Below, piece after piece: positions 1 to 64,000 of a DNA stretch of 64,000 nt. Made by a program: the position numbers and the translations under genes. The stretch comes from a virus. Under the pieces are notes generated by a model. It was given only the letters and a program-made list of their open reading frames with translations, made no database searches and had not been told where the DNA came from. The stretch is taken from IMG/VR virus record IMGVR_UViG_3300041586_000098, positions 1-64,000 of that record. The stretch is one strand, 5' to 3'. How positions within the stretch are numbered: position 1 is the stretch's first letter; each line of letters opens with the position of its first letter.

Positions 1-47
1 CAGAATTTAACTGGGAAGATCTTGAACAAGAACTTGGATTAGAATAA
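1..47 (+). CDS. C-terminal end of an upstream gene (partial)
   Basis: An open frame enters from the left edge and stops with TAA at 45-47. It encodes the acidic tail EFNWEDLEQELGLE. The next gene starts three bases later, so the two are probably cotranscribed. Nothing can be said about function from 14 residues. Confidence 0.55.
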   Translation, partial: EFNWEDLEQELGLE

Positions 48-49
48 AA

Positions 50-505
50 GTGAAAAAATTAAATGAAAATATAGAACTATCAAATATTGGAGGTATGGGA
101 CCTCTTCTACTTCCTACTGAAACATCTAATGGATCTGGCGATACTTTATCAGGAGAGGGTGATGCTGACGGAGAAAATAAAAAGAAACGTAAAGAGTTTT
201 TAAAGAAGTTTAAAACATTTGAACAATTCGTATATGAAAGCACCGAAAAATTCCCAGATGAATTAACAGGAAACGACAATATTATTTTTAAAAAACAAAG
301 AGAATCACCTAAAGGTGCGAAGTATTCTTTGTATTATAATGGGTATGATATCGAGTTCGGTGGAGTATTTTTTAATAGTGTTAACAGTTTAAAAAGATTC
401 ATGAACAATTATGTTCTTTCTAATAACATATATAATAAGTTAAGGTATAAAACAAAAGTAGAAATTGGTTCTAAAGAATCAAACTATTTATACGAAAGCA
501 ATTAG
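50..505 (+). CDS. Hypothetical protein with internal KTFEQF motif
   Basis: A 151-residue protein starting with GTG three bases after the previous stop; no ATG start would keep the N-terminal part. Residues 15-45 are rich in Gly, Ser and Asp, followed by a Lys-rich stretch and, near residues 54-63, KTFEQFVYES. That resembles the tag found at the extreme N terminus of several other proteins in this window, but here it is internal. The frame ends in TAG and stays open beyond it into the next small ORF. I do not recognise the family. If the tag marks capsid proteins, this could be a head-associated protein; that is inference. Confidence 0.6.
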   Translation: MKKLNENIELSNIGGMGPLLLPTETSNGSGDTLSGEGDADGENKKKRKEFLKKFKTFEQFVYESTEKFPDELTGNDNIIFKKQRESPKGAKYSLYYNGYDIEFGGVFFNSVNSLKRFMNNYVLSNNIYNKLRYKTKVEIGSKESNYLYESN

Positions 506-574
506 AAGATAATTAATTATTCAAATACTAAAACTAAAATCTTAGTTGGATTAAAAACAAATCTATTAAGAGAC

Positions 575-736
575 ATGAAAGACCGATATGATTTCCAAGA
601 AGATGGAGACAATATTTATTTTTTTAATGACAAAGGACATCATTTTGGAACCTTATTCGACATAGGAACTCGCTATCAAGAACTTAGAAATGATGGTTCT
701 ATCAATGGTTACGGTTGGATGAAAAAAGAAAAGTAA
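575..736 (+). CDS. Small hypothetical protein (53 aa)
   Basis: ATG at 575 opens a 53-residue frame ending in TAA, starting MKDRYDFQEDGDNIYFFND. It is in the same frame as the gene at 50-505: after the TAG at 503-505 no stop occurs until 734. It may therefore be a separate small gene or the distal half of a gene cut by an amber codon. It is rich in Asp, Gly and aromatic residues. Function unknown. Confidence 0.45.
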   Translation: MKDRYDFQEDGDNIYFFNDKGHHFGTLFDIGTRYQELRNDGSINGYGWMKKEK

Positions 737-818
737 ATTTAATCTCTAGAAAGGAATTGAAACTTTTTAAAAAGGCTCTGTATAATATACAGAGCTTTAA
801 TATTTAACAAGTATAAGT

Positions 819-1067
819 ATGCAATATACGTTCCGCCGTAATAATTTTTTACAATGGTCAAAATTACACCTATTGAAAATAGAATCCAGTATTAACAATT
901 GCACCACCCTAGAACAACTGAATGAATCTAAGACGTTAATTGATTATTTTATTATAATAACAAGCCTAGAGGATAATGTAGAAGACAATGATCTAGAATC
1001 TATTGCCTCTTTATTTTGGTTTAAAATAAATTTAAAAAAAATAATTATTTTGAAACAAAATAACTAA
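819..1067 (+). CDS. Hypothetical protein (82 aa)
   Basis: An 82-residue frame with ATG at 819, preceded by an AT-rich leader and followed 35 bases later by the DUF2828 gene. It looks helical, with alternating Leu/Ile and acidic residues in the middle and a basic, hydrophobic C terminus. No recognised motif and no signal peptide. It is probably real because it fills the space between two genes in the same direction. Confidence 0.5.
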   Translation: MQYTFRRNNFLQWSKLHLLKIESSINNCTTLEQLNESKTLIDYFIIITSLEDNVEDNDLESIASLFWFKINLKKIIILKQNN

Positions 1068-1102
1068 AGAGAGTATAACATAAGAATTTAAAAGTAAACA
1101 AA

Positions 1103-2527
1103 ATGAATTTCATAGACGCTTTAAGAACTAAAGATACTTTTACAGAAAACGGGATGCCAACTAATTCAACATCACTGAATGCGTGTGTAGACTTATTTTT
1201 TAATATAGGTGCAATGCGAGGTCAAGATAAATCCAGATTAATTTCTTTGTTTTTAAAGGCATATATCGAGGATCCAATGCGAGCTATGAAAATATTATTT
1301 TGGGCAAGAGATATCAGAGGAGGTGCAGGAGAACGTCAAATATTTAAGGACATATTAGTATACCTCGCAGCTGATCATGATCTTTCGCTTAAACCCAACT
1401 TAAAATTTATTCCAGAGTACGGTAGATGGGATGATTTATTACCATTGTTCGGAACTTATTTAGAGAAAGATGCGTTATTATTGATTAAAGATGCACTTGA
1501 TTCTAATAATTCACTATGTGCAAAATGGATGCCTAGGAAAGGAGTCAATGCAGCTAGGATTAAGTCATTTTTAAATTTAACGCCAAGACAATATCGAAAA
1601 CTACTAGTTAATTTAACAAATGTAGTTGAAACACAAATGTGTGCTAACGATTGGGATTCTATATGTTTTGGCAAATTACCTTCAGTTGCAAGCGCAAGAT
1701 ATCAAAAGGCATTTGGAAAAAATGCATATGAAACTTATTCAGCATATATTGAATCCTTAACAAAAGGAGAATCTAAAATTAATGCGGGAGCAGTATACCC
1801 TTATGACATAACAAAGACATTGCAACATGGTAATTCAATAGTAGCTAATGAACAATGGAAGGCGTTACCAAATTATATGGAAGGTACTACTGAAAATATA
1901 CTACCAATAGTAGACGTATCAGGTTCTATGAGTGTTCCTGCGGGAGGAAGCAAGAATGTATCATGTATGGATGTTGCAATATCATTAGGACTTTATATTT
2001 CAGAAAGAAATGAAGGTTCCTTTAAGGATGCATTTATTACATTTTCATCTAACCCTACGATTCAGGTGCTAAAAGGATCACTGTATGATAGATATTCTCA
2101 AATGAATTCATCAAAGTGGGGAATGTCAACTGATATTCAAGCGACATTTAAGATGATTTTAAAACATTCTGTTGAAAATAAATTAGAAAAAGAAGAAATG
2201 CCATCTAAGATATTAATATTATCTGATATGGAATTTGATCAAGCTGTAAATTCATGGAGGCAAAATGAAAAAGGATGGAATCCTAGTGTAAATGAACTGA
2301 TCAGTAAGACGTATAATGACGCTGGATATGATATGCCACAAATAGTATATTGGAATATTCAATCAAGGAATGGAGGAATTCCAGTTTCATTTAAAGAAGA
2401 TGGAACTGCACTTATATCTGGATTCTCTCCAGCTATAATGACAAGTATATTAGGCGGAAAAATTGAATCACCGTATCAAATAATGGACAAAACTATAATG
2501 AAAGAAAGATATAAACAAATAAAATAA
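1103..2527 (+). CDS. DUF2828 protein with TROVE-like region and vWA domain
   Basis: A 474-residue protein. The N-terminal two thirds contain RDIRGGAGERQIFK and later WMPRKGVNAARIK, which I associate with DUF2828, a family related to the Ro60/TROVE RNA-binding HEAT-like ring. The C-terminal third is a von Willebrand A fold: PIVDVSGSMSVP supplies the D-x-S-x-S metal-binding (MIDAS) site, and ILILSDMEFD looks like the later vWA strand. Ro-type proteins bind structured or misfolded RNAs, so an RNA-binding role is plausible but not shown. It is followed by about 315 bp with no ORF that could encode a structured RNA. Confidence 0.75.
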   Translation: MNFIDALRTKDTFTENGMPTNSTSLNACVDLFFNIGAMRGQDKSRLISLFLKAYIEDPMRAMKILFWARDIRGGAGERQIFKDILVYLAADHDLSLKPNLKFIPEYGRWDDLLPLFGTYLEKDALLLIKDALDSNNSLCAKWMPRKGVNAARIKSFLNLTPRQYRKLLVNLTNVVETQMCANDWDSICFGKLPSVASARYQKAFGKNAYETYSAYIESLTKGESKINAGAVYPYDITKTLQHGNSIVANEQWKALPNYMEGTTENILPIVDVSGSMSVPAGGSKNVSCMDVAISLGLYISERNEGSFKDAFITFSSNPTIQVLKGSLYDRYSQMNSSKWGMSTDIQATFKMILKHSVENKLEKEEMPSKILILSDMEFDQAVNSWRQNEKGWNPSVNELISKTYNDAGYDMPQIVYWNIQSRNGGIPVSFKEDGTALISGFSPAIMTSILGGKIESPYQIMDKTIMKERYKQIK

Positions 2528-2841
2528 ATAAAAAAAAATAAGATTCCATACAGCAAACAATAAAAAGCAAAACTATTAAGCAAATGGACAGGAATCTGGC
2601 GGATGGCTACAGCAACTAATAAACCAACAAATATGATAGTTAATTTTACATGTAAAATTAACACGTGGAAATCTTTAAAGGCCGACCACTATAAAAAATG
2701 GTACAAGGTCATACTTCTCTAATTAAGTATTCGAAAATATGTTGAATCTAGTAGACTTATATTTCGATTAACGAAGACTATAAAGAGGGATATTCTTGCC
2801 GAAGAAGAAAAAATACGAAAAGCCATCCCGTACTATTAAAA
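2528..2841 (+). ncRNA. Non-coding stretch, possible structured RNA
   Basis: About 315 bp after the DUF2828 gene hold no credible ORF on either strand. They contain a perfect 24-bp palindrome (2639-2662) and short complementary segments such as GACCA...TGGT...GGTC near 2682-2710. The stretch ends at a strong terminator. This fits the 3' end of a transcript carrying a structured RNA, perhaps a partner of the preceding Ro-like protein. No known RNA family was recognised. Confidence 0.3.
2639..2662. repeat. Perfect 24-bp palindrome
   Basis: The 24 bases are their own reverse complement: the left arm GTTAATTTTACA is followed directly by TGTAAAATTAAC. With no loop it could be a dimeric protein-binding site or form a hairpin in RNA. 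It lies in the non-coding stretch between two genes. Confidence 0.6.
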
Positions 2842-2842
2842 T

Positions 2843-2887
2843 AAACCCTGAAAACTGTTAATAACTTTTTATTCAGGGTTTTTTTAT
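2843..2887 (+). terminator. Rho-independent terminator
   Basis: AACCCTGAA (2843-2851) pairs with TTCAGGGTT (2872-2880), and a run of T follows to 2885. It closes the transcription unit containing the DUF2828 gene. Confidence 0.75.
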
Positions 2888-2897
2888 GTCTATTTTT

Positions 2898-2916
2898 TTG
2901 ATTATATTTACATATA
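2898..2916 (+). promoter_or_regulatory. Promoter-like motif TTGATTATATTTACATATA
   Basis: This 19-base motif recurs almost unchanged at 35268, 52641, 54388 and 59904, each time shortly before a gene. Here it follows a terminator and precedes the gene at 2942 by 25 bases, as expected for a transcription start. The core TATATTTA resembles the TAnnTTTG -7 element of Bacteroidota promoters. Confidence 0.6.
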
Positions 2917-2941
2917 GAAATTAATACAAAACTTAAATATT

Positions 2942-3172
2942 ATGAATAGAGAAACAGCAATTCAAATTACTTTAAATGCGTTAAACAAGTTAACATGTAC
3001 TATCGCACATCAAATATTTGTTGAAGAATGTGAATGCCAAATCGATATGCTTAATACATATATTTGGAATAAATATGAAGTAGGAGGGTGGCAATACACC
3101 AATGGAATCAGCTGTTTCGATAATTTAAAAAATGCATACTTAGAAAAGGCATTAAATACTTATAGAATATAA
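2942..3172 (+). CDS. Hypothetical protein (76 aa)
   Basis: A 76-residue frame directly downstream of a repeated promoter motif. It starts MNRETAIQITLNALNKLTCT and contains a CxC pair (ECECQ) in the middle. Mostly helical, no membrane segment. It is the first gene of a unit that continues with the gene at 3223. Function unknown. Confidence 0.6.
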   Translation: MNRETAIQITLNALNKLTCTIAHQIFVEECECQIDMLNTYIWNKYEVGGWQYTNGISCFDNLKNAYLEKALNTYRI

Positions 3173-3222
3173 TATTAAACAAAAAACAAAATTAAAGTAT
3201 AACATTTAAACATAATAATTTT

Positions 3223-3492
3223 ATGAATATATTAGATGAAGCAAGCGGTATAGTAAATAATCGCTCAGAAGAAGCAGACAGAAACTACGGTCCATTTTCA
3301 GAAGGAATGGATAGGGCTGCCTTGATTTTTCAAGGCATGACAGGTATTGAAGTAACAGGTGAACATATGTTTAAGGCATTAGTCGCTCTGAAATTTTCAA
3401 GAGAATCATACAATCACAAGCGTGATAATTTATTAGATGCAGTTGCATACATTCAAGGATTAGATAATTATATTAATGAAAAAGAAGATTAA
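3223..3492 (+). CDS. DUF6378-like phage protein
   Basis: An 89-residue protein. The segment RNYGPFSEGMDRAALIFQG, the later MFKALVALKFSRESYNHKRD and the ending LLDAVAYIQGLDNYI match my memory of the small DUF6378 family, common in phages and resembling a short all-alpha helical bundle. Such proteins often lie near nucleotide metabolism genes, and a dUTPase-like enzyme follows about 1.2 kb downstream. No catalytic function is established. The stop is followed after one base by the next ATG. Confidence 0.6.
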   Translation: MNILDEASGIVNNRSEEADRNYGPFSEGMDRAALIFQGMTGIEVTGEHMFKALVALKFSRESYNHKRDNLLDAVAYIQGLDNYINEKED

Positions 3493-3493
3493 T

Positions 3494-4591
3494 ATGAAAA
3501 TACTATTCACAGGATGTACTGCAAAGCAAACCGACGATAATGCATGGAAAAGAGCAAGGGTAAAAAGAATTGATGACAGTTCTATTATATGTAACTCTCT
3601 AAGGAAACAAGGATATTTAGTAGATAGACGTAAGGTGAAATGGGGTGATGATCTTTCTGAATATGGCTTAGCTATTATTGGAATAGGTCAATTTGGCTCA
3701 AACAATTATTCAGGAGAAATCTTTAACGTGATGTATGCCCTTAAGACTGTAAAAAATGTCATAGTATTTCATGAGGATTGGAAAATAGACGGAACTATGA
3801 AATCTTGGGAAAAAATGCTAGATCAAGCAGTCTTTGATAAATCTATATCAAAGAAATGGAGTGATGGTAGATATTTTTATGGAGGAGTAGATAATCCATT
3901 GTTTAATCCAATCGAAGCAGTTGAAGTTATTAGAGATATTGTTGATGGTAAATTTGAAAATGCATTAATTCCAGCATTTGATTGGGGTGATAAAGAAAAG
4001 ATCAGAGATATTATTAAAGCAAAAAATATCTATAACTTAGATTTAACACCATATGTCCTTGATAATTGGAATATAAGTATTAACACGCCTCTTCAAGTAA
4101 AGGAAAGAAAGCATATGTTAGCTTCTATTGTCGATCATAGTCCATGGGTTCGCCGAAATAAATTAAAATGGCCAGTAGATTATTTTGGAGCAAAGAGTAT
4201 TAAAACAGCACATTTACTTGATACTGAAACTGACGTATTTGAAACTTGTGGAAAGTATTGGGGAATTCTTTGTCCTGAATATCCACATGCAGGTTCAGGA
4301 TGGTTTCGCATAAGATGGATTTATGCTGCAATTCAACAATCAATCTTACTGTCCTCACCGAAGGATTTAGAGGCACTTGGATTACCTCAGAAGAACATAG
4401 AAGAGTTGAGTGATATTCAATTAGAAGAATATGCACAAACCCAGTCAAGCACTATATTATCATACATGTGGAGCAAAGAAGACTTTGACAATAGGATACA
4501 TTTGGTTGTAAGCGAAGTTGGAAGTAATTGTCTAACACAAAATAAACAAAATTACGCTCCTCCTATTCTTAAGCAAAGCTTTTTATTTTAA
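3494..4591 (+). CDS. Putative GT-B-like glycosyltransferase
   Basis: A 365-residue protein. I place the start at ATG 3494 (MKILFTGCTAKQ), right after the preceding stop at 3492; an upstream ATG at 3476 would overlap that gene. The opening strand, the middle strands AIIGIGQFGS and NVIVFHEDW, and a C-terminal segment ILCPEYPHAGSGWFRIRW look like a two-Rossmann GT-B enzyme. A phage enzyme of this type could modify hypermodified bases in DNA, as the T4 glucosyltransferases do. No base-modifying partner is visible in the window and no family was recognised with certainty. It ends just before a terminator. Confidence 0.35.
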   Translation: MKILFTGCTAKQTDDNAWKRARVKRIDDSSIICNSLRKQGYLVDRRKVKWGDDLSEYGLAIIGIGQFGSNNYSGEIFNVMYALKTVKNVIVFHEDWKIDGTMKSWEKMLDQAVFDKSISKKWSDGRYFYGGVDNPLFNPIEAVEVIRDIVDGKFENALIPAFDWGDKEKIRDIIKAKNIYNLDLTPYVLDNWNISINTPLQVKERKHMLASIVDHSPWVRRNKLKWPVDYFGAKSIKTAHLLDTETDVFETCGKYWGILCPEYPHAGSGWFRIRWIYAAIQQSILLSSPKDLEALGLPQKNIEELSDIQLEEYAQTQSSTILSYMWSKEDFDNRIHLVVSEVGSNCLTQNKQNYAPPILKQSFLF

Positions 4592-4605
4592 AATTAAATT
4601 AAATT

Positions 4606-4631
4606 AAAAACCCTGTAATACTGGGTTTTTT
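4606..4631 (+). terminator. Rho-independent terminator
   Basis: AAAAACCC and GGGTTTTTT flank a nine-base loop and end in a T run, 15 bases after the stop of the preceding gene. Confidence 0.65.
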
Positions 4632-4690
4632 TATGTGAAACAAACAGTCGTATTTTAATAAAACTACTATAAACATATAAAAAATTAATT

Positions 4691-5158
4691 ATGGCAAATA
4701 TTGACAATGAATGTAAAGATTTAGAAGTAAATGACTTCTACTCAAATTCAACAACGCACTTGGCTGACATTATGGAAAACCAAAAGAAAATGCAAGAGCA
4801 AACTTATGGTTTTAATTTTGAAGACATGTCTATTAGAGATGTAATGGATTTTTGGCACGTTAACACACATGCGCTTATTGACGAAGTTCATGAAATGACA
4901 GATGCACTCGGAGGTATTAAAGACGGTAGTGGTAATGCAGTATGGAAGTACTGGAAAAAAGATTTTGGTAAGTATGAAACTATGAAAGTTTCAGATTTAT
5001 CTGAAGGAGATAAAAAGGAATTGTACATGGAATTTGTAGATATAATTCACTTTATGTTTAACTATGCGTCCTCAATTGGATTAGATGCAAAGACCACTTT
5101 TAACTACTATTTTGCTAAAGCAGCAGAAAATGTACAACGACAAAAAGATGGCTATTAA
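4691..5158 (+). CDS. Dimeric dUTPase / MazG-like all-alpha NTP pyrophosphatase
   Basis: A 155-residue helical protein. ALIDEVHEMTDALG and, about 65 residues later, LYMEFVDIIHFMFN give the ExxE ... ExxD arrangement of metal-binding residues found in dimeric dUTPases and MazG-like pyrophosphatases. These enzymes hydrolyse dUTP to dUMP and keep uracil out of DNA. The neighbouring ribonucleotide reductase fits a nucleotide-supply role. A TGTGAAACA motif at 4635 suggests a promoter of its own, although the -10 spacing there is poor. Confidence 0.65.
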   Translation: MANIDNECKDLEVNDFYSNSTTHLADIMENQKKMQEQTYGFNFEDMSIRDVMDFWHVNTHALIDEVHEMTDALGGIKDGSGNAVWKYWKKDFGKYETMKVSDLSEGDKKELYMEFVDIIHFMFNYASSIGLDAKTTFNYYFAKAAENVQRQKDGY

Positions 5159-5182
5159 AGAACAAAATAGTCTAAATAAATA

Positions 5183-5191
5183 GATATATAA
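5183..5191 (+). promoter_or_regulatory. Late-promoter-like GATATATAA
   Basis: GATATATAA lies 34 bases before the polymerase start. The same motif is found before most structural genes of the window; compare the T4 late promoter TATAAATA. Confidence 0.4.
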
Positions 5192-5224
5192 AATCCACAA
5201 TAATAACTTACTAAAATTAAATAG

Positions 5225-6622
5225 ATGATTCTTGACATTGAGCAAAGGGATAAAGACGTTATTATTTCGTATTATAATACAGAAGGAGAAGTAGCGTTTA
5301 AACAATATCCCGTAAGTAATTTTCAGAATTGGTATGTATGCGAGGACAAAGATAAAGCAGCCAGTACTCAATTTAAAAATTGGGATGGTAGATCTGTTAA
5401 ACTTGGAAATGGAAGACAATATAATAAGTTTTCCATTCTTTATTTTCTAGATAGTCTATCTGAAAAAGATAAGGCAGATCTTACTGCATATAATATGCCA
5501 AAAACATATTTTGTAGATATTGAAACTGAGATAGTTGATGGTTTTCCAAAGGCAGAAGAGGCTAAAAGTAGAATATTATCATTTTCAATAATCACACCTG
5601 ACCGCAAGGCAATAGTTCTTGGATTAGAAGACATGGCATCTGATAAAATTCAAAAGATTCAAGATGATACTAATGAGTATTTTAAGGATTTTGACATGGA
5701 TTGGGAATTTAAATATCATAAGTTTAATTCTGAATATGATATGGTATATACATTCCTGTTTAAGTTTTTACCTAAATTTCCGATGATGACGGGTTGGAAT
5801 TTTATTAATTATGACTGGCAATATATTACAAACAGATGTAAAAGATTACAGATAGATATTAAAGATATTGGAAGGACAAAATCAGTAGATAACAGAGATT
5901 CAAGACCTTTACACCTTGGAATTTTAGATTATATGCAATTATATGACAAGTATGATAGAAGTGTAAAAGTAAAGGAATCCAACTCCCTTGATTATGTTTC
6001 TAGTCAAGTCCTTAATGTTAATAAAATCAAGTTCACAGGATCATTGCAAGACCTGTACCGTGACAACTTTGTTAAATACATATATTATAATGTAGTCGAT
6101 TCAGTTTTAGTGTACTATATCGATCAAAAACTAAAGTCAATGGAAGTTCTTTTAACTCTTGCAAATATTACAAATATGCCATTGTATAAGGCAAGTTCTC
6201 CAGTGGCAGTTACTGAAGCAATTATGGCTAGAAAACTAGCAGAACAAGGAATGCGAATTGGTAGTGAAGAAAAAACAGATAGCAGTAAAGATACTCAGTA
6301 TGCAGGAGCTTATGTTAAGGAACCTACACTAGGATATTATGAAGGAGTAAGTGCATTCGATTTTGCTTCGCTATATCCTTCAATAATGCGTCAGTTTAAT
6401 ATTTCACCGGATGCGTATATTGAAAAAATTTACAAGAGTGAAATAGAAGAAAGAAGAAAGGATAGAAGTGTTATTGTATGCGACAATGGAGTTGTTTATA
6501 AAACAGAAGACTCTATTCTTAGAAAAATATTAAGTGATCTATATAATCAACGCAAGGATTACAAAAAAACATCATATACATATTTTACACTCGCAGATAA
6601 ATTAAAGAAAAGACTTAAATAA
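5225..6622 (+). CDS. 43A: Family B DNA polymerase, N-terminal half (exonuclease plus motif A)
   Basis: This 465-residue piece carries the N-terminal and 3'-5' exonuclease domains: YFVDIETEI (D98, E100; Exo I), TGWNFINYDW (Exo II) and YNVVDSVLVYY (Exo III). It continues into the palm with motif A, DFASLYPSIM from residue 379. It ends in the fingers after LYNQRKDYKK, where T4 gp43 has FNQRK. Motifs B and C are missing here and lie in the ORF at 13090-14286. No intein block is visible at the break. Split gp43 genes are known in some Aeromonas T4-like phages and in Rhodothermus phage RM378. The two subunits presumably assemble into one replicase. Confidence 0.9.
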   Translation: MILDIEQRDKDVIISYYNTEGEVAFKQYPVSNFQNWYVCEDKDKAASTQFKNWDGRSVKLGNGRQYNKFSILYFLDSLSEKDKADLTAYNMPKTYFVDIETEIVDGFPKAEEAKSRILSFSIITPDRKAIVLGLEDMASDKIQKIQDDTNEYFKDFDMDWEFKYHKFNSEYDMVYTFLFKFLPKFPMMTGWNFINYDWQYITNRCKRLQIDIKDIGRTKSVDNRDSRPLHLGILDYMQLYDKYDRSVKVKESNSLDYVSSQVLNVNKIKFTGSLQDLYRDNFVKYIYYNVVDSVLVYYIDQKLKSMEVLLTLANITNMPLYKASSPVAVTEAIMARKLAEQGMRIGSEEKTDSSKDTQYAGAYVKEPTLGYYEGVSAFDFASLYPSIMRQFNISPDAYIEKIYKSEIEERRKDRSVIVCDNGVVYKTEDSILRKILSDLYNQRKDYKKTSYTYFTLADKLKKRLK

Positions 6623-6684
6623 CTAAACATTAAAAACTAAACATTAAAAACTAAACATTAAAAACTAAACATTAAAAACTAAAC
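6621..6684 (+). repeat. 14-bp tandem repeat, about 4.6 copies
   Basis: The unit AACTAAACATTAAA is repeated four times without change and then cut after AACTAAAC. It begins at the stop codon of the polymerase N half and ends just before nrdB. It could be a slippage product marking a rearrangement junction or an array of binding sites. Confidence 0.8.
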
Positions 6685-6700
6685 AAAATAAAAAATTAAT

Positions 6701-7681
6701 ATGAACAATAATATCTTTGAAAAAAGAGTAAATATTTTACCTTACGAATATCCAATGTTACTTGCATATAAAGATGCAATTAGACACTCATACTGGATTC
6801 ACACTGAATTTAATTTCACAACAGACATTGATGATTTTAAGAGTAAAATAACAGAAGAGGAAAGAGAAGTTATAAAAAGGTCAATGTTGGCAATAGCGCA
6901 AATTGAAGTAAATGTAAAAACATTTTGGGCTGACCTTTACAAAAGAATGCCAATTACCGAAATCGGAGATGTAGGAATGACGTTTGCGGAATCAGAAGTA
7001 AGGCATAAAGATGCATATGCACAATTACTTAGAATTTTAGGATTAGAAGAGGAATTTAAAAATGTAGTTGAAATTCCAGCAATTAAAGATAGAATCGCAT
7101 ATCTATCAAAATACCTAGATGGTACCAGAAGTAAAGATAATAAAATGTATACTAAATCTGTACTTTTATTTTCACTATTCATTGAGCATGTTAGTTTATT
7201 TAGTCAATTTTTAATCATGATGTCGTTTAACAAAGAAAAAAACCTTTTTAAAGGTATTTCAAATGTAGTTGAAGCGACAAGTAAGGAAGAAGAAATTCAT
7301 GGAAATTTCGGCTCAGAACTAATTAACATTATTAAAAAAGAAAATCCAGAATGGTTTGACGCAGAATTCGAAGAACTAATAGATTCAGCATGTAAAAAGG
7401 CTTATGCATCTGAGGTTAAAATACTTGATTGGATTTTTGAAAAAGGAGAATTAGATTTTTTATCTAAAGATACAATTAAGCAATTTATTCAAAACAGATT
7501 TAACAATTCATTAGGTAGAATCGGAATGAAGCCTGTATTTGATGTAGATTTTAATGAAATAGAAAAAACATTATGGTTTGACATTGAAATTCTATCAACA
7601 AAGGAGGGAGACTTCTTTTACAAAAAAAGTATCGATTATTTTAAGAAATCAAAGTCAATTACTGAAGATGATTTGTTCTAA
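6701..7681 (+). CDS. nrdB: Ribonucleotide reductase class I small subunit
   Basis: A 326-residue protein with the ferritin-like diiron fold of NrdB. The helix FAESEVRHKDAYAQL has the E-x2-H-x3-Y pattern that supplies two iron ligands and the tyrosyl radical, and EATSKEEEIHGNFG supplies the second E-x2-H set. It forms the stable radical used by NrdA to reduce ribonucleotides. The large subunit follows after an inserted HNH endonuclease gene. Length is close to other phage NrdB proteins. Confidence 0.92.
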   Translation: MNNNIFEKRVNILPYEYPMLLAYKDAIRHSYWIHTEFNFTTDIDDFKSKITEEEREVIKRSMLAIAQIEVNVKTFWADLYKRMPITEIGDVGMTFAESEVRHKDAYAQLLRILGLEEEFKNVVEIPAIKDRIAYLSKYLDGTRSKDNKMYTKSVLLFSLFIEHVSLFSQFLIMMSFNKEKNLFKGISNVVEATSKEEEIHGNFGSELINIIKKENPEWFDAEFEELIDSACKKAYASEVKILDWIFEKGELDFLSKDTIKQFIQNRFNNSLGRIGMKPVFDVDFNEIEKTLWFDIEILSTKEGDFFYKKSIDYFKKSKSITEDDLF

Positions 7682-7707
7682 TTAATGTTCTTTTTTGATA
7701 AAAAAAG

Positions 7708-7754
7708 TCATGTGATTGAGATATATAAACTATAAAAATATAGCAATCACATGA
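7708..7754 (+). promoter_or_regulatory. Inverted repeat enclosing a late promoter and the HNH start codon
   Basis: TCATGTGATTG (7708-7718) is perfectly complementary to CAATCACATGA (7744-7754). The loop contains GATATATAAA (7720-7729), and the right arm contains the start ATG at 7751. A transcript coming from nrdB would fold and hide the start codon; one starting at the loop promoter would lack the left arm. T4 uses this arrangement to delay I-TevI. Confidence 0.65.
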
Positions 7755-8605
7755 ATTGGAAAGTCATTTATAAGAACTTAATAGATAAAGCAATACTAGA
7801 AAATAGAATTAGAAGTACTGAAATATACTATGAAAATCATCATATTATTCCAAAACACATGGGTGGTGATAATTTAGAAGATAATTTAGTACTTTTAACC
7901 TTCAGGGAACACATACTCGCCCATTATTTATTATGGAGAATTTACGGATGTGAAGGAGATAAATTAATGTATTCTCTTAGAAATCTTCAAACAGAAGAAG
8001 CCCAAAGACTAAGAGTTAAATTAGCAGTCGAGGCTAACCGAAACGGTGGTAAAGGATTTAGACTATGGGACGGTGATAAAAATCCAATGAAAAACCCCGA
8101 GAAAGTTAAACAAATGATTAAAACAAAAAAGGAAAAATACAATGGCCATGTAATTTCTGATGCAGCAATGGAAAAATGGAAAAATGGAGTTACTAATCAT
8201 CTACGGGAAATGGCAAAAGATCCAGGAATCCAAGCAAAACGTTCTAAAACTATAAAGGAAATTAATGCAACATTAACTCATGTTGAATTCGCGTTAAAAT
8301 ATAATAATGCAGGAGAGAACAATGGGAATTATGGATGGATTAAAGGATTTTATGAAGTAATTAGTCCAGATGGAAATATTACAAAATATGAAAGTCAAGA
8401 GTCTATTATAGAGGAGTTAAATATATCTCAATCGTTTTTAGTTAGAAATAGAAATAAAGAAGTATGTTACACAAAACCAAAAAAAAATGCAGGTAAATGG
8501 AATGGTTGGACATTTAATTATTTTAAATTACCATGTCCAACTACTGGTAAAATACAAAAAGAACACAAATCACATAAAATTCTAGAAAAAAACAAAACAA
8601 CATGA
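7751..8605 (+). CDS. Free-standing HNH homing endonuclease
   Basis: A 284-residue protein. The N terminus has YYENHHIIPKHMGGDNLEDN followed by LLTFREHILAHYLLW, the typical HNH nuclease core with paired His and the later H-x3-H. The C-terminal part (SPDGNITKYESQESIIEEL) looks like a NUMOD-type helix-turn-helix DNA-binding module. It is inserted between nrdB and nrdA and overlaps the nrdA start by four bases (ATGA). It is presumably a selfish element cutting nrd genes of related phages. Confidence 0.85.
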   Translation: MNWKVIYKNLIDKAILENRIRSTEIYYENHHIIPKHMGGDNLEDNLVLLTFREHILAHYLLWRIYGCEGDKLMYSLRNLQTEEAQRLRVKLAVEANRNGGKGFRLWDGDKNPMKNPEKVKQMIKTKKEKYNGHVISDAAMEKWKNGVTNHLREMAKDPGIQAKRSKTIKEINATLTHVEFALKYNNAGENNGNYGWIKGFYEVISPDGNITKYESQESIIEELNISQSFLVRNRNKEVCYTKPKKNAGKWNGWTFNYFKLPCPTTGKIQKEHKSHKILEKNKTT

Positions 8606-9666
8606 ATTACGAGAAAAATTACTGGCTTAATAATGACAGTAGAACATTCCTCTCTCGCGGCTATATTAAGGAAACACCTGAGCAACGAATTAAGGATATA
8701 TCTAACAATGCAGAAAAGATACTAAAAATTGATGGATTTGCAAAGAAGTTTGAGGAGTATATGAACTTAGGTTTTTATAGTTTATCAACACCTGTTTGGA
8801 TTAATTTCGGAAAAGACAAAGGTCTTCCTGTTAGCTGCTATGGAAGTAATGTAGATGATAACTTAGATAGTATATTAAATGCAAGTAGAGAAATAGGAAT
8901 GATGTCAAAATACGGAGGAGGAACTTCAGCTTTTTTAGGAAACATCAGAGAAAGAGGAGCTACTATTTCCACAGGAGGAACAGCAGACGGACCTGTTCAT
9001 TATGCCAGAATGTATGATACAACTGTTGATGTATGTAAACAATCAGAGGCAAGAAGAGGTGCGTGTGCAGTATGGTTGCCAGTAGAACATAAAGATATCT
9101 TAGAATTTTTAGACATTGGAACTGATGGAAATCCTATTCAAAATTTACAATACGGAGTCACTGTAACTGATAATTGGATATCAGAAATGAAAGAAGGAGA
9201 TACTCAAAAACGTAAAATATGGGCAAAGATTATTCAACGACGTAATGAGTTTGGTTTTCCTTACATTATGTTTAAGGATAATAGTAATAACAATTCCCCT
9301 TATAAGGAATTAGGCCTTGACATTACTGCCTCAAACTTATGCGTAGCACCTTGGACTGAAGTTAGTGTAAAAGTAAATGGCGTTGAAAAAACGATGCCAA
9401 TTATAATGTTAGATTGTTTATTTCAATATAATCTATATACAACACTAGAAGTTAAATCATTTAACATAGAAACTTCTGAGATTGAATATAAAAAAGTGAT
9501 AGATAGTGCAATGACTTCTAAAAAAGCAAAAGTTATGAAAATAACAGATGAAGCTACTGGAAAATCAATAACATGTACACTGGATCATAAAGTATATACT
9601 TCGAATAGAGGATATATTATGGCAAAAAATCTAAGAGAAGATGACGTATTAGTTATTAATTCTTAA
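8602..9666 (+). CDS. nrdA: Ribonucleotide reductase large subunit, N-extein plus split N-intein
   Basis: Residues 1-246 are the N-terminal part of class I NrdA, without an ATP-cone. LPVSCYGSNVDDN holds the first redox cysteine, and MSKYGGGTSAFLGNIRERG is the conserved substrate-site region. At residue 247 the catalytic segment ASNLC turns into an intein (CVAPWTEV...). It ends at residue 354 after a block-B-like TCTLDHKVY. The rest of NrdA is in the ORF at 10674-11660. Protein trans-splicing would rebuild ASNL-CSEI, about 541 residues. Confidence 0.9.
   Translation: MNYEKNYWLNNDSRTFLSRGYIKETPEQRIKDISNNAEKILKIDGFAKKFEEYMNLGFYSLSTPVWINFGKDKGLPVSCYGSNVDDNLDSILNASREIGMMSKYGGGTSAFLGNIRERGATISTGGTADGPVHYARMYDTTVDVCKQSEARRGACAVWLPVEHKDILEFLDIGTDGNPIQNLQYGVTVTDNWISEMKEGDTQKRKIWAKIIQRRNEFGFPYIMFKDNSNNNSPYKELGLDITASNLCVAPWTEVSVKVNGVEKTMPIIMLDCLFQYNLYTTLEVKSFNIETSEIEYKKVIDSAMTSKKAKVMKITDEATGKSITCTLDHKVYTSNRGYIMAKNLREDDVLVINS
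9340..9663 (+). other. Split intein N half in NrdA (108 aa)
   Basis: It starts at Cys (9340) after the extein ASNL. Block A is CVAPWTEV and block B contains TCTLDHKVY. It stops soon after NLREDDVLV, the usual place for naturally split inteins. Confidence 0.85.
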
Positions 9667-9680
9667 AGTTTTATGTTCTG

Positions 9681-9734
9681 AGATAAAGTTGCAAAATTAT
9701 TTAAATATATATTAAAATAAAAGTAACTTTATCT
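9681..9734 (+). promoter_or_regulatory. Inverted repeat before the HNH gene
   Basis: AGATAAAGTT (9681-9690) is complementary to AACTTTATCT (9725-9734), one base before the ATG. Flanking GTTC and GAAC extend the stem over the start codon. The AT-rich loop contains AAATATATATTAAAATA, a weak late-promoter-like sequence. It probably limits translation from read-through transcripts. Confidence 0.5.
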
Positions 9735-9735
9735 T

Positions 9736-10680
9736 ATGAACTATGAACGAATATACAATAACTTATGTGAATTATGTAAAACAACTGATGTTAAAGATCG
9801 ATTAAGTAATAGGAATGCCAATGATGAAAGGCTTAGTGCAGACTATATTTATACTGAAAAACATCATATAGTACCTAAGCATATTGGAGGTGATGACTTA
9901 GAATCTAATCTAGTTGTTATGTTACCTGAAGAACACTATATGGCACATTTATTAAGATTTAAAGCTTATAATAATAGAAAAGATTTTCTAGCAATTAGAT
10001 TCATGGTTAACGGATATGTTTATAAGAAAAAAGTATCTAGTGCATTAAGTTCCAAATTAAAGAATAAGTTGGTTGCATCATTCAAACAGAATATATCAAT
10101 GTTTAGAAAGCAAAATACATGGCATAGTATTAAAGGTGTAAACAACATATCAGAAGCAAGAAAGGGTACAATGCCTGTTGTAGATTCTGAAACGCTTAAA
10201 ATGATAGGTTCTGTTGATGTAAATCATCCAAATGTTTTATCTGGAAAATGGAGACACCATTCAACTGGTAAGATATCAGTAATATGTAAAACATCAGGTG
10301 TTAAGAAATACATAACAGTGAATGAATATAGGGATAATTATGACGAATATCATGCAAACATCGGCGACGCTAAAGGTGAAAAGAATTCAAGATTTAGTGG
10401 ATTTACTGACGAAGAGCTTGTTAATATTGTATCTGAATTTTCAGTTGAAATGAACTTAGGATTTTTATTACCATATAGAATGGTGTCGACTTACTATAGA
10501 AAAATTAAAAAGTATGAAAAATTACCAAAATCATTTAGCTCGTTTAGATTTAATGGATTAGGTAGTAAAGAATTACATAGATTAGCATCTGAAAAAACAG
10601 GATTAGTTCTTAATGTATATTACAATAATAGTCCAAAAATAAGAAAAGAAATTAAAAACAAAAATATAACAATATGTTAA
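9736..10680 (+). CDS. HNH homing endonuclease between the NrdA intein halves
   Basis: A 314-residue protein. TEKHHIVPKHIGGDDLESN plus LPEEHYMAHLLRF form the HNH core, clearly related to the endonuclease at 7751 (same MN-x-E/K-x-IY-x-NL opening). The remaining 200 residues are probably DNA-binding. The gene lies exactly between the N- and C-intein coding parts of nrdA, and its stop overlaps the start of the C half. It likely mobilises the intein-containing nrdA segment. Confidence 0.85.
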   Translation: MNYERIYNNLCELCKTTDVKDRLSNRNANDERLSADYIYTEKHHIVPKHIGGDDLESNLVVMLPEEHYMAHLLRFKAYNNRKDFLAIRFMVNGYVYKKKVSSALSSKLKNKLVASFKQNISMFRKQNTWHSIKGVNNISEARKGTMPVVDSETLKMIGSVDVNHPNVLSGKWRHHSTGKISVICKTSGVKKYITVNEYRDNYDEYHANIGDAKGEKNSRFSGFTDEELVNIVSEFSVEMNLGFLLPYRMVSTYYRKIKKYEKLPKSFSSFRFNGLGSKELHRLASEKTGLVLNVYYNNSPKIRKEIKNKNITIC

Positions 10681-10772
10681 AAATACAATATTTAGAAGAA
10701 GAAATACCAGTCTTCGATATTACAGTAGAAGATAACCACAACTTCTACGGGGACGATATATTAGTCCACAAT
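10674..10772 (+). other. Split intein C half in NrdA (33 aa)
   Basis: Blocks F and G are readable as VFDITVEDNHNFY and DDILVHN, followed by Cys+1. Confidence 0.85.
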
Positions 10773-11660
10773 TGCAGTGAAATTCAGCTTCCAACTGATT
10801 CTTTTAATTCGTTTGTATGTTGTTTAGGTTCTATTAATCTTTTACATTGGGATGATATTAAAAAAACAGATGCTATCGAAACATATGTATTGTTCTTAAA
10901 TGCAGTTATGGATGAATTTATTAAGAAGTCATTTAAAATGCCAGGTATGTCAAGGGCACATCGATTTGCCGAACAACATAGAGCATTAGGTCTAGGGGTT
11001 CTTGGCTATCATTCACTATTCCAGTCAAAATTAATAACATTTGACTCTTTACAATCAAAGGCATTAAACCATGATATATTTTCAACTTTAAAGGAAAGAA
11101 GTGATGCGGCATCCCGATGGTTACATGATGAAAAAGGTTATCGATCACTAAGAGATGGATATGCAAATACAACATTAGTTGCGATTGCACCAACAAAGAG
11201 TAGTTCATTTATTTTAGGTCAAGTTTCAATGGGAATAGAACCTATTAAATCTAATTATTTTATTAAAGATTTAGCAAAGTCAAAAACAATATACAAAAAT
11301 CCATTTCTTATTGATGAATTAACTAAGTATAACTTAAATACTCCTGAAGTATGGGAAGGAATTCTCAAAAGAGATGGAAGTGTTCAGCACTTAGATTTTC
11401 CAACAAAAGAAGTTTTTAAATCTTTTGTTGAAATTACACCAAAGGAAATAGTTTTACAAGCAGCTCAGAGACAAAAATTTATAGATCAGTCACAATCATT
11501 AAATTTAATGATTCATCCTAGCGTTCCAGCAAAGGACATTAATAAATTGTATTTATATGCGCATGAAGAGGGAATCAAAACACTTTACTACCAATTTAGT
11601 CAAGGTTCAGCTCAATCATTTGCTAGAGATATTTTAGACTGTGCGAGTTGTGAAGCGTAA
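10674..11660 (+). CDS. nrdA: Ribonucleotide reductase large subunit, split C-intein plus C-extein
   Basis: Residues 1-33 are the C-intein, ending FYGDDILVHN. The extein begins CSEIQLPTDSFN, where the Cys corresponds to the thiyl-radical cysteine (Cys439 of E. coli NrdA). FVCCLGSINLLHW carries the second redox cysteine, and the C terminus ends DCASCEA, the C-x2-C pair that takes electrons from thioredoxin or glutaredoxin. It starts inside the stop of the HNH gene. Without trans-splicing neither half could be active. Confidence 0.9.
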   Translation: MLKIQYLEEEIPVFDITVEDNHNFYGDDILVHNCSEIQLPTDSFNSFVCCLGSINLLHWDDIKKTDAIETYVLFLNAVMDEFIKKSFKMPGMSRAHRFAEQHRALGLGVLGYHSLFQSKLITFDSLQSKALNHDIFSTLKERSDAASRWLHDEKGYRSLRDGYANTTLVAIAPTKSSSFILGQVSMGIEPIKSNYFIKDLAKSKTIYKNPFLIDELTKYNLNTPEVWEGILKRDGSVQHLDFPTKEVFKSFVEITPKEIVLQAAQRQKFIDQSQSLNLMIHPSVPAKDINKLYLYAHEEGIKTLYYQFSQGSAQSFARDILDCASCEA

Positions 11661-11717
11661 AGAAACGGCAGCTTGAAATATAGTTGCATTTTAGGACCGG
11701 GTTAGTTCACGGAAAGT

Positions 11718-11749
11718 AAAGCAGGGAATTCGCTACTCCCTGCTTTTTT
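11718..11749 (+). terminator. Rho-independent terminator after nrdA
   Basis: AAAGCAGGGA and TCCCTGCTTT form a strong hairpin followed by T residues. It closes the nrd unit. Confidence 0.8.
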
Positions 11750-11763
11750 ACATATATACATAT

Positions 11764-11773
11764 GATATATAAA
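11764..11773 (+). promoter_or_regulatory. Late-promoter-like GATATATAAA
   Basis: Lies 18 bases before the start of the KLFEQF-tagged gene at 11791, just after a terminator. This position supports a real transcription start. Confidence 0.5.
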
Positions 11774-11790
11774 GAAAACAGAAAACAATT

Positions 11791-12147
11791 ATGAAATACA
11801 TTAAATTATTTGAACAATTCACATCAACTACTAAAATAAATGAGGCTGGCGATGTTTCTGTGGATAAAATCACTTCACCGGCTGAAAAAAAAGCATTAAA
11901 GTCTGCTTTTGAAGAAGTTGTAACAGGAATCGACAAACTAACATTTAAAAAGAACGGTACAATCGAAGGTCGTCGAGGGTATTTCTATCGACATGGAAGT
12001 TCGCCAGAATCTGTCGCAAAAATATTACAAAGTAGTCTGCGATCTAAAAATATTGAAATTGAAATTGTAAACTCATATGATGATTACAGGTCATGGCCTA
12101 AAGATAGTAATTTTGTAGTAGTATTTAAAATAATTTCAGTATCATAG
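11791..12147 (+). CDS. Tagged hypothetical protein, possible internal head protein
   Basis: A 118-residue protein starting MKYIKLFEQF. Several proteins of this window share this opening; it resembles the capsid-targeting leader MKTYQEFI of T4 internal head proteins. INEAG around residue 18 could be a prohead protease site. The rest is a small alpha/beta protein with no recognised motif. It has its own late-type promoter and a strong terminator, as expected for a late gene placed among replication genes. Function unknown. Confidence 0.6.
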   Translation: MKYIKLFEQFTSTTKINEAGDVSVDKITSPAEKKALKSAFEEVVTGIDKLTFKKNGTIEGRRGYFYRHGSSPESVAKILQSSLRSKNIEIEIVNSYDDYRSWPKDSNFVVVFKIISVS

Positions 12148-12187
12148 TGAAACTAATTTAGTTGATAAAGATTTTACTAAAAATAAT

Positions 12188-12259
12188 TCCTTTCCCTGTG
12201 ATAGTATCAAGGGACCGACTCGAAAGAGTTTTAACCTGCTAGAAATAGCAGGTTTTTTT
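12188..12259 (+). terminator. Three consecutive hairpins ending in a terminator
   Basis: TCCCT..GATA.TATC..AGGGA, then ACTC-GAAA-GAGT, then ACCTGCTA-GAAA-TAGCAGGT followed by TTTTTTT. The last is a standard terminator (12234-12258). Two loops are GNRA-type GAAA tetraloops. The compact arrangement could also be a small structured RNA. Confidence 0.65.
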
Positions 12260-12263
12260 ATGT

Positions 12264-12291
12264 GAAACAAAACGCTAATTATGTTTATAAT
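12264..12291 (+). promoter_or_regulatory. Promoter GAAACA-N16-TATAAT
   Basis: GAAACA at 12264-12269 and TATAAT at 12286-12291, 16 bases apart. The same pair with the same spacing occurs at 34222 and 52192, and with TACAAT at 25303. It follows a terminator and precedes the sliding clamp gene by 31 bases. Confidence 0.6.
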
Positions 12292-12322
12292 ACTTAAATA
12301 ATATTATTTATAAATAGACAAC

Positions 12323-13087
12323 ATGAAAATTAGCATTGAAAAAGTAGATCAAAACAATTTTATTGGTTTTGTTAATAGGTTAAAGGTTATTGATACCTTT
12401 ATTTATTTTAAAATTAAAGACGGAGTAATTCAGGCTTCGGCTTATTTACCACAAAGAGATGCGGTAAAGCATCATAGGTTACCTATCGGTCAAGTCTTTC
12501 AATTAGAAGAAGATGCAATTGACAAGGTTAACAATAATAAGGAACTAAAAATTGCATTTTTTGATGCAAATAGATTAACTGATGCATTTAAGCAATTTGA
12601 ATTCGGCAACATACAGGCAGAAATAGAATTTGTTGAAAATGAAGAAGATTTTGTAGCAACTGAATTTCGTATTTTTAATAATGAATTAGAAATAACATTA
12701 TCATGTTCAGAACCATCCCTTGGATATAAAGATCTAACTGATTCACAGATTGCATCAATCTTTAACGTAGATGATGCTAAATATATATTCGACATGGATT
12801 ACACGGCAACATCAAAGGTTCGTTCACTGTTTGGATTAGACAAAGAAGAAACCTTTACAATTACCACAAGTAAGGCAGGTGTTAGAATGAAAGGTAAGAA
12901 TTATAATTATTTAGTAACAGAGGAATTTAAAGGATCTCCACAAAAGGATGTTACCCTATTTAAAAAATATTTAAATCTATTAGATAAAGAAGATTATACT
13001 GCAAATGTATTAGAAAACCGCGTTGTTTTAAGATCAAAGGATTCAGAAACTCTTTTAACAATTGCAACCTGCCAAACAGCTGAATAG
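12323..13087 (+). CDS. 45: Sliding clamp
   Basis: A 254-residue protein (T4 gp45 has 228). The repeated beta-alpha-beta pattern, LTDAFKQFEFG and the DKEETFTITTSKAGVRMKG region fit the phage PCNA-like processivity clamp. It would encircle DNA, tether the split DNA polymerase and, as in T4, help gp55-dependent late transcription. The gene is followed after two bases by the polymerase C half. Identification rests on overall pattern and context more than on short motifs. Confidence 0.75.
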   Translation: MKISIEKVDQNNFIGFVNRLKVIDTFIYFKIKDGVIQASAYLPQRDAVKHHRLPIGQVFQLEEDAIDKVNNNKELKIAFFDANRLTDAFKQFEFGNIQAEIEFVENEEDFVATEFRIFNNELEITLSCSEPSLGYKDLTDSQIASIFNVDDAKYIFDMDYTATSKVRSLFGLDKEETFTITTSKAGVRMKGKNYNYLVTEEFKGSPQKDVTLFKKYLNLLDKEDYTANVLENRVVLRSKDSETLLTIATCQTAE

Positions 13088-13089
13088 AT

Positions 13090-14286
13090 ATGACAATAGA
13101 TGAATTAATACTAAAACCGGAAGAAGATCTGACACAGAGTGAGATCAAAATATTGGTTGAACATTATTCAATGATGTCAGCTAAATATACAGCATACGAA
13201 CAGGCAGTTAAGGTAATGCTTAACTCAATATATGGTGCATTTGGAAATAAATGGTTTCACTTTTTTAACATAGACATTGCTGAATCTATTACACTACAGG
13301 GTCAATCCGCCATTTTATACTCAGAAAAAATTCTTAATAAGTATTTTCATGAATTTTGGCTTAAAGATAAGCAAGTGCATTCTCATTTTAATATTTCTAT
13401 TAAGAATAAACTAGTAAGACCATCTGTTGTTTATATTGACACCGATTCGGCTTATGTTCAATTCGAAGAAATGTATGAATCTATTGAGTGGAATGATGAT
13501 TATATGTCAATAGATAAGTTTATTATGGAATTATATAACTTTAGACTTAAGGATTACATTTTTAAGTGTATGGAAAAGTATTCAGAAGCAACAAATACCG
13601 AAAATTTTCTTGTATTTGAATTAGAAACAATAGCATATTCAGGAATATGGTTAGCTAAGAAAAAATATCTTCAAAATATAGCATGGGAAGACAGGCTTGA
13701 CATTAATGATAGATATCCTTCACTTAAAAAAATAAAAACAATAGGATTCGATACTATTCAAAGTTCAACACCTGCAATTGCAAGGAAGCATTTAACTGAA
13801 GCTCTTAAATTGATTCTTTCAGAAAAGCCAACTGCATCTTTACTAAAAAGATTAGTAGATTATTTAAAACAATGTAAAAAAGAATTTCAGCTTGCAGATA
13901 TAGATGAAATTTGCTTCAACAAAAGAACAAATAACATCGATAAGTATATTCTAGATGATACGACTGAATTCCAGTATGGCTTAAAATGCCCATCTAATGT
14001 CAAGGCGGCAGGTTTTTATAATTTTCTAATGAATAACAATCCAAAATATAAAAATAAATATAAGATGATTGGCAATGGAGAAAAGCTTAGACTATACCAT
14101 TGTAAACACTCTATTTGTGAAATATTTGCATATCAACCAAGTGCACATCCGTATGAAATTGCACCACCAGTGGATTATGAACTACAGTTTGAAAAAAGTG
14201 TAATTGATCCATTAAACAGAGTTCTTTCAGCGGTAGGATTACATACACTAAACAGAAATTTAATTTATTCAACATCATTATTTTAA
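13090..14286 (+). CDS. 43B: Family B DNA polymerase, C-terminal half (motifs B and C, thumb)
   Basis: A 398-residue piece. KVMLNSIYGAFGN (K41, Y48, G49) is motif B of the fingers, and VVYIDTDSAYV (D117, D119) is motif C with the catalytic aspartates. GIWLAKKKYLQN and the QSSTPAIARKHL segment follow as in T4 gp43. The C terminus ends STSLF, like the clamp-binding tail of T4 gp43. Together with 5225-6622 it makes a complete polymerase of about 863 residues. The halves are separated by nrdB, nrdA, endonucleases and the clamp gene. Confidence 0.9.
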   Translation: MTIDELILKPEEDLTQSEIKILVEHYSMMSAKYTAYEQAVKVMLNSIYGAFGNKWFHFFNIDIAESITLQGQSAILYSEKILNKYFHEFWLKDKQVHSHFNISIKNKLVRPSVVYIDTDSAYVQFEEMYESIEWNDDYMSIDKFIMELYNFRLKDYIFKCMEKYSEATNTENFLVFELETIAYSGIWLAKKKYLQNIAWEDRLDINDRYPSLKKIKTIGFDTIQSSTPAIARKHLTEALKLILSEKPTASLLKRLVDYLKQCKKEFQLADIDEICFNKRTNNIDKYILDDTTEFQYGLKCPSNVKAAGFYNFLMNNNPKYKNKYKMIGNGEKLRLYHCKHSICEIFAYQPSAHPYEIAPPVDYELQFEKSVIDPLNRVLSAVGLHTLNRNLIYSTSLF

Positions 14287-14288
14287 AC

Positions 14289-14453
14289 ATGGAAATAGAC
14301 AGCAAAAATTTAACAGAAGAACAATACGAGATAGTAAAAAAATATCAAAGTATTACTAAAAAACTTGAAAGTCTTCAAACTAAAATGCAGGCGATACAAG
14401 ATGAGGCACAATCACTCATGACAGAGCTTGAAGAATTAAGAATAAAATATTAG
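14289..14453 (+). CDS. Small coiled-coil protein (54 aa)
   Basis: ATG at 14289, two bases after the polymerase stop, opens a 54-residue frame ending TAG. It is almost entirely helical with a heptad pattern (KKLESLQTKMQAIQDEAQSL). Between polymerase and uvsX it may be a small accessory factor. Function unknown. Confidence 0.55.
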   Translation: MEIDSKNLTEEQYEIVKKYQSITKKLESLQTKMQAIQDEAQSLMTELEELRIKY

Positions 14454-14469
14454 AAAATAAAGAAAATAT

Positions 14470-15426
14470 ATGGCAAAAAATAAATTTACATTCGATGACT
14501 TAAACGCAGAATTAGCAGGATTAAACCCCTTAGGTTCTGTTATGGACCAATCAAATTTTTCTGAAGTAACAGAATGGATTCACACTGGAAATTATCATTT
14601 AAACGCATGTCTTTCTGGTTCGGTATGGGGAGGATGGCCTAATAACCGTTCTTGTTCAATAGCAGGACCATCTGGTACTGGAAAAACCTTTCTTACATTA
14701 AATTCAGTTCGAGAAGCAATTAACATGGGATATTATGTTATTTATTATGATTCAGAAGCTGCAGTAGATAAAGACCAAATGAAAAAGTTTGGTATTGATA
14801 TTAGTAAAGTAAATTATCAGCCTGTAAATACTGTACAGGCGTTTAGGACTTCAATCACTACTATTACTCAAAAAATGCAAGAGGTAAAAAGAAAAGGTGG
14901 AGAAGTACAAAAAATCATGATTATTCTTGATTCAGCAGGTAACCTTGCGACTGCAAAGGAAATTGATGATGCAACTAGTGGAAGTGAAAAGGCAGATATG
15001 ACTAGATCTAAGATTTTAAAATCTATTTTTAGAATCATAATGACTCCGCTTGCTGATTTAAAAATTCCATTTTTGTTTACTAATCATACTTATCAAACAC
15101 AAGACTTTATTTCAAGACAAGTTGCAGGTGGAGGTTGTTTAGTTCCAGGATCTAAAGTGAGAATGTTCGATAACACGCTAAAGAACATAGAAGATATAGT
15201 AGAAGGTGATTCAGTTCTTACATTAAATGGAGGTATGGAAATAGAAAACACATGGACGTTTGAAAAGAAAACATACCGAATAGAATTTGAAGATAATACG
15301 ATCATAGAATGTTCTGAAGATCATAGATTTTTTACAGGTAATGTTGAAGACGATCCATTAGATGACAATAATTGGATATTAGCAAGAGATTTAGTAAAAA
15401 ACAATGAAGTGTCTAGATATATATAA
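14470..15426 (+). CDS. uvsX: RecA/UvsX recombinase, N-extein plus split N-intein
   Basis: Residues 1-222 are the RecA-fold core: Walker A GPSGTGKT (66-73), MIILDSAGNL as Walker B, and FLFTNHTYQT. After VAGGG the sequence switches at residue 223 to an intein (CLVPGSKVRMFDN, then IIECSEDHRFF as block B), ending at residue 318. In T4 UvsX the corresponding position lies in the loop before TGPxYSA. The remaining 150 residues are at 16421-16993. UvsX drives strand exchange and recombination-dependent replication. Confidence 0.9.
   Translation: MAKNKFTFDDLNAELAGLNPLGSVMDQSNFSEVTEWIHTGNYHLNACLSGSVWGGWPNNRSCSIAGPSGTGKTFLTLNSVREAINMGYYVIYYDSEAAVDKDQMKKFGIDISKVNYQPVNTVQAFRTSITTITQKMQEVKRKGGEVQKIMIILDSAGNLATAKEIDDATSGSEKADMTRSKILKSIFRIIMTPLADLKIPFLFTNHTYQTQDFISRQVAGGGCLVPGSKVRMFDNTLKNIEDIVEGDSVLTLNGGMEIENTWTFEKKTYRIEFEDNTIIECSEDHRFFTGNVEDDPLDDNNWILARDLVKNNEVSRYI
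15136..15423 (+). other. Split intein N half in UvsX (96 aa)
   Basis: Begins with Cys (15136) after GGG. Block A is CLVPGSKV; block B has the conserved His in SEDHRFF. It ends after LARDLVKNNEV. Confidence 0.85.
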
Positions 15427-15450
15427 CAGGCGGTGGTTAACAGCCACCTA
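15416..15450 (+). promoter_or_regulatory. Late-promoter-like motif plus small hairpin
   Basis: GATATATATAACA (15416-15428) overlaps the end of uvsX-N. It is followed by GGTGG-TTAACAG-CCACC. TTTAGTA (15390-15396) and TACTAAA (15473-15479) could pair around it just before the endonuclease ATG, but this is only 7 bp. Confidence 0.35.
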
Positions 15451-15480
15451 TTATCTAACAAAAAATTGAAACTACTAAAA

Positions 15481-16473
15481 ATGCCAGTACTTAAGAAATA
15501 TATTAATCCAACATATGATGAATTTAAGAAACTTTTAAATACTCATTATAATGACATGAATATCAATAACGAAGAACATTTTTTAGAGATGTTTAGTTTC
15601 GTTTATTCTAATGAAATAAAAGGAGTATGTGGATTTAAATTAGAATGTCAAAAATTTTTTAAACAGAAAAGGAATGGTAAAGCAGTTTCTAAATTAAGCA
15701 CATCATATTGGAATTCCAGGGGATATGATAATGAATACGCTACCTTAAAAATAAGTGAATTACAAAGAAAAAACAGTAATGTATGTAATTCACATTGGAC
15801 AGATAAAGGGTATAATCAGATTGAAGCAACTTTAATGGTAGCTAATGAACAATCTAGAAGATCCAACTTGCGATATACTAAATATGATAAACATGAAATT
15901 AGTAGACAGTCAGTATGGTCTATCGAATATTGGAAAAACATAGGTTTTTCTGAAGAAGAAGCAAAATACGAGGCACATAAAAGGAATTATGGTTGCAGAG
16001 AATTCTGGTCTAGTGAAAGTGAATACGATACTATTAAAGCAATAATATCTAAAAAACAAAGTAACTTTATAAAAAATAATCCAGAAAAATTTGCATCTTT
16101 TTTCGGAAGCGTGTCTAAGGAGGAAGTTGTATTTTTCAATAATATCGTAAAATCTATTGATAATATAAAACATACTGAATTTATAGTTAACATACAGAAA
16201 TCTGAAGAGTTGAATCAAGGTATAATAAAATATGATGGCTATTTTAAAGACGAGGATTCATTAATTCTTATAGAATATGATGGGTTATATTGGCACAATC
16301 AAATATACGATGAAATAAAGGACAGAATATGTCTAGAATTTAGAAATGATATTACTGGAATTATTAGAGTAAGTGACAATTCATACAAGAATAATACAAA
16401 AACAATAAAATTAATAAAAGATGCAATTAAACAAATTAAAAATAAAGAGTGTAACCGAGTTAAAATCTACTAA
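15481..16473 (+). CDS. Homing endonuclease between the UvsX intein halves (Vsr-like fold)
   Basis: I start at ATG 15481 (MPVLKKYINPTYDEF), although a GTG at 15433 is also open. The N-terminal two thirds contain repeated modules of the form YW-x2-RGY-x3-EA (SYWNSRGYDNEYA, HWTDKGYNQIEA, EYWKNIGFSEEEA). The C-terminal part KYDGYFKDEDSLILIEYDG followed by LYWHN fits the Vsr-related nuclease family described in fractured genes with split inteins. The gene overlaps the start of uvsX-C by 53 bases. Confidence 0.75.
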   Translation: MPVLKKYINPTYDEFKKLLNTHYNDMNINNEEHFLEMFSFVYSNEIKGVCGFKLECQKFFKQKRNGKAVSKLSTSYWNSRGYDNEYATLKISELQRKNSNVCNSHWTDKGYNQIEATLMVANEQSRRSNLRYTKYDKHEISRQSVWSIEYWKNIGFSEEEAKYEAHKRNYGCREFWSSESEYDTIKAIISKKQSNFIKNNPEKFASFFGSVSKEEVVFFNNIVKSIDNIKHTEFIVNIQKSEELNQGIIKYDGYFKDEDSLILIEYDGLYWHNQIYDEIKDRICLEFRNDITGIIRVSDNSYKNNTKTIKLIKDAIKQIKNKECNRVKIY

Positions 16474-16540
16474 AGTACATGATTTAACAGTAAGAGATGT
16501 TCAACATTATATTACTGAAAATGGAGTAATACATCACAAT
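16421..16540 (+). other. Split intein C half in UvsX (40 aa)
   Basis: Blocks F and G are VHDLTVRDVQHYI and GVIHHN, followed by Thr+1. The coding sequence overlaps the endonuclease gene. Confidence 0.85.
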
Positions 16541-16993
16541 ACAGGTCCGGAGTATGCTGCTTCTATTGTTCTTATGTTAACTAAAGCACAATTAAAGGAT
16601 GGTACCGAAAAAGTTGGTATTATTGTAACGGCAAAACCTGATAAAAATAGATTTGCTAAGCCACATCCTATTAAGTTTCATTTAGATTTTACCAAAGGTA
16701 TGAATCCGTATGTTGGCCTAGAGCAATACGCAACATGGGATATCTGTGGAATCACAAGAGGTTCTATAGAAAAAGGAGTTAAAACACCAAAGGCAACAGC
16801 ACGCGGATGGATCTGCCAGCACCTAGATGAAGTAGTTACAAACTCTGAATTTTTTAGTGAAAAGGTATTTACAAAGGAGATATTAGAAAAAATAAATATT
16901 CATATTAAGCCCCTTTTTAACTATAATACCGAAAGCGATAATATAGATAACGAAATCGGAGCTTTACTTGATGAAAATTTAACAAACGAATAA
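16421..16993 (+). CDS. uvsX: RecA/UvsX recombinase, split C-intein plus C-extein
   Basis: Residues 1-40 are the C-intein ending YITENGVIHHN; the extein begins TGPEYAASIVLMLTK, with Thr as the +1 nucleophile. The following 150 residues match the C-terminal part of T4 UvsX in length and character. Extein lengths sum to about 372 residues (T4 UvsX 391). The start lies inside the endonuclease gene. Confidence 0.88.
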   Translation: MQLNKLKIKSVTELKSTKVHDLTVRDVQHYITENGVIHHNTGPEYAASIVLMLTKAQLKDGTEKVGIIVTAKPDKNRFAKPHPIKFHLDFTKGMNPYVGLEQYATWDICGITRGSIEKGVKTPKATARGWICQHLDEVVTNSEFFSEKVFTKEILEKINIHIKPLFNYNTESDNIDNEIGALLDENLTNE

Positions 16994-16994
16994 A

Positions 16995-17306
16995 ATGGAA
17001 GTTAGTCTTATGTCATATAATGAAGATAAACTACCTATAAAATATATACTAGGCATACAAGGGGAACTTGAAAACTTCCCTGATGCCTTTGATATAATTT
17101 ACATTTATTTATCTGAAACAATAAACCGTCCAAGTAGACCGATGCATAATTTTACAAAACCATCATTGATTAAATATCATGCTAAAGGAAATATATTTAA
17201 TGTCGAAAAGGGACTGACTCAAGCAATATCTCTTGGACTAATAGAGCAAACTAAATTTGAAGAAGGAAAGGAATCGTATACAATAATAATAAATCCATTT
17301 CAATAA
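16995..17306 (+). CDS. Hypothetical protein between uvsX and the helicase gene
   Basis: A 103-residue frame starting one base after the uvsX-C stop. It is acidic at the N terminus, and the middle and C-terminal parts (PSLIKYHAKGNI, GLTQAISLGLIEQTKFEEG) look like a small winged-helix fold. T4 carries the small gene 40 at this position, but similarity is not evident. It is followed by an operator-like repeat region. Function unknown. Confidence 0.55.
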   Translation: MEVSLMSYNEDKLPIKYILGIQGELENFPDAFDIIYIYLSETINRPSRPMHNFTKPSLIKYHAKGNIFNVEKGLTQAISLGLIEQTKFEEGKESYTIIINPFQ

Positions 17307-17313
17307 GATACAT

Positions 17314-17370
17314 TGTTCAACATTTACATCTGTTCAACCACAATGAACATTCAAATATAATGAACATTCA
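17314..17370. repeat. Four TGTTCA/TGAACA boxes, operator-like
   Basis: TGTTCAAC occurs at 17314 and 17331 (17 bp apart), and the inverted TGAACATTCA at 17344 and 17361 (17 bp apart). The array lies directly upstream of the helicase gene with TATAATAC at 17391. Paired inverted boxes at fixed spacing suggest a dimeric regulator or replication-related protein. Confidence 0.5.
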
Positions 17371-17422
17371 GATATAATGAAACTTAGTCCTATAATACAT
17401 TATAATTAAAAACAAATAACAA

Positions 17423-18736
17423 ATGAAATTCGGACAAGATTTTGAAAAAATATTCTTTCAGTTAGCTTTAGCAAAACCAAAATACCTAGAAAAAATACAT
17501 AAAGGGTTCTATACATCAGATGAAATAGACACCATGCATTTTTTAGCAACTAAATTCTACGAAAAATTCCATGAATCACCAAAGGCAGAACAAATGAAAA
17601 TTTTAGTTCAAAGTCCTAAATTCAAAGGTAAGGTAGAAGAATCAATAATTGAATTAGTATATAAGACAGATCTAACTCAATATGATGAAGAGTGGTTAGT
17701 ATCAACGGCTGAAGCATGGATTAAATGGAGAACATTCGATACAACTTTAATCGATACCATTGAATATATTAAGACAACTGAAGTTACTCCTGAAAATGCA
17801 GATCAAATTATATCTAAAGTAAAAAGCTTAATTAATGACAGGAACTCTATTGTATTTAATTCAGATATTGGATTAGATTTCTTTAATGTTGACGATCACT
17901 ATCAAGAAGGAAGAGTAAAGGTTTCAACTGGATATAATTTCTTAGATAGACTGCTTACTGGTGGATATGATAAAGATGGATCTTTAGTAGTTTATGTCGG
18001 TGAGCAAAATATTGGAAAATCGATTTATCTAGCAAATGACGCTGCAAACTTTGTTAAAATGGGAGTTAACACTGCATTTGTTTCAGCAGAGATGGCAGCA
18101 CATAAGGTTCTTAAAAGAATAGGAGCAAACTTGTTAACCATTCCAATGAGTGAATATGATATTAAAGCACAAAATAAAGATTTAATCAAAAGAAAGTTAG
18201 AAAACGTAGGAAATGGATTAACACCACCAGGTCAATTATTTGTTAAACAATTTCCAACATCACAAGCAACTGTACCTGATATTGAAGCATACTTAAAGCA
18301 AATTGAAGAAGAAAGAAAAATAAAATTAAGCTGTGTAGTCATTGACTATATTAATATTTTAGCGAATTATAGAAATCCAAATTCTGAAAATATGTACTTA
18401 AAAATTAAGCAAATTGCAGAAGATTTAAGAGCTATGGGAGTTAGAAACGGCTGGCTAATAGTAACTGCAACCCAGATCAACAGAAACAATTATAATTCTA
18501 GTGATATTGGAATGGGTGATGTTGCAGAATCCGCAGGACTTTCTCATACAGCAGATTTAATGCTTGGAATTATTCAAGACGATATGATGCGTGCAAGTAG
18601 CGAATATTGGCTTAAGGTTTTAAAGATTAGAGATGGTGAAGGTAAAGGAGTAAAATGTAGATTAAATATAAACTATCAATATATGCGTCTTACTGAAACC
18701 GAAGATGTTACAAATTCAAATATACATAATTTATAA
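17423..18736 (+). CDS. 41: Replicative DNA helicase (DnaB-type)
   Basis: A 437-residue protein (T4 gp41 has 475). The N-terminal helical domain is followed by a RecA-like ATPase: Walker A GEQNIGKS (193-200), FVSAEMAAHKVLKRI (helicase motif 1a), CVVIDYINIL (Walker B) and LIVTATQINR (motif 3). It would form the hexamer unwinding DNA at the fork and carry the primase. A four-box repeat upstream may control it. The stop is followed after two bases by the next gene. Confidence 0.88.
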   Translation: MKFGQDFEKIFFQLALAKPKYLEKIHKGFYTSDEIDTMHFLATKFYEKFHESPKAEQMKILVQSPKFKGKVEESIIELVYKTDLTQYDEEWLVSTAEAWIKWRTFDTTLIDTIEYIKTTEVTPENADQIISKVKSLINDRNSIVFNSDIGLDFFNVDDHYQEGRVKVSTGYNFLDRLLTGGYDKDGSLVVYVGEQNIGKSIYLANDAANFVKMGVNTAFVSAEMAAHKVLKRIGANLLTIPMSEYDIKAQNKDLIKRKLENVGNGLTPPGQLFVKQFPTSQATVPDIEAYLKQIEEERKIKLSCVVIDYINILANYRNPNSENMYLKIKQIAEDLRAMGVRNGWLIVTATQINRNNYNSSDIGMGDVAESAGLSHTADLMLGIIQDDMMRASSEYWLKVLKIRDGEGKGVKCRLNINYQYMRLTETEDVTNSNIHNL

Positions 18737-18738
18737 AT

Positions 18739-19179
18739 ATGAAAGAGAGAGATAAAATATTCGATAATACATTTGAAGAAAGCAGTTTTGAAATAGATCC
18801 TACATTTTCATTTAATATAGCCCCTAGTCATACCGATAATCGAGACGAGGAAGACAAAATAGAAAATAAAATAATTATTGCTAAAATTCACGAACTAATA
18901 GAATCTTCTAGGTTTAAGCATTTTAATAATATTAATGAATTTAATCAAACGATTAAATTAAAAAAAATAGAAATAAATGAAATTTATGAGTATATTTCAG
19001 ATGAGCTTAGACCTAATCATTCAATAATTGAAATATATTCAGAAACATGTGATTATTTTAATGTAAATCCAACAAAATTCTATCAGTCACTTGGCAATAA
19101 ATTTAAAGAAGAATTAATAGAGGTACTAGATAGAAAAACAAATGTACTAAAGAAAAAGAATATAAATAGATTATTCTAA
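18739..19179 (+). CDS. Hypothetical protein between helicase and gp47
   Basis: A 146-residue protein, acidic and probably disordered in the first 50 residues (SSFEIDPTFSFNIAPSHTD). The remainder is helical (IHELIESSRFKHFNNINEF; YSETCDYFNVNPTKFYQSL). Tight packing between genes 41 and 47 suggests a role in replication or recombination, for example a helicase loader or an accessory factor. I do not recognise the family. Confidence 0.55.
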   Translation: MKERDKIFDNTFEESSFEIDPTFSFNIAPSHTDNRDEEDKIENKIIIAKIHELIESSRFKHFNNINEFNQTIKLKKIEINEIYEYISDELRPNHSIIEIYSETCDYFNVNPTKFYQSLGNKFKEELIEVLDRKTNVLKKKNINRLF

Positions 19180-19182
19180 ACA

Positions 19183-20295
19183 ATGATAGAGCAAGCAATA
19201 TTAGACAAACCTGTAAAAAGAATTTGGATTTTAGGAGATATGCATTTAGGTGTTCGTTCAAGCTCATTAGAATGGCTAGAAATGCAAAGGGACTTTTATG
19301 ATAATCAATTCATTCCTACTCTTCTAGAAAATTTTAAAGATGGAGATATTCTAGTTCAAGTAGGTGATATATTCGACAACAGACAAAGTGTAAATATTAA
19401 AGTTTTACATTATGTAATAGACCTATTTGAAAGATTAGGTAAAATAATGCCAACATATGCTATTGCAGGTAATCATGATATATGGGCAAAGAAAAGCAAT
19501 GAAGTAAGTTCTATTGATATCTTAAAGTGGATTCCTAACGTTTCTATTTATAAAGAACCAAAAACATTTAATTGGGGTGGTAGAGAAGTTCTTTTAATGC
19601 CATGGAGAAGAGACACTCAACATGAAGTGGAAACTCTTAAGGAATATCCAACCGCTGAAATACTATTTTGTCATTCTGAGGTTAGAGGTATTAAACTAAA
19701 CAGAAAGGTAGATAATCAACATGGAGTTGACTCTGAATCATATGATAGATTTACTGCAGTTTTTTCAGGACACATCCATTATAGACAAAGAAGAGGCAAA
19801 CTTAGAATGGTTGGCACTCCATACGAACTAACTAGATCGGATATGGATAATACTAAAGGCTTTGATTTGGTTAATTTAGAGGACATGCAAGAAACGTTTT
19901 TTGAAAATACTATATCACCAAAGTTTGTTAAATTTTATTTAACACAAGTGTATAATATGCCTCTAGGAACCTTTAAAGATGCCATCAGAAACAACTATGT
20001 AGATCTATATGTTCCTTCTAATGTTGCAACAACATCTGCACTTTCAAGACTTATTAATAAAGTACAAAAAATTAGCAGAAAAATAGATCCAAACATATAT
20101 GAACAAGATACTTTTATTGATGAAGATCTTTTAGATATGGAGCAAATCGAAGATCTTTATAAAAATTATAATATTCTTCATTTATGTAATATGTATGTTG
20201 ATAATTTACAACATAATGATGCAGTCAAATTACAAATAAAGGATAGATTAAAGAAACTTCATGACTTTCATGCATATAATAATCAAACAGATTAA
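19183..20295 (+). CDS. 47: Recombination nuclease subunit (SbcD/Mre11-like)
   Basis: A 370-residue metallophosphoesterase. GDMHLG (D19, H21), QVGDIFDNR, AGNHDIWA, FCHSEV and FSGHIHYR supply the usual metal-binding series of Mre11/SbcD/T4 gp47. With gp46 it forms a complex that resects DNA ends for recombination-dependent replication. It directly precedes the fractured gene 46. Confidence 0.9.
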   Translation: MIEQAILDKPVKRIWILGDMHLGVRSSSLEWLEMQRDFYDNQFIPTLLENFKDGDILVQVGDIFDNRQSVNIKVLHYVIDLFERLGKIMPTYAIAGNHDIWAKKSNEVSSIDILKWIPNVSIYKEPKTFNWGGREVLLMPWRRDTQHEVETLKEYPTAEILFCHSEVRGIKLNRKVDNQHGVDSESYDRFTAVFSGHIHYRQRRGKLRMVGTPYELTRSDMDNTKGFDLVNLEDMQETFFENTISPKFVKFYLTQVYNMPLGTFKDAIRNNYVDLYVPSNVATTSALSRLINKVQKISRKIDPNIYEQDTFIDEDLLDMEQIEDLYKNYNILHLCNMYVDNLQHNDAVKLQIKDRLKKLHDFHAYNNQTD

Positions 20296-20298
20296 ATT

Positions 20299-20508
20299 AT
20301 GAAAATACAAAGCATTGAACTAAAAAACTTTGCATCATATGGAAATAAGATTCAAAGAATAGAATTTGATGAAGACAATGCTCAATTGTTCTTAACTATA
20401 GGCAAAAATGGAGAAGGTAAGTGTCTTTCAAAGAAGACGTTAATCGATATTCATATAGAAGATGTAAATATTAGAAAAGATTTTTTAAAATTTCTAGAAA
20501 ATAAGTGA
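20299..20508 (+). CDS. 46: Gp46 (SbcC/Rad50-like), N-extein plus very short N-intein
   Basis: Only 69 residues. Residues 1-41 are the start of an SMC/Rad50 ATPase: MKIQSIELKNFASYG and the Walker A beginning IGKNGEGK. At residue 42 the sequence becomes intein, starting CLSKKTLIDIHIED, and stops after 28 residues. The intein therefore interrupts the P-loop just after its lysine. The other part of gp46 is at 21687-23606. Extein lengths sum to about 557 residues, as in T4 gp46 (560). Confidence 0.85.
   Translation: MKIQSIELKNFASYGNKIQRIEFDEDNAQLFLTIGKNGEGKCLSKKTLIDIHIEDVNIRKDFLKFLENK
20422..20505 (+). other. Atypical split intein N half in gp46 (28 aa)
   Basis: Starts with Cys (20422) directly after GEGK and contains only block A (CLSKKTLIDI) plus about 18 residues. 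Such short N-inteins are known from atypically split inteins such as AceL-TerL. Confidence 0.8.
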
Positions 20509-20514
20509 TTTTAC

Positions 20515-20557
20515 CCATTGTTACCTAGATATATATAATAAACAAAGGTAACAATGG
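20515..20557 (+). promoter_or_regulatory. Inverted repeat enclosing a late promoter and the endonuclease start
   Basis: CCATTGTTACC (20515-20525) is perfectly complementary to GGTAACAATGG (20547-20557). The loop contains GATATATATAATA (20528-20540), and the right arm contains the ATG at 20554. This is the same design as at 7708-7754. Confidence 0.65.
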
Positions 20558-21684
20558 ATAAATTAACACTAGAATACTTGCTATTAAAATCTAATAAAAT
20601 TAAACTTAATAATTTTAAGGAACATGTAATATTAGAAGTGTTTAACCAATATATTGATTCCGATATATTAAATTTACCTAATTGTAAAATTAAAAAAATT
20701 GTTTCTGATTTTTTAAGTGAATCTCATCAATATAATACTAGTAATAAAAATCCACTACAGATAAATTATTATTTAGTAAGAGGATGGACTGAAATAGATG
20801 CTAAACTTGCAATATCGAATATACAAAAATCTAATAATGCTAAAATCCAAAGAAAAAGAAAAGAAAATCCCGAAAATTATAAAAAAATATTAAGTCCGTA
20901 TACTGTGGATTTTTGGATTAAAAAGGGATTTTCAGAAGAAGAATCTATTGATAAAATAAAGGAGTGTAGGCCGAATAATCATAATTACTGGATTAAAAAA
21001 GGATATTCAATATCGGAGGCTGACGCTAAAGTTTCTCTATTTCAGAAGGAAATGTCAGCTAAATTATCAACTAAGAGATTAGAATCTCCAATGAACTATG
21101 ATGGAATATTAACTACACAAACTGAATATTGGAAAAAACGTGGATATTCAATAGAAGAATCTTTTGCCATAGTTAAGGAAAGACAAACTACATTTACTTT
21201 AGATAAATGCATTTTAAAACATGGTATCACAAAAGGTACTATCGTTTTTAATGACAGGCAAAGGAAATGGTTAAAGTCTCTGTATGCTAACTTTGAAAAA
21301 TATGGAGATGGAAGATCTCCTCAAAGTAAATGGGTTAATGATATTAAAATTATCCTAACTAATAGTGGAATTTTAATTCCCGACAAAGAAAAATGGATAA
21401 GAGAAAAGGAAACTAATGGTAAAGGGTACTCATATGATTTAACCGTTAATAAAAAAATCATTGAGTTTAATGGCGATTATTGGCATGCAAATCCTTTAAT
21501 ATATGGCGAAGATTGGATTAATAAAACTAAAAAAATGACAGCATCTGAAATATGGCAATATGATGTAGACAAAATAAAGTTAGCAGAATTACACGGATAT
21601 AAAGTTTTAACAGTATGGGAGTCTCAATATAATAAAGATCCTAACGACGTAATACAACGGATTCTTGAATTTTTAATAAATTAA
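20554..21684 (+). CDS. Homing endonuclease between the gp46 intein halves (Vsr-like)
   Basis: A 376-residue protein. Residues about 65-215 contain four tandem modules of the type W-I-KKG-[FY]-S-x-E-E (VRGWTEIDAKLA, FWIKKGFSEEES, YWIKKGYSISEA, YWKKRGYSIEES). The C-terminal 160 residues include YSYDLTVNKKIIEFNGDYW and HANP, a Vsr-like nuclease core. This C-terminal region is nearly identical to that of the TerL-associated endonuclease at 41984. The gene ends two bases before gp46-C. Confidence 0.78.
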   Translation: MDKLTLEYLLLKSNKIKLNNFKEHVILEVFNQYIDSDILNLPNCKIKKIVSDFLSESHQYNTSNKNPLQINYYLVRGWTEIDAKLAISNIQKSNNAKIQRKRKENPENYKKILSPYTVDFWIKKGFSEEESIDKIKECRPNNHNYWIKKGYSISEADAKVSLFQKEMSAKLSTKRLESPMNYDGILTTQTEYWKKRGYSIEESFAIVKERQTTFTLDKCILKHGITKGTIVFNDRQRKWLKSLYANFEKYGDGRSPQSKWVNDIKIILTNSGILIPDKEKWIREKETNGKGYSYDLTVNKKIIEFNGDYWHANPLIYGEDWINKTKKMTASEIWQYDVDKIKLAELHGYKVLTVWESQYNKDPNDVIQRILEFLIN

Positions 21685-21686
21685 AT

Positions 21687-22055
21687 ATGATTAAATGTAC
21701 ATTAGAGGATTTATACGAATTTAATAAAATAAATGGAGTAGTAAATTCAGGTAATTTTAAGGTAAAAACTAGATGTGGATTAAAACAAATAAATGCAATT
21801 GCGATTACAGCAACTGACAGCATACAGCACCATATCATTACAAATAACAGGTCTGTCATATCATCACCCGATCATTTATTTTTCAGCAATGGATGGAAAA
21901 AGGCTTCTTTATTTAAGGTAGGAGATTCCATTGAAACAATAGACGGTATTGAATATGTTAAGCACAACATTATATTAGAAGACACTGATGATTTACTAGA
22001 TATTGAAGTTGCAGAAATCAAAGAGTTTTATGCTAATGGATTTGTATCTCATAAT
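21687..22055 (+). other. Atypical split intein C half in gp46 (123 aa)
   Basis: Carries blocks B, F and G of the intein (SPDHLF; DIEVAEIKEFYAN; GFVSHN), complementing the 28-residue N half; Ser+1 follows. Confidence 0.8.
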
Positions 22056-23606
22056 AGTACTATTGCTAATGCAATAGTTTTTGCTTTATATGGTAAAGTA
22101 GAAGGAGTAAAATTATCTGATCTTCCAAACCGAATTAATAAGGAGTTATGGGTAAGAATTAAACTTCAATGTAAATCAACTAACGTTGTAATTGAAAGAG
22201 GACTAGCACCTGGTATTTTTAAAGTTGAATTAAATGGAATTGAATTCGATAAGGCAGGTAAAAAATCAGTTCAAGATTATCTTGAAGAAGAAATATTTGG
22301 GATTCCATATCATGTATTTAAAAACATCATTATTCTTTCAGTTAATGATTTTAAATCATTTTTAACAATGAATAATAATGATAAAAGACAGATCATTGAC
22401 AAGATGTTTGGTTTTTCTATTCTTAATGAAATGCAAAATGCAATTAGAGAAGAAAGAAAATTACTCAAAGGCGATATAGATTCATTTAGTAGGGAATTAA
22501 TTCAAATAAGTAATAACATACTTTCGGTAAAGGAAAAGCTTGAAATTTTAATGGTAGAAAGTCAAGCAAAAGACAAACAAAAAATACAAGAACTTAAAGA
22601 TACTTTAGTAAAATACAATGATAATAAAAATAAACTAGAAGATGCACAATTAAAAATATCTGAAAGCATAGGAACGTTGTCAATGGATCTAAGGGTTAAA
22701 CAATCAGATGAATCTGATTTTAAATACAAGCTTGCCGAAATTAAGAAAAAGCTTGTATTATATGAAAATAATACATGTCCAACATGTGCAAGTGCATTAA
22801 GTAATGAATTCCATATTGACAGAAAAAAAGAACTTATTAATGAATTAGAATTAATTCCAAGCAAATTAACAGATGCTACTGCTTTGGTATGTAATGTATC
22901 ACGTGATATTAATGAACTAAGACAAAAGGATAGAGCAGTACAGGACAAGGTTTCTACTTTAAATACTAATATTCGAATGTTTAAAAATGAACTTATTAAA
23001 ATAAGAGATTCAATTAAAGGAACAGCCGACTTTTCACATTTAGAACAGATTATAAGCGACTTTGAAAAACAAGAATTAGAAAAAGGTTCATTTAGAGATA
23101 TTAAATCAATTGACTTTGGATTCTTAGAACTGATAGAAGATGTATTAGGTGAAGATGGAGTTAAAAATCTAGCAATTAAAACTATTTTACCGGGATTAAA
23201 TGCAAACATATCATCGATGGTGCAAATTATGCACTTACATTTTCACATAAGATTTGATGAAAAGTTTAATTGTATAATCAACCATTTAGGAGAAGAAATT
23301 AATCCATTAACATTATCAACTGGTGAACGTAAAAAGGCAGATTTTATCATAATTATAGCAATTATTAAGATTTTAAAATTAAGATTTCCACAATTAAATT
23401 TACTATTCTTAGATGAATTATTGAGTTCAGTAGATGCAGATGGAATACATAACATATTAAAGATCTTAAGTCAAGTAATTAAAGAAAGTAAAATAAATAC
23501 ATTTGTAATTAATCACACCCCATTGCCTAGAGAAATTTTTGATGCAGAGGTTCAAATTTACAGAGAAAATGGTTTTTCAAAGTTTGATGTTATTAAAATT
23601 GATTAA
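21687..23606 (+). CDS. 46: Gp46, long split C-intein plus C-extein
   Basis: Residues 1-123 are the large C-intein, with a block-B-like SSPDHLFFSNGW and the end FYANGFVSHN. The extein begins STIANAIVFALYG, completing the P-loop GEGK-ST. A long coiled coil follows, centred on the zinc-hook NTCPTCASA, then the signature LSTGERKKADF and Walker B LNLLFLDELLSSVDADG. It acts with gp47 in DNA end processing. Ser is the +1 splicing nucleophile. Confidence 0.88.
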   Translation: MIKCTLEDLYEFNKINGVVNSGNFKVKTRCGLKQINAIAITATDSIQHHIITNNRSVISSPDHLFFSNGWKKASLFKVGDSIETIDGIEYVKHNIILEDTDDLLDIEVAEIKEFYANGFVSHNSTIANAIVFALYGKVEGVKLSDLPNRINKELWVRIKLQCKSTNVVIERGLAPGIFKVELNGIEFDKAGKKSVQDYLEEEIFGIPYHVFKNIIILSVNDFKSFLTMNNNDKRQIIDKMFGFSILNEMQNAIREERKLLKGDIDSFSRELIQISNNILSVKEKLEILMVESQAKDKQKIQELKDTLVKYNDNKNKLEDAQLKISESIGTLSMDLRVKQSDESDFKYKLAEIKKKLVLYENNTCPTCASALSNEFHIDRKKELINELELIPSKLTDATALVCNVSRDINELRQKDRAVQDKVSTLNTNIRMFKNELIKIRDSIKGTADFSHLEQIISDFEKQELEKGSFRDIKSIDFGFLELIEDVLGEDGVKNLAIKTILPGLNANISSMVQIMHLHFHIRFDEKFNCIINHLGEEINPLTLSTGERKKADFIIIIAIIKILKLRFPQLNLLFLDELLSSVDADGIHNILKILSQVIKESKINTFVINHTPLPREIFDAEVQIYRENGFSKFDVIKID

Positions 23607-23609
23607 AGA

Positions 23610-23619
23610 GATATATAAC
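23610..23619 (+). promoter_or_regulatory. Late-promoter-like GATATATAAC
   Basis: Lies 17 bases upstream of the gp15-like start and marks the switch from replication to structural genes. Confidence 0.5.
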
Positions 23620-23636
23620 TAAAAATAGAGATTTAA

Positions 23637-24419
23637 ATGTCAGTATATAATCAAAAATATAATTCCGATGATAGTATTGTAAGACATCTTATTATCGGAT
23701 TTCTTGCAGATTTAAATAACAAGGTATATTTTCATAGACAGATTTCAGCAAAGGAAAGAGTTATAATTGATGTTCCTTTTTATTATTCTATATCAGGTGA
23801 TGATCAATTCCTAAGAGATCAATTTTTATTTTCAACAGCTTCCGGACCATATTGCACACCAGACAAGGAGTATGCCGATGCCAACTATGATATCGTTCCA
23901 AGGGGCGTAGCTAATTTAACTTCTGTTAATATAGATGCATCTAAATTAGTTAACAAAAGAACAGTAGGTAGTTACACTAAATTAAACAGTGAAGGTGCTA
24001 TGGAAGGTTATACTGCTGAATTTGATATGATTCCAATAACATTAGGGTTTGATGTTGAAATATTAGTTTCTTCTTCGATCGATTCATTAAAAATAACTGA
24101 ATCTATTATTAAAAAACTATACAAATCAAATTATTATGATGTAGAGGTAGGACACCTAGATGAAGGCACATATAGAATTTCATCATACTATGCATTTCCA
24201 GATGATTACACGCAAGAAAGACCACTTAATTTTACATTCGAAGATAAGGAGATGTATAAGGTTACATTTGCTATTGAAATTAATTCATTCATTCCTTCAT
24301 TTAGTTGGGGCAATGAACAAGGATCAGATAGTACTGAAAGACATATTAGTAATCGAATGTATAATATTGAATCTAATATTATAACAGGTGGCACATCAGA
24401 CACTTCAATTATAGATTAA
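23637..24419 (+). CDS. 15: Tail completion / sheath stabiliser protein (gp15-like)
   Basis: A 260-residue protein (T4 gp15 has 272). The N-terminal layout (IVRHLIIGFLADLNNKVYFHRQ, then VDVPF-type strands) and the later GFDVEILVSSSIDSLKITESI fit gp15, which caps the top of the contracted or extended tail and joins it to the neck. It is transcribed from a late-type promoter at the start of the structural region. Identification is by pattern and context. Confidence 0.6.
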   Translation: MSVYNQKYNSDDSIVRHLIIGFLADLNNKVYFHRQISAKERVIIDVPFYYSISGDDQFLRDQFLFSTASGPYCTPDKEYADANYDIVPRGVANLTSVNIDASKLVNKRTVGSYTKLNSEGAMEGYTAEFDMIPITLGFDVEILVSSSIDSLKITESIIKKLYKSNYYDVEVGHLDEGTYRISSYYAFPDDYTQERPLNFTFEDKEMYKVTFAIEINSFIPSFSWGNEQGSDSTERHISNRMYNIESNIITGGTSDTSIID

Positions 24420-24436
24420 ACAATCTAAATTAAAAA

Positions 24437-24450
24437 GATATATATATAAA
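24437..24450 (+). promoter_or_regulatory. Late-promoter-like GATATATATATAAA
   Basis: Lies 18 bases before the gene at 24469, with the same placement as other late motifs. Confidence 0.45.
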
Positions 24451-24468
24451 TAAATAAATTAAAATAAT

Positions 24469-25230
24469 ATGACAACTAATATTCTAGCACCATATATTAA
24501 AGTAGATGAATCTTTTCATTTTTACGTAAATGGAAGACTCTTTGAAATGAATGACATTGAGATTAAGGAACTTGAAGGAACTAACAATTTAACTTTAAGA
24601 AACGCAATTATGGCGTTTGAATCATTCGAATTTTCAAATGATTCAGTAAAATGGTTTCATGGACCAAGTAAATTCGTATATGATTTAACTGAAGGTAAAT
24701 TTCAACATAATACTTCATTAATTGAAGGAAATACATTTTCTATACATGTCCTTTCGGCAGGTATGGTTAGATATAATGAAAAGGCAACAGCCGAGTTATT
24801 TGAATCTCTACCAGTTCTTTTACAAAATTACGTAACTCTTGATTTTGCAGCTACATTTGAGGGAAACAATAATATTGTAAATTTATTTAAATTAAATGAA
24901 GATGTATATGTTGCTCGTTTTAATAAATCAAACAGAATTGCAAAATTCTTTAAAGCAAACAATGCAATGGAAGCCGTTGATTATGTTACTAATGAGACAG
25001 GAGAATCAGCACTTTTCTTTTTAAAGGAAATGGCCGAAGGTCAATCGGATAGGCTAAAGGAAATAGCAGAACAAGTCATATTAAATGAGTCTATGATATC
25101 TTTTTTAAAGGATCAAAAGGGATTACTTGCGACTGCAGACAGAAACGACGAAAATATAAGAGAAGCGGATGCTTTACTTAATAAAGAAATAAAAACATTC
25201 GAAGATAAGATTACAGCATTATACATGTAA
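24469..25230 (+). CDS. Hypothetical late protein (253 aa)
   Basis: A soluble protein with a beta-rich first half (FHFYVNGRLFEMNDIEIKEL) and a helical, charged second half (ALFFLKEMAEGQSDRLKEIA; ADALLNKEIKTFEDKITAL). It has its own late-type promoter and a terminator directly downstream, so it is a single-gene late unit between gp15 and gp55. It could be a structural or head-assembly protein. Family not recognised. Confidence 0.6.
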   Translation: MTTNILAPYIKVDESFHFYVNGRLFEMNDIEIKELEGTNNLTLRNAIMAFESFEFSNDSVKWFHGPSKFVYDLTEGKFQHNTSLIEGNTFSIHVLSAGMVRYNEKATAELFESLPVLLQNYVTLDFAATFEGNNNIVNLFKLNEDVYVARFNKSNRIAKFFKANNAMEAVDYVTNETGESALFFLKEMAEGQSDRLKEIAEQVILNESMISFLKDQKGLLATADRNDENIREADALLNKEIKTFEDKITALYM

Positions 25231-25260
25231 CGCAACCTATAGTATTCTATTACCATAGTA

Positions 25261-25287
25261 AAGCCTCTAGCAATAGAGGCTTTTTTT
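25261..25287 (+). terminator. Rho-independent terminator
   Basis: AAGCCTCTA-GCAA-TAGAGGCTT followed by a T run, 30 bases after the stop at 25230. Confidence 0.85.
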
Positions 25288-25302
25288 GTTTAAATAGTAT
25301 GT

Positions 25303-25330
25303 GAAACAAAATAATAAAAACCCATACAAT
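25303..25330 (+). promoter_or_regulatory. Promoter GAAACA-N16-TACAAT
   Basis: GAAACA at 25303-25308 and TACAAT at 25325-25330, spacing 16, between a terminator and the gp55 gene. Same class as the promoters before the clamp and clamp-loader genes. Confidence 0.5.
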
Positions 25331-25358
25331 AAATATAACTTAATTTAAAATAATAAAA

Positions 25359-25730
25359 ATGGCTAAAAGTAAAAATTACTTAAATAATAAAGACTTACAT
25401 GCTGCAATGAGCGAGTCTAAATTGCTTGGAAAATTAACACCAACTTCAGAAAAAATGTTAATTTTGCTAGCAGAAAGAGCACAGAGAACAATGTCATATG
25501 TTAGTGATGATGACAGAAATGATTGTTTGCAGGCTGCACTATTAGATCTTTTAAAATATTGGAAAAATTTCAATCCTGAATATCCTAATGCTTTCGCATA
25601 TTTTACAGAAATATCAAAGAGAGGTTATGCTAAAGGATGGAATGTAATCCATCCAAAAAAATACAAAGGAACATTATCTATGGATAAGGCTTCTGGCAAT
25701 GATGAAACCGGAGGAATGTATTCATTTTAA
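25359..25730 (+). CDS. 55: Late-transcription sigma factor (gp55-like)
   Basis: A 123-residue protein, shorter than T4 gp55 (185). YLNNKDLHAAM near the N terminus, and the central DRNDCLQAALLDLLKYWKNF followed by YPNAFAYFTEISKRGYAKG, follow T4 gp55 (YVNNKELLQAI; ..FNxxKYxNPHAYITQACFNAF). Gp55 directs host RNA polymerase to late promoters with help from the sliding clamp. It probably reads the GATATATAA motifs of this window; that is inference. The stop overlaps the gp4 start (TAATG). Confidence 0.75.
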   Translation: MAKSKNYLNNKDLHAAMSESKLLGKLTPTSEKMLILLAERAQRTMSYVSDDDRNDCLQAALLDLLKYWKNFNPEYPNAFAYFTEISKRGYAKGWNVIHPKKYKGTLSMDKASGNDETGGMYSF

Positions 25731-26218
25731 TGTCAATAAAAAATCTTAAACCCACAAAGAATTCAGCATTTCATCAAGGTTATTATAATCCAACTAATCC
25801 TGAAAAGGTAATAGGGCCTCTTCCTATAATATATAGGAGTTCATGGGAATATAAGTTTATGATATGGTGTGATATTAATGATAAGGTATTAATGTGGTCT
25901 AGTGAACCTGTTGAAATCAAATATTGGTCTAGACAGGGAAACAAGGAAAGAAAATACTATCCTGATTTTTACTTTAAAATATTAAAACCAGATGGAACTA
26001 GTGATGAATTTTTAGCAGAAATTAAACCTAAGTCACAAATTCAAAAACCAAAAATTCCAACTAAAATGTCTAAGAAGGCGTTGGAATCCTATAAATTCCT
26101 TGCAGAGCAATATGTCAAGAACATGGACAAGTATAATGCTGCAAAAGAGTATGCGATTAATAGAAGTTGGAAATTCATAGTTTTGACTGAAGATACTATA
26201 AAAAACGGGCTACGTTAA
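25730..26218 (+). CDS. 4: Head completion protein (gp4-like nuclease fold)
   Basis: A 162-residue protein. IIYRSSWEYKFMIWCDIN, then WSSEPVEIKYW, KYYPDFYFKI and EFLAEIKPKSQ, form the core of the phage head completion family related to TnsA-type endonucleases (E, D and E-x-K residues). In T4 gp4 finishes the filled head before tail joining. It overlaps the gp55 stop by one base, and the portal gene is close. Confidence 0.75.
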   Translation: MSIKNLKPTKNSAFHQGYYNPTNPEKVIGPLPIIYRSSWEYKFMIWCDINDKVLMWSSEPVEIKYWSRQGNKERKYYPDFYFKILKPDGTSDEFLAEIKPKSQIQKPKIPTKMSKKALESYKFLAEQYVKNMDKYNAAKEYAINRSWKFIVLTEDTIKNGLR

Positions 26219-26259
26219 AATAGAAATATATATTACAATATGAAAAACCACTATAAAAA

Positions 26260-26859
26260 ATGGGCTATGTTAAAAAAAGAATAAGTGAATTATCAAGAGA
26301 ACATGGAAGTAAGACTAGAGCAGTTAGATTCTCAGAATCATGGTTTAATGATAGTCTTACGTCCAGAAGCTTAACAGAAGCTCAATATACTAGAAATAGA
26401 TTTAAACCAGGGCAGATCTATGTTTTTCAATATTCTCCAAAATATAAAGATGAATTGCCATGGTTTGACGAAAATCCAATAGTCCTCGCTATTGAAGGAA
26501 ACGGCAACAATGATTGCGGGGTTAATTTAAATCTACTACCAACTCCTGTCAAAGAAAAGCTACTTGATGATTTATATTCAAAAATGAATGCATTTATTAA
26601 TAGCACTATTTCCGAAAAAAAAAATCCAATAAATGAAAAACCATTAAGAATAACATATGATGGTATGAAATCATATTTAGAAAAATATGGATGTGATTTT
26701 GCATTAAGACAATATATACCATCAAGGAAAAAAAAACAGGCAGTTGTCAGTTATTCAAGATGGCCTGAAATTGCTCTATGTAATTTTATAGAACTAAACG
26801 GTACAACATTGATGGCAATAAAAATACAATTTAAAGACTATTTAAAAAGGAATATATAA
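26260..26859 (+). CDS. Putative DNA end protector / head completion protein (gp2-like)
   Basis: A 199-residue protein. FKPGQIYVFQYSPKYKDELP followed by WFDENPIVLAI, then GVNLNLLPTPVKEKLLDDLY and late YGCDFALRQYIPSRKK, recall a protein family of T4-like marine phages that I remember as annotated DNA end protector (gp2). In T4 gene 2 adjoins genes 4 and 53, so the position beside gp4 fits. A gp53-like baseplate role is the alternative. The assignment is from memory of motifs and remains tentative. Confidence 0.45.
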   Translation: MGYVKKRISELSREHGSKTRAVRFSESWFNDSLTSRSLTEAQYTRNRFKPGQIYVFQYSPKYKDELPWFDENPIVLAIEGNGNNDCGVNLNLLPTPVKEKLLDDLYSKMNAFINSTISEKKNPINEKPLRITYDGMKSYLEKYGCDFALRQYIPSRKKKQAVVSYSRWPEIALCNFIELNGTTLMAIKIQFKDYLKRNI

Positions 26860-26862
26860 ATA
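26851..26862 (+). promoter_or_regulatory. Late-promoter-like AATATATAAATA
   Basis: Overlaps the stop of the preceding gene and lies 18 bases before the portal start. Contains TATAAATA, identical to the T4 late -10 element. Confidence 0.5.
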
Positions 26863-26880
26863 AAACTAATATTAAACAAT

Positions 26881-28473
26881 ATGGCAGGATTCGTCGAAAG
26901 AAATGGACCACTAAGCACAGGAAAAAGACCCTTTGTATTAAGTGATACGCTAAAGAAATTATCTTCTTTTGGTATGTATTATGACGACTTAGTACTTAGA
27001 CAATCACAGGCAATTGGCCCACTTGAAGATGCATATGGATATGGAGCAATGAATCCATTAGGTATGGATAGTGATGATATGTACGGCGCTTTTGCTGCAC
27101 TTTCAATGGCAGACACTACCATGCGAAAAAACGTTCCGTTTTTTGATCAACAATATCGTGGTAAACGAGAAGAACTTAGAAAATTTGCACAGCATGATGA
27201 AATAGAAGACATCTTAGATATCTTATGTGATGAATCAATAGTATATGACAATAAAAATTTCATGGCTAACCCTGAGATTATAGGTATGGAAGTTTCTGAA
27301 GAAGTTCAGAAATATTTAAATAAATCATACCGTGACATTTATCAGTATTTTGGGTTTAACATGGACCAATCCGCGTGGTTCTTTTACAGAAAATGGTTAA
27401 TTGATGGATATCTTTCTTTTGAAATTATTTATAATCCAGAAATGACACAAATTATTGGATTTAAGGAAATTGATCCAATAACATTAGTTCCCGGATATAA
27501 CCACGAGGATGGTAAAAAAATATGGATTCAATTTAAAGACGATCCAATTAAAGAAAGAAAGTTATATGATTCTCAAATTGTATACATATCATATTCTTCT
27601 ATTACAACAGCATCTAGAGTTTCTTACGTTGAAAGATTAGTAAGGTCATTTAACTTAATGAGAATAATGGAACATACTAGAGTTATTTGGGCTGTTACAA
27701 ACTCATCATACCGAATGAAGTTTATTATTCCAGTTGGAGGTAAATCAAAGACTAGAGCAAAACAATCTCTTTCTCAATTAATGGGTAACTATAAAGAAGT
27801 TGTAGATTTTGATTGGGACAGTGCATCTCTGACAACAAACGGTAAACCAATGTTACAATTCAATAAAGAATATTGGTTGCCTAGTAAGGACGGTGAGCAA
27901 CCTGAAATTGAAACTTTAGGAGGCGAAGGCCCTGAGTTATCCGATACTGAATCTCTAAAATACTTCTCAGATAAATTAAAATCAGTTTCTAAAATTCCAT
28001 ACTCTAGATTTATGTATGAAGATGGTGGTGGAGATTTTGCAATGGAAGCTGATGGAATGATTAGAGATGAAATTAAATTTGCTAAATTTATAACTAGACT
28101 TAGAAGTTCTTTTCAAGAAATATTAGTTAAACCTCTTTGGCTTCAAATGTGTCTTAAATATCCTGAATTCAAAGAAGATGCTGGATTTAGAACTCAAATC
28201 GCTCTTCAATTTAATGAAGAAAATATGTTTGCTGAATTAAAGCAAATGGAAATAATGGTAAAAAGACTTGATTTCATAGGTACTATGAAAGATTCATTAG
28301 TTAAAATAGATCCATTAACAATGGAAGAAACTCCATATTTTGACATGGACTTCTTAGTTGATAGATATATGAAACTTTCGCCTGATGATAAAGCAGCAAA
28401 CGAAGCCTACAAGTCAAGAGCCAAGGCAAGGGAAGCAGCTGAACCTGCAGAAGAAGATCCTTTAGCAATTTAA
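26881..28473 (+). CDS. 20: Portal protein
   Basis: A 530-residue protein (T4 gp20 has 524). The middle part (KEIDPITLVPGYNHEDGKK; SYVERLVRSFNLMRIMEHT; AVTNSSYRMKFIIPVGGKSK) and the C-terminal helical stretch (FITRLRSSFQEILVKPLW) match the T4-type portal clip and stem regions. The dodecamer is the channel for DNA packaging and the attachment site for the neck. It is followed by prohead core and protease genes in T4 order. Confidence 0.92.
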   Translation: MAGFVERNGPLSTGKRPFVLSDTLKKLSSFGMYYDDLVLRQSQAIGPLEDAYGYGAMNPLGMDSDDMYGAFAALSMADTTMRKNVPFFDQQYRGKREELRKFAQHDEIEDILDILCDESIVYDNKNFMANPEIIGMEVSEEVQKYLNKSYRDIYQYFGFNMDQSAWFFYRKWLIDGYLSFEIIYNPEMTQIIGFKEIDPITLVPGYNHEDGKKIWIQFKDDPIKERKLYDSQIVYISYSSITTASRVSYVERLVRSFNLMRIMEHTRVIWAVTNSSYRMKFIIPVGGKSKTRAKQSLSQLMGNYKEVVDFDWDSASLTTNGKPMLQFNKEYWLPSKDGEQPEIETLGGEGPELSDTESLKYFSDKLKSVSKIPYSRFMYEDGGGDFAMEADGMIRDEIKFAKFITRLRSSFQEILVKPLWLQMCLKYPEFKEDAGFRTQIALQFNEENMFAELKQMEIMVKRLDFIGTMKDSLVKIDPLTMEETPYFDMDFLVDRYMKLSPDDKAANEAYKSRAKAREAAEPAEEDPLAI

Positions 28474-28489
28474 AAAGACAAAAAAAACA

Positions 28490-28852
28490 ATGAAAACAAT
28501 TAAGACATTTGAACAATTTATAAATTCATCTTATATTAAAATAGACGAGGCAGCTATTGATGCCGGTGGTGATTCACGTGTTGTAGTAGACGATGTTTCT
28601 TTAGATTCAGGTGAAGAAATTAAATCCACTGAAATTCTAGGTGTAATTCTTTCATCTAAAACAGAAAAAGAATTTAAGGAATACTTTTATAAGGAGTATG
28701 GTAACACTGCATTTACTGAAGAAGATATTTTTGCTTTAGTTAAATTTTATAACGATTATACAGCTGAAGTTAATCAAGCAGAAACTGACGCTGAAGAAAA
28801 GAAGAAAGAAGAAGAGGAAGGTGGCACTGAAGACCCACTAGCAGGCATCTAA
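28490..28852 (+). CDS. Acidic prohead core protein candidate (gp67-like position), tagged
   Basis: A 120-residue protein beginning MKTIKTFEQF, with IDEAA near residue 18 as a possible cleavage site. The rest is very acidic and ends in a Lys/Glu run and EDPLAGI, similar to the end of the portal (EDPLAI). In T4 the small prohead core genes 67 and 68 lie between portal and protease, exactly here. A head-core role is therefore likely, but sequence similarity cannot be shown. Confidence 0.6.
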   Translation: MKTIKTFEQFINSSYIKIDEAAIDAGGDSRVVVDDVSLDSGEEIKSTEILGVILSSKTEKEFKEYFYKEYGNTAFTEEDIFALVKFYNDYTAEVNQAETDAEEKKKEEEEGGTEDPLAGI

Positions 28853-28887
28853 TTTTAATTTTTTTTAAATATTATAAAAATTAGTAT

Positions 28888-28898
28888 GATATATAATA
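28888..28898 (+). promoter_or_regulatory. Late-promoter-like GATATATAATA
   Basis: Lies 25 bases before the protease-scaffold gene. Confidence 0.5.
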
Positions 28899-28922
28899 GA
28901 AATATAATAAAATAATAAAATT

Positions 28923-30839
28923 ATGACTAACAACTTACTGATCCTAGAAAGATCATCTACAGAATTAGCGTTTAAACAGGAAGGTGGAACCTACGTTCTA
29001 GAAGGTATCTTTGGAGAAATCGATAAGAAAAATCGTAATAACCGAATTTATACTGAATCTGAATATTTACCACAAATTCAGGCATTACAAGATAAAATTA
29101 AATCATCTAAACTACTAGGTGAATTAGATCACCCTCAGACATTTGACGTATCTTTAAAGAATGTATCACATATTATTGAAGAATTAATATATGATTCAAC
29201 TACAAAACAAGTCAAGGGTAGAATCAGATTATTAGATACCGACGCAGGTCGACAAGCAAAGGCATTAGTGGATGCTGGAGTACCTCTACAAATATCAAGC
29301 AGAGCTGCCGGAGCTGTTGAATCAAATGGACAAGTAAAAATCAAACAATTATTTACATACGATTTAGTAGCTGATCCAGGATTTGAAAACGCTGAACTAA
29401 AAAGAGTTAATGAATCTTATGGATTTGTTAATGAAGGAAACGACCTATTTATTTACGAGATAAATAATAAAGATAATAACAAACAAACAATCGAAAACAT
29501 AAACGAAACAAAAATGGCAGAGTCTAAATTTATTACGGTTGAGGATTTCAACAACTACTCTAAATATCTTTCTGATGAAATGAAAACTATCAAAGAAAGT
29601 ATGAATTTATTAACATCAACTGATGAAAACACTTCTCAATTAGAAAAGATTAAAGAATATACTAATTATTTAGCTGAAAAACTAGAGAATTCAATAGCAT
29701 ACTCTGAGTATTCGGCTAAAAAAACAGATGAAAGTATTCAATATACTGAGCATCTTGCAGAAAAACTAGATAAGGGTATTCAATATTCTGAACATATTGC
29801 AGAAAGTGTTGATTCTATTAGAAATTACACTAATTATTTAGCAGAATCATACAATGAAGGAACTACTTCACATGATAACTTAATTAAGTATACTGAGTAT
29901 TTAAGAGAAAATCTAGAAAAAGTAACAGAATACGCTGAATATGTTGCAGAAACAGTAAACACTAACTTATTATTAGAAGACGGAGCTGGAATTCCAGCAG
30001 AAGACTTAAAAGACGAAACTAAAGACGTTACTGTAAAAACAGTTGATGCTGATGGCAATGTAATTGACAGTAAAGTTAAAGATGTTGAAGCTGATTTAGA
30101 TCTTAAAGGAACTGGAGACGCTGCCGGGATTGAAATAGTAGAAGGTGCAGCTGGAATACCAGCAGAGGACTTAAAGGACGAAACTAAAGATGTAACAGTA
30201 AAAACAGTTGATGCTGATGGCAATGTAATTGACAGTACAGTTGAAGATGTTGAAGATGATTTAGATCTTAAAGGAACTGGAGACGCTTCCGGAAAAACAG
30301 TAGACGCAATGGAAGCTTACAAAAATTCAATTACTTCTAAATTAGAAGCTTTAGTTGAAAAGGTTAACGCTAAAAAAACAGATAATCCTTCTTTCTTTAA
30401 ATTTATTAATGAAGAAAAAATAAATGAATTTAATGCTTTATCAAATGAAGATAAAACTAAAGTTACATCTGCAGTTGAAGGTAAGGGTTATCTAACAGAA
30501 GGTCAAATTTTATCATTATGGTCAAATTCATTAATGGGAGCTGTAATTACAGAAAATACACCAAATGTAATTGCAATGATGCCAACTGAATATCATGATA
30601 CATGGACTAGATTATCTGAAAGTAAGAAAAGTCAAATCATGGCTCAATCAAGAATGGCTAAATTAGAAACATCATATCAGGTTGCAAACTTCTGGCAAAC
30701 AAGAGATCTTAGAGAAACTTCACCAATCATGGAAAAAATAACAATGATTAATGAATCTACAAAGATCGAAGAAGTAAAGACAATAGGTTACGATTTGTCA
30801 GATATTACTGCTCAAATAGCAAAAAAATTCAAAAAATAA
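28923..30839 (+). CDS. 21/22: Prohead protease fused to scaffold (gp21-gp22 type)
   Basis: A 638-residue protein. Residues 1-170 are a U9/S78-type prohead protease: GELDHPQ provides His70 and ISSRAAG provides Ser125/126. Residues about 200-345 form a long coiled coil with repeated YTEHLAEKLD-like heptads, as expected of the T4 scaffold gp22. Two nearly identical 47-residue acidic segments (GIPAEDLKDETKDVTVKTVD...) follow, then a helical C-terminal domain. In T4 protease and scaffold are separate genes; here both are one ORF before the capsid gene. An internal ATG at 29515 (MAESKFITVEDFNNY) could also yield a free scaffold. Confidence 0.85.
   Translation: MTNNLLILERSSTELAFKQEGGTYVLEGIFGEIDKKNRNNRIYTESEYLPQIQALQDKIKSSKLLGELDHPQTFDVSLKNVSHIIEELIYDSTTKQVKGRIRLLDTDAGRQAKALVDAGVPLQISSRAAGAVESNGQVKIKQLFTYDLVADPGFENAELKRVNESYGFVNEGNDLFIYEINNKDNNKQTIENINETKMAESKFITVEDFNNYSKYLSDEMKTIKESMNLLTSTDENTSQLEKIKEYTNYLAEKLENSIAYSEYSAKKTDESIQYTEHLAEKLDKGIQYSEHIAESVDSIRNYTNYLAESYNEGTTSHDNLIKYTEYLRENLEKVTEYAEYVAETVNTNLLLEDGAGIPAEDLKDETKDVTVKTVDADGNVIDSKVKDVEADLDLKGTGDAAGIEIVEGAAGIPAEDLKDETKDVTVKTVDADGNVIDSTVEDVEDDLDLKGTGDASGKTVDAMEAYKNSITSKLEALVEKVNAKKTDNPSFFKFINEEKINEFNALSNEDKTKVTSAVEGKGYLTEGQILSLWSNSLMGAVITENTPNVIAMMPTEYHDTWTRLSESKKSQIMAQSRMAKLETSYQVANFWQTRDLRETSPIMEKITMINESTKIEEVKTIGYDLSDITAQIAKKFKK
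29985..30291 (+). repeat. Two direct repeats of about 142 bp inside the scaffold part
   Basis: Copies at about 29985-30126 and 30150-30291 share nearly all bases. They encode GIPAEDLKDETKDVTVKTVD and the following residues through DLDLKGTGDA. A recent in-frame duplication. Confidence 0.8.
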
Positions 30840-30870
30840 AAATATATCACAATATTATCAAATAATTAAA

Positions 30871-30880
30871 GATATATAAT
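30871..30880 (+). promoter_or_regulatory. Late-promoter-like GATATATAAT with long leader
   Basis: Lies 106 bases before the capsid start, so the capsid mRNA would have an unusually long untranslated leader. Confidence 0.5.
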
Positions 30881-30985
30881 AAAACAAAACATATTCGATG
30901 CACAGTTAAGAAGCAAAAAACTGAAATTATATCGAAAACTCGTAAACACGAAACTTAAACCATTAAAAAATAAATTAAAACAAAA

Positions 30986-32443
30986 ATGGCAAATTTAATT
31001 AATGAATCAGAAATCAGAGCAACATGGTCTCCGATTATTGAATCAGCAACAGGAATCAATGACGCTAGCAAATTAGCTTGGATGTCAGAGTACTGTCATA
31101 ATCACAAATTATATGAGGATGCTTCTACTATGTCTTTAGGGACAGCAGGAAATATCTTCGGTATGGGTGCAACTGTTTTACCTTCTGGAATCACTAACGG
31201 TGTTTCTACTGTAAACGGTTCTGGAGACAAGTCTCCTTCCCTATTACCTTTAGCAATGCAAGTTGCTGCACAAACTATCGGTCTTGATTTAGTACCTGTA
31301 GTTCCTATGGCTGGACCAATGGGGTTACTATCTTACTTAGACTTCGTATATGAAGGTGGTAAGGTTCTAGGATCAACTACTCCAACTTACATTAAAGGTT
31401 CTGAGGCACTTTTAGGTACTGACGATATTGATGCTGTATCTGGAACTAACGGTGATTATGTATTTATCGGATCATCTAGAATTGATGGTAAATCAATTTT
31501 TAAAGTTGGAACTATTGATGCAACAAACACAAATATAGCAGGTGACTTAGAAGACTATGCAACAGGTGCTGGTGTAACTGTTGAATTAGTAAAGGCTTTA
31601 GAAGATCACGTTAAAGGATTCGTTGCAGCTGATGAGAATGGAAATCCTTTCTCTAGAGAAGCTGGAGAACAAACTCCTGACAAAATCATGGGTCTTTCAT
31701 TACACTCTAAGACTGTTTCAGCTGAAACGTTTCAAGTTGCTGCTGCAGTTACAAGAGAGCAAGTTCAAGATCTTAAGCAATTCGGAGTTGACGCCGTTGC
31801 TCAAGTAGAAGCTGTTTTAACTAACGAATTAACACAAGGTATTAACCAATACATCTTAGGTAGAATTAGAAAATTAGGTACTGATAACGTAACCGCTGCA
31901 TTTACAGTAAATGGTTTCGATTTAACATTGCCTGCTGCTAGTGCTTTAGGTGGTGGTGGTGAAACTTTACCATCAATCCACAGAAGAATCTTATCACAAA
32001 TTCTTGCAGCTGCTAACTTAATTGCTAACAGAGGTAGAAGAGGTGCTGGTAACTTCGCAGTATGTGGACCACAAACTGCAACTGTTTTACAATCAATCTC
32101 TGGATTTGTTGCAAACCCTATGGCTAATACTTTCGCACAAGCTGCTGGAGCAATTTACCCTTTAGGATCTGTTGCTGGAATCAATGTGTATACTGACCCA
32201 ACTATGGAATGGGGAGATTATTCTATCGCAGTTGGTAGAAAAGGTGATGGTAACGGACCAGGTATTGTTTTTATGCCATACTTAATGGCTGAATCAGTGC
32301 AAACTATAGCTGAAGGAACTATGGCTCCTAAAGTTGCTATCAAATCTAGATTCGCTCTAGTTGATGCAGGTTTTCACCCAGAAACACAATATGTTAAATT
32401 TAACGTTAAAGGTTCATTCACTAACCTATTAACACTTTCATAA
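30986..32443 (+). CDS. 23: Major capsid protein
   Basis: A 485-residue protein (T4 gp23 has 521). Its place after protease-scaffold, a strong late-type promoter and its own terminator indicate the major capsid protein. LPLAMQVAAQTIGLDLVPVV followed by PMAGPMGLLSYLDFVY is the conserved N-arm/A-domain segment of gp23-type HK97-fold capsids. The Gly/Ala-rich composition and different codon choice (more C-ending codons) are typical of a highly expressed gene. Confidence 0.9.
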   Translation: MANLINESEIRATWSPIIESATGINDASKLAWMSEYCHNHKLYEDASTMSLGTAGNIFGMGATVLPSGITNGVSTVNGSGDKSPSLLPLAMQVAAQTIGLDLVPVVPMAGPMGLLSYLDFVYEGGKVLGSTTPTYIKGSEALLGTDDIDAVSGTNGDYVFIGSSRIDGKSIFKVGTIDATNTNIAGDLEDYATGAGVTVELVKALEDHVKGFVAADENGNPFSREAGEQTPDKIMGLSLHSKTVSAETFQVAAAVTREQVQDLKQFGVDAVAQVEAVLTNELTQGINQYILGRIRKLGTDNVTAAFTVNGFDLTLPAASALGGGGETLPSIHRRILSQILAAANLIANRGRRGAGNFAVCGPQTATVLQSISGFVANPMANTFAQAAGAIYPLGSVAGINVYTDPTMEWGDYSIAVGRKGDGNGPGIVFMPYLMAESVQTIAEGTMAPKVAIKSRFALVDAGFHPETQYVKFNVKGSFTNLLTLS

Positions 32444-32468
32444 TACTTAAAATTAACATTTTAATATT

Positions 32469-32498
32469 AAAAGGAACTGAGAAATCAGTTCCTTTTTT
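32469..32498 (+). terminator. Rho-independent terminator after the capsid gene
   Basis: AAAAGGAACTGA-GAAA-TCAGTTCCTTTT followed by TT: a 12-bp stem with a GAAA tetraloop. Confidence 0.9.
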
Positions 32499-32502
32499 CG
32501 TT

Positions 32503-32520
32503 GATATATATGTTATATAA
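32503..32520 (+). promoter_or_regulatory. Late-promoter-like GATATATATGTTATATAA
   Basis: Immediately after the capsid terminator and 14 bases before the next start. Confidence 0.45.
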
Positions 32521-32534
32521 AAAATATCTACTTT

Positions 32535-33713
32535 ATGAAAAATCATCAAACATTTGATAATTGGTATAACAAAACAATTAATGAAAATGAGGTTGTAATT
32601 GAAAATCCAATAAAACCAACTCAAACAACAAAAATAGATACAGACATGTCCATGGATGTAGACGCTATTATAAATTCACTAGAGACACTAGCAAATGAAT
32701 TAACTGAAGAAATAGAGTCAATTGATTTTAATTCTATTTTTGAAGAAACTAATAGTGTTGTAGATTTTGTGTTTAGGGCACCTAAGGCCAGAGCAGCACA
32801 AAAGAAAGTTAATACTCTTTTATTAAAGGTTGCTAATTTAGATGCTGCAGCATCTGCTGCTACCGATTCCGAAATGAAGAAAAAAATAGCAACTAAAGTT
32901 ACTACACTTAAAGCACAGGCAGACGACGTCCAAACCGCAGTTACCGATAAATTTAAGTCATATTCTGATATTGTACAAAAGGCACTAAACTCAGAAAAAA
33001 TAAAAGGAAAACTTGCTGTTATAAAAACTGCGATGGGGGATAGCAGTAATGATAAAGGAGACCTTAAGTCACAGGCTTCTAAATTAGTAGTTAGATTAAA
33101 AAAAGAAGAGGCAGCCCTTTCGGATGCTGCGCCTTCAGATGAAGACAAGCAAAAATTAAAAGATGATGCGGAAGCTAAAGCCGCCGAAAAAGCAGCAGAT
33201 GCTGAAAGGGCCAAAGATGATGCGGAAGCCGCTGCTGCCGAAAAGGATAAAAAAGATGCAGAAGCCGAAGCAGAACCTAACGCAGATGCAGAAGCAGAAC
33301 CTAAAGCAGAAGCCGAAGCAGAACCTAAAGCAGATGCAGAAGCAGAACCTAAAGCAGATGCAGAAGCAGAACCTAAAGCAGACGCAGAAGCAGAACCTAA
33401 AGCAGATGCAGAACCTAAAGCTGCCGATAAGTCAGTAGATGGTAAGGATAAAATCAAAGGAAATAAGGAAGAAATGTTATCTAAGTTACAATCACAACTT
33501 AAAAATGCACAGGATTCTGGAAACGAAGAAAAGATTAAAAAAGTACAAAGTCTTATAGATAGAGTTTCTGCAAAGGAATCTTGGCAAATTGATGGTACAT
33601 ATCTAGGAATAATGTTTGAATCAGAATTAAGAAAAATAGAAAATGATACTATATTAGAAAAATTATCCTATTTAAATTACAGTTTAAAGGATAGATTTGC
33701 TAACTTATTATAA
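32535..33713 (+). CDS. Highly charged repeat protein, possible internal head protein
   Basis: A 392-residue protein starting MKNHQTFDNWYNKTINENEV, a variant of the KxFEQF tag. A helical Ala/Lys-rich middle is followed by about 60 residues of tandem AEAEPKAD-type repeats, then a short folded C terminus. Expressed as a single late unit after the capsid gene. Composition resembles packaged internal proteins or histone-like DNA-binding proteins; this is inference. The other-frame ORFs over the repeat are shadows of its biased composition. Confidence 0.65.
   Translation: MKNHQTFDNWYNKTINENEVVIENPIKPTQTTKIDTDMSMDVDAIINSLETLANELTEEIESIDFNSIFEETNSVVDFVFRAPKARAAQKKVNTLLLKVANLDAAASAATDSEMKKKIATKVTTLKAQADDVQTAVTDKFKSYSDIVQKALNSEKIKGKLAVIKTAMGDSSNDKGDLKSQASKLVVRLKKEEAALSDAAPSDEDKQKLKDDAEAKAAEKAADAERAKDDAEAAAAEKDKKDAEAEAEPNADAEAEPKAEAEAEPKADAEAEPKADAEAEPKADAEAEPKADAEPKAADKSVDGKDKIKGNKEEMLSKLQSQLKNAQDSGNEEKIKKVQSLIDRVSAKESWQIDGTYLGIMFESELRKIENDTILEKLSYLNYSLKDRFANLL
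33253..33425 (+). repeat. Tandem repeat GCAGAAGCAGAACCTAAA-type
   Basis: An 18-30 base unit encoding (A)EAEPKAD is repeated about seven times with small changes. It is prone to expansion and contraction. Confidence 0.8.
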
Positions 33714-34208
33714 TTTAGCATTCTTCTTAGCTAATATTAAAAACTCCTGTTGTTGATTCAATAGGAGTTTTTTTACGTGTTGTTGAAAGGCAACCGATGA
33801 CTTGATTATTCGTTCATCTACATTACCTTCCATGAGTATATCATGATGATCAGGGTGTACGAAGTTCTCTTGCGCAAAGTTATTTATATTAGATCTAATA
33901 GGTTGATTAGAGATTGCACACGTCCAATCTATGGTATCATAGCTTTCGTTTAATTCTTCTAATTTCATAAACTCACTAGTAGAATAATCATAATAATACT
34001 TTTCACGATGTGATTGATTTGTATGTTTACATACTTCAAATATAATATGTAAGAACTGATCTTCTTTAGCTCTTTCTTTCATTAAGGGATTTTCTAAAAG
34101 TAATCTACGTTGTTGTCTAGACAAACCAACATAACATACTCCATATCTGTTTCTTGGGTTCGGACCGCCGGTTCGTTTAATTGTAGGGTATTTGTTGTTA
34201 TATGCCAT
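33708..34208 (-). CDS. Hypothetical protein, the only supported minus-strand gene
   Basis: A 166-residue protein read right to left, with balanced composition and no competing + frame. KRTGGPNPRNRYGVCYVGLS opens it, and a later part has a Cys and two His (WTCAISNQPI, VHPDHHDILMEG) that could bind metal. It converges on the gene ending at 33713, overlapping it by six bases, and diverges from the clamp-loader gene. It may come from an inserted element. Function unknown. Confidence 0.6.
   Translation of the reverse strand: MAYNNKYPTIKRTGGPNPRNRYGVCYVGLSRQQRRLLLENPLMKERAKEDQFLHIIFEVCKHTNQSHREKYYYDYSTSEFMKLEELNESYDTIDWTCAISNQPIRSNINNFAQENFVHPDHHDILMEGNVDERIIKSSVAFQQHVKKLLLNQQQEFLILAKKNAKL
33739..33774 (+). 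terminator. Terminator overlapping the end of the minus-strand gene
   Basis: AAAAACTCCT pairs with AGGAGTTTTT and ends in T residues. It serves the + strand gene ending at 33713 while lying in the last codons of the convergent gene. Confidence 0.65.
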
Positions 34209-34221
34209 GTATTATTTATCT

Positions 34222-34249
34222 GAAACATATTCTTATAAATTCATATAAT
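34222..34249 (+). promoter_or_regulatory. Promoter GAAACA-N16-TATAAT
   Basis: GAAACA at 34222-34227 and TATAAT at 34244-34249, spacing 16, 26 bases before the clamp-loader start. Confidence 0.6.
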
Positions 34250-34275
34250 ACACATAACCAAGTACACTAACACAT

Positions 34276-35226
34276 ATGATTCACTCACTATTCACAGAAA
34301 AGTATCGACCTAAAAATCTACAAGATTTAATTTTACCAGAAAGAGTAATGTCTAAAATTAAAGACGGATTATCACAAAACATGCTTTTAGCCGGAAGTCC
34401 AGGTACAGGAAAGACATCAACAGCAAAGGCAATAGTAAATCAATTCAATCTTCCATATTTATACATTAATGCATCAACAGATACATCAGTCGATGTTATT
34501 AGAACTAGAATTACTGATTTTTGCTCAACAATGTCAGTACTTGACGATCAAGGAAAATTCAAAGTAGTTATATTAGATGAGGTAGATGGAGTTTCAGATC
34601 AGTTTTTTAAGGCTTTACGTGCAACTATGGAAACATTTGCAAGCAACTCTCGGTTTATCGCAACATGTAATTATGTTAATAAAATACCAGACCCTATTCT
34701 AAGCAGATTTGAAGTTGTTAATTTTGATTTTGATAAATCAGAAGAAATCGAACTAACAAAGAAATATATTAAAAGAGTATACGAGATTTGTGGAAAAGAA
34801 GAAATGACTATTGAAAAACCAGCATTATTGGAATTTGTCAAAAGAAACTTTCCAGATCTAAGAAGCACTTTAAATAAATTACAAGGTTATAAAACACAAG
34901 GAACAACAAATATTACAACAGCAGATGTAAAGAAATTTAATTCAGTATATAAGGATGTGTTTGTATTGATTTTTAATGAAATGAATCCTATTGTAAATTA
35001 CAAACAAATAGTAGGAGAATATTCAAACAGAGTTGATGATGTGTTGCAAACATTAGGCGAAGAGTTTATAGAATACATTCAAACCGAAAGGCCACAGAAT
35101 GCTAAACATATTCCTCAGATTGCAATTACAGTTGCTCATCACCAGGCACAACGATCTTTAGTAATAGATCCTGTAATTAGTTTACTATCATGCATCTATA
35201 CTATACAAGGAATAGTTAGAGAATAA
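34276..35226 (+). CDS. 44: Sliding clamp loader ATPase subunit
   Basis: A 316-residue AAA+ protein (T4 gp44 has 319). Walker A is GSPGTGKT (40-47), Walker B VVILDEVDGV; FIATCNYVNKIPDPILSRF contains the sensor 1 and arginine-finger-type SRF. It loads the gp45 clamp with a small subunit, not clearly identified here (see 36685). It has its own GAAACA-type promoter. Confidence 0.9.
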   Translation: MIHSLFTEKYRPKNLQDLILPERVMSKIKDGLSQNMLLAGSPGTGKTSTAKAIVNQFNLPYLYINASTDTSVDVIRTRITDFCSTMSVLDDQGKFKVVILDEVDGVSDQFFKALRATMETFASNSRFIATCNYVNKIPDPILSRFEVVNFDFDKSEEIELTKKYIKRVYEICGKEEMTIEKPALLEFVKRNFPDLRSTLNKLQGYKTQGTTNITTADVKKFNSVYKDVFVLIFNEMNPIVNYKQIVGEYSNRVDDVLQTLGEEFIEYIQTERPQNAKHIPQIAITVAHHQAQRSLVIDPVISLLSCIYTIQGIVRE

Positions 35227-35267
35227 ATTAAAAATAAAGCTATAAATATTTTTTTATATCACCGAGA

Positions 35268-35286
35268 TTGATTATATTTATATATA
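35268..35286 (+). promoter_or_regulatory. Promoter-like motif TTGATTATATTTATATATA
   Basis: Same class as the motif at 2898, 17 bases before the RNase H start. Confidence 0.55.
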
Positions 35287-35302
35287 AATTAAAAGATACA
35301 TT

Positions 35303-36538
35303 ATGAAATTAGGAAAACATACATTAATCATTGACGGTAATTACTTTGTACATAGTAGATTATTCGTATTACCAAGAGTAAAAGGCAAGCAGTTGTTAGG
35401 TGATATTGAAGGTCAAGAACAATTAATGCGTAAATTATGTATTGATCTTGCATCAGAGGTCCGCAAGATGACACCATTTGTAGATCAAGTAGTAGTTGCA
35501 GTAGATTCAAAATCATGGAGAAAGGATTTATTTCCAGCAGCGGCATACAAAGGAACAAGAGTGCTTGATGATTCTGTTAATTGGAGTAATGTATTTGACG
35601 TATATGAACAATGGCAAGGTATTCTTGCAACTAAAGGTGTAATTGTACATAAGGTTCCAGGTGCAGAGGCAGATGATATTTTATTCGGATGGGCTAATGC
35701 ATTAAATAACGAAGGTAAGAATTGTATCGTATGGACAGGTGATAGAGATCTAATTCAATTAGTTAATTATAATAAAGCAACAGATGCATATACATTATGG
35801 TATTATAATTCACAAAGAAAGTTATTAGCATTCGAAGGATTTGAAAGCTTATTAGAATCTAATGCCGCTACTGATTTAAGTAATGATGATATGTTATTCA
35901 ATATGTCTTCTGCTGCTGTAATGAATAATAGTATTAAAGAAGAATTTCAAAAATGGATTGTTAAAAACACAGTACAAATTCAAGAAATTAATTGTGATGC
36001 CTTTATTTTCTCTAAAATATTACAAGGAGATAAGAGTGATAATATTAAGTCAGTAGTCACATGGACTAAGCAAACAAAGGAAGGTTCTATTAGAAATTAC
36101 TCTATAACTGAAAAGCATGCAACAAAAATATTATCAAAGTATAGAGAAGTTGAAGGTGATTTTTTAATAGATCATTTCTTTTCAGCAAATCAAGTAAATG
36201 TCATGATTAATCTAATATTAGAGGTAGTAGAAAGATCAAATATCAATGAAATCAAAGTTAATTTTAATCAAAATTTAGATTTAATGTTACTGCATTACAA
36301 TACAATCCCTATGGGAATACAAAAGGCAATGTATATTGAAATTGATAAAGATTTTAATGTTGAAACACAGATGCTTGAATTAACTCAAATGGAAAAAATA
36401 TTAGATGGAACAACATGGAACTCTAAGAAATCTGTAGGAAATGGAGCTCCAAAATCATTCGATCCTTTTGCAAAATTAAACATACAAGAAAATATTAATA
36501 AATCTGAACAAAATAACAAAATCAACACTCTATTCTAA
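35303..36538 (+). CDS. rnh: 5'-3' exonuclease / RNase H (FEN family)
   Basis: A 411-residue protein. LIIDGNYFVHSRL, VVVAVDSKSWRKDLF, PGAEADDILFGWA, VWTGDRDLIQL and LQGDKSDNIK supply the acidic metal-binding residues of the FEN/T4 RNase H family in the right order. It removes RNA primers and flaps from Okazaki fragments. The C terminus ends NKINTLF, possibly a clamp-binding tail. Longer than T4 RNase H (305), with an extra insertion between residues about 180 and 240. Confidence 0.85.
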   Translation: MKLGKHTLIIDGNYFVHSRLFVLPRVKGKQLLGDIEGQEQLMRKLCIDLASEVRKMTPFVDQVVVAVDSKSWRKDLFPAAAYKGTRVLDDSVNWSNVFDVYEQWQGILATKGVIVHKVPGAEADDILFGWANALNNEGKNCIVWTGDRDLIQLVNYNKATDAYTLWYYNSQRKLLAFEGFESLLESNAATDLSNDDMLFNMSSAAVMNNSIKEEFQKWIVKNTVQIQEINCDAFIFSKILQGDKSDNIKSVVTWTKQTKEGSIRNYSITEKHATKILSKYREVEGDFLIDHFFSANQVNVMINLILEVVERSNINEIKVNFNQNLDLMLLHYNTIPMGIQKAMYIEIDKDFNVETQMLELTQMEKILDGTTWNSKKSVGNGAPKSFDPFAKLNIQENINKSEQNNKINTLF

Positions 36539-36539
36539 T

Positions 36540-36710
36540 ATGTCAAATGAGGAAATTTTAGATGAATTATTACATGAGGTTCATGCAGAATTCATATTTA
36601 AAGAAGTTATCTTAGAAGTAAACAAACTAATGATTGATGATATAAATAGTAGCAGACTTGAAATATTTGAAAAAGCAGTAAGAAATGTTAGACGAAACAA
36701 AGTTATTTGA
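36540..36710 (+). CDS. Small acidic helical protein (56 aa)
   Basis: ATG at 36540, one base after the RNase H stop, opens MSNEEILDELLHEVHAEFIF and ends TGA at 36710. It overlaps the next gene by 26 bases. Tight packing supports translation. Function unknown. Confidence 0.55.
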   Translation: MSNEEILDELLHEVHAEFIFKEVILEVNKLMIDDINSSRLEIFEKAVRNVRRNKVI

Positions 36711-37113
36711 TTTTATAAAAATCATGTTCACAAAACCAAATGAATATAAAAAGATAAGTAATCATAATAAGAAGAGACATCACTTCATGATAAACAGATT
36801 CTTTTCAATTCAATATCCAGCAAACGCTCAAATGTTTAATAAAAATGGAATTAACCCACTTGCAGTATTAGATAGTTGGGCTTTAGTTGCAGCGAGATTT
36901 AAGAATGTTCCTGGTTGGATTTATACAAAGACAAAAAAGGTAGAAAAAGTATCTGTGACAAAAAGCAAATATATACCTTCTGATGCTTCAATTACCTTCT
37001 TTATGCAAAGAAATGAAATTGGAAAAAGAGAATTTAAAGAACTTGAAACCTTTGCAAAAGAAGAACTATATTCTAACTTAAAAAGAATAGAAGATTCAAT
37101 GCAGGTTTACTAA
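36685..37113 (+). CDS. Hypothetical protein; possible small clamp-loader subunit
   Basis: A 142-residue protein: HHFMINRFFSIQYPANAQMF and LDSWALVAARFKNVPGWIYT are its most distinctive parts. In T4 the small clamp-loader gene 62 directly follows gene 44; here this gene lies in the same unit downstream of gp44 and RNase H. I cannot show similarity to gp62, so that is a positional guess. It starts inside the preceding small gene. Confidence 0.5.
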   Translation: MLDETKLFDFIKIMFTKPNEYKKISNHNKKRHHFMINRFFSIQYPANAQMFNKNGINPLAVLDSWALVAARFKNVPGWIYTKTKKVEKVSVTKSKYIPSDASITFFMQRNEIGKREFKELETFAKEELYSNLKRIEDSMQVY

Positions 37114-37126
37114 TTAAACACTATAA

Positions 37127-37774
37127 ATGGAATTATTCGACGTAAGTAAATTACCAACAGCAATCGATGTTACTCTATATAAATATAACTACATCGATAA
37201 CAGAATCTGGACACATATTCAAAATGAAACTGATTACGTTTTTTCTCCTATTGAAAATTCTGTAATAATTACAGTAAATCAACTTAAATTTATATTAAAC
37301 AAACACTATACTGAATTACTTAATAAGATTAAAACAGTAGGTTCTGACGTTTTTCATAAAGAAGTTAACTCTGTCTATTTTTTGCATCAAATTACCACAG
37401 AAATGAAAAATCTGCAATACATTAAATTTAATTTAAATAATGACAAGAGTTATAACAGAATAATTGATGTTGAAGGCAGTAAAGTTTTACAATTTAGTTT
37501 TAAAATTCTTACAGCTACTCTTAAATTATTTGAATTATATAATACAAAGGAGCTTAATGATGTAAACAAAATTCTTTTTGAAATTGGAATCTTTACAAAA
37601 GGCAAGCCTTATGCTAGAATTAATGCTAAAGAACTATCTGATAAAATCGACGAGTATTTAGGCGAAGATGATGAAGAAGATATTGAATCAGGTATACTTT
37701 TAGATATTTTAGATATTTTAGAACCTAAGATAGAGAGAGAAGATGCACTAATATTATTAATTACAGACTACTAA
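37127..37774 (+). CDS. Hypothetical protein (215 aa)
   Basis: A soluble, largely helical protein starting MELFDVSKLPTAIDVTLYKY. The C-terminal part is acidic (EDDEEDIESG) and ends in a hydrophobic helix. It closes the clamp-loader unit and precedes a late-type promoter. Family not recognised. Confidence 0.6.
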   Translation: MELFDVSKLPTAIDVTLYKYNYIDNRIWTHIQNETDYVFSPIENSVIITVNQLKFILNKHYTELLNKIKTVGSDVFHKEVNSVYFLHQITTEMKNLQYIKFNLNNDKSYNRIIDVEGSKVLQFSFKILTATLKLFELYNTKELNDVNKILFEIGIFTKGKPYARINAKELSDKIDEYLGEDDEEDIESGILLDILDILEPKIEREDALILLITDY

Positions 37775-37786
37775 CAAATTTTTTAG

Positions 37787-37800
37787 AATATATAGTATAA
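37787..37800 (+). promoter_or_regulatory. Late-promoter-like AATATATAGTATAA
   Basis: Lies 20 bases before the membrane protein gene and starts the neck-terminase-tail unit. Less close to the consensus than most. Confidence 0.35.
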
Positions 37801-37819
37801 GAAAAAAATACTAGTATTA

Positions 37820-38227
37820 ATGAAATTTTTTAGCAATTTTGGAAAAAGAGAAGCACTTGTGTATATCATAGTTTCTTTATGGATAATTATGGGACTATTA
37901 GGTGCTTATAAAAATGCAAGCTTTGCCGATCTTGCAGTATATTTTGGATCTTTAACAGCATATGCTGCAACATATATATGGGCTGAAGCCAAAAGACCAA
38001 GTGAAAAAACCACAATTTTTGCAAAAGGACCCGGTTCTAGAAGAGAATTAATGATTTATGTTGTTGTATTCTTATGGGCAATTGCAGGTAGTGGTGCTAT
38101 ATGGTTCTCAGCTGATATTAGTGAGCTTTCTCTTTATTTTGTTTCTCTTACTGGGTTTGTTGCATCATGGATTGCTGGAGAAGTTTATACTCCACAGGAT
38201 AATGTAAATAAAAATATAAAAGAGTAA
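37820..38227 (+). CDS. Small membrane protein with internal duplication
   Basis: A 135-residue protein with four hydrophobic segments in two similar halves: REALVYIIVSLWIIMGLLGAY with FADLAVYFGSLTAYAATYIW, and RRELMIYVVVFLWAIAGSGA with ISELSLYFVSLTGFVASWIA. The halves clearly arose by duplication. A holin or head-assembly membrane anchor is possible; no lysis gene is beside it. It is followed after one base by the neck protein gene. Confidence 0.6.
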   Translation: MKFFSNFGKREALVYIIVSLWIIMGLLGAYKNASFADLAVYFGSLTAYAATYIWAEAKRPSEKTTIFAKGPGSRRELMIYVVVFLWAIAGSGAIWFSADISELSLYFVSLTGFVASWIAGEVYTPQDNVNKNIKE

Positions 38228-38228
38228 G

Positions 38229-40190
38229 ATGGTAAAGGGATTTATTGCAAATGAGTATGGAGATACTATAATTGCTTCACTACAAACACCATATAATAAC
38301 ACACTTAGGATTATAGATTGGGATATATTAGCAGGTATAAGAACTCGATATATGACAGGGAGCGTTACTTTAGTATCAGGTCAATTTGATATAGTAGGTA
38401 ATGGTACTCAATTTATGAATTCATTTCAACCCGGTGATGTCATTATCATAGGAAATATTACATACACAATAGATACAATAGTTTCACCAATAGAAATGAC
38501 AGTTAACGAACCTATTCAACTCTCATCTACTGGATCATTATACTATAAATCAACAGATGCCAATAACTTTTTTGAATATGAATACAGATGGTCACATACT
38601 AATGATTTATTTTCTGAATTTCAAACATTAAATTCCGGAAATCAATATGGAGATCTTTTCCATATAATATTTGACACATCTAAACCAATGTGGATTGAAG
38701 TTAAAAACGAGGTAGCTGGAATTATACCAGGAAACACAATAACATTATTATCAATAACATATACTATTGAAACAGTAGATGGTACTATTGAATCTTGTCC
38801 TAATTTTTGCACAGAATGTACCGATCCCTTTTCAATGACAGGATGTGCGAACATTGAAGTAGCATGTACCACATCTGTTTTTAATCCATATGCACTCACT
38901 AAATCAGTAGGAATATATAAACAACTTACTAATATTGTTAATGACATATTTGGGCATAGCGTTAACTATTTTAGAATTGAACCTAACCTAAGAACGACTG
39001 ATGTTATATTAATGGAATATTCATTACATAATGTTGTAGATAATAAGACATTAAAAATATTAGTCCCTGATAATGAGTTTCCATCTGAGGCTAATTCTTA
39101 TGATATATTTGGAATTGATCTAGCTGATTTCGAAGTACATATTACAGCCGATGAATTTGAAAATAAATTTGGTGCAGGAAAATCTCCAAGAAATAAGGAT
39201 TATATGTTTATTCCTATTATTAATAAGATGTATGAAATAAGCTCGGTTTCATTGGCCGATGAATTTAATAAAACAAATTCATATTGGAGAGTCAAGTTAG
39301 TAAAATATCAAGACAGATCCGATGTCATTAAAGGTCAATTTAATGAAGCAACTGACATATTAACAACCGGAATCGAAGAAATCTTCGGGGAAAGAATAGA
39401 AGAAGAATACGTGAAACATATTAAAAAAGAACAATTTCAAACAGTAACTACAACATATCAGGACGGTATTAGAGAGTTTGTTAATAAAAAAATAAGAATA
39501 GTCGACTATAATTTAAAGAATAGATGGACTATTGTTAGTAAGAACTATTACGATTTTACTGCAATGAGATTAGATGAAATTGCAATAGTATATACTGCGC
39601 CATCTACTGTAAATCTTAATGAAAATATGGCCTTTACTGGTTGGTTTTCACCACAATTTAAGGCAGCATCGACTACTGATTATTATTTATTTGGTGATAA
39701 TGACGCAATCCAAGGTCTTAGATTAACCATAAGCAACACTGAATTTAAACTAAGCGTAAACGGTATAACTGAATCATTTACACATGGAATATCATTTAAT
39801 AAAAACAACTGGTATACATATGTAATAAATGTTAACAACAGTTTTTTACAACTAGGAGTTTCTTTCTATAGTTTAAATCCAGATAGTAATGTTATATCTA
39901 ATATAGGAGGAGAGCGAATTATGCCAGCATCTAGATCTAATAATTTAGTACTTGAATTCAACGAGAACAGATTATTAAGTAATCGTATATTATGGAATTC
40001 AGTAACATCATTTTCTCTTAGATCAAATGAAATGTTTATGACAAATATTAGAGTTTTTAATACTCCAATAGAGGAAGAAGAGCATTCTAACGTCTTAAAT
40101 CAATATTTAGTAAGAGATAACCAATATGCGATCGTAATAGATAACGCAATTCCATCTCTTGGTTTTCAAAAATTCGCTAATGCACGTTAA
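38229..40190 (+). CDS. Neck protein (gp14-like) with C-terminal lectin-like domain
   Basis: A 653-residue protein. The middle segment from EVHITADEFENKFG through NKMYEISSVSLADEF to WRVKLVKYQDRSDV resembles gp14-type neck proteins of T4-like phages. Upstream are three small beta regions and a Cys-rich loop (CPNFCTECTDPF). Residues about 460-620 look like a concanavalin/LamG jelly roll (MAFTGWFSPQF, WYTYVINVNNSFLQLGV, MFMTNIRVFNTPI). Its place just before gp16 and gp17 fits a neck protein. The added domain is unusual and may bind a receptor or decorate the neck. Confidence 0.5.
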   Translation: MVKGFIANEYGDTIIASLQTPYNNTLRIIDWDILAGIRTRYMTGSVTLVSGQFDIVGNGTQFMNSFQPGDVIIIGNITYTIDTIVSPIEMTVNEPIQLSSTGSLYYKSTDANNFFEYEYRWSHTNDLFSEFQTLNSGNQYGDLFHIIFDTSKPMWIEVKNEVAGIIPGNTITLLSITYTIETVDGTIESCPNFCTECTDPFSMTGCANIEVACTTSVFNPYALTKSVGIYKQLTNIVNDIFGHSVNYFRIEPNLRTTDVILMEYSLHNVVDNKTLKILVPDNEFPSEANSYDIFGIDLADFEVHITADEFENKFGAGKSPRNKDYMFIPIINKMYEISSVSLADEFNKTNSYWRVKLVKYQDRSDVIKGQFNEATDILTTGIEEIFGERIEEEYVKHIKKEQFQTVTTTYQDGIREFVNKKIRIVDYNLKNRWTIVSKNYYDFTAMRLDEIAIVYTAPSTVNLNENMAFTGWFSPQFKAASTTDYYLFGDNDAIQGLRLTISNTEFKLSVNGITESFTHGISFNKNNWYTYVINVNNSFLQLGVSFYSLNPDSNVISNIGGERIMPASRSNNLVLEFNENRLLSNRILWNSVTSFSLRSNEMFMTNIRVFNTPIEEEEHSNVLNQYLVRDNQYAIVIDNAIPSLGFQKFANAR

Positions 40191-40233
40191 CTAATAAATT
40201 AAGATAAATATAATATCTAATAATATAGTAAAT

Positions 40234-40875
40234 ATGTCAGAAAACAGAAGTATAAAAGACCAAGCCGAAGATATCAGAAAAGACCTTAATGAATTAATAG
40301 GTGCTAGTAACATGAACATCGAGGATGTAATAGAAAGAGACCCACAATTACCGGCTCGCAGACCTCCTCCTAAAAAAACATATACTGAACTTAAAGAAAA
40401 CTCTACTAAAAAGGCAAAGAAGACAATTTCAGCCCTAATGAAATTTTATTTAGATGAGGACATAATAGAAAAGGACGAGTATATTCAAGCTAAAAAGAAG
40501 ATGGATGAGATGACAATGAGTTCATTAGTCTATCAATTACAAGCAGGTGAAAGAGCGTTAACTATCCTATTAGAATCGATTGAAGATGGTGAAGTTACTC
40601 CTCGAATGTTCGAAGTACTTGCCACATTACAGAAATCAATGCTAGACATTATTAAATCACAAACAATGTATTTAATGGCAACTGAAGAGAGTGCTAAGAG
40701 GATTGCAAGAGACATTGAAATCTATAGAAAAAGAGATGATATTCGAGAAATAGAATCTTCAGGCGGAGATACTACATTAGGAAATACCCAACGAGGAACT
40801 AAAGATATAATGCGATTAATTAGGGATGGAATTGATTCTGCAAATATCGAAGACGTCGAAATAACAGAAGACTAG
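40234..40875 (+). CDS. 16: Terminase small subunit (gp16-like)
   Basis: A 213-residue, highly helical protein with a Pro-rich linker (PARRPPPKKTY) and a long central coiled coil (KKAKKTISALMKFYLDEDII; ALTILLESIEDGEVTPRMFEV), as in T4 gp16 (164 residues). It lies one gene upstream of the large terminase. Small terminases recognise DNA and stimulate the packaging ATPase. The assignment rests on fold character and context. Confidence 0.65.
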   Translation: MSENRSIKDQAEDIRKDLNELIGASNMNIEDVIERDPQLPARRPPPKKTYTELKENSTKKAKKTISALMKFYLDEDIIEKDEYIQAKKKMDEMTMSSLVYQLQAGERALTILLESIEDGEVTPRMFEVLATLQKSMLDIIKSQTMYLMATEESAKRIARDIEIYRKRDDIREIESSGGDTTLGNTQRGTKDIMRLIRDGIDSANIEDVEITED

Positions 40876-40879
40876 TATT

Positions 40880-41347
40880 ATGAAGCATTTTAAAGTATAT
40901 GAAGAATTTATTTTTGAAATAGGAGATTCCTCTTCTAAGAAATACAAGTATAAGATCAATGGTAAGTTTAGTGAAATGTCAGAATTTGACAAAAGGGTTT
41001 ATGTTAAGTTTAAAACAGAATCAAAACTAGAATACACATTGACTGTAATTAATATTAATTCATTCTTAGACATTGATTTTACAGCAGATGGAGAATATAA
41101 TGAAACTAATCGAGGTGAAATGTTTAGTATAATGGCAACCATAGTGGATGTAATAGAACGCATATTAGGTGAAAATACTGGAATTATACGAGGATTCAGA
41201 TATGAACCTAAAGGAAAGGCAAATGATGAAGGGTTAGGAAGAGACCGATTATATCGAATTTTCATTGAGAAATCAATGAAAAGGCAAGGAAAATCAATTA
41301 GTTTTACGCAACAAGGCGGAACTGTATTTGGAATAATAAAGGATTAA
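40880..41347 (+). CDS. Tagged hypothetical protein between gp16 and gp17
   Basis: A 155-residue protein beginning MKHFKVYEEFIFEIG, a variant of the N-terminal tag of other late proteins here. The rest is alpha/beta with a beta-rich core (KLEYTLTVININSFLDIDF) and a conserved-looking RGFRYEPKGKA. It lies four bases after gp16 and two before terL. An internal head protein is one possibility. Function unknown. Confidence 0.6.
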   Translation: MKHFKVYEEFIFEIGDSSSKKYKYKINGKFSEMSEFDKRVYVKFKTESKLEYTLTVININSFLDIDFTADGEYNETNRGEMFSIMATIVDVIERILGENTGIIRGFRYEPKGKANDEGLGRDRLYRIFIEKSMKRQGKSISFTQQGGTVFGIIKD

Positions 41348-41349
41348 TT

Positions 41350-41904
41350 ATGGCAATTGAAGATACAAGTTATGATAATAAATGGATTCCTAATGCAGAA
41401 TCAGAAAAAGATGCTCAAAAATTAGTTTGGTCAACTAAAATAATTAATGATCTATTAGTTGCACTTGACAAGGGATATCGACCTCAAGTCAGTATGCCAT
41501 TTTACGAAGGAAAACAATTTTTAAGAAAAGGAAACATAGTATTTGAATACACAGATGAAGAAATAGAAGAACTTGCAAAATGTGCAAAAGATATTGTCTA
41601 TTTTGCAGAGAGGTATGCGGTTGTTATGACCGACAATGGAATTCAACAGGTTACACTTAGAAAATATCAAAAAGAATTACTAAGAGATTTTCAGCATAAT
41701 AGATTTAATATCGTGTTAGCCGCACGTCAAATGGGAAAGTGTCTTGTACATAGCACCAGAATCGATGTTAAGGATCCTCATGGTATTTCTAAGACGATAA
41801 CTATAGGAGAACTGTTTTATACTATACTTCAAAAACAAAGGCCCTTAAAGGTAACTGAATGGATTAAGTGGAAGCTGTGGACTTTATATACATGGATTGA
41901 CTAA
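41350..41904 (+). CDS. 17: Terminase large subunit, N-extein plus split N-intein
   Basis: A 184-residue piece. Residues 1-130 are the start of the packaging ATPase, with TLRKYQKELLRDFQHNRFN and the Walker A-like loop AARQMGK. At residue 131 the intein begins, CLVHSTRIDVKDPHG, and ends 54 residues later. The rest of TerL is at 43056-44939. The insertion point, directly after the P-loop lysine, is the one known for the split AceL-TerL intein. Extein lengths sum to about 611 residues, as in T4 gp17 (610). Confidence 0.88.
   Translation: MAIEDTSYDNKWIPNAESEKDAQKLVWSTKIINDLLVALDKGYRPQVSMPFYEGKQFLRKGNIVFEYTDEEIEELAKCAKDIVYFAERYAVVMTDNGIQQVTLRKYQKELLRDFQHNRFNIVLAARQMGKCLVHSTRIDVKDPHGISKTITIGELFYTILQKQRPLKVTEWIKWKLWTLYTWID
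41740..41901 (+). other. Atypical split intein N half in TerL (54 aa)
   Basis: Starts with Cys (41740) after QMGK and holds block A (CLVHSTRID) only. The last 30 residues, rich in Trp and Lys, may be partly non-intein. Confidence 0.75.
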
Positions 41905-41909
41905 TATTC

Positions 41910-41999
41910 ATTCTTTACGATATCTGTCAACTTACAAGAAACATTTAGATATATAATTATATAATATATAAATAGATATAGTTATGAAAGATAAAGAAT
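41910..41999 (+). promoter_or_regulatory. Late promoter with partial flanking inverted repeats
   Basis: GATATATAATTATATAA begins at 41948. ATTCTTTA (41910-41917) can pair with TAAAGAAT (41992-41999, codons 3-6 of the endonuclease), and TATCT near 41921 with AGATA near 41974. The stem is weaker than at 7708 and 20515 but follows the same plan. Confidence 0.4.
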
Positions 42000-43045
42000 G
42001 TAAGGAATGTAATAATGTTTATCAATCAATGAGTAATAATTCTAAATTTTGTTCATTTGATTGTAGGGATTTGTTTAAATTTAAAGTAGAACAAATTGCC
42101 ATGTTCAATGGTAATGAAGGATATGATTATGTAGTAGACCAATGGAATGGATATGCTACTACTAGAATTTACGGCCATTGGTTTACACAACATCATCCAG
42201 ACAGAACAACCGAAGAATATAGAATTGAGTTTCCAAATGCAAAACTACAATGTGATAAGATAAGTGCAAAGAATGGTCAATTCATGAAAGAAGAGAAGCA
42301 TAGAGAAGCACAGCGACAAAGAATGATAGGATCAAATAATCCAAATCATACATCAAAAACTACAGTTGAACAAAGAAAGTCAAAGAGTCCATTTTCAAAA
42401 GATTTTGTTAATTATAAATCAGAAGAAGATAGAAAGAAATTTATTGACTCTATTGACTATGGTTCTATAAAAAAGAGTTCAGATATTGAGTGGTGGCTAA
42501 AAAAATGCAATGGAAATATAGAAGAAGCGGAGCGACTTTATGTTGAAAGACAAACTACATTTACTTTGAATAAATGTATTTTAAAACATGGAAAATCAAA
42601 GGGAACTGAAGTGTATAACAATAGACAAGAAAAATGGTTGAAGTCTCTATATGCCAACTTTGAAAAATATGGAGATGGAAGATCTCCTCAGAGTAAATGG
42701 GTTAATAATATTAAAATCATTTTAAAAGATAATGGAATTGTAATTCCCGATAAAGAAAAATGGATAAGAGAAATTAATAGCGTTAAATCATATTCATATG
42801 ATTTAACTGTTAACAAAAAAATAATAGAGTTTAACGGAGATTATTGGCATGCCAATCCTGCTATATATGAAATGGACTGGTTTAACAAAACAAAAAAGAT
42901 GAAAGCCCATGTGTTATGGGAATATGACGCAAATAAAAGAAAGTTAGCCGAATCCCATGGATATGAAGTTTTAACAATATGGGAGTCTGATTATAATAAA
43001 GATCCAAATGGAACAATTCAGTTGTGTCTAGAATTTCTAAGATAA
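41984..43045 (+). CDS. Homing endonuclease between the TerL intein halves (zinc finger plus Vsr-like)
   Basis: A 353-residue protein. The N terminus has a C-x2-C ... C-x3-C zinc-finger-like segment (CKECNNVYQ, FCSFDC). The C-terminal 160 residues, from VERQTTFTLNKCILKHG to the end, are nearly identical to those of the gp46-associated endonuclease and contain SYSYDLTVNKKIIEFNGDYW and HANP. So one nuclease cassette carries two different targeting domains. It sits exactly between the TerL intein halves. Confidence 0.8.
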   Translation: MKDKECKECNNVYQSMSNNSKFCSFDCRDLFKFKVEQIAMFNGNEGYDYVVDQWNGYATTRIYGHWFTQHHPDRTTEEYRIEFPNAKLQCDKISAKNGQFMKEEKHREAQRQRMIGSNNPNHTSKTTVEQRKSKSPFSKDFVNYKSEEDRKKFIDSIDYGSIKKSSDIEWWLKKCNGNIEEAERLYVERQTTFTLNKCILKHGKSKGTEVYNNRQEKWLKSLYANFEKYGDGRSPQSKWVNNIKIILKDNGIVIPDKEKWIREINSVKSYSYDLTVNKKIIEFNGDYWHANPAIYEMDWFNKTKKMKAHVLWEYDANKRKLAESHGYEVLTIWESDYNKDPNGTIQLCLEFLR

Positions 43046-43055
43046 ATATTACAAT

Positions 43056-43493
43056 ATGAAATCAATCTTAAAATCAATAATAATACGTTCAATTCAATTT
43101 ATAGAAAAAATTGAAACGAAAAATGAATATCTGCCAGAAGATGATTTCACCGACAAGATACAGGAAACAATTAACCTTAAAGGATATAAAGTCCTAACTG
43201 ATTCTGGATATCAACCAATGCCGAATATTCATCTTACAAAACCATATACTATATGGGAAATTAAGACACATTCGGATCGAAAAATGCAAGGCGCGGATAC
43301 CCATATTCTATTTGACGAAAACCTAAATGAGGTTTTTATTAAGGATTTAAAAATAGGAGACCTACTAATGACAGTAAGCGGGCCCGAAATGGTAACCGAA
43401 ATTACTACATTTAAATCAAAGGTTCAAATGTATGATGCAACAGTAGATCACATTGACCATCGATATTATACAAATGGATTCCTTTCACATAAT
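43056..43493 (+). other. Atypical split intein C half in TerL (146 aa)
   Basis: Contains the intein regions after block A and ends FLSHN before Thr+1. The first 50 residues are less clearly intein-like. Confidence 0.78.
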
Positions 43494-44939
43494 ACAGTTA
43501 CAGCTTCGATTTTTAATGCATGGTACTTAGTTTTTAATTATGACAAAACTACATTACTTCTTGCAAACAAATCAGAATCAACAAAGGAAATTATAGATAA
43601 GGCTAAGGTTGTTCTTGAAAATCTTCCATTCTACATGAAGCCAGGTATCATCAAGTATGATGTAATGAATGTCCGTGCGGATAATGGATGCCGTCTCGTA
43701 GGACAATCAACTACTGCAAAATCAGGTATTGGATTCACTATACATAATTTATATCTTGATGAGTTTGCTCACGTCCATCCTACTATTGTTGACGCCTTTT
43801 ATGAAAACGTATATCCTACTCTTTCTGCATCTAAAATTTCTAGAATTAATATAACATCCACACCTAATGGATTTAATAAGTTTTATGAGATATTTGCGGA
43901 TGCCGAACAGGGTAACAATGAATATAAAGCAACTCGAATTGATTGGTGGCAACATCCTGACCGGGACGATGAATGGTATAAGAGAGAACTTGGAAACCTA
44001 GGTTCTGAGGACGCGTTTAATAGACAGTATGGTAACGAATTTACAAGTTCATCGAGTTTATTACTAAGTCCTGGTACAATGAAAAGTATTAGAAAAAATG
44101 CAAAGAAATTTGTATATCATGACTTAGAGGATTTTGAAAACATACATATAGATGTTGAAGGTTTTCTTGGATTTGATCCTAGATTTGACATAGAGGCCGC
44201 CGCCGAATCAGATAGATATTATTTATTTTCAGTAGATATTGCCGAAGGAAACGGAGGAGACTATTCTGTTGTTAATATTTTTGAAGTTGAACCGATGTCA
44301 AACAAAGATATTGAAAACTATATAAGCCCAGGCGCAATGTATGATTTTTTTAAGATAAACCAAATTGCTGTTTTTAGAAGTAATGAACATCCTATTGAAG
44401 ATTTCGCGAAAATTTTATATACACTAGCAATTGATGTGTTTAATCCTGAGAACGTTAAGATGATTATAGAGTACAATACATATGGAAGTATACTACTACA
44501 ATACTTATCGACAGTGTTTCCTGGAAGGAATGATTTTGAAGATGAAATGGTTCTTAGATTTAAACATAGACATGATTCAAAGGTTCCGAAGGCCGGATTA
44601 AAGCTTAAATCAGATAATAAATCAGTGTTTTGTCAAAATTTTAAAAAGCTTATAGAAATTAATAGAATTAAAATAAATGAAATAACAACAGTACAGGAGG
44701 CAAGTTTATTTGGAACGGTAAAGAATGGTAGTTATGCGGCACAAATGGGAAAGGACGATACTATAATGACATGTATTACTGCAACTGAATTTTTCGGAAC
44801 AACTGATTATGCCGATTATGTTGAGGAATTATTAGATGTAATAGATCCTGAAATACATGACTTAATGGAAGAAGTATTATATAAAGATAATGGAGGTGGA
44901 GATTCTTCACTTCAATTCGACATTTATGATTTGCTTTAA
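43056..44939 (+). CDS. 17: Terminase large subunit, long split C-intein plus C-extein
   Basis: Residues 1-146 are the C-intein (block B region GADTHILFDENL; end RYYTNGFLSHN). The extein begins TVTASIFNAWYLVF, completing the Walker A after QMGK. LYLDEFAHVHP is Walker B, NITSTPNG the coupling motif; the nuclease domain shows FSVDIAEGNGGDYS, MIIEYNTYG and GKDDTIM. TerL powers DNA packaging and cuts the concatemer. Thr is the +1 nucleophile. Confidence 0.9.
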   Translation: MKSILKSIIIRSIQFIEKIETKNEYLPEDDFTDKIQETINLKGYKVLTDSGYQPMPNIHLTKPYTIWEIKTHSDRKMQGADTHILFDENLNEVFIKDLKIGDLLMTVSGPEMVTEITTFKSKVQMYDATVDHIDHRYYTNGFLSHNTVTASIFNAWYLVFNYDKTTLLLANKSESTKEIIDKAKVVLENLPFYMKPGIIKYDVMNVRADNGCRLVGQSTTAKSGIGFTIHNLYLDEFAHVHPTIVDAFYENVYPTLSASKISRINITSTPNGFNKFYEIFADAEQGNNEYKATRIDWWQHPDRDDEWYKRELGNLGSEDAFNRQYGNEFTSSSSLLLSPGTMKSIRKNAKKFVYHDLEDFENIHIDVEGFLGFDPRFDIEAAAESDRYYLFSVDIAEGNGGDYSVVNIFEVEPMSNKDIENYISPGAMYDFFKINQIAVFRSNEHPIEDFAKILYTLAIDVFNPENVKMIIEYNTYGSILLQYLSTVFPGRNDFEDEMVLRFKHRHDSKVPKAGLKLKSDNKSVFCQNFKKLIEINRIKINEITTVQEASLFGTVKNGSYAAQMGKDDTIMTCITATEFFGTTDYADYVEELLDVIDPEIHDLMEEVLYKDNGGGDSSLQFDIYDLL

Positions 44940-44972
44940 ATTCATTTAAAGCAAGATTTCAAAATAAACATA

Positions 44973-44983
44973 GATATATAATA
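44973..44983 (+). promoter_or_regulatory. Late-promoter-like GATATATAATA
   Basis: Lies 25 bases before the tail sheath start. Confidence 0.5.
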
Positions 44984-45007
44984 AAAGAAAAAAAAACACT
45001 TAAAATT

Positions 45008-47287
45008 ATGGCAATTAGCCCACAATTATTAAATTTTAAGAGCTCAGGTGTTTATAGACTTGAGTTTGATAAATCTCAAACGTCAAGTATAAACGTAGAG
45101 ACTCTAAGACTTGTAGTAGGTCACTCTAGAAAAGGACCATACAATACTCCTGTTTTAATTGATTCAAGAGAAACATTGGAAAACGTGTTTGGAGGTATCG
45201 ATAGAACATTAGAAAAAAATGGAATGTTTTTCCATAGATCATGTCTTGATGCATTGTCAAGAGGTCCTATCTTAGCGTTAAATCTAGGTAAATTTACAGC
45301 AGAAGAAGATATTACTAACTTTCAAAGTTTATCAACAAATGGATCAATACCTGATATGGAAAACGTAGAAGGTAGTGATGACTATACTAAATTCTTTGAT
45401 AATGATAAGTTTATGGTTCCATCTGACACTGAAACTTTAAAGACTATCTCAAATGATCAAAATCATATTTTAAACTTTGTTAACATTAAACAAGATTCAA
45501 TTACAATTATAGTAAGACAAGCAGCAAATGTTAATGAGTTTGATTTAACAGCAAGAGAATGGTATGGAGAAGGTTTAGTTCCTGAATATTTAAATGATTT
45601 TGACAGAGTATCCGATTTTATGGTAGATGTCTTTGTTTTTAGAGGAGAATTCGATGCAGTTAAGATGTCAAATGATCCAATATATTCAAAGTACTTTACA
45701 GTAGATGGTATTGACAAAACTAAATTAAATGAGTTTATAAACCTAAGACAAGTTAGTTTAATAGCACAGTACACTGGTTCTATTTTACCTGGATTTAAAA
45801 ATATCGAAGGAAGAAATCTTTATATAGAATCAATTATTAACGCGGAAGCAAGAAGAACAGGTTTATTTTGTGCAGTAGACGAAGACATGGTAATGAATGA
45901 CAACGGAACTGCGGTTGATTTTGTAGGACATGTATGTGAAGCTGGTAATGTATACTCATCATTATCACATAATATTAAAATAGATGATAGAATAAGAACA
46001 TTTGAGTTTGGAACAGATGATGCAGGTGTATATACTCATACCACAGGTAACACTAATTTTGTTGTAAAATATCTAAGTGCCGATGCACCATCTGTATTTG
46101 AAATTTCAAATGGAGAATTAGTACAATCATCAACAGTTGGAAGACTAGCTAGAGTTAGTAGAGTGTCTAAAGCAGTAGATAACACACATGTAACATATAC
46201 TGTGTTAACTGATGTTGAGCCACTATATGATAACAAAATTATAAAAACTTTTGAAAACGCTTCTGCCACTTATTCTACTTTTGTTTTATCAAAGGCAGGA
46301 ATTACAGTTAAAAACTTAAGTGATTATTTAAATGTTTTATCAAAGGGAGTTGGATTATATGATGCACTAGTAGACAAAGACACTATTGATTTCAGATATG
46401 TAGTTGACACATTTAAATCATTTGATATAAATGGATTAAATAACAAATCAAATCTTTCTCAATTAGCAAAGGACAGACAAAACGCTTCTGCTATCTTAAA
46501 TGCACCAACAGTTGAAGACTTTAAAAAATCTTCAAATCCATCATTTAGCGATGAAAACGGAGTATTTCAAACTAGATTTATTCCAACAGGAGGAAATTTA
46601 GATAAAAACCCAACAAAGATCTATACACTACCCGGTATATTGGAAGGTGCAAATTATGCATTTTACTATGGTCCAGGATTAATTGTTAGCGATAACGGAA
46701 AGGATATTGTTATTCCGGCAGCAGCCGCTGTTTCAAATAATTTTATTGATAAGTATACAAGTTCTCTTCCTTGGTCAATTGTTGCAGGTCCAAGACGAGG
46801 TGTTGTTTCTGGAAATAATGTTAAAGGAGTTGAATATGCATTTGACAAAAGTGATAGAGATATCATAGAGCCATTTGGTATTAACCCTATTGTTTTTCAA
46901 AGAGGAACAGGATTAACTATTTTAGGTAATAAAACAGCACAACAAACGATTAAGTCAGCACTTTCTTCAGCACATGTTAGAGAAGTACTTATTTATATTC
47001 AAGATGGAATGGCAAACATACTTAAGGATTATGTTTTTGAATTTAACAACGTTCAAACTCGTTTAGAAATTAAAACTCTAGCAGATTCATTTATGGAGTC
47101 AGTTAAACAAGATGGTGGAGTTTATGAGTTTAGCAACATAATGGATCAAACTAATAATACTAACGAAGTAATTGATAACAATATTGGTATTATAGATACA
47201 TTTGTAGAACCAGTTAAAGGATTAGAGATCGTAGTACATAGAACTACAATTTTAAATACAGGGGAAATTCAATCAGGTAACCTATAA
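45008..47287 (+). CDS. 18: Tail sheath protein
   Basis: A 759-residue protein (T4 gp18 has 659). The N terminus SSGVYRLEFDKS and VVGHSRKGPYNTPVLI, and the C-terminal core (YIQDGMANILKDYVFEFNN; FVEPVKGLEIVVHRT), are typical of contractile sheath proteins. The middle is longer than in T4 and probably forms the exposed domains. It has a late promoter and is followed by the tube gene. Confidence 0.9.
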   Translation: MAISPQLLNFKSSGVYRLEFDKSQTSSINVETLRLVVGHSRKGPYNTPVLIDSRETLENVFGGIDRTLEKNGMFFHRSCLDALSRGPILALNLGKFTAEEDITNFQSLSTNGSIPDMENVEGSDDYTKFFDNDKFMVPSDTETLKTISNDQNHILNFVNIKQDSITIIVRQAANVNEFDLTAREWYGEGLVPEYLNDFDRVSDFMVDVFVFRGEFDAVKMSNDPIYSKYFTVDGIDKTKLNEFINLRQVSLIAQYTGSILPGFKNIEGRNLYIESIINAEARRTGLFCAVDEDMVMNDNGTAVDFVGHVCEAGNVYSSLSHNIKIDDRIRTFEFGTDDAGVYTHTTGNTNFVVKYLSADAPSVFEISNGELVQSSTVGRLARVSRVSKAVDNTHVTYTVLTDVEPLYDNKIIKTFENASATYSTFVLSKAGITVKNLSDYLNVLSKGVGLYDALVDKDTIDFRYVVDTFKSFDINGLNNKSNLSQLAKDRQNASAILNAPTVEDFKKSSNPSFSDENGVFQTRFIPTGGNLDKNPTKIYTLPGILEGANYAFYYGPGLIVSDNGKDIVIPAAAAVSNNFIDKYTSSLPWSIVAGPRRGVVSGNNVKGVEYAFDKSDRDIIEPFGINPIVFQRGTGLTILGNKTAQQTIKSALSSAHVREVLIYIQDGMANILKDYVFEFNNVQTRLEIKTLADSFMESVKQDGGVYEFSNIMDQTNNTNEVIDNNIGIIDTFVEPVKGLEIVVHRTTILNTGEIQSGNL

Positions 47288-47348
47288 TATACAAGAAACG
47301 CATACTATTGTTTGAAGAATTACTAGATAAATTCAATTCAATTAATAA

Positions 47349-47359
47349 GATATATAAAA
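47349..47359 (+). promoter_or_regulatory. Late-promoter-like GATATATAAAA
   Basis: Lies 19 bases before the tail tube start. Confidence 0.5.
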
Positions 47360-47378
47360 AAACAAAAACTATTAAATA

Positions 47379-47933
47379 ATGAGTTTACCACACTATTCAC
47401 AAGATCAAACATCTAGAAAAGGTAGAAACTTCGAACCAGTTCAAGCTAACTTATTCGAAGTAACTGTCCTTCCTCCTAATGGAGTTGCAGATGCACCTCT
47501 TATGTTACAACATGTTAATTCTATCGGAGGATTAGAACTATATAAAGAAATTGGAGCAGTAGAGCAAAAATATAAACATTCAACTAGATCCTTTGCTGGA
47601 ATTCCAGATGGAACTGCAGTTGATATTACTATTAACTTTTCTTTAAACCTAAACGAAGCCAATCAAGCATATCTTTACAAATCACTAAGACAATGGTACA
47701 ATCTACGATATGATCCACAAACAGGAGCGATGGGTCTTAAAAAGGACTATGTAGGAACAATTGTCATAGTTCAATTTAATAGAGCTGGAGACATATATAG
47801 AACAGTAACATTAGAAGATTGTCAAATTACATCTGGATTACCATTTACTGTTGAATTAAACTATAATGAATCAGAGCCAGTTCCTATTGATGTTACATTT
47901 AGATGTGATGTTTGGAAAGAAGTTTTAGCATAA
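47379..47933 (+). CDS. 19: Tail tube protein
   Basis: A 184-residue protein (T4 gp19 has 163). ANLFEVTVLPP opens the beta-barrel; SLRQWYNLRYDPQTGAMG and GTIVIVQFNRAGDIYRTVT with a final VTFRCDVW match the gp19 family. It forms the inner tail tube. Directly downstream of the sheath gene, as in T4. Confidence 0.92.
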   Translation: MSLPHYSQDQTSRKGRNFEPVQANLFEVTVLPPNGVADAPLMLQHVNSIGGLELYKEIGAVEQKYKHSTRSFAGIPDGTAVDITINFSLNLNEANQAYLYKSLRQWYNLRYDPQTGAMGLKKDYVGTIVIVQFNRAGDIYRTVTLEDCQITSGLPFTVELNYNESEPVPIDVTFRCDVWKEVLA

Positions 47934-47947
47934 CATTTAACAATATT

Positions 47948-47972
47948 GAGGGGTATTTAAAAAGTATCCCTC
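47948..47972 (+). terminator. Hairpin after the tail tube gene
   Basis: GAGGGGTA and TATCCCTC form an 8-bp stem 14 bases after the stop. There is no clear T run, so termination may be weak. Confidence 0.45.
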
Positions 47973-47981
47973 ATGTTATTT

Positions 47982-48013
47982 GAAACAAAAACATAATATA
48001 ATGATAATATAAT
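47982..48013 (+). promoter_or_regulatory. Possible promoter GAAACA ... TATAAT
   Basis: GAAACA at 47982 is followed by TAATAT (spacing 17) and TATAAT (spacing 20). Similar to the GAAACA class but with looser spacing. It precedes the gene at 48020. Confidence 0.4.
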
Positions 48014-48019
48014 ATATAC

Positions 48020-48235
48020 ATGGATAAATTAACTAAAAAATTACAAGTTTTATTATCTGATGAAGAAGTAACATTAATTAATAGAATTATTCTTAATGAA
48101 GCAATAGAAACAGGACAAAGACCAATTTCTATTTCGGCTTTTATAAGAGACATAATTAGAGAAGAAATAGAAATAAAATCAAATGGAATAAAGCCATTTA
48201 AAAAATTAGACATTAAAAAACTTAAAGACAAATAA
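48020..48235 (+). CDS. Small protein with ribbon-helix-helix-like C-terminal half
   Basis: A 71-residue protein. PISISAFIRDIIREEIEI reads like the strand and helix of ribbon-helix-helix DNA-binding proteins, and the first half is helical. It could be a transcriptional regulator expressed from the GAAACA-type promoter. The assignment is tentative. It ends three bases before the baseplate-candidate gene. Confidence 0.45.
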   Translation: MDKLTKKLQVLLSDEEVTLINRIILNEAIETGQRPISISAFIRDIIREEIEIKSNGIKPFKKLDIKKLKDK

Positions 48236-48238
48236 AAT

Positions 48239-49192
48239 ATGAATCCAGAAGAAGAAAACTTACAAGAACAATATAAGAACATAGTTCAATCTGCTGAAAA
48301 TAAATCAGAAAAATACGACGATGTGCCTGTTAATTTAGGTAAAGTTAATATGGATAAGTATTCTGGTGAAAAGGCAGAAACATCTGATTTTCATTTAGGA
48401 TATCACTCTATTCCATTACTTTCATTACCATCGGGTGGTATGTTTTATCCAGTAGGAACTGACCTTTCGATCAGATCAGCAAAGGTAGCTGAAATAAGAC
48501 ACTTTTCAACAATAGACGAGACCAACGTACTAGACATTGATGAAAAACTAAATCAAATTCTAGAATCATGTATTAGAATAAATTCTGCATCTACTAGATT
48601 ATCCTACAAAGATATTTTAGAAGAGGATAGATTTTATATTATTCTTTCAATTAGAGATTTAACATTTCCAGAGCCTGAATCTAATTTAAAAATAGATCAT
48701 ACATCAAAGAAAGGAGGAAGACATGATATTGAAATTAAAAAGGAATACTTCCAATATTTTAAAATACCAGTAGAACTTGATAAATATTACGATAATATAG
48801 TAAGGTCATTTCTAATAGAAACACGATCATTTGGAACTATTGAAATGAAACCTCCAACAATTGGTGTTATGCAAAAAATTACAGCATACATCAAAGATAA
48901 ACAACAAAAAGGACAGAAAATAGATCAGTCAGTATTACAAATAATTCCATATTTACATAAAGATTGGAGAGGATTTAATGATAAAACTATTTTTGATTTT
49001 GAAATAGATTTATCAGGATGGTCAAGTAGCAAATATAATCTAATATACACATTAGCTGAAAAAATGAAAATAGGTGTTCAGCCTAATATGCTAGTTACTA
49101 TAGGGGACGATGAGGAGGAGGTTCCTATTAGTTTTCGTGACGGAATCAAATCTCTTTTCATTGTTCAAAATATCGCTGGAGAACTTCTTTAA
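48239..49192 (+). CDS. Baseplate hub / tail assembly protein (gp26/gp51-like)
   Basis: A 317-residue protein. IPLLSLPSGGMFYPVGTDLS followed by RSAKVAEI, and later YKDILEEDRFYIILSIRDLT, resemble the LPSxGxFYP opening and tail-chaperone-like core of T4-type baseplate hub proteins. It lies between tail tube and tape measure candidates. The stop codon is read CTT CTT TAA and an overlapping +1 frame continues into the next small ORF, as in tail assembly chaperone pairs. Confidence 0.5.
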   Translation: MNPEEENLQEQYKNIVQSAENKSEKYDDVPVNLGKVNMDKYSGEKAETSDFHLGYHSIPLLSLPSGGMFYPVGTDLSIRSAKVAEIRHFSTIDETNVLDIDEKLNQILESCIRINSASTRLSYKDILEEDRFYIILSIRDLTFPEPESNLKIDHTSKKGGRHDIEIKKEYFQYFKIPVELDKYYDNIVRSFLIETRSFGTIEMKPPTIGVMQKITAYIKDKQQKGQKIDQSVLQIIPYLHKDWRGFNDKTIFDFEIDLSGWSSSKYNLIYTLAEKMKIGVQPNMLVTIGDDEEEVPISFRDGIKSLFIVQNIAGELL

Positions 49193-49223
49193 GACAAAAT
49201 TTCATATTTATCTTAAATTACAT

Positions 49224-49409
49224 ATGCAACCCAGTGAACTTGAAAATTTAGAATATTACGAATTCCATTATTTAGTAAAGGACCTAGTAGATTATCTAAA
49301 GGAGGAGAATAAACAGAATCAAGGCCAAAACGATGCCTCATCCGGTATGATGAATAACATGAAAGTACCGAACATGAAGGTACCTAATATGAAAATGCCA
49401 AAGATGTAA
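49224..49409 (+). CDS. Small protein downstream or frameshift extension of the hub candidate
   Basis: From ATG 49224: MQPSELENLEYYEFHYLVKD, then an acidic helix, a Gln/Asn stretch and a tail of repeated MKVPN. The same frame is open back into the preceding gene, so a +1 shift at CTT-TAA (49187-49192) would fuse them. The xPSELxNLxYYEF pattern recalls the downstream product of tail assembly chaperone pairs. Both independent start and frameshift are possible. Confidence 0.5.
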   Translation: MQPSELENLEYYEFHYLVKDLVDYLKEENKQNQGQNDASSGMMNNMKVPNMKVPNMKMPKM

Positions 49410-49412
49410 AAT

Positions 49413-49440
49413 AAAAGGATCCTTTAAAGGATCCTTTTTT
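49413..49440 (+). terminator. Rho-independent terminator
   Basis: AAAAGGATCC and GGATCCTTTT around TTTAAA form a palindromic stem followed by T residues. Confidence 0.85.
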
Positions 49441-49445
49441 ATTTA

Positions 49446-49455
49446 GATATATAAT
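49446..49455 (+). promoter_or_regulatory. Late-promoter-like GATATATAAT
   Basis: Between a terminator and the tape measure candidate, 40 bases before its start. Confidence 0.5.
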
Positions 49456-49495
49456 CGTATAAGATTTTATTATCCTAAAAAATACAATAAGTCGA

Positions 49496-52180
49496 GTGAC
49501 TAATAATTCAAAACAACTCTCAATACTATTAAACCCGCTATTAAAAATACAGGCTGCTAGTGAGGCAACATCTGAGGCTCTTACACATATAAGTGAAGTA
49601 GTTCTTAGTATTAACAAAAGCGGTATCGATACCGTTACTGAACTTAAAAAACAAACCACACTATTAATCGATATTAAAGAAATGTTAAAGGAGCAAATAA
49701 AAGGCTCTTCTAATAATTCATCAACAAAAAGCAATATGAAATTACCTGGATTAATAGGGGGAATTTCAGCTGGTTTTGCTATTGTTGCAATGGCAGGTGC
49801 CCTTGTTGCTGCTTCTGGTTTATTAAATATGATGAGTCCTGTTAGTATACCTCAATTACTGACTGCTTTGGCGATTGCAGGTATATTTATTATAATAGCT
49901 CCAATATTCGCAGATATAGCAGAATCACTTAGAGGAGGAGGATTAATTGCAAGATTAGTTTCGAAAAGGGCCGGCCTAGGTAATCAAGATCCAATGAAAG
50001 TTGCAGGTGAAGTATCATTATCTATGGTTGCAATGGCAGCCGGAATAACAGTATCATCTTATATCTTTTCTTTAATTAAAACAATAACTCTTCCTCAATT
50101 TGCAACGGCAGTACTTGTTGGTTTTTCATTTATTCCAGTATCTTTTGCTTTTTCTCAAATAGCAGCTGCATTAGAAAAAGGTAAAATAACAATGGATGCA
50201 AAGGGACTTGGTAGAATAGCAATGATATCATTATCAATGGCGTCAATTGCATTAGGAATAGTGGCTGCGGCTTATGCATTCTCATTATTACCATCAAACC
50301 CGATTGCACCTGACCCTATGTTTGTCCTAAAATCTGCATTTGCGATTGGACTTTTTGCGATTGGATTTAGTTTTATCATGAGAGCAATCAAGGGTGCAAG
50401 TCTAAAGGATATTATATTTGGTTCTTTGGCTATTCCGGGAATCGCAGTAGCAATCGCAGGAGTAGCATATGCATTTGAATTATTACCAAATGATCCAGCT
50501 TCACCTGATCCGATGTTTGTCTTAAAATCTGCATTTGCGATTGGATTATTTGCGATTGGTTTTTTCTTTATTATGAAGGCAATAAGGGGAGCTAGTTTAC
50601 GAGATATTATATTTGGATCTATTGCAATACCATTAATGGCGGTTGCTATTACTGGAGTAGCGTTTATTTTTCAAGGGTTAGGTGGAATAGAATACATCTC
50701 ACCTGAACCTGAATGGGTTCTTAGAACAGGATTTGCTCTATTAGTATTCTCAATTCCATTCTATATAATATCTAAAGCGATTAAAGGATTAAGTATTAAG
50801 GAATTATTATTTATGACAGTTGCAATTCCAGTAATTGCATTTGGTATTCTTGCTTCCGCTTGGATTTTTCAAGGATTAACTGGAATGCAATATTTTGCGC
50901 CAGAATATGATTGGACACTAAAGGCAGGAGCGGCACTAATATTATTCGGAGCTGTGTTATTTCTTTCAAGTAAAGTGTTAAGTAATATATCAGTAGCATC
51001 ACTAGGGACAGCACTTATTGGAATTGTAGTAACTGCGTTTGCAATTATTGCGACAGCATGGATATTATCGTACGCTCCTTCTAAATTTATAACACCACCA
51101 CTTGAATGGACACTAGGTACTGCTGTCGCATTAGGTGCAATGGCAGTTGCGATTGTTTTACTTGCTCCAGCTGTTACTGTATTAACGCCTATTGGATTTT
51201 TAGCAGGCGCGCTTGGTATAATTGTATCTGCAATTACATTAGTGGCGGTTGGATATATTTTAGCACAATTAGCACCTGTAATGCCAGCATTAAATTCAGT
51301 TGCAAAGGGATTTACATCTATATTATTAGCACCTGTTAATGGTATTGTAGATGTGTTTGCTCGTTTTAAAAATGAGATTGGTATAGAAAATATGCTAGGA
51401 CTTGCTGTTGGTGTTGCAGCATTAGGCGGCGCATGGCTAGTATTTACAGCAGCATTAAGCGGTTCAAGTATTATTAGTGGAATAGGCAGCGCTATTGGAG
51501 GTATTGCTAGTGGAATAGGAGAATTTTTTGGTAAAGATAAAATAAATCCAATAGATTTATTAGCAAAACTCGCAGTTATTGCCCCTGACGTTCAAAAACT
51601 ATCAATACCATTAATGAATGTTGGAAAAGGATTCGCATTAATTAATAACTCAGCAGATCATGTTATATCTGTTCTTTCTTCACTTGATAAATTGCACAAC
51701 AATATTAATGTTAGTGATTTTAAAAGTCAAGCAACGTCATTTAGAAGTATTGCAGGTTCGTATACTGGAATTGCAAACGCAAGTAAAATAATGAATATTA
51801 AAGCGATTGATGCAACCACTAATATGTTTAAAGCATTAGATGATTTAGCTAAAAATGGAGGAGAATCTGCTATGGCGGTTCTTGCAGAAAAATTAATGGT
51901 AGCTGTTAAGGAATTAGCCGGAACTGTCTCGAATCTAGAAAAATCAGTTGATAAACAAGGAACTACTGTTGCAGATACGACTGATGTGTTTGGAAAAACA
52001 TTAAGTACAATTAAAGATAATTTATCGATAGCAAACAAAAAACCATCAAGTAATTCTCAATCTAATTCTACTGTCAACAAAGAACCATTAATGGACATGC
52101 AGTCAGTTGTTCAGGCTATTATGGACTTGGAAGCAAGATTCGATAGTCCATTGAAAATAATAGATATTACAGAACAATAA
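49496..52180 (+). CDS. Membrane-rich tail protein, tape measure candidate
   Basis: An 894-residue protein with a GTG start; no earlier ATG is available. Residues 1-80 are a helical soluble head. Residues about 85-690 hold many hydrophobic segments in repeated units of roughly 75 residues, e.g. PDPMFVLKSAFAIGLFAIGF twice, each followed by xGASLxDIIFGS. The C-terminal 200 residues are soluble and helical. Length, hydrophobic repeats and position after tail genes fit a tape measure protein that could insert into the host membrane during DNA entry. T4 uses gp29 for this, but no similarity is visible. Confidence 0.55.
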   Translation: MTNNSKQLSILLNPLLKIQAASEATSEALTHISEVVLSINKSGIDTVTELKKQTTLLIDIKEMLKEQIKGSSNNSSTKSNMKLPGLIGGISAGFAIVAMAGALVAASGLLNMMSPVSIPQLLTALAIAGIFIIIAPIFADIAESLRGGGLIARLVSKRAGLGNQDPMKVAGEVSLSMVAMAAGITVSSYIFSLIKTITLPQFATAVLVGFSFIPVSFAFSQIAAALEKGKITMDAKGLGRIAMISLSMASIALGIVAAAYAFSLLPSNPIAPDPMFVLKSAFAIGLFAIGFSFIMRAIKGASLKDIIFGSLAIPGIAVAIAGVAYAFELLPNDPASPDPMFVLKSAFAIGLFAIGFFFIMKAIRGASLRDIIFGSIAIPLMAVAITGVAFIFQGLGGIEYISPEPEWVLRTGFALLVFSIPFYIISKAIKGLSIKELLFMTVAIPVIAFGILASAWIFQGLTGMQYFAPEYDWTLKAGAALILFGAVLFLSSKVLSNISVASLGTALIGIVVTAFAIIATAWILSYAPSKFITPPLEWTLGTAVALGAMAVAIVLLAPAVTVLTPIGFLAGALGIIVSAITLVAVGYILAQLAPVMPALNSVAKGFTSILLAPVNGIVDVFARFKNEIGIENMLGLAVGVAALGGAWLVFTAALSGSSIISGIGSAIGGIASGIGEFFGKDKINPIDLLAKLAVIAPDVQKLSIPLMNVGKGFALINNSADHVISVLSSLDKLHNNINVSDFKSQATSFRSIAGSYTGIANASKIMNIKAIDATTNMFKALDDLAKNGGESAMAVLAEKLMVAVKELAGTVSNLEKSVDKQGTTVADTTDVFGKTLSTIKDNLSIANKKPSSNSQSNSTVNKEPLMDMQSVVQAIMDLEARFDSPLKIIDITEQ

Positions 52181-52191
52181 AATTAAGTAGT

Positions 52192-52219
52192 GAAACATAT
52201 TTATAACATGTTATATAAT
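52192..52219 (+). promoter_or_regulatory. Promoter GAAACA-N16-TATAAT
   Basis: GAAACA at 52192-52197 and TATAAT at 52214-52219, spacing 16, 19 bases before the gene at 52239. Confidence 0.6.
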
Positions 52220-52238
52220 ATTCAAAATAATATATCAT

Positions 52239-52511
52239 ATGCAAACTAAAGAATCTATAATCGAAACTCTTCTAGAAAATAAACACATAACAGTGGAGCA
52301 GGCTGTTATTCTTTTAAAAGATAGCCATATATCATATGGACAAATAAGATATGTAACTCCTCCAGCAACTCAAATATTGCCATGGATACAGCCAAATAAT
52401 CCTTTTAATCCTAATATGCCATATACCACTCCAATATGTAATGAATATTTTACATCAGGTAGCACGACTACGGGTAGTACTGCTCCTGTTAATTCTGAAT
52501 TTCACAGGTAA
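52239..52511 (+). CDS. Hypothetical protein (90 aa)
   Basis: The first 40 residues are helical (SIIETLLENKHITVEQAVIL); the rest is rich in Pro, Asn and Thr and probably extended (PWIQPNNPFNPNMPYTTP). It has its own GAAACA-type promoter and a stem-loop after the stop. Function unknown. Confidence 0.55.
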   Translation: MQTKESIIETLLENKHITVEQAVILLKDSHISYGQIRYVTPPATQILPWIQPNNPFNPNMPYTTPICNEYFTSGSTTTGSTAPVNSEFHR

Positions 52512-52527
52512 CACGTAACACATCTAA

Positions 52528-52566
52528 ACACAAAGGATGTAGTTTTACGTAGTATATCCTTTGTGT
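52528..52566 (+). terminator. Stem-loop, possible terminator
   Basis: ACACAAAGGAT (52528-52538) pairs with ATCCTTTGTGT (52556-52566); the loop is 17 bases and no T run follows. It may stabilise the 3' end or stop transcription weakly. Confidence 0.45.
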
Positions 52567-52599
52567 ACCTTATATCACTCTAATTTGATCTGATAATTT

Positions 52600-52660
52600 A
52601 ACAAAGATTTAACACTTTAAATTTTCATGATGTCTATATATTGATTATATTTACATATAA
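52600..52660 (+). promoter_or_regulatory. Repeated promoter block, copy 1
   Basis: Begins AACAAAGATTTAACACTTTA and ends TTGATTATATTTACATATA. The same block of about 60 bases recurs at 53234, 54347, 58315 and 59863. Gene start 18 bases later. Confidence 0.65.
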
Positions 52661-52678
52661 CAATTAAACACCACTATC

Positions 52679-52882
52679 ATGAAAAGAAGAAGCGTCCTAT
52701 TATCACTTTCAATATTTTTTATTGTTCTGTTAGCACCTATTGTTATTAACTACATTATAAAAGGTGCATGTTTTATCTTACTACAGATATTTCAATCCCC
52801 TGGATTTACAATAGCAATATTATCAATAATTGCAAGTATTTGTCTGATTATTATTACTGTTATTAACTTTCTAAAAAAATAA
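52679..52882 (+). CDS. Small membrane protein (67 aa)
   Basis: Basic start MKRRS followed by two hydrophobic segments (about residues 6-24 and 42-63). The N-in orientation follows the positive-inside rule. It directly follows a repeated promoter block. Early phage membrane proteins of this size often act in superinfection exclusion or host takeover; that is only a possibility. Confidence 0.55.
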   Translation: MKRRSVLLSLSIFFIVLLAPIVINYIIKGACFILLQIFQSPGFTIAILSIIASICLIIITVINFLKK

Positions 52883-52884
52883 TT

Positions 52885-53217
52885 ATGTCAATATCTTACG
52901 AAAAGAACATACGATTTGAAAATTCAAATAAAATGAAATATGAAAGATTCGAAATATACACGTGGATTAACAGGTCAATTGAATCTTGTATACATCTAAA
53001 TCAATTAGTGGCATGCCGTACTTTAATATCTAGATTTAATATAATGTATAATGATACTGATTTAACTGAGAATTTACGATGGTATGCTAATCGTAAAATA
53101 TACTCTTTTTCAAATAAAAATAAATTAAATGGTAAGAGATTGTGTGATTGTCACGAGGAAGAATTAATACAAAATCATAATGTAAATACCAAAGAACATC
53201 CAGGTGATTATGATTAA
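52885..53217 (+). CDS. Hypothetical protein (110 aa)
   Basis: A basic, helical protein two bases after the previous stop. YTWINRSIESCIHLNQLVAC is the most distinctive part, and it ends with DCHEEELIQNHNVNTKEHPG. Three Cys and several His, but no clear metal site. Function unknown. Confidence 0.55.
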   Translation: MSISYEKNIRFENSNKMKYERFEIYTWINRSIESCIHLNQLVACRTLISRFNIMYNDTDLTENLRWYANRKIYSFSNKNKLNGKRLCDCHEEELIQNHNVNTKEHPGDYD

Positions 53218-53233
53218 TTTAAAACAAAAATTT

Positions 53234-53293
53234 AACAAAAATTTAACACTAATTATTTCTTTCTTAATCCAAAAATGATTAGATTTATATATA
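53234..53293 (+). promoter_or_regulatory. Repeated promoter block, copy 2 (divergent)
   Basis: AACAAAAATTTAACACTAAT at the start and TGATTAGATTTATATATA at the end. It precedes the structured non-coding region, suggesting that the region is transcribed. Confidence 0.5.
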
Positions 53294-53603
53294 ATAATTG
53301 ATCAAGTAATACAAATTCATAAACGCATCTAAACGGGCAGTAGGAGATGATGAATTAAAATAAATTGTATAATAAGCAAGAAATAGTCAACTTAAGATAA
53401 GGCTAAAGTACTGTATGAAAAAATATCCGAAAAGGGTTTAAGGCACACAAGTCAATTCCTAATGGAGAATAACGAAGCCCATGGTATCAATCAAACGCCT
53501 CCACGTGGCGATACTGGAAATTAGACATCTTAATTACGTCATATAGTAGTCTAAGCTAAGTTTTGAAAAATAGATAACTAAAGAATGTTGGTTCGAGACT
53601 CAC

Positions 53604-53726
53604 ACATCCTAGCCTATGGATGTAGCATATGTGGTTAATGCATTAGTTATAACAGGTCTGCAGACCTGTGTACGTCCGGTTAAAGTTGTAGCACTACAGA
53701 CAAGAGGTTCGAATCCTCTGTACCCA
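53604..53726 (+). ncRNA. tRNA-like element (non-standard)
   Basis: ACATCC (53604) pairs with GGATGT (53618-53623). Then follows a D-arm GCAT-ATGTGGTTA-ATGC (53625-53641), a perfect 18-bp palindrome (53652-53669), a TGTA-GCAC-TACA hairpin, a T-arm AGAGG-TTCGAAT-CCTCT and GTACCCA. TGGATGT (53617-53623) could pair with GTACCCA with one mismatch and wobbles, giving a tRNA-like molecule of about 110 bases. No normal anticodon loop is seen. Confidence 0.35.
53652..53669. repeat. Perfect 18-bp palindrome
   Basis: ACAGGTCTG followed by CAGACCTGT, within the tRNA-like region; as RNA it gives a stable hairpin. Confidence 0.7.
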
Positions 53727-53951
53727 CTAATAGATTACATGAGTTTGAGCCTCATTTGGCCTTTAAGAAATAAGGGTCGATAGTTTAATAAAGAATAAAA
53801 CAATCTAACAAAATGTATTAGTCGAAGTTAAAAGCTCGAAAGCTGCGCCTTAACTGGTAAGCTACAGTCAATCCCTGACTGACGTATAATAATATGCTAG
53901 TGAAGCCTAGAAGATTAATACATTTTTATTTTAAAGCAAAAATCAATTTAA

Positions 53952-54341
53952 ATGATAAATAAAGAACAGTTAATCAGAGATCAGTTTTTAAACGAAAGAG
54001 GTATTGCCAACGAAAAAATCAATAAATTAAATATAGATGCGTTTCCTAGCTTTTTGTCATATCAAATTGAAATTACAAAAATAAATGAAAAAAGTAACAT
54101 GCTTGATATATTATACAGGCAAATTAAAACACCAAAAATGTATCCTATGTCAAAAAATGGCAATTTAATGACACTTAGTGATTTTACATCAAACATAAGA
54201 TCAGGCGGATTTATTGACTATGATGGATTTGGAAAGTACGCAACATTAACTGAAGAATCTGATATTTTAATAAATCCCAGTGATATTAAAAGTAATTTAT
54301 ACCGAAATGATTTTACACATGTTAATTGGTATAATAGATAA
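53952..54341 (+). CDS. Hypothetical protein (129 aa)
   Basis: A soluble protein starting MINKEQLIRDQFLNERGIAN. The second half (TLSDFTSNIRSGGFIDYDGF, KYATLTEESDI) looks alpha/beta. It follows the structured RNA region and precedes promoter block copy 3. Family not recognised. Confidence 0.55.
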   Translation: MINKEQLIRDQFLNERGIANEKINKLNIDAFPSFLSYQIEITKINEKSNMLDILYRQIKTPKMYPMSKNGNLMTLSDFTSNIRSGGFIDYDGFGKYATLTEESDILINPSDIKSNLYRNDFTHVNWYNR

Positions 54342-54346
54342 AAATT

Positions 54347-54406
54347 AACAAAGTTTTAACACTTTAAATTTTTAATAGTTCAATATATTGATTATATTTA
54401 CATATA
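54347..54406 (+). promoter_or_regulatory. Repeated promoter block, copy 3
   Basis: AACAAAGTTTTAACACTTTA to TTGATTATATTTACATATA; almost identical to copies at 52600 and 59863. Drives the gene at 54442 and those after it. Confidence 0.65.
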
Positions 54407-54441
54407 CAAACTAAAACAATCAAGCTGTGAAATTAATCTAC

Positions 54442-54582
54442 ATGGAACAAACATTAAATCTAATTGCTCAAACTCAGTTAGAGTTTATACGCGAATTAGT
54501 AAAAACAGGTAAAATTATTCAATTAGAAAAAATTGCATACTTGTTAATTGAAGATAATATTAATATCGAAAATAAAACATAA
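54442..54582 (+). CDS. Small helical protein (46 aa)
   Basis: ATG at 54442 opens MEQTLNLIAQTQLEFIRELV, and the frame ends TAA at 54582, two bases before the next start. First gene after a promoter block. Function unknown. Confidence 0.55.
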   Translation: MEQTLNLIAQTQLEFIRELVKTGKIIQLEKIAYLLIEDNINIENKT

Positions 54583-54584
54583 TT

Positions 54585-54800
54585 ATGGAAAAATTAGGAG
54601 CAGGTTTAGTTGTAATTTTCACAGGTTTAGCACTTATTTTATTTGCATGTGTTATATGTGCATGGCCAGTACAATTATTATGGAATGGATGTTTATTAAC
54701 AGCAGTGGATGGAGTACATGAAATATCATTCTGGCAGGCATTAGGATTAAACTTCCTATTTTCAATATTATTTAAAGCAAACGTAAAAACAGCAAAATAA
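54585..54800 (+). CDS. Small membrane protein (71 aa)
   Basis: Two hydrophobic segments: LGAGLVVIFTGLALILFACV and FWQALGLNFLFSILF. The stop overlaps the next ATG (TAATG). Likely inner-membrane; function unknown. Confidence 0.55.
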   Translation: MEKLGAGLVVIFTGLALILFACVICAWPVQLLWNGCLLTAVDGVHEISFWQALGLNFLFSILFKANVKTAK

Positions 54801-55249
54801 TGGAAACAATCATATTCGATCTAGATGGAACTCTAGCACATATAGATGAACGTAAGGCAAAAGCAACAAAACCAGATGGGAAAATAAATTGGCAGGTTTT
54901 CTTTGCACCTGAGAACATCCAGATGGATAAGCCAAATGCAGCTGTGATTCTTATGTTTATGGCACTTAAGAATGTAGGATATAATATGGTTATTTTTAGC
55001 GGTAGAGATGCAGTTAGTAGAAATGAAACGGTAGTTTGGTTAAATCAGCATGGAATTTTTCCGGATGAATTAAAGATGAGAAAAACAGGAACATTTACAC
55101 CTGATAATATACTAAAGAAACTCTGGCTAGAAGATCTTCGCAAAGAAGGACACTACGTTATATGTTCATATGATGATAGGGACAAGGTTGTTAAAATGTG
55201 GAGAGATAATGGAGTACCTTGTATGCAGGTTGCAGAAGGAAACTTTTAA
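54800..55249 (+). CDS. HAD phosphatase, polynucleotide 3'-phosphatase-like
   Basis: A 149-residue HAD protein. IIFDLDGTLAHID supplies the DxDGT nucleophile motif, VIFSGRDAVSRNETVVWL motif II, and VICSYDDRDKVVKMWRDNG the K/DD part. HIDER and the order of motifs resemble the phosphatase domain of T4 PseT, which removes 2',3'-cyclic and 3' phosphates before RNA sealing. The kinase domain lies separately at 59436-59857 and an RNA ligase at 60119, so the three probably act in RNA repair. Confidence 0.75.
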   Translation: METIIFDLDGTLAHIDERKAKATKPDGKINWQVFFAPENIQMDKPNAAVILMFMALKNVGYNMVIFSGRDAVSRNETVVWLNQHGIFPDELKMRKTGTFTPDNILKKLWLEDLRKEGHYVICSYDDRDKVVKMWRDNGVPCMQVAEGNF

Positions 55250-55260
55250 TAAAAAGTAAG

Positions 55261-55446
55261 ATGATATTAACATATTTTATAATAGGATTTGTATTTTCAG
55301 TTTTAATGAAAATAACAAGAGACGAAATCTTAAAATCACAACCTGATTATCCAACGTATAGTAATACTAATATAATAGTAATGATAATATTGTGGCCTAT
55401 ATTCCTATATGTGTTTGTAGCCGCATTATATAAAGCATCCAAATAA
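55261..55446 (+). CDS. Small membrane protein (61 aa)
   Basis: I start at ATG 55261; the frame is open back to 55219 but that would overlap the previous gene. Two hydrophobic segments (LTYFIIGFVFSVLM and IIVMIILWPIFLYVFVAALY) flank a charged loop. Function unknown. Confidence 0.55.
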   Translation: MILTYFIIGFVFSVLMKITRDEILKSQPDYPTYSNTNIIVMIILWPIFLYVFVAALYKASK

Positions 55447-55448
55447 AT

Positions 55449-56225
55449 ATGCCAGAATTAGCAGAATTACGCCTAACTGCGTCGTACATTAACAAAGTAT
55501 CAAAGGGACTAACATTTAATAAAATAGCAAAAAATCCAATTCACAAGGGAATTGAAGTTGTTTCTCCATTTGAAACATTTAAAATCAGTGCAGAGAGCAG
55601 AGGAAAGGAATTGTTACTTTATTTAAATGATAGTAAAGTAACATTTCCTATTAGAATGAATATGGGAATGGCAGGTCATTTTCAAATAACAGAAACCGGT
55701 AAAGAATCAACGCATGCTCATCTTAAGTTTTACTCAGATAATGGAAAGACTTTAAGTTTTGTAGATGTTAGAAGATTTGGAAAGTGGAAACCAGATAATG
55801 AATGGTCAGACAACAGAGGACCCGATCCTACTCTAGAATTCAATAAATTCGTACTGAATATAACCGATAATTTGAATAAAAGTGAATTTAGTAAACCAAT
55901 TCATTTAGTGTTAATGAACCAAAAATACTTTAATGGTATTGGCAACTATTTGAGGGCAGAAGTGCTTTACAGAATACCTTTAGCAAATCCGTTTCTTTCT
56001 GCTAGAGAAATAATTACACAATATCCTGTTATATTAAATTTATGTAAAGACATTCCAACATTAGCATATATCAGAGGCGGTGGAAGTATTAGAGATTGGA
56101 AGAATCCATTTGGAGAAGACTCGTTACACACATCATTTTTTAAGTGTTATTCAAACAATTTAATGTCAAATATAATTGATAAAAACAATCGAAGATTTTG
56201 GTACGATCCAAAATGGGATAAATAA
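55449..56225 (+). CDS. Fpg/Nei-type DNA glycosylase without zinc finger
   Basis: A 258-residue protein. MPELAELRL gives the catalytic Pro and Glu after Met removal; SRGKELLLYL holds the conserved Lys. MNMGMAGHF and YFNGIGNYLRAEVLY (helix-two-turn-helix) are typical. The C terminus keeps the FKCY and NRRFWYDP pattern but has lost the four cysteines, as in zincless members. It would excise oxidised bases. Unusual for a T4-like phage. Confidence 0.85.
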   Translation: MPELAELRLTASYINKVSKGLTFNKIAKNPIHKGIEVVSPFETFKISAESRGKELLLYLNDSKVTFPIRMNMGMAGHFQITETGKESTHAHLKFYSDNGKTLSFVDVRRFGKWKPDNEWSDNRGPDPTLEFNKFVLNITDNLNKSEFSKPIHLVLMNQKYFNGIGNYLRAEVLYRIPLANPFLSAREIITQYPVILNLCKDIPTLAYIRGGGSIRDWKNPFGEDSLHTSFFKCYSNNLMSNIIDKNNRRFWYDPKWDK

Positions 56226-56234
56226 ACAAAGAAC

Positions 56235-56714
56235 ATGATAGGAAAAATTGCAATAGTAGGTGCTGCAGCCAGTGGTAAGGATTACTTACGAAAAAGAATG
56301 GAAATGAAAAATCTCACATTCGGCGTTTCATGCACTACACGACCTTCTAGACCAGGAGAAAATGAAGGAACCGATTATTATTTTACCACGGATACTGCAT
56401 TCGATATCCTAATATCAAACGATCAATTAGTAGAATTTCAGGATTTCAATGGTTGGAGGTATGGTATTACCAAGGATGAATTTGAAAAATGTGATGTTTT
56501 AATCTTAAATGCAGATGCAGTTACACTACTTACTCCTTATTATAGGAATAGAATTTTTGTAGTATATTTAGAAATAGCAGAGAGTATTAGACGAGAAAGA
56601 CTAGAGTTGCGAGGTGATATAGATGATCTCATTGAACGACGAATAGCTGCAGATAGAGAACAATTCGGAAACTTTTTAAACTTTGACTGTAAAATAACTA
56701 ACGAAGATTTTTAA
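56235..56714 (+). CDS. Guanylate kinase-like nucleotide kinase
   Basis: A 159-residue protein. IAIVGAAASGKDYLRKRM is the P-loop (residues 9-16), and CTTRPSRPGENEGTDYYF is the GMP-binding signature of guanylate kinases. The lid with RRERLELRGDIDDLIERRI is also present. It would phosphorylate GMP or dGMP for DNA synthesis. The family is usually about 200 residues, so this is a compact version. Confidence 0.85.
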   Translation: MIGKIAIVGAAASGKDYLRKRMEMKNLTFGVSCTTRPSRPGENEGTDYYFTTDTAFDILISNDQLVEFQDFNGWRYGITKDEFEKCDVLILNADAVTLLTPYYRNRIFVVYLEIAESIRRERLELRGDIDDLIERRIAADREQFGNFLNFDCKITNEDF

Positions 56715-56715
56715 T

Positions 56716-56726
56716 AATATATAATA
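56716..56726 (+). promoter_or_regulatory. Late-promoter-like AATATATAATA
   Basis: Overlaps the end of the kinase gene, 15 bases before the next start. Confidence 0.35.
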
Positions 56727-56741
56727 CCTAAAACAAAGAAC

Positions 56742-57257
56742 ATGGCGAAAGCAAAAACTATTACGGAACTAAAGGATTTAAGAACTCAATTAGAAACTGA
56801 AGTTAATCAGGTACAGACTGATATGGCTGCTAAATTATATTTAGTGGATTTAGAAAGCACACAAAACGTCAATGCTATTCTTAAGCAAATTGACAAGAGT
56901 TACACGTGGAATATTAAAAATGCAGCTTTCTTAGTTAATTTATATGACAGTATTTCTGATCAAAAGAAATTAAAGGCTAATGTCGACATGTCAAGATTAA
57001 CAATGATTTCTCTGAATAGCATACAAATTAATACACTATATACTGTGTTAACTAATGTTACCGGAAATGGGATTGAAGCTGCTAGAACTTTTACTAGACT
57101 TTTAACAAATGTAGGTTCTCAGATATCAGAGGCTCTCAGGGAAATGGCAGAGGATAACCGGGTTATTCAGGAAAAACACGTTACCTTGGCGGAATTAGAT
57201 GTTAAAATCGAAAATATGGCTGAGCCTATTCTTGATACAGTAGACGTAACTAACTAA
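56742..57257 (+). CDS. Helical coiled-coil protein (171 aa)
   Basis: Almost entirely helical: ELKDLRTQLETEVNQVQTD at the start and EMAEDNRVIQEKHVTLAEL near the end suggest coiled coils. The middle is hydrophobic but without a membrane segment. No family recognised; oligomerising structural or regulatory roles are possible. Confidence 0.55.
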   Translation: MAKAKTITELKDLRTQLETEVNQVQTDMAAKLYLVDLESTQNVNAILKQIDKSYTWNIKNAAFLVNLYDSISDQKKLKANVDMSRLTMISLNSIQINTLYTVLTNVTGNGIEAARTFTRLLTNVGSQISEALREMAEDNRVIQEKHVTLAELDVKIENMAEPILDTVDVTN

Positions 57258-57261
57258 TATT

Positions 57262-57792
57262 ATGAAATTAGCAAGTAAATCTAAAAAAAGATTAGATCTG
57301 CTTAATGCTATTCACGAAGGAATACTAAATTTTAATATTCCTAAGCCAATCAATGCAATGGAACATGAGAGTAAAAAAAATGACATTTACTCTCATGTTA
57401 TTTTAGTCTTAACTGAGTTTGTTATGATAAAACATAAGTTTTGTAGAGGTCTTGCCAGAGAAAAATCAAGAACTATGATTAAATGGGAAGGAAATTCCAA
57501 TACTAATGTAAAGGATATTCGATTCATGGGAATCACTAATAGACCTAAAATGACAATTGAAAGTGATGGCGTAATTATTGCAATCGAGTCAATAAAAGGA
57601 AGCAATCTTTCAGTACTTAAAGAAGCTATAGCTCAGTCCATGATATATTCAACCGCATACGATTTTGTAATCTATACCTTTGTTGATAATTCCAAAGAAC
57701 ATAAGATACTAAACGGATCTTCCTTAGAAAATGAGAAAAAATTCCTGCAAAATATGTGGGATAATTTTAACGTAAAATTTACTATAATATAA
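57262..57792 (+). CDS. Hypothetical protein, possible degenerate nuclease fold
   Basis: A 176-residue protein. TIESDGVIIAIESIKGSN followed by AIAQSMIYSTAYDFVIYTF looks like the core of restriction-endonuclease-like folds (D, then E-x-K, then a helix), but E-S-I-K departs from E-x-K. It may be an inactive or diverged member. The next gene starts at the base after its stop. Confidence 0.45.
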   Translation: MKLASKSKKRLDLLNAIHEGILNFNIPKPINAMEHESKKNDIYSHVILVLTEFVMIKHKFCRGLAREKSRTMIKWEGNSNTNVKDIRFMGITNRPKMTIESDGVIIAIESIKGSNLSVLKEAIAQSMIYSTAYDFVIYTFVDNSKEHKILNGSSLENEKKFLQNMWDNFNVKFTII

Positions 57793-58311
57793 ATGAAAGT
57801 ATTTGTAACATCAAATCAACAATTCGGTCGACCAGCTGTCATTAAGACATATAAAAGACCATTTGATTCTGTCGAAGAAATGAATATGCAAATGATAGAG
57901 GCTTGGAATTCTGTCGTTGACAAAGAAGACATAGTATATGTTTTAGGTAATTTTGCATGGGACCCTGAAACCGCAGATTTAACTATGTCGCAACTAAATG
58001 GAGATATCATGGTACTAAGAGGCGAACATGATAATGCAGTTTCAGAAATTAATATGGCAACATCTAGCCGATTCCATATGTTAGATAATGGAATTCAAGA
58101 ACACTCTGATCAAAATATAGTGATGTCATATTGGCCCTTGGCTGATTGGCCAGGAAAATCAAAAGGATCATATTCAATCATAGGTATACCTGTCAAAAAA
58201 TACAAAACAAATCACAAAACTAAAATAATTAATTGCTCATGTGACTTATGGGAATTTAAGCCAATTGAAGTTATTAAAATAATAGAATTGTTCAATGATA
58301 TAACTATTTAA
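57793..58311 (+). CDS. Metallophosphoesterase-like protein with mutated active site
   Basis: A 172-residue protein with the layout of phage calcineurin-like phosphoesterases: FVTSNQQFGRPAVI, YKRPFDSVEEMNMQMIEAWN, VYVLGNFAWD and MVLRGEHDN. In active members these read SDxHFGH, LGDFA and GNHD. Here Asp and His are replaced by Asn and Gln, GD by GN, and GNHD by GEHD. The fold seems kept but metal binding is probably lost. A binding or regulatory role is likely; this is inference. Confidence 0.65.
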   Translation: MKVFVTSNQQFGRPAVIKTYKRPFDSVEEMNMQMIEAWNSVVDKEDIVYVLGNFAWDPETADLTMSQLNGDIMVLRGEHDNAVSEINMATSSRFHMLDNGIQEHSDQNIVMSYWPLADWPGKSKGSYSIIGIPVKKYKTNHKTKIINCSCDLWEFKPIEVIKIIELFNDITI

Positions 58312-58314
58312 TTT

Positions 58315-58374
58315 AACATAAATTTAACAATTAATATTTTTTATAACATTATAAAATGATTATATTTACATATA
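58315..58374 (+). promoter_or_regulatory. Repeated promoter block, copy 4
   Basis: AACATAAATTTAACAATTAA at the start and TGATTATATTTACATATA at the end; 16 bases before the sigma factor start. Confidence 0.6.
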
Positions 58375-58390
58375 TAAACAAATCAAATAT

Positions 58391-58987
58391 ATGGCAACTT
58401 ACAGAGAATTAACAGAGAATTTTTTACTAACGAGATCAGATGCAGATTTTACTGCTTTATTTTATAAAATTAAACCCGGGTTAACATCATATGTAAATAA
58501 GATAGTTAAAGATCGAGAGCTAGCAGAAGATATTTCTATAAATACTTTAACTAAAATGTGGACTAAAATTGATCAATACGATCCTCAGTACCAAATTACC
58601 ACATGGTTATATCGCATTGGATTCAATGATGCCTTAGGCCATATTAAAAATAGAAATAAGCAATCATCACTTGATGTTCTTTCTGAGTTTGGTGTTGAAA
58701 TTAATGAGTCAGGCGAATTTACAACAGGATTGCAAGGTGCATTTGATGATTATGAAATGAAAACCGAACAAGATTATCTAGATGAGGATAACGAACTAAT
58801 GGAAAATTATGGTAAAGTTTTAAATGCAATTGATTCATTGAAGGTATTATACAAAGGTATTGTTATTGATAGATTAATTAACGAAATGAAGTATGAGGAT
58901 ATTGCCGAAAAGCACAACCTTCCGTTACAAACAATTAAAAATAGAATCCACAGAGGAAAATCGATTATTGAAAAAATGGCAATATAA
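58391..58987 (+). CDS. ECF-like sigma-70 factor
   Basis: A 198-residue protein. Region 2 is visible as LAEDISINTLTKMWTKIDQY followed by YQITTWLYRIGFNDALGHIK; region 4 as EMKYEDIAEKHNLPLQTIKN followed by RIHRGKSII. Between them is an acidic linker. It would redirect host RNA polymerase to phage promoters and is distinct from the gp55-like factor at 25359. It is itself preceded by the repeated promoter block, so it may control that class. Confidence 0.82.
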   Translation: MATYRELTENFLLTRSDADFTALFYKIKPGLTSYVNKIVKDRELAEDISINTLTKMWTKIDQYDPQYQITTWLYRIGFNDALGHIKNRNKQSSLDVLSEFGVEINESGEFTTGLQGAFDDYEMKTEQDYLDEDNELMENYGKVLNAIDSLKVLYKGIVIDRLINEMKYEDIAEKHNLPLQTIKNRIHRGKSIIEKMAI

Positions 58988-59202
58988 TGATTGTAGTAGT
59001 TTATCGAAAATCAGATAAATCAAAGACAAGATATATGACAGTTTTTGCAAATGAAAAAACACCTGACAATATCTTAAGGATAGGAATGAGAAAACCATTA
59101 TTGTCAGATCAATTCATTCTAGATGAAATAGGAATTGGTGAAAAATTCATTGAAGACTATAAAAAGCAATACAAAATTACAAAGCATGCAATTCACGAAT
59201 GA
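58987..59202 (+). CDS. Hypothetical protein (71 aa)
   Basis: Starts at the last base of the sigma stop (TAATG). Beta-rich start (MIVVVYRKSDKSKTRYMTVF) and a helical C terminus. Overlaps the DUF2805 gene by 17 bases. Function unknown. Confidence 0.5.
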   Translation: MIVVVYRKSDKSKTRYMTVFANEKTPDNILRIGMRKPLLSDQFILDEIGIGEKFIEDYKKQYKITKHAIHE

Positions 59203-59425
59203 GCAAATAGATAGAATAATTGAAATGGCATGGGAGGATAGAACTCCATTTGATGCCATTTATTTTCAATTCAGCCTCAAAGAAAATGATGTTAGGAAGA
59301 TAATGAGAACCAATTTAAAGGAGAGCTCATTTAAATTATGGAGAGAAAGAGTAAAAGGCAGATCGACTAAACATTCTCAAATGTCAGAAACTAGAAGATT
59401 TAAATCTAAAAATCAGAAAAATTAA
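59186..59425 (+). CDS. DUF2805 / TIGR03643 family protein
   Basis: I start at ATG 59186 (MQFTNEQIDRIIEMAWEDRT), which matches the usual family start; an earlier ATG would overlap more of the previous gene. EDRTPFDAIYFQFSLKENDV followed by RKIMR, and SSFKLWRERVKGRSTKH, are the conserved family blocks. Members are small bacterial proteins, common in Bacteroidota, of unknown function with a helix-turn-helix-like N part. It supports acquisition from such a host. Confidence 0.75.
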   Translation: MQFTNEQIDRIIEMAWEDRTPFDAIYFQFSLKENDVRKIMRTNLKESSFKLWRERVKGRSTKHSQMSETRRFKSKNQKN

Positions 59426-59435
59426 CATAAATATA

Positions 59436-59857
59436 ATGAACAACACAAAAACAAATAAAGCCCTCGTTAAGGAACTCTTCCTTTTAAGAGGGCTGCCGTG
59501 ACAGGATCTGGAAAAACAACACTAGCAAAATCAATTGGAGGTTATCATTATGAGGCAGATCAATACTTCACTGACGAAAATGGAGTATACTCTTTCGATT
59601 TTTCCAAAATAAAATTAGCACATGAATCATGTGAACTAAATACAGTGGCGGCGATGCAATCAAAGGCTTCTAGAATTGTAGTTTCAAACACATTTACACA
59701 GGAATGGGAAATGCAATCATATCATGATATGGCAAAGGATTTTGGATATGTAGTATATTCATTAATTGTTGAAAATAGACATGGTGGAAAAAACTCACAT
59801 AATGTTCCTCAGGAATCATTAGATAAAATGAAACAAAGATTTGAAGTTAAGCTATAA
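59436..59857 (+). CDS. Polynucleotide kinase-like P-loop protein, frame interrupted in the P-loop
   Basis: ATG 59436 opens 21 residues ending LFLLRGLP and meets TGA at 59499. A second frame starts with GTG at 59498 (GTGA overlap) and reads MTGSGKTTLAKSIGG, then YEADQYFTDENGVYSFDFSK and NTFTQEWEMQSYHDMAKDF, typical of phage polynucleotide kinase domains. Removing five bases (TGACA) would restore RGLPGSGKTT. So the Walker A motif is split between two overlapping frames. It may be rejoined by frameshifting, expressed in coupled fashion, or be a damaged gene. A 34-base hairpin (59460-59493) precedes the break. Confidence 0.6.
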
Positions 59858-59862
59858 AAATT

Positions 59863-59923
59863 AACAAAGTATTAACACTCTAAATTTTTAATAGGTCAAT
59901 ATATTGATTATATTTACATTATA
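59863..59923 (+). promoter_or_regulatory. Repeated promoter block, copy 5
   Basis: AACAAAGTATTAACACTCTA to TTGATTATATTTACATTATA; differs from copy 3 at only a few positions. Drives the gene at 59945 and probably the RNA ligase. Confidence 0.65.
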
Positions 59924-59944
59924 TCTAATTAAAACAAACATAAA

Positions 59945-60100
59945 ATGTACAGTTTAAACTCTCCGGATTACATTAAAGAATTTAGATCAATTGAAGAATT
60001 AATTAGAGATATTGTAATCTCAGGTATAAGTAAACTTTTTGAAATTACAAAGGATGGAGTAGGACAACGAACTATTGCAATGGAATTAATAATAAGATAA
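59945..60100 (+). CDS. Small protein (51 aa)
   Basis: ATG 59945 opens MYSLNSPDYIKEFRSIEELI and ends TAA at 60100, 18 bases before the RNA ligase. Helical, soluble. It follows a promoter block directly. Function unknown. Confidence 0.5.
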   Translation: MYSLNSPDYIKEFRSIEELIRDIVISGISKLFEITKDGVGQRTIAMELIIR

Positions 60101-60118
60101 AATAGTAAAAAAATAAAT

Positions 60119-61255
60119 ATGGAAAATTTAAATTCAGTATGTTACGTTGGTTTAGTTACGGAAATTAAGGAAATTAAAGGGGCTGATTTTCTTGAATTAG
60201 CATTAATCGGAGGTTGGAATTGTGTAACTAAGAAAAACGAATTTCAAACAGGTGATAAGATAGTGGTTGCAACAACAGACGCGGTCATTCCTGCAACACT
60301 TTCAGATTTAATGAGTGTTACTACATATCTTAGAAAAGGTAACCGCGTGCGCACTGTAAAGTTACGAGGAGTATACTCTGAGTGTCTTCTTATTCCATTT
60401 AAGTATTTAGCACCGCAATCCTTAGAAAAAAATTGTCCAGTTGGAACTGATATGATGCCAATATTAGGTGTTACTAAATATGAGCCTCCTGTTAGACAAA
60501 TTCAACTTGCAGGTGGTAGAAAAACTAAATATCAAGACAATCAAAACTTTCATGTTTATTACAAATTTCCAAATTTAAAAAATGTGGATGGAATGTTCAA
60601 TGAGACAGACGAAGTTCAAATTACAAGAAAAATTCACGGAACAAACGCGAGATTTGGTATTGTTAGAAAAAACAAATTATCTATATGGGATAGGATTAAA
60701 AAATATTTAAAACTTCCGGGACATAGATTTGTTGAATATGAGTATGTATATGGTTCGCATAATGTTGAAAAAGGAAGTGACTCACAGGGTTTCTATTCTA
60801 CTGATGTTTGGTCTAATGCTGCAAATAAATATAAAATTAAAGAAAGTCTTTGGGAATATGCAAAAAACATGTATGTGTCTATTGGTGAAGGGATCGTAAT
60901 CTATGGTGAAATTTATGGAGCAGGCATTCAAAAAAACTATGAATATGGTTTAACAGAAACTAGATTTGTTGCATTCGATATTAAACGTAATGGAGAATAT
61001 TTATCACCATTAACCACTGAATTTTTAATAAATAAAGAATTTGGTATTCCACATGTTGAAGTATTATATACTGGTCTTTGGTCTCAATCAGTACAAGATA
61101 AATTTACATTTAAAAACTTTATTAAAGAGACAAAGGTTCCGCATGAAGGTATTGTAATTAAGTATCATACAGGTGAAAGAAATAAAATAGCAAAGGTTAT
61201 TAATCCAGACTACTTATGCTATAGTGAAGCAAATGATGTAGAAGATTCACATTAA
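60119..61255 (+). CDS. RNA ligase (Deinococcus Rnl5-like, with N-terminal OB domain)
   Basis: A 378-residue protein. Residues 1-130 look like an OB fold (GGWNCVTKKNEFQTGDKIVV; YLRKGNRVRTVKLRGVYSEC). The nucleotidyltransferase part has KIHGTN with the adenylated Lys171, VIYGEIYGAG (motif IIIa-like) and EGIVIKYH (motif IV). The domain order recalls the DraRnl type rather than T4 Rnl1. It would seal broken RNA, for example tRNA cut by host anticodon nucleases, with the phosphatase and kinase nearby. Confidence 0.8.
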   Translation: MENLNSVCYVGLVTEIKEIKGADFLELALIGGWNCVTKKNEFQTGDKIVVATTDAVIPATLSDLMSVTTYLRKGNRVRTVKLRGVYSECLLIPFKYLAPQSLEKNCPVGTDMMPILGVTKYEPPVRQIQLAGGRKTKYQDNQNFHVYYKFPNLKNVDGMFNETDEVQITRKIHGTNARFGIVRKNKLSIWDRIKKYLKLPGHRFVEYEYVYGSHNVEKGSDSQGFYSTDVWSNAANKYKIKESLWEYAKNMYVSIGEGIVIYGEIYGAGIQKNYEYGLTETRFVAFDIKRNGEYLSPLTTEFLINKEFGIPHVEVLYTGLWSQSVQDKFTFKNFIKETKVPHEGIVIKYHTGERNKIAKVINPDYLCYSEANDVEDSH

Positions 61256-61281
61256 TATAATAATATAGTCTAATATGAATA

Positions 61282-61311
61282 AAAATGGTAGCTTGCTACC
61301 ATTTTCTGTTT
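61282..61311 (+). terminator. Terminator-like hairpin after the RNA ligase gene
   Basis: AAAATGGTAGC and GCTACCATTTT are perfectly complementary around TT, followed by CTGTTTT. Confidence 0.65.
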
Positions 61312-61423
61312 TAATCAATTAAAAACATTAATAAACCTAAAGAATCCATAATCACTTTGCAATTCATCATAGAAATAATAAAGGTAAGACGATTTAAAAT
61401 AAATTAGGAAACAAAATATAAAA

Positions 61424-61879
61424 ATGGATGTAAATTATAAAAAAATACTATTAGGAATGTTAGGCGAAAAGATAATTGCTAAACATTTAAGGGATATTGG
61501 ATGTGTTGTCGATGAATCATTAGATGTATTTGACAGTACAAAGGATATGGTAGTAGATGGCATGTGTGTTGAAGTAAAGACAAACGCTCCATTATTTTAT
61601 TATGATTCTTTTAGTATACCACAAAATCAATATAATAAGATTATAAAGTCGCATCGAGTTTATTGGTTATCTGTTCCATTACAGACTAAAGAAGACCAAT
61701 TTTCTGGCTGTATTTTTGAAATGGATCCTAATATTGCAAAGGTACATCAAATTAAGTTCGGTGATGGTAGATCTGTTATAGGTGTTAAACGACAACAAGA
61801 AGGAATGAAGATTATTTATAAAATAACAGACATAAAATTATTAAATCATCTAAGGGAACTTTCGTCATCTTATATATAA
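61424..61879 (+). CDS. Putative endonuclease-like protein
   Basis: A 151-residue protein. GMLGEKIIAKHLRDIGCVV followed by DMVVDGMCVEVKTNAP gives the E ... D ... E-x-K arrangement of PD-(D/E)xK nucleases. FSIPQNQYNKII and the later strands fit this small fold. It lies alone after a terminator, with about 165 bases of AT-rich leader. Substrate unknown; a role in degrading host DNA or processing junctions is possible. Confidence 0.55.
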   Translation: MDVNYKKILLGMLGEKIIAKHLRDIGCVVDESLDVFDSTKDMVVDGMCVEVKTNAPLFYYDSFSIPQNQYNKIIKSHRVYWLSVPLQTKEDQFSGCIFEMDPNIAKVHQIKFGDGRSVIGVKRQQEGMKIIYKITDIKLLNHLRELSSSYI

Positions 61880-61890
61880 GATATATAATC
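61880..61890 (+). promoter_or_regulatory. Late-promoter-like GATATATAATC
   Basis: Overlaps the preceding stop and ends one base before the ATG of the ATP-grasp gene, so the mRNA would be nearly leaderless or start slightly downstream. It heads a run of tagged genes. Confidence 0.45.
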
Positions 61891-61891
61891 T

Positions 61892-62836
61892 ATGAAAAGA
61901 ATTAAATTATTTGAACAATTTATTGCGGAGCAAGACAATTTTCCAAGTCTACATAAAATATATTTAGCAATTAATCCATCAAGTGGTCATCGTTGGTGGT
62001 CATATAAGGATTTTGCAGGAGATAACTTTTTTATTCAAGTAACTCTTGAAAATTATAAGAATTTAAATATTAATCCTGAATTTCCATTATTAACATATAA
62101 TGCAGAAATCACACAGAAACTAATAGACGAAGGACTTATTAAAAAAGAAAATATATATAATCTACCTGAATTTATTAAACAATCTGGTTCTAAATCAGAA
62201 TTCCACAAAATGGTTAAAGGTGATGACAATATTCCAAAAACCGCACATGATGTAAAAGAAGCCCTGAAAATAGGATTTCCACTAATAGGCAAACCATCAA
62301 AGGGACATTCCGGCATTGGTATTCAAATATTTAAAGATCAATCTGAATGGGATGCAGCAGATCACACTAAACTAGATATTTATTCAGAGTATATTGATAA
62401 GGCAACTGAACATCGATTATTCGTGTTTAAGGGAAAGCCTTTCTTTTGGATGGAAAGAGAACCAATGAATGATAAGGCAAAATCAGGAAAAGGAAAGAAA
62501 GATGAGCAGATGGATTTTAAGTATATTAAAATGGACATAAATAAAATTCCTGAAAAATTTAATATACTAGTGTCTAGATTCGGTAAAATATTTTCCGATC
62601 TTCCTTATATATGTTTTGATATAATGGAAGACAAGACTGGAAAGCTATATATAATTGAAAGTAATTCTCAGCCTGGAGTTCCATATGATTCAACAATACA
62701 AATATACAGAACATTATATAGTGATTTTTATGGCACTGATATTGACAAAAAATCCGATATTGAATTATTACGATTAAGTTATTATATGAATAATAAGACA
62801 CTTGATTTAGATAAAGATAGATTTGAAATAAAATAA
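61892..62836 (+). CDS. Tagged ATP-grasp ligase
   Basis: A 314-residue protein. MKRIKLFEQFIAEQD is the N-terminal tag. An ATP-grasp enzyme follows: GFPLIGKPSKGHSGIGIQIF (Lys134 and the glycine loop), EYIDKATEHRLFVF, and the metal site CFDIMEDKTGKLYIIESNSQ, resembling RimK/glutathione-synthetase-type ligases. Such enzymes join a carboxylate to an amine using ATP. If the tag targets the capsid, the enzyme would be packaged and injected; that is inference. Substrate unknown. Confidence 0.75.
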   Translation: MKRIKLFEQFIAEQDNFPSLHKIYLAINPSSGHRWWSYKDFAGDNFFIQVTLENYKNLNINPEFPLLTYNAEITQKLIDEGLIKKENIYNLPEFIKQSGSKSEFHKMVKGDDNIPKTAHDVKEALKIGFPLIGKPSKGHSGIGIQIFKDQSEWDAADHTKLDIYSEYIDKATEHRLFVFKGKPFFWMEREPMNDKAKSGKGKKDEQMDFKYIKMDINKIPEKFNILVSRFGKIFSDLPYICFDIMEDKTGKLYIIESNSQPGVPYDSTIQIYRTLYSDFYGTDIDKKSDIELLRLSYYMNNKTLDLDKDRFEIK

Positions 62837-62853
62837 AATAAAATAAAATAAGA

Positions 62854-63309
62854 ATGAAAATAATTAAAACTTTCGAACAATTTTCAGCGAATCAGGTAGT
62901 ATGTGATTCATGTGATTGGAAATGGAGACTTGAAGAAGGAGGAAATGATCCATTCATGTGCCATAATTGTGGACATAACAATTATCCTGTATTTATCAGT
63001 GAAAAGGAGGATAAGGCAACATCTCGCGAAAAACTAGCAAATGCTGCAGTTAATACTGGATTAGACAATAAAGCAAAGGCTTCTGGTGTTCCTATTGGAA
63101 TTATTAGAGCTGTAATGCGAAGAGGAATGGGAGCATGGAATTCAAGTCATTACGAAGGAATGACGCAAGAAGGATGGGGATATGCAAGAGTAAATGCATT
63201 CTTAGAAAAAGGAAAAGGAACATGGGGAAATGCAGATAAAGATTTAGCTAAAGAAGTTAGAGATGGAGGTCATGACAAAAAACTTCCATGGAAGCCCGAA
63301 AAAGAGTAA
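62854..63309 (+). CDS. Tagged DUF5824-like protein with zinc ribbon
   Basis: A 151-residue protein: tag MKIIKTFEQFSANQ, then a zinc ribbon (CDSCDWKW ... CHNCGHNN), then SGVPIGIIRAVMRRGMGAWN and WGYARVNAFLEKGKGTWGNA. The latter is the DUF5824-type block common in T4-like phages. Tag and zinc ribbon seem to be added to that core. It ends seven bases before the next tagged gene. Function unknown. Confidence 0.65.
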   Translation: MKIIKTFEQFSANQVVCDSCDWKWRLEEGGNDPFMCHNCGHNNYPVFISEKEDKATSREKLANAAVNTGLDNKAKASGVPIGIIRAVMRRGMGAWNSSHYEGMTQEGWGYARVNAFLEKGKGTWGNADKDLAKEVRDGGHDKKLPWKPEKE

Positions 63310-63316
63310 TAATTTA

Positions 63317-63694
63317 ATGAAAAGGATAAAATTATTTGAAGAGTTTTTAAACGAATCAGAGGAAACATATAATGATTATCCAGCTGCCGCATCTCAAAAT
63401 GCAAAAATGGCAATTGATTGGCGCGATGAATATGGTAGAGATGAAATAAAGGCTGGTACTGCAGTTGGATGGCAACGAGCAAATCAATTAGCAAATAAAG
63501 AAAAGATATCTGCTGATGTTGTATCTCGAATGGCATCTTTTAATAGACATAGAAAGAACTCAACAATTGCACCTGAATTTAAAAGTACGCCCTGGCTCGA
63601 TAAAGGATATGTTAGTTGGCTGTTATGGGGAGGAGATGAAGGAGTTGATTGGGCTATTGAAAAGGGAAAGGAAATTAAAAAAGAAGAAGAATGA
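63317..63694 (+). CDS. Tagged conserved phage protein
   Basis: I start at ATG 63317 (MKRIKLFEEFLNESEE), consistent with the tag; the frame is open upstream but would overlap the previous gene. A 125-residue protein with MAIDWRDEYGRDEIKAGTAV, then GWQRANQLANKEKIS, VSRMASFNRHRKN and STPWLDKGYVSWLLWGGDEG. This block also occurs in other phage head-associated proteins, often as a C-terminal domain. LNE-SEE could be a protease site. Its stop overlaps the next start (ATGA). Confidence 0.6.
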   Translation: MKRIKLFEEFLNESEETYNDYPAAASQNAKMAIDWRDEYGRDEIKAGTAVGWQRANQLANKEKISADVVSRMASFNRHRKNSTIAPEFKSTPWLDKGYVSWLLWGGDEGVDWAIEKGKEIKKEEE

Positions 63695-64000
63695 AAAAAA
63701 TAAAATTATTTGAGGAATTTATGAACGAGGCTAAAAAACAAACGTATGGTGCTAATTGTGCAATGTTATATTTTGACTTTCCAGAAATGGCGCAAATTCA
63801 TAAAGAAATAATATCATCTGATCTATTTGAATCAGAAGAAGGAGGAGGGCATGGTTTAGAAACTGAATCACATTGTACACTACTATATGGACTTAATGCC
63901 GATGTATCATTAAATGCAGTTAAGGTAAAATTACAAGGGTTGGGCTTTGATAAATGTCTCGCACATAACATTTCATTATTTGAAAACAAAGAGTTTGATG
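63691..64000 (+). CDS. Tagged 2H phosphoesterase-like protein (partial)
   Basis: Begins MKKIKLFEEFMNEAKKQ, then LETESHCTLLYGLN, the first H-x-T motif of LigT/2'-5' RNA ligase-like phosphoesterases. The second motif lies beyond the window. These enzymes cut 2',5' or cyclic phosphates and can remove 2'-5' oligoadenylate-type or cyclic nucleotide signals. With its tag it may be a packaged enzyme. The frame is open to the window end. Confidence 0.6.
   Translation, partial: MKKIKLFEEFMNEAKKQTYGANCAMLYFDFPEMAQIHKEIISSDLFESEEGGGHGLETESHCTLLYGLNADVSLNAVKVKLQGLGFDKCLAHNISLFENKEFD

What the first reader, a model, noticed from the sequence alone, without database searches (positions are those of the whole stretch)
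20422..22055. Gp46 carries an extremely early-split intein (28-residue N half) inside the Walker A loop
The N-terminal ORF is only 69 residues: 41 of gp46 and 28 of intein, with only block A. The remaining 123 intein residues are on the downstream ORF. I know this atypical split from TerL (AceL-TerL), but not from the gp46/SbcC/Rad50 family. Short N-inteins are chemically accessible and valued for protein labelling, so a new natural example is useful.
Basis: partly seen in the sequence, partly recalled or inferred. Interest (0 to 1): 0.75.

Follow-up and report, generated by a model that had tools for sequence, protein, structure and literature searches.

The report
Mobile early-split intein in phage gp46
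In a T4-like phage, the gene for the recombination ATPase gp46 is cut in two inside its ATP-binding loop by a self-splicing protein element made of two separately encoded pieces with a DNA-cutting gene between them; it is a new example of a known kind of element, and a nearly identical phage without it shows that it arrived recently.

Summary
Confirmed. The gp46/SbcC gene is broken at GEGK|S: a 69-aa ORF (41 gp46 + 28 intein residues), a free-standing endonuclease ORF (376 aa), then an ORF of 123 intein residues + the rest of gp46. Three divergent relatives have the same layout; in two the endonuclease gene has decayed while both intein halves stay intact and under purifying selection. The C half is predicted to fold as a Hint intein (best PDB match VidaL).

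Against an unsplit relative, only the first 14-19 residues of the N half belong to the intein fold; the first alpha-helix is in the C half. The break is therefore at the S1 position (VidaL, PolB16 OarG), not at S2 (AceL-TerL). The other 10-14 residues are an extra conserved tail. A 28-aa N half is inside the known natural range of 15-37.

A phage identical over flanking DNA lacks exactly this unit, with a conversion tract of at most 60 bp upstream and 3 bp downstream (+1 Thr to Ser). The endonuclease is Vsr/I-Bth0305I-like; its start lies in an RNA hairpin whose loop holds a late-type promoter motif. New member, in a host gene I found no report of, of the known 'fractured gene' split inteins. 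Trans-splicing is inferred.

The parts
20299..20421 (+). gp46 N-extein, 41 residues, ending in Walker A GEGK
   Evidence: phrog_77 1e-6; same start as the uninterrupted gene in L007
20422..20505 (+). N-intein, 28 residues (block A core about 1-14/19, then an extra tail), followed by TGA 20506-20508
20515..20557 (+). RNA hairpin with a 12-bp perfect stem (CCATTGTTACCT / AGGTAACAATGG) enclosing the endonuclease start codon
   Evidence: z -5.1 (81 nt), -6.1 (44 nt); three two-sided compensatory pairs against L005
20528..20535 (+). GATATATA late-type promoter motif in the hairpin loop
   Evidence: 15 copies on + strand, 0 on -, 14 within 80 nt upstream of ORFs, including virion genes
20554..21684 (+). 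free-standing Vsr / I-Bth0305I-like homing endonuclease, 376 aa (motif IIEFNGDYWH)
   Evidence: Foldseek 1vsr, 1cw0, 3r3p probability 0.99-1.00 but E 0.04-0.06; 77% identical catalytic half to the TerL endonuclease
21687..22055 (+). C-intein, 123 residues, ending in HN
   Evidence: AF2 pLDDT 82; Foldseek VidaL E 9e-7, CatC, gp41-1; PF14890 with joined halves
22056..23606 (+). gp46 C-extein, starting with Ser+1
   Evidence: phrog_77 1.4e-63; +1 is Thr in 75 of 76 intein-less relatives

Best explanation
This is a mobile, naturally split class 1 intein of the S1 (break before the first helix) kind. The N half (gp46 1-41 plus 28 residues) and the C half (123 residues plus the rest of gp46) are made as separate proteins; the short N half docks into the C half and completes the Hint fold. 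Cys1 then takes an N-to-S acyl shift at GEGK, Ser+1 attacks, Asn cyclises, and gp46 with an intact Walker A loop (GEGKST) is released. The endonuclease between the halves cuts intein-less gp46, and recombination copies the whole unit (N half, endonuclease, C half) into it. It is kept off early read-through RNA by a hairpin over its start and is made late from a promoter in the hairpin loop. Shown from sequence: the anatomy, conservation in four lineages, predicted Hint fold of the C half, position of the split, isogenic empty and occupied alleles, endonuclease decay without loss of the intein, hairpin and promoter motif. Inferred: trans-splicing, endonuclease cutting of gp46, late expression.
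For: ORFs and junctions. Four diverged lineages with Cys1, HN and Ser+1 invariant. C half modelled (pLDDT 82) with the strong PDB matches all Hint/intein domains, VidaL first; joined halves match PF14890 in 3 of 3, intein_Cterm in 3 of 3 and intein_Nterm in 2 of 3. N half aligns to residues 1-14/19 of the unsplit Weasels2 DnaE intein (0 of 500 shuffles as good) and the C-half start to residues 25-31/42 (0-3 of 500). pN/pS core 0.28, tail 0.39; dN/dS of C half 0.13-0.17. Endonuclease gene decayed in L004 and L087 with both halves intact. L007 is identical over 840 nt further upstream and about 800 nt downstream and lacks exactly the unit; differences are 11 nt within 60 nt upstream and 2 nt in the +1 codon, and blastn shows the same gap. 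Hairpin and motif.
Against: No splicing or cleavage data. The N tail has no counterpart in Hint folds, and the C-half helix is of low model confidence, so the exact docking is unknown. The joined fold could not be modelled. The late role of GATATATA rests on its position before virion genes only. The hairpin comparison rests on two sequences (73 of 500 shuffles reach the covariation score, though slid controls show no two-sided change).
Confidence: 0.86

Rival explanations
1. The split is of the AceL-TerL (S2) kind: the N-half tail (RKDFLKFLENK) is its own first helix and the C half carries a second, redundant copy (TLEDLYEF).
For: Length 28 is like AceL (25) and CatN (30), and the tail can be laid over CatN MEDLYQRLA by eye.
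Against: In four lineages the C-half start, not the tail, matches the helix of an unsplit relative, and the N half stops matching at residue 14-19. Invariant CTLED in all C halves.
Confidence: 0.1
2. The intein halves no longer splice and gp46 is simply broken in this phage.
For: No functional data; unusually short N half.
Against: Purifying selection on both halves and on the C-extein; catalytic residues invariant; halves intact where the endonuclease has decayed; gp46-gp47 is a core recombination gene in T4.
Confidence: 0.05
3. An intron, a sequencing error or an assembly artefact rather than a split intein.
For: The gene interruption alone would allow it.
Against: No Rfam family matches window 7000-24000 at gathering threshold; block A and the terminal HN are present at protein level; the same layout occurs in contigs at 58-61% identity.
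Confidence: 0.01

Closest known systems
VidaL and PolB16 OarG atypically split inteins (S1 site; N halves 16 and 15 aa)
   Same: Break before the first helix; very short N half; VidaL is the best structural match of the C half
   Different: Host gene gp46; a further 10-14 residue tail on the N half; PolB16 is Ser1
AceL-TerL, GOS-TerL and the consensus Cat intein (S2 site; N halves 25, 37, 30 aa)
   Same: Short N half; C half 34% identical to CatC in the Foldseek match; phage P-loop gene
   Different: Their N half holds the first helix; here it is in the C half
'Fractured genes' of Dassa et al. 2009 (abstract recalled from memory; paper not held)
   Same: Enzyme gene broken by a split intein with a free-standing Vsr-like endonuclease gene between the halves
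   Different: gp46 as host (whether their set includes it could not be checked); isogenic empty allele; endonuclease-less descendants
I-Bth0305I / Vsr-like homing endonucleases
   Same: C-terminal fold and EFNGDYWH motif
   Different: Different N-terminal region, carrying repeated 'YWxxKGYSxxEA'-like units
T4 I-TevI, segB and Aeh1 mobE hairpin regulation
   Same: Hairpin over the start region with a late promoter so placed that late RNA escapes the hairpin (PMC2988022)
   Different: Here inside a split-intein unit; promoter motif GATATATA

Membership tests
Split intein, class 1 | Cys/Ser at position 1 and C-terminal HN followed by Ser/Thr/Cys | tested here: met
   C1, H150, N151 invariant in the 3 joined sequences; C1 in all 4; HN|S in all 4
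Split intein, class 1 | Block B TxxH | tested here: met
   SPDH in all four, Ser for Thr; His invariant
Split intein, class 1 | Hint fold | tested here: met
   C half only: Foldseek matches with E <= 0.001 are Hint/intein domains. The joined fold was not modelled
Split intein, class 1 | Halves on separate ORFs that splice in trans | not testable with these tools
   Separate ORFs shown; the reaction needs a bench test
S1 atypically split intein (VidaL, PolB16) | Break before the first helix | tested here: met
   Alignment to the unsplit Weasels2 intein with shuffle control; predicted helix 6-16 in the C half, low confidence
S2 atypically split intein (AceL-TerL) | First helix inside the N half | tested here: not met
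Fractured gene | Free-standing endonuclease gene between the intein halves | tested here: met
   ORF 20554-21684; intact in L003 and L005/L006
Vsr-like / I-Bth0305I endonuclease | Vsr-type catalytic fold | tested here: inconclusive
   Top three PDB matches are two Vsr entries and I-Bth0305I, probability 0.99-1.00 but E 0.04-0.06, model pLDDT 65; no sequence-level PDB match

The most novel reading that the evidence does not exclude
A split intein with its intergenic endonuclease homes as one unit, and the N half has gained a non-Hint tail that acts as a dedicated docking element for an S1-type break.
Probability: 0.35. Interest if true: 0.6.

Novelty: new member of a known kind. Interest (0 to 1): 0.47.

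Why it matters
It adds gp46/SbcC/Rad50 as a host of atypically split inteins and gives a compact pair (28 + 123 residues, Cys1/Ser+1) with four natural variants to test for peptide labelling. More usefully for evolution, the occupied and empty alleles in otherwise identical DNA, together with endonuclease-less descendants that keep the split, catch gain of the unit and loss of the endonuclease in one gene, so the mobility of split inteins becomes directly testable.

Tried and rejected
AceL-type reading of the split (rejected by alignment). Group I intron (no Rfam hit). Recoding of TGA (a relative has TAA at the same codon; only about ten codons would be added). Canonical T4 late promoter TATAAATA (22 matches against about 20 expected); GATATATA is the strand-biased motif. 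Cellular genomes: no relative. Named phages: no gp46 intein, only TerL, pol III and RNR inteins as distant relatives. Endonuclease by sequence against PDB: none. Hairpins are weak or absent at the TerL, UvsX and gp41 endonucleases, so that regulation is not universal. A first flank comparison failed on the anchor and was redone.

Full report
Observation. The 69-aa ORF 20299-20508 ends in Walker A GEGK, then 28 residues CLSKKTLIDIHIEDVNIRKDFLKFLENK and TGA. The ORF 21687-23606 starts with 123 residues ending in SHN and goes on with STIANAIVF of gp46. The two parts match the SbcC-like family phrog_77 on either side of the break (1e-6 and 1e-63). The window is part of a 73-kb IMG/VR virus record.

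Relatives. In IMG/VR, the C half plus gp46 finds four intein-bearing contigs and, among the best 80 kept, 76 uninterrupted gp46 genes; a fifth intein-bearing contig came from an alignment search (L087), and two more scans found no others. They form four lineages: window/L003, L004, L005/L006 and L087. The C halves are 59-67% identical to the window's. All have Cys1, a tail with two invariant Phe (F21, F24 of the N half), MI[KE]CTLED at the C-half start and HN|ST at its end. L087 also has a 28-residue N half, ended by TAA at the same place. None was found in 50,697 phage records or by a pattern scan of cellular genomes.

Fold. AlphaFold2 of the C half with seven sequences gives pLDDT 82 and pTM 0.72. 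Its strong PDB matches are Hint/intein domains, VidaL first (E 9e-7, TM 0.78), then RadA, Mtu RecA, CatC and gp41-1. The joined halves match Pfam Intein_splicing in all three scanned, and the NCBI intein C-terminal (3 of 3) and N-terminal (2 of 3) models.

Where it is split. The 2026 literature recognises two natural early split sites: S1 before the first helix (VidaL, PolB16 OarG) and S2 after it (AceL, GOS-TerL), with N halves of 15-37 residues (PMC13014065; PMC10189870). The unsplit DnaE intein of Rhodococcus phage Weasels2 reads CLAEDTLVDIMIDDDESDELSYETCTLEQVYNLF. The gp46 N halves align to its residues 1-14/19 (0 of 500 shuffles as good), and the gp46 C-half starts to residues 25-31/42 (0-3 of 500). 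So the break is S1, the Hint part of the N half is about 14-19 residues, and the rest is an extra tail, under weaker but still purifying constraint (pN/pS 0.39 against 0.28 for the core). The TerL intein of the same phage keeps its helix in the N half, so both kinds of break occur in one genome. The CatN sequence is; the AceL sequence used in the alignment was recalled from memory.

Mobility. L007 (a 170-kb contig) is identical to the window over 840 nt further upstream and about 800 nt downstream of the site but lacks the unit: GAAGGTAAA|ACAACT. The only nearby differences are 11 nt within 60 nt upstream and two in the +1 codon, Thr to Ser. Of 76 intein-less relatives, 75 have Thr there, and L007 agrees with them at the upstream differences that change residues (KS and LTL), so the window gained the unit rather than L007 losing it (inference). 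blastn shows the same gap. The near-identical record of L003 has the gp46 unit and also split-intein units in gp41 (GK|S) and in the DNA polymerase (YIDTD|S) that the window lacks. In L004 and L087 the endonuclease is reduced to fragments while both halves are intact.

Endonuclease. Its fold matches Vsr and I-Bth0305I (probability 0.99-1.00, E 0.04-0.06), with the motif IIEFNGDYWH. Its catalytic half is 77% identical to that of the TerL endonuclease of the same phage and 70% to the gp41 one, but 58% to its own counterpart in L005, while the first 200 residues align best to L005 (37% over 205). So the recognition part appears to go with the site and the catalytic part appears to have been exchanged between sites.

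Control of the endonuclease. Its start codon sits in a 12-bp perfect stem (z -5.1 and -6.1). L005 keeps the stem with three two-sided changes, one G-U and one mismatch; slid controls give none, but only two sequences bear on this. The loop has GATATATA, found 15 times on the coding strand, never on the other, 14 times within 80 nt upstream of an ORF, including sheath, tube and prohead genes. T4 I-TevI, segB and Aeh1 mobE use the same logic (PMC2988022).

Mechanism and limits. The most likely working is trans-splicing of two early products into gp46 with an intact Walker A loop, and homing of the whole unit by the late endonuclease. The P-loop K|T site is a classic intein site (PMC5050341). Splicing, cutting and timing are inferred. 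Priority is uncertain because Dassa 2009 was not held and most subscription papers could not be searched.

Noticed in passing
window 8602-11660, 14470-16993, 41350-44939: Three more genes (ribonucleotide reductase, UvsX, TerL) are broken by split inteins with an endonuclease ORF between the halves, so the window holds four such units.
   Followed up: partly
L121:5837-7715; L120:19549 to L121:1262: A near-identical phage has further split-intein units in gp41 helicase (GK|S) and DNA polymerase (YIDTD|S) that the window lacks.
   Followed up: partly
window 5225-6622 and 13090-14286: DNA polymerase gp43 is split into two ORFs about 6.5 kb apart with nrd genes between and no visible intein; a short tandem repeat follows the first part (about 6620-6690).
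   Followed up: no
window, 15 sites (e.g. 23610, 28888, 44973, 47349): GATATATA occurs only on the coding strand, nearly always 12-50 nt before an ORF, including virion genes: probable late promoter of this phage.
   Followed up: partly
window 7720-7760 and 9660-9740: Two HNH endonuclease ORFs also start inside strong hairpins (z -5.0 and -5.3); the first has GATATATA at the loop.
   Followed up: partly
window 20506-20508 and 41902-41904: Of 47 ORF ends checked only two are TGA, and by the coordinates both N-intein halves (gp46, TerL) end in TGA.
   Followed up: no
window 1103-2527: An ORF that looks like a TROVE/vWA-type (Ro60-like) protein, judged by eye only (VDVSGSMS motif).
   Followed up: no
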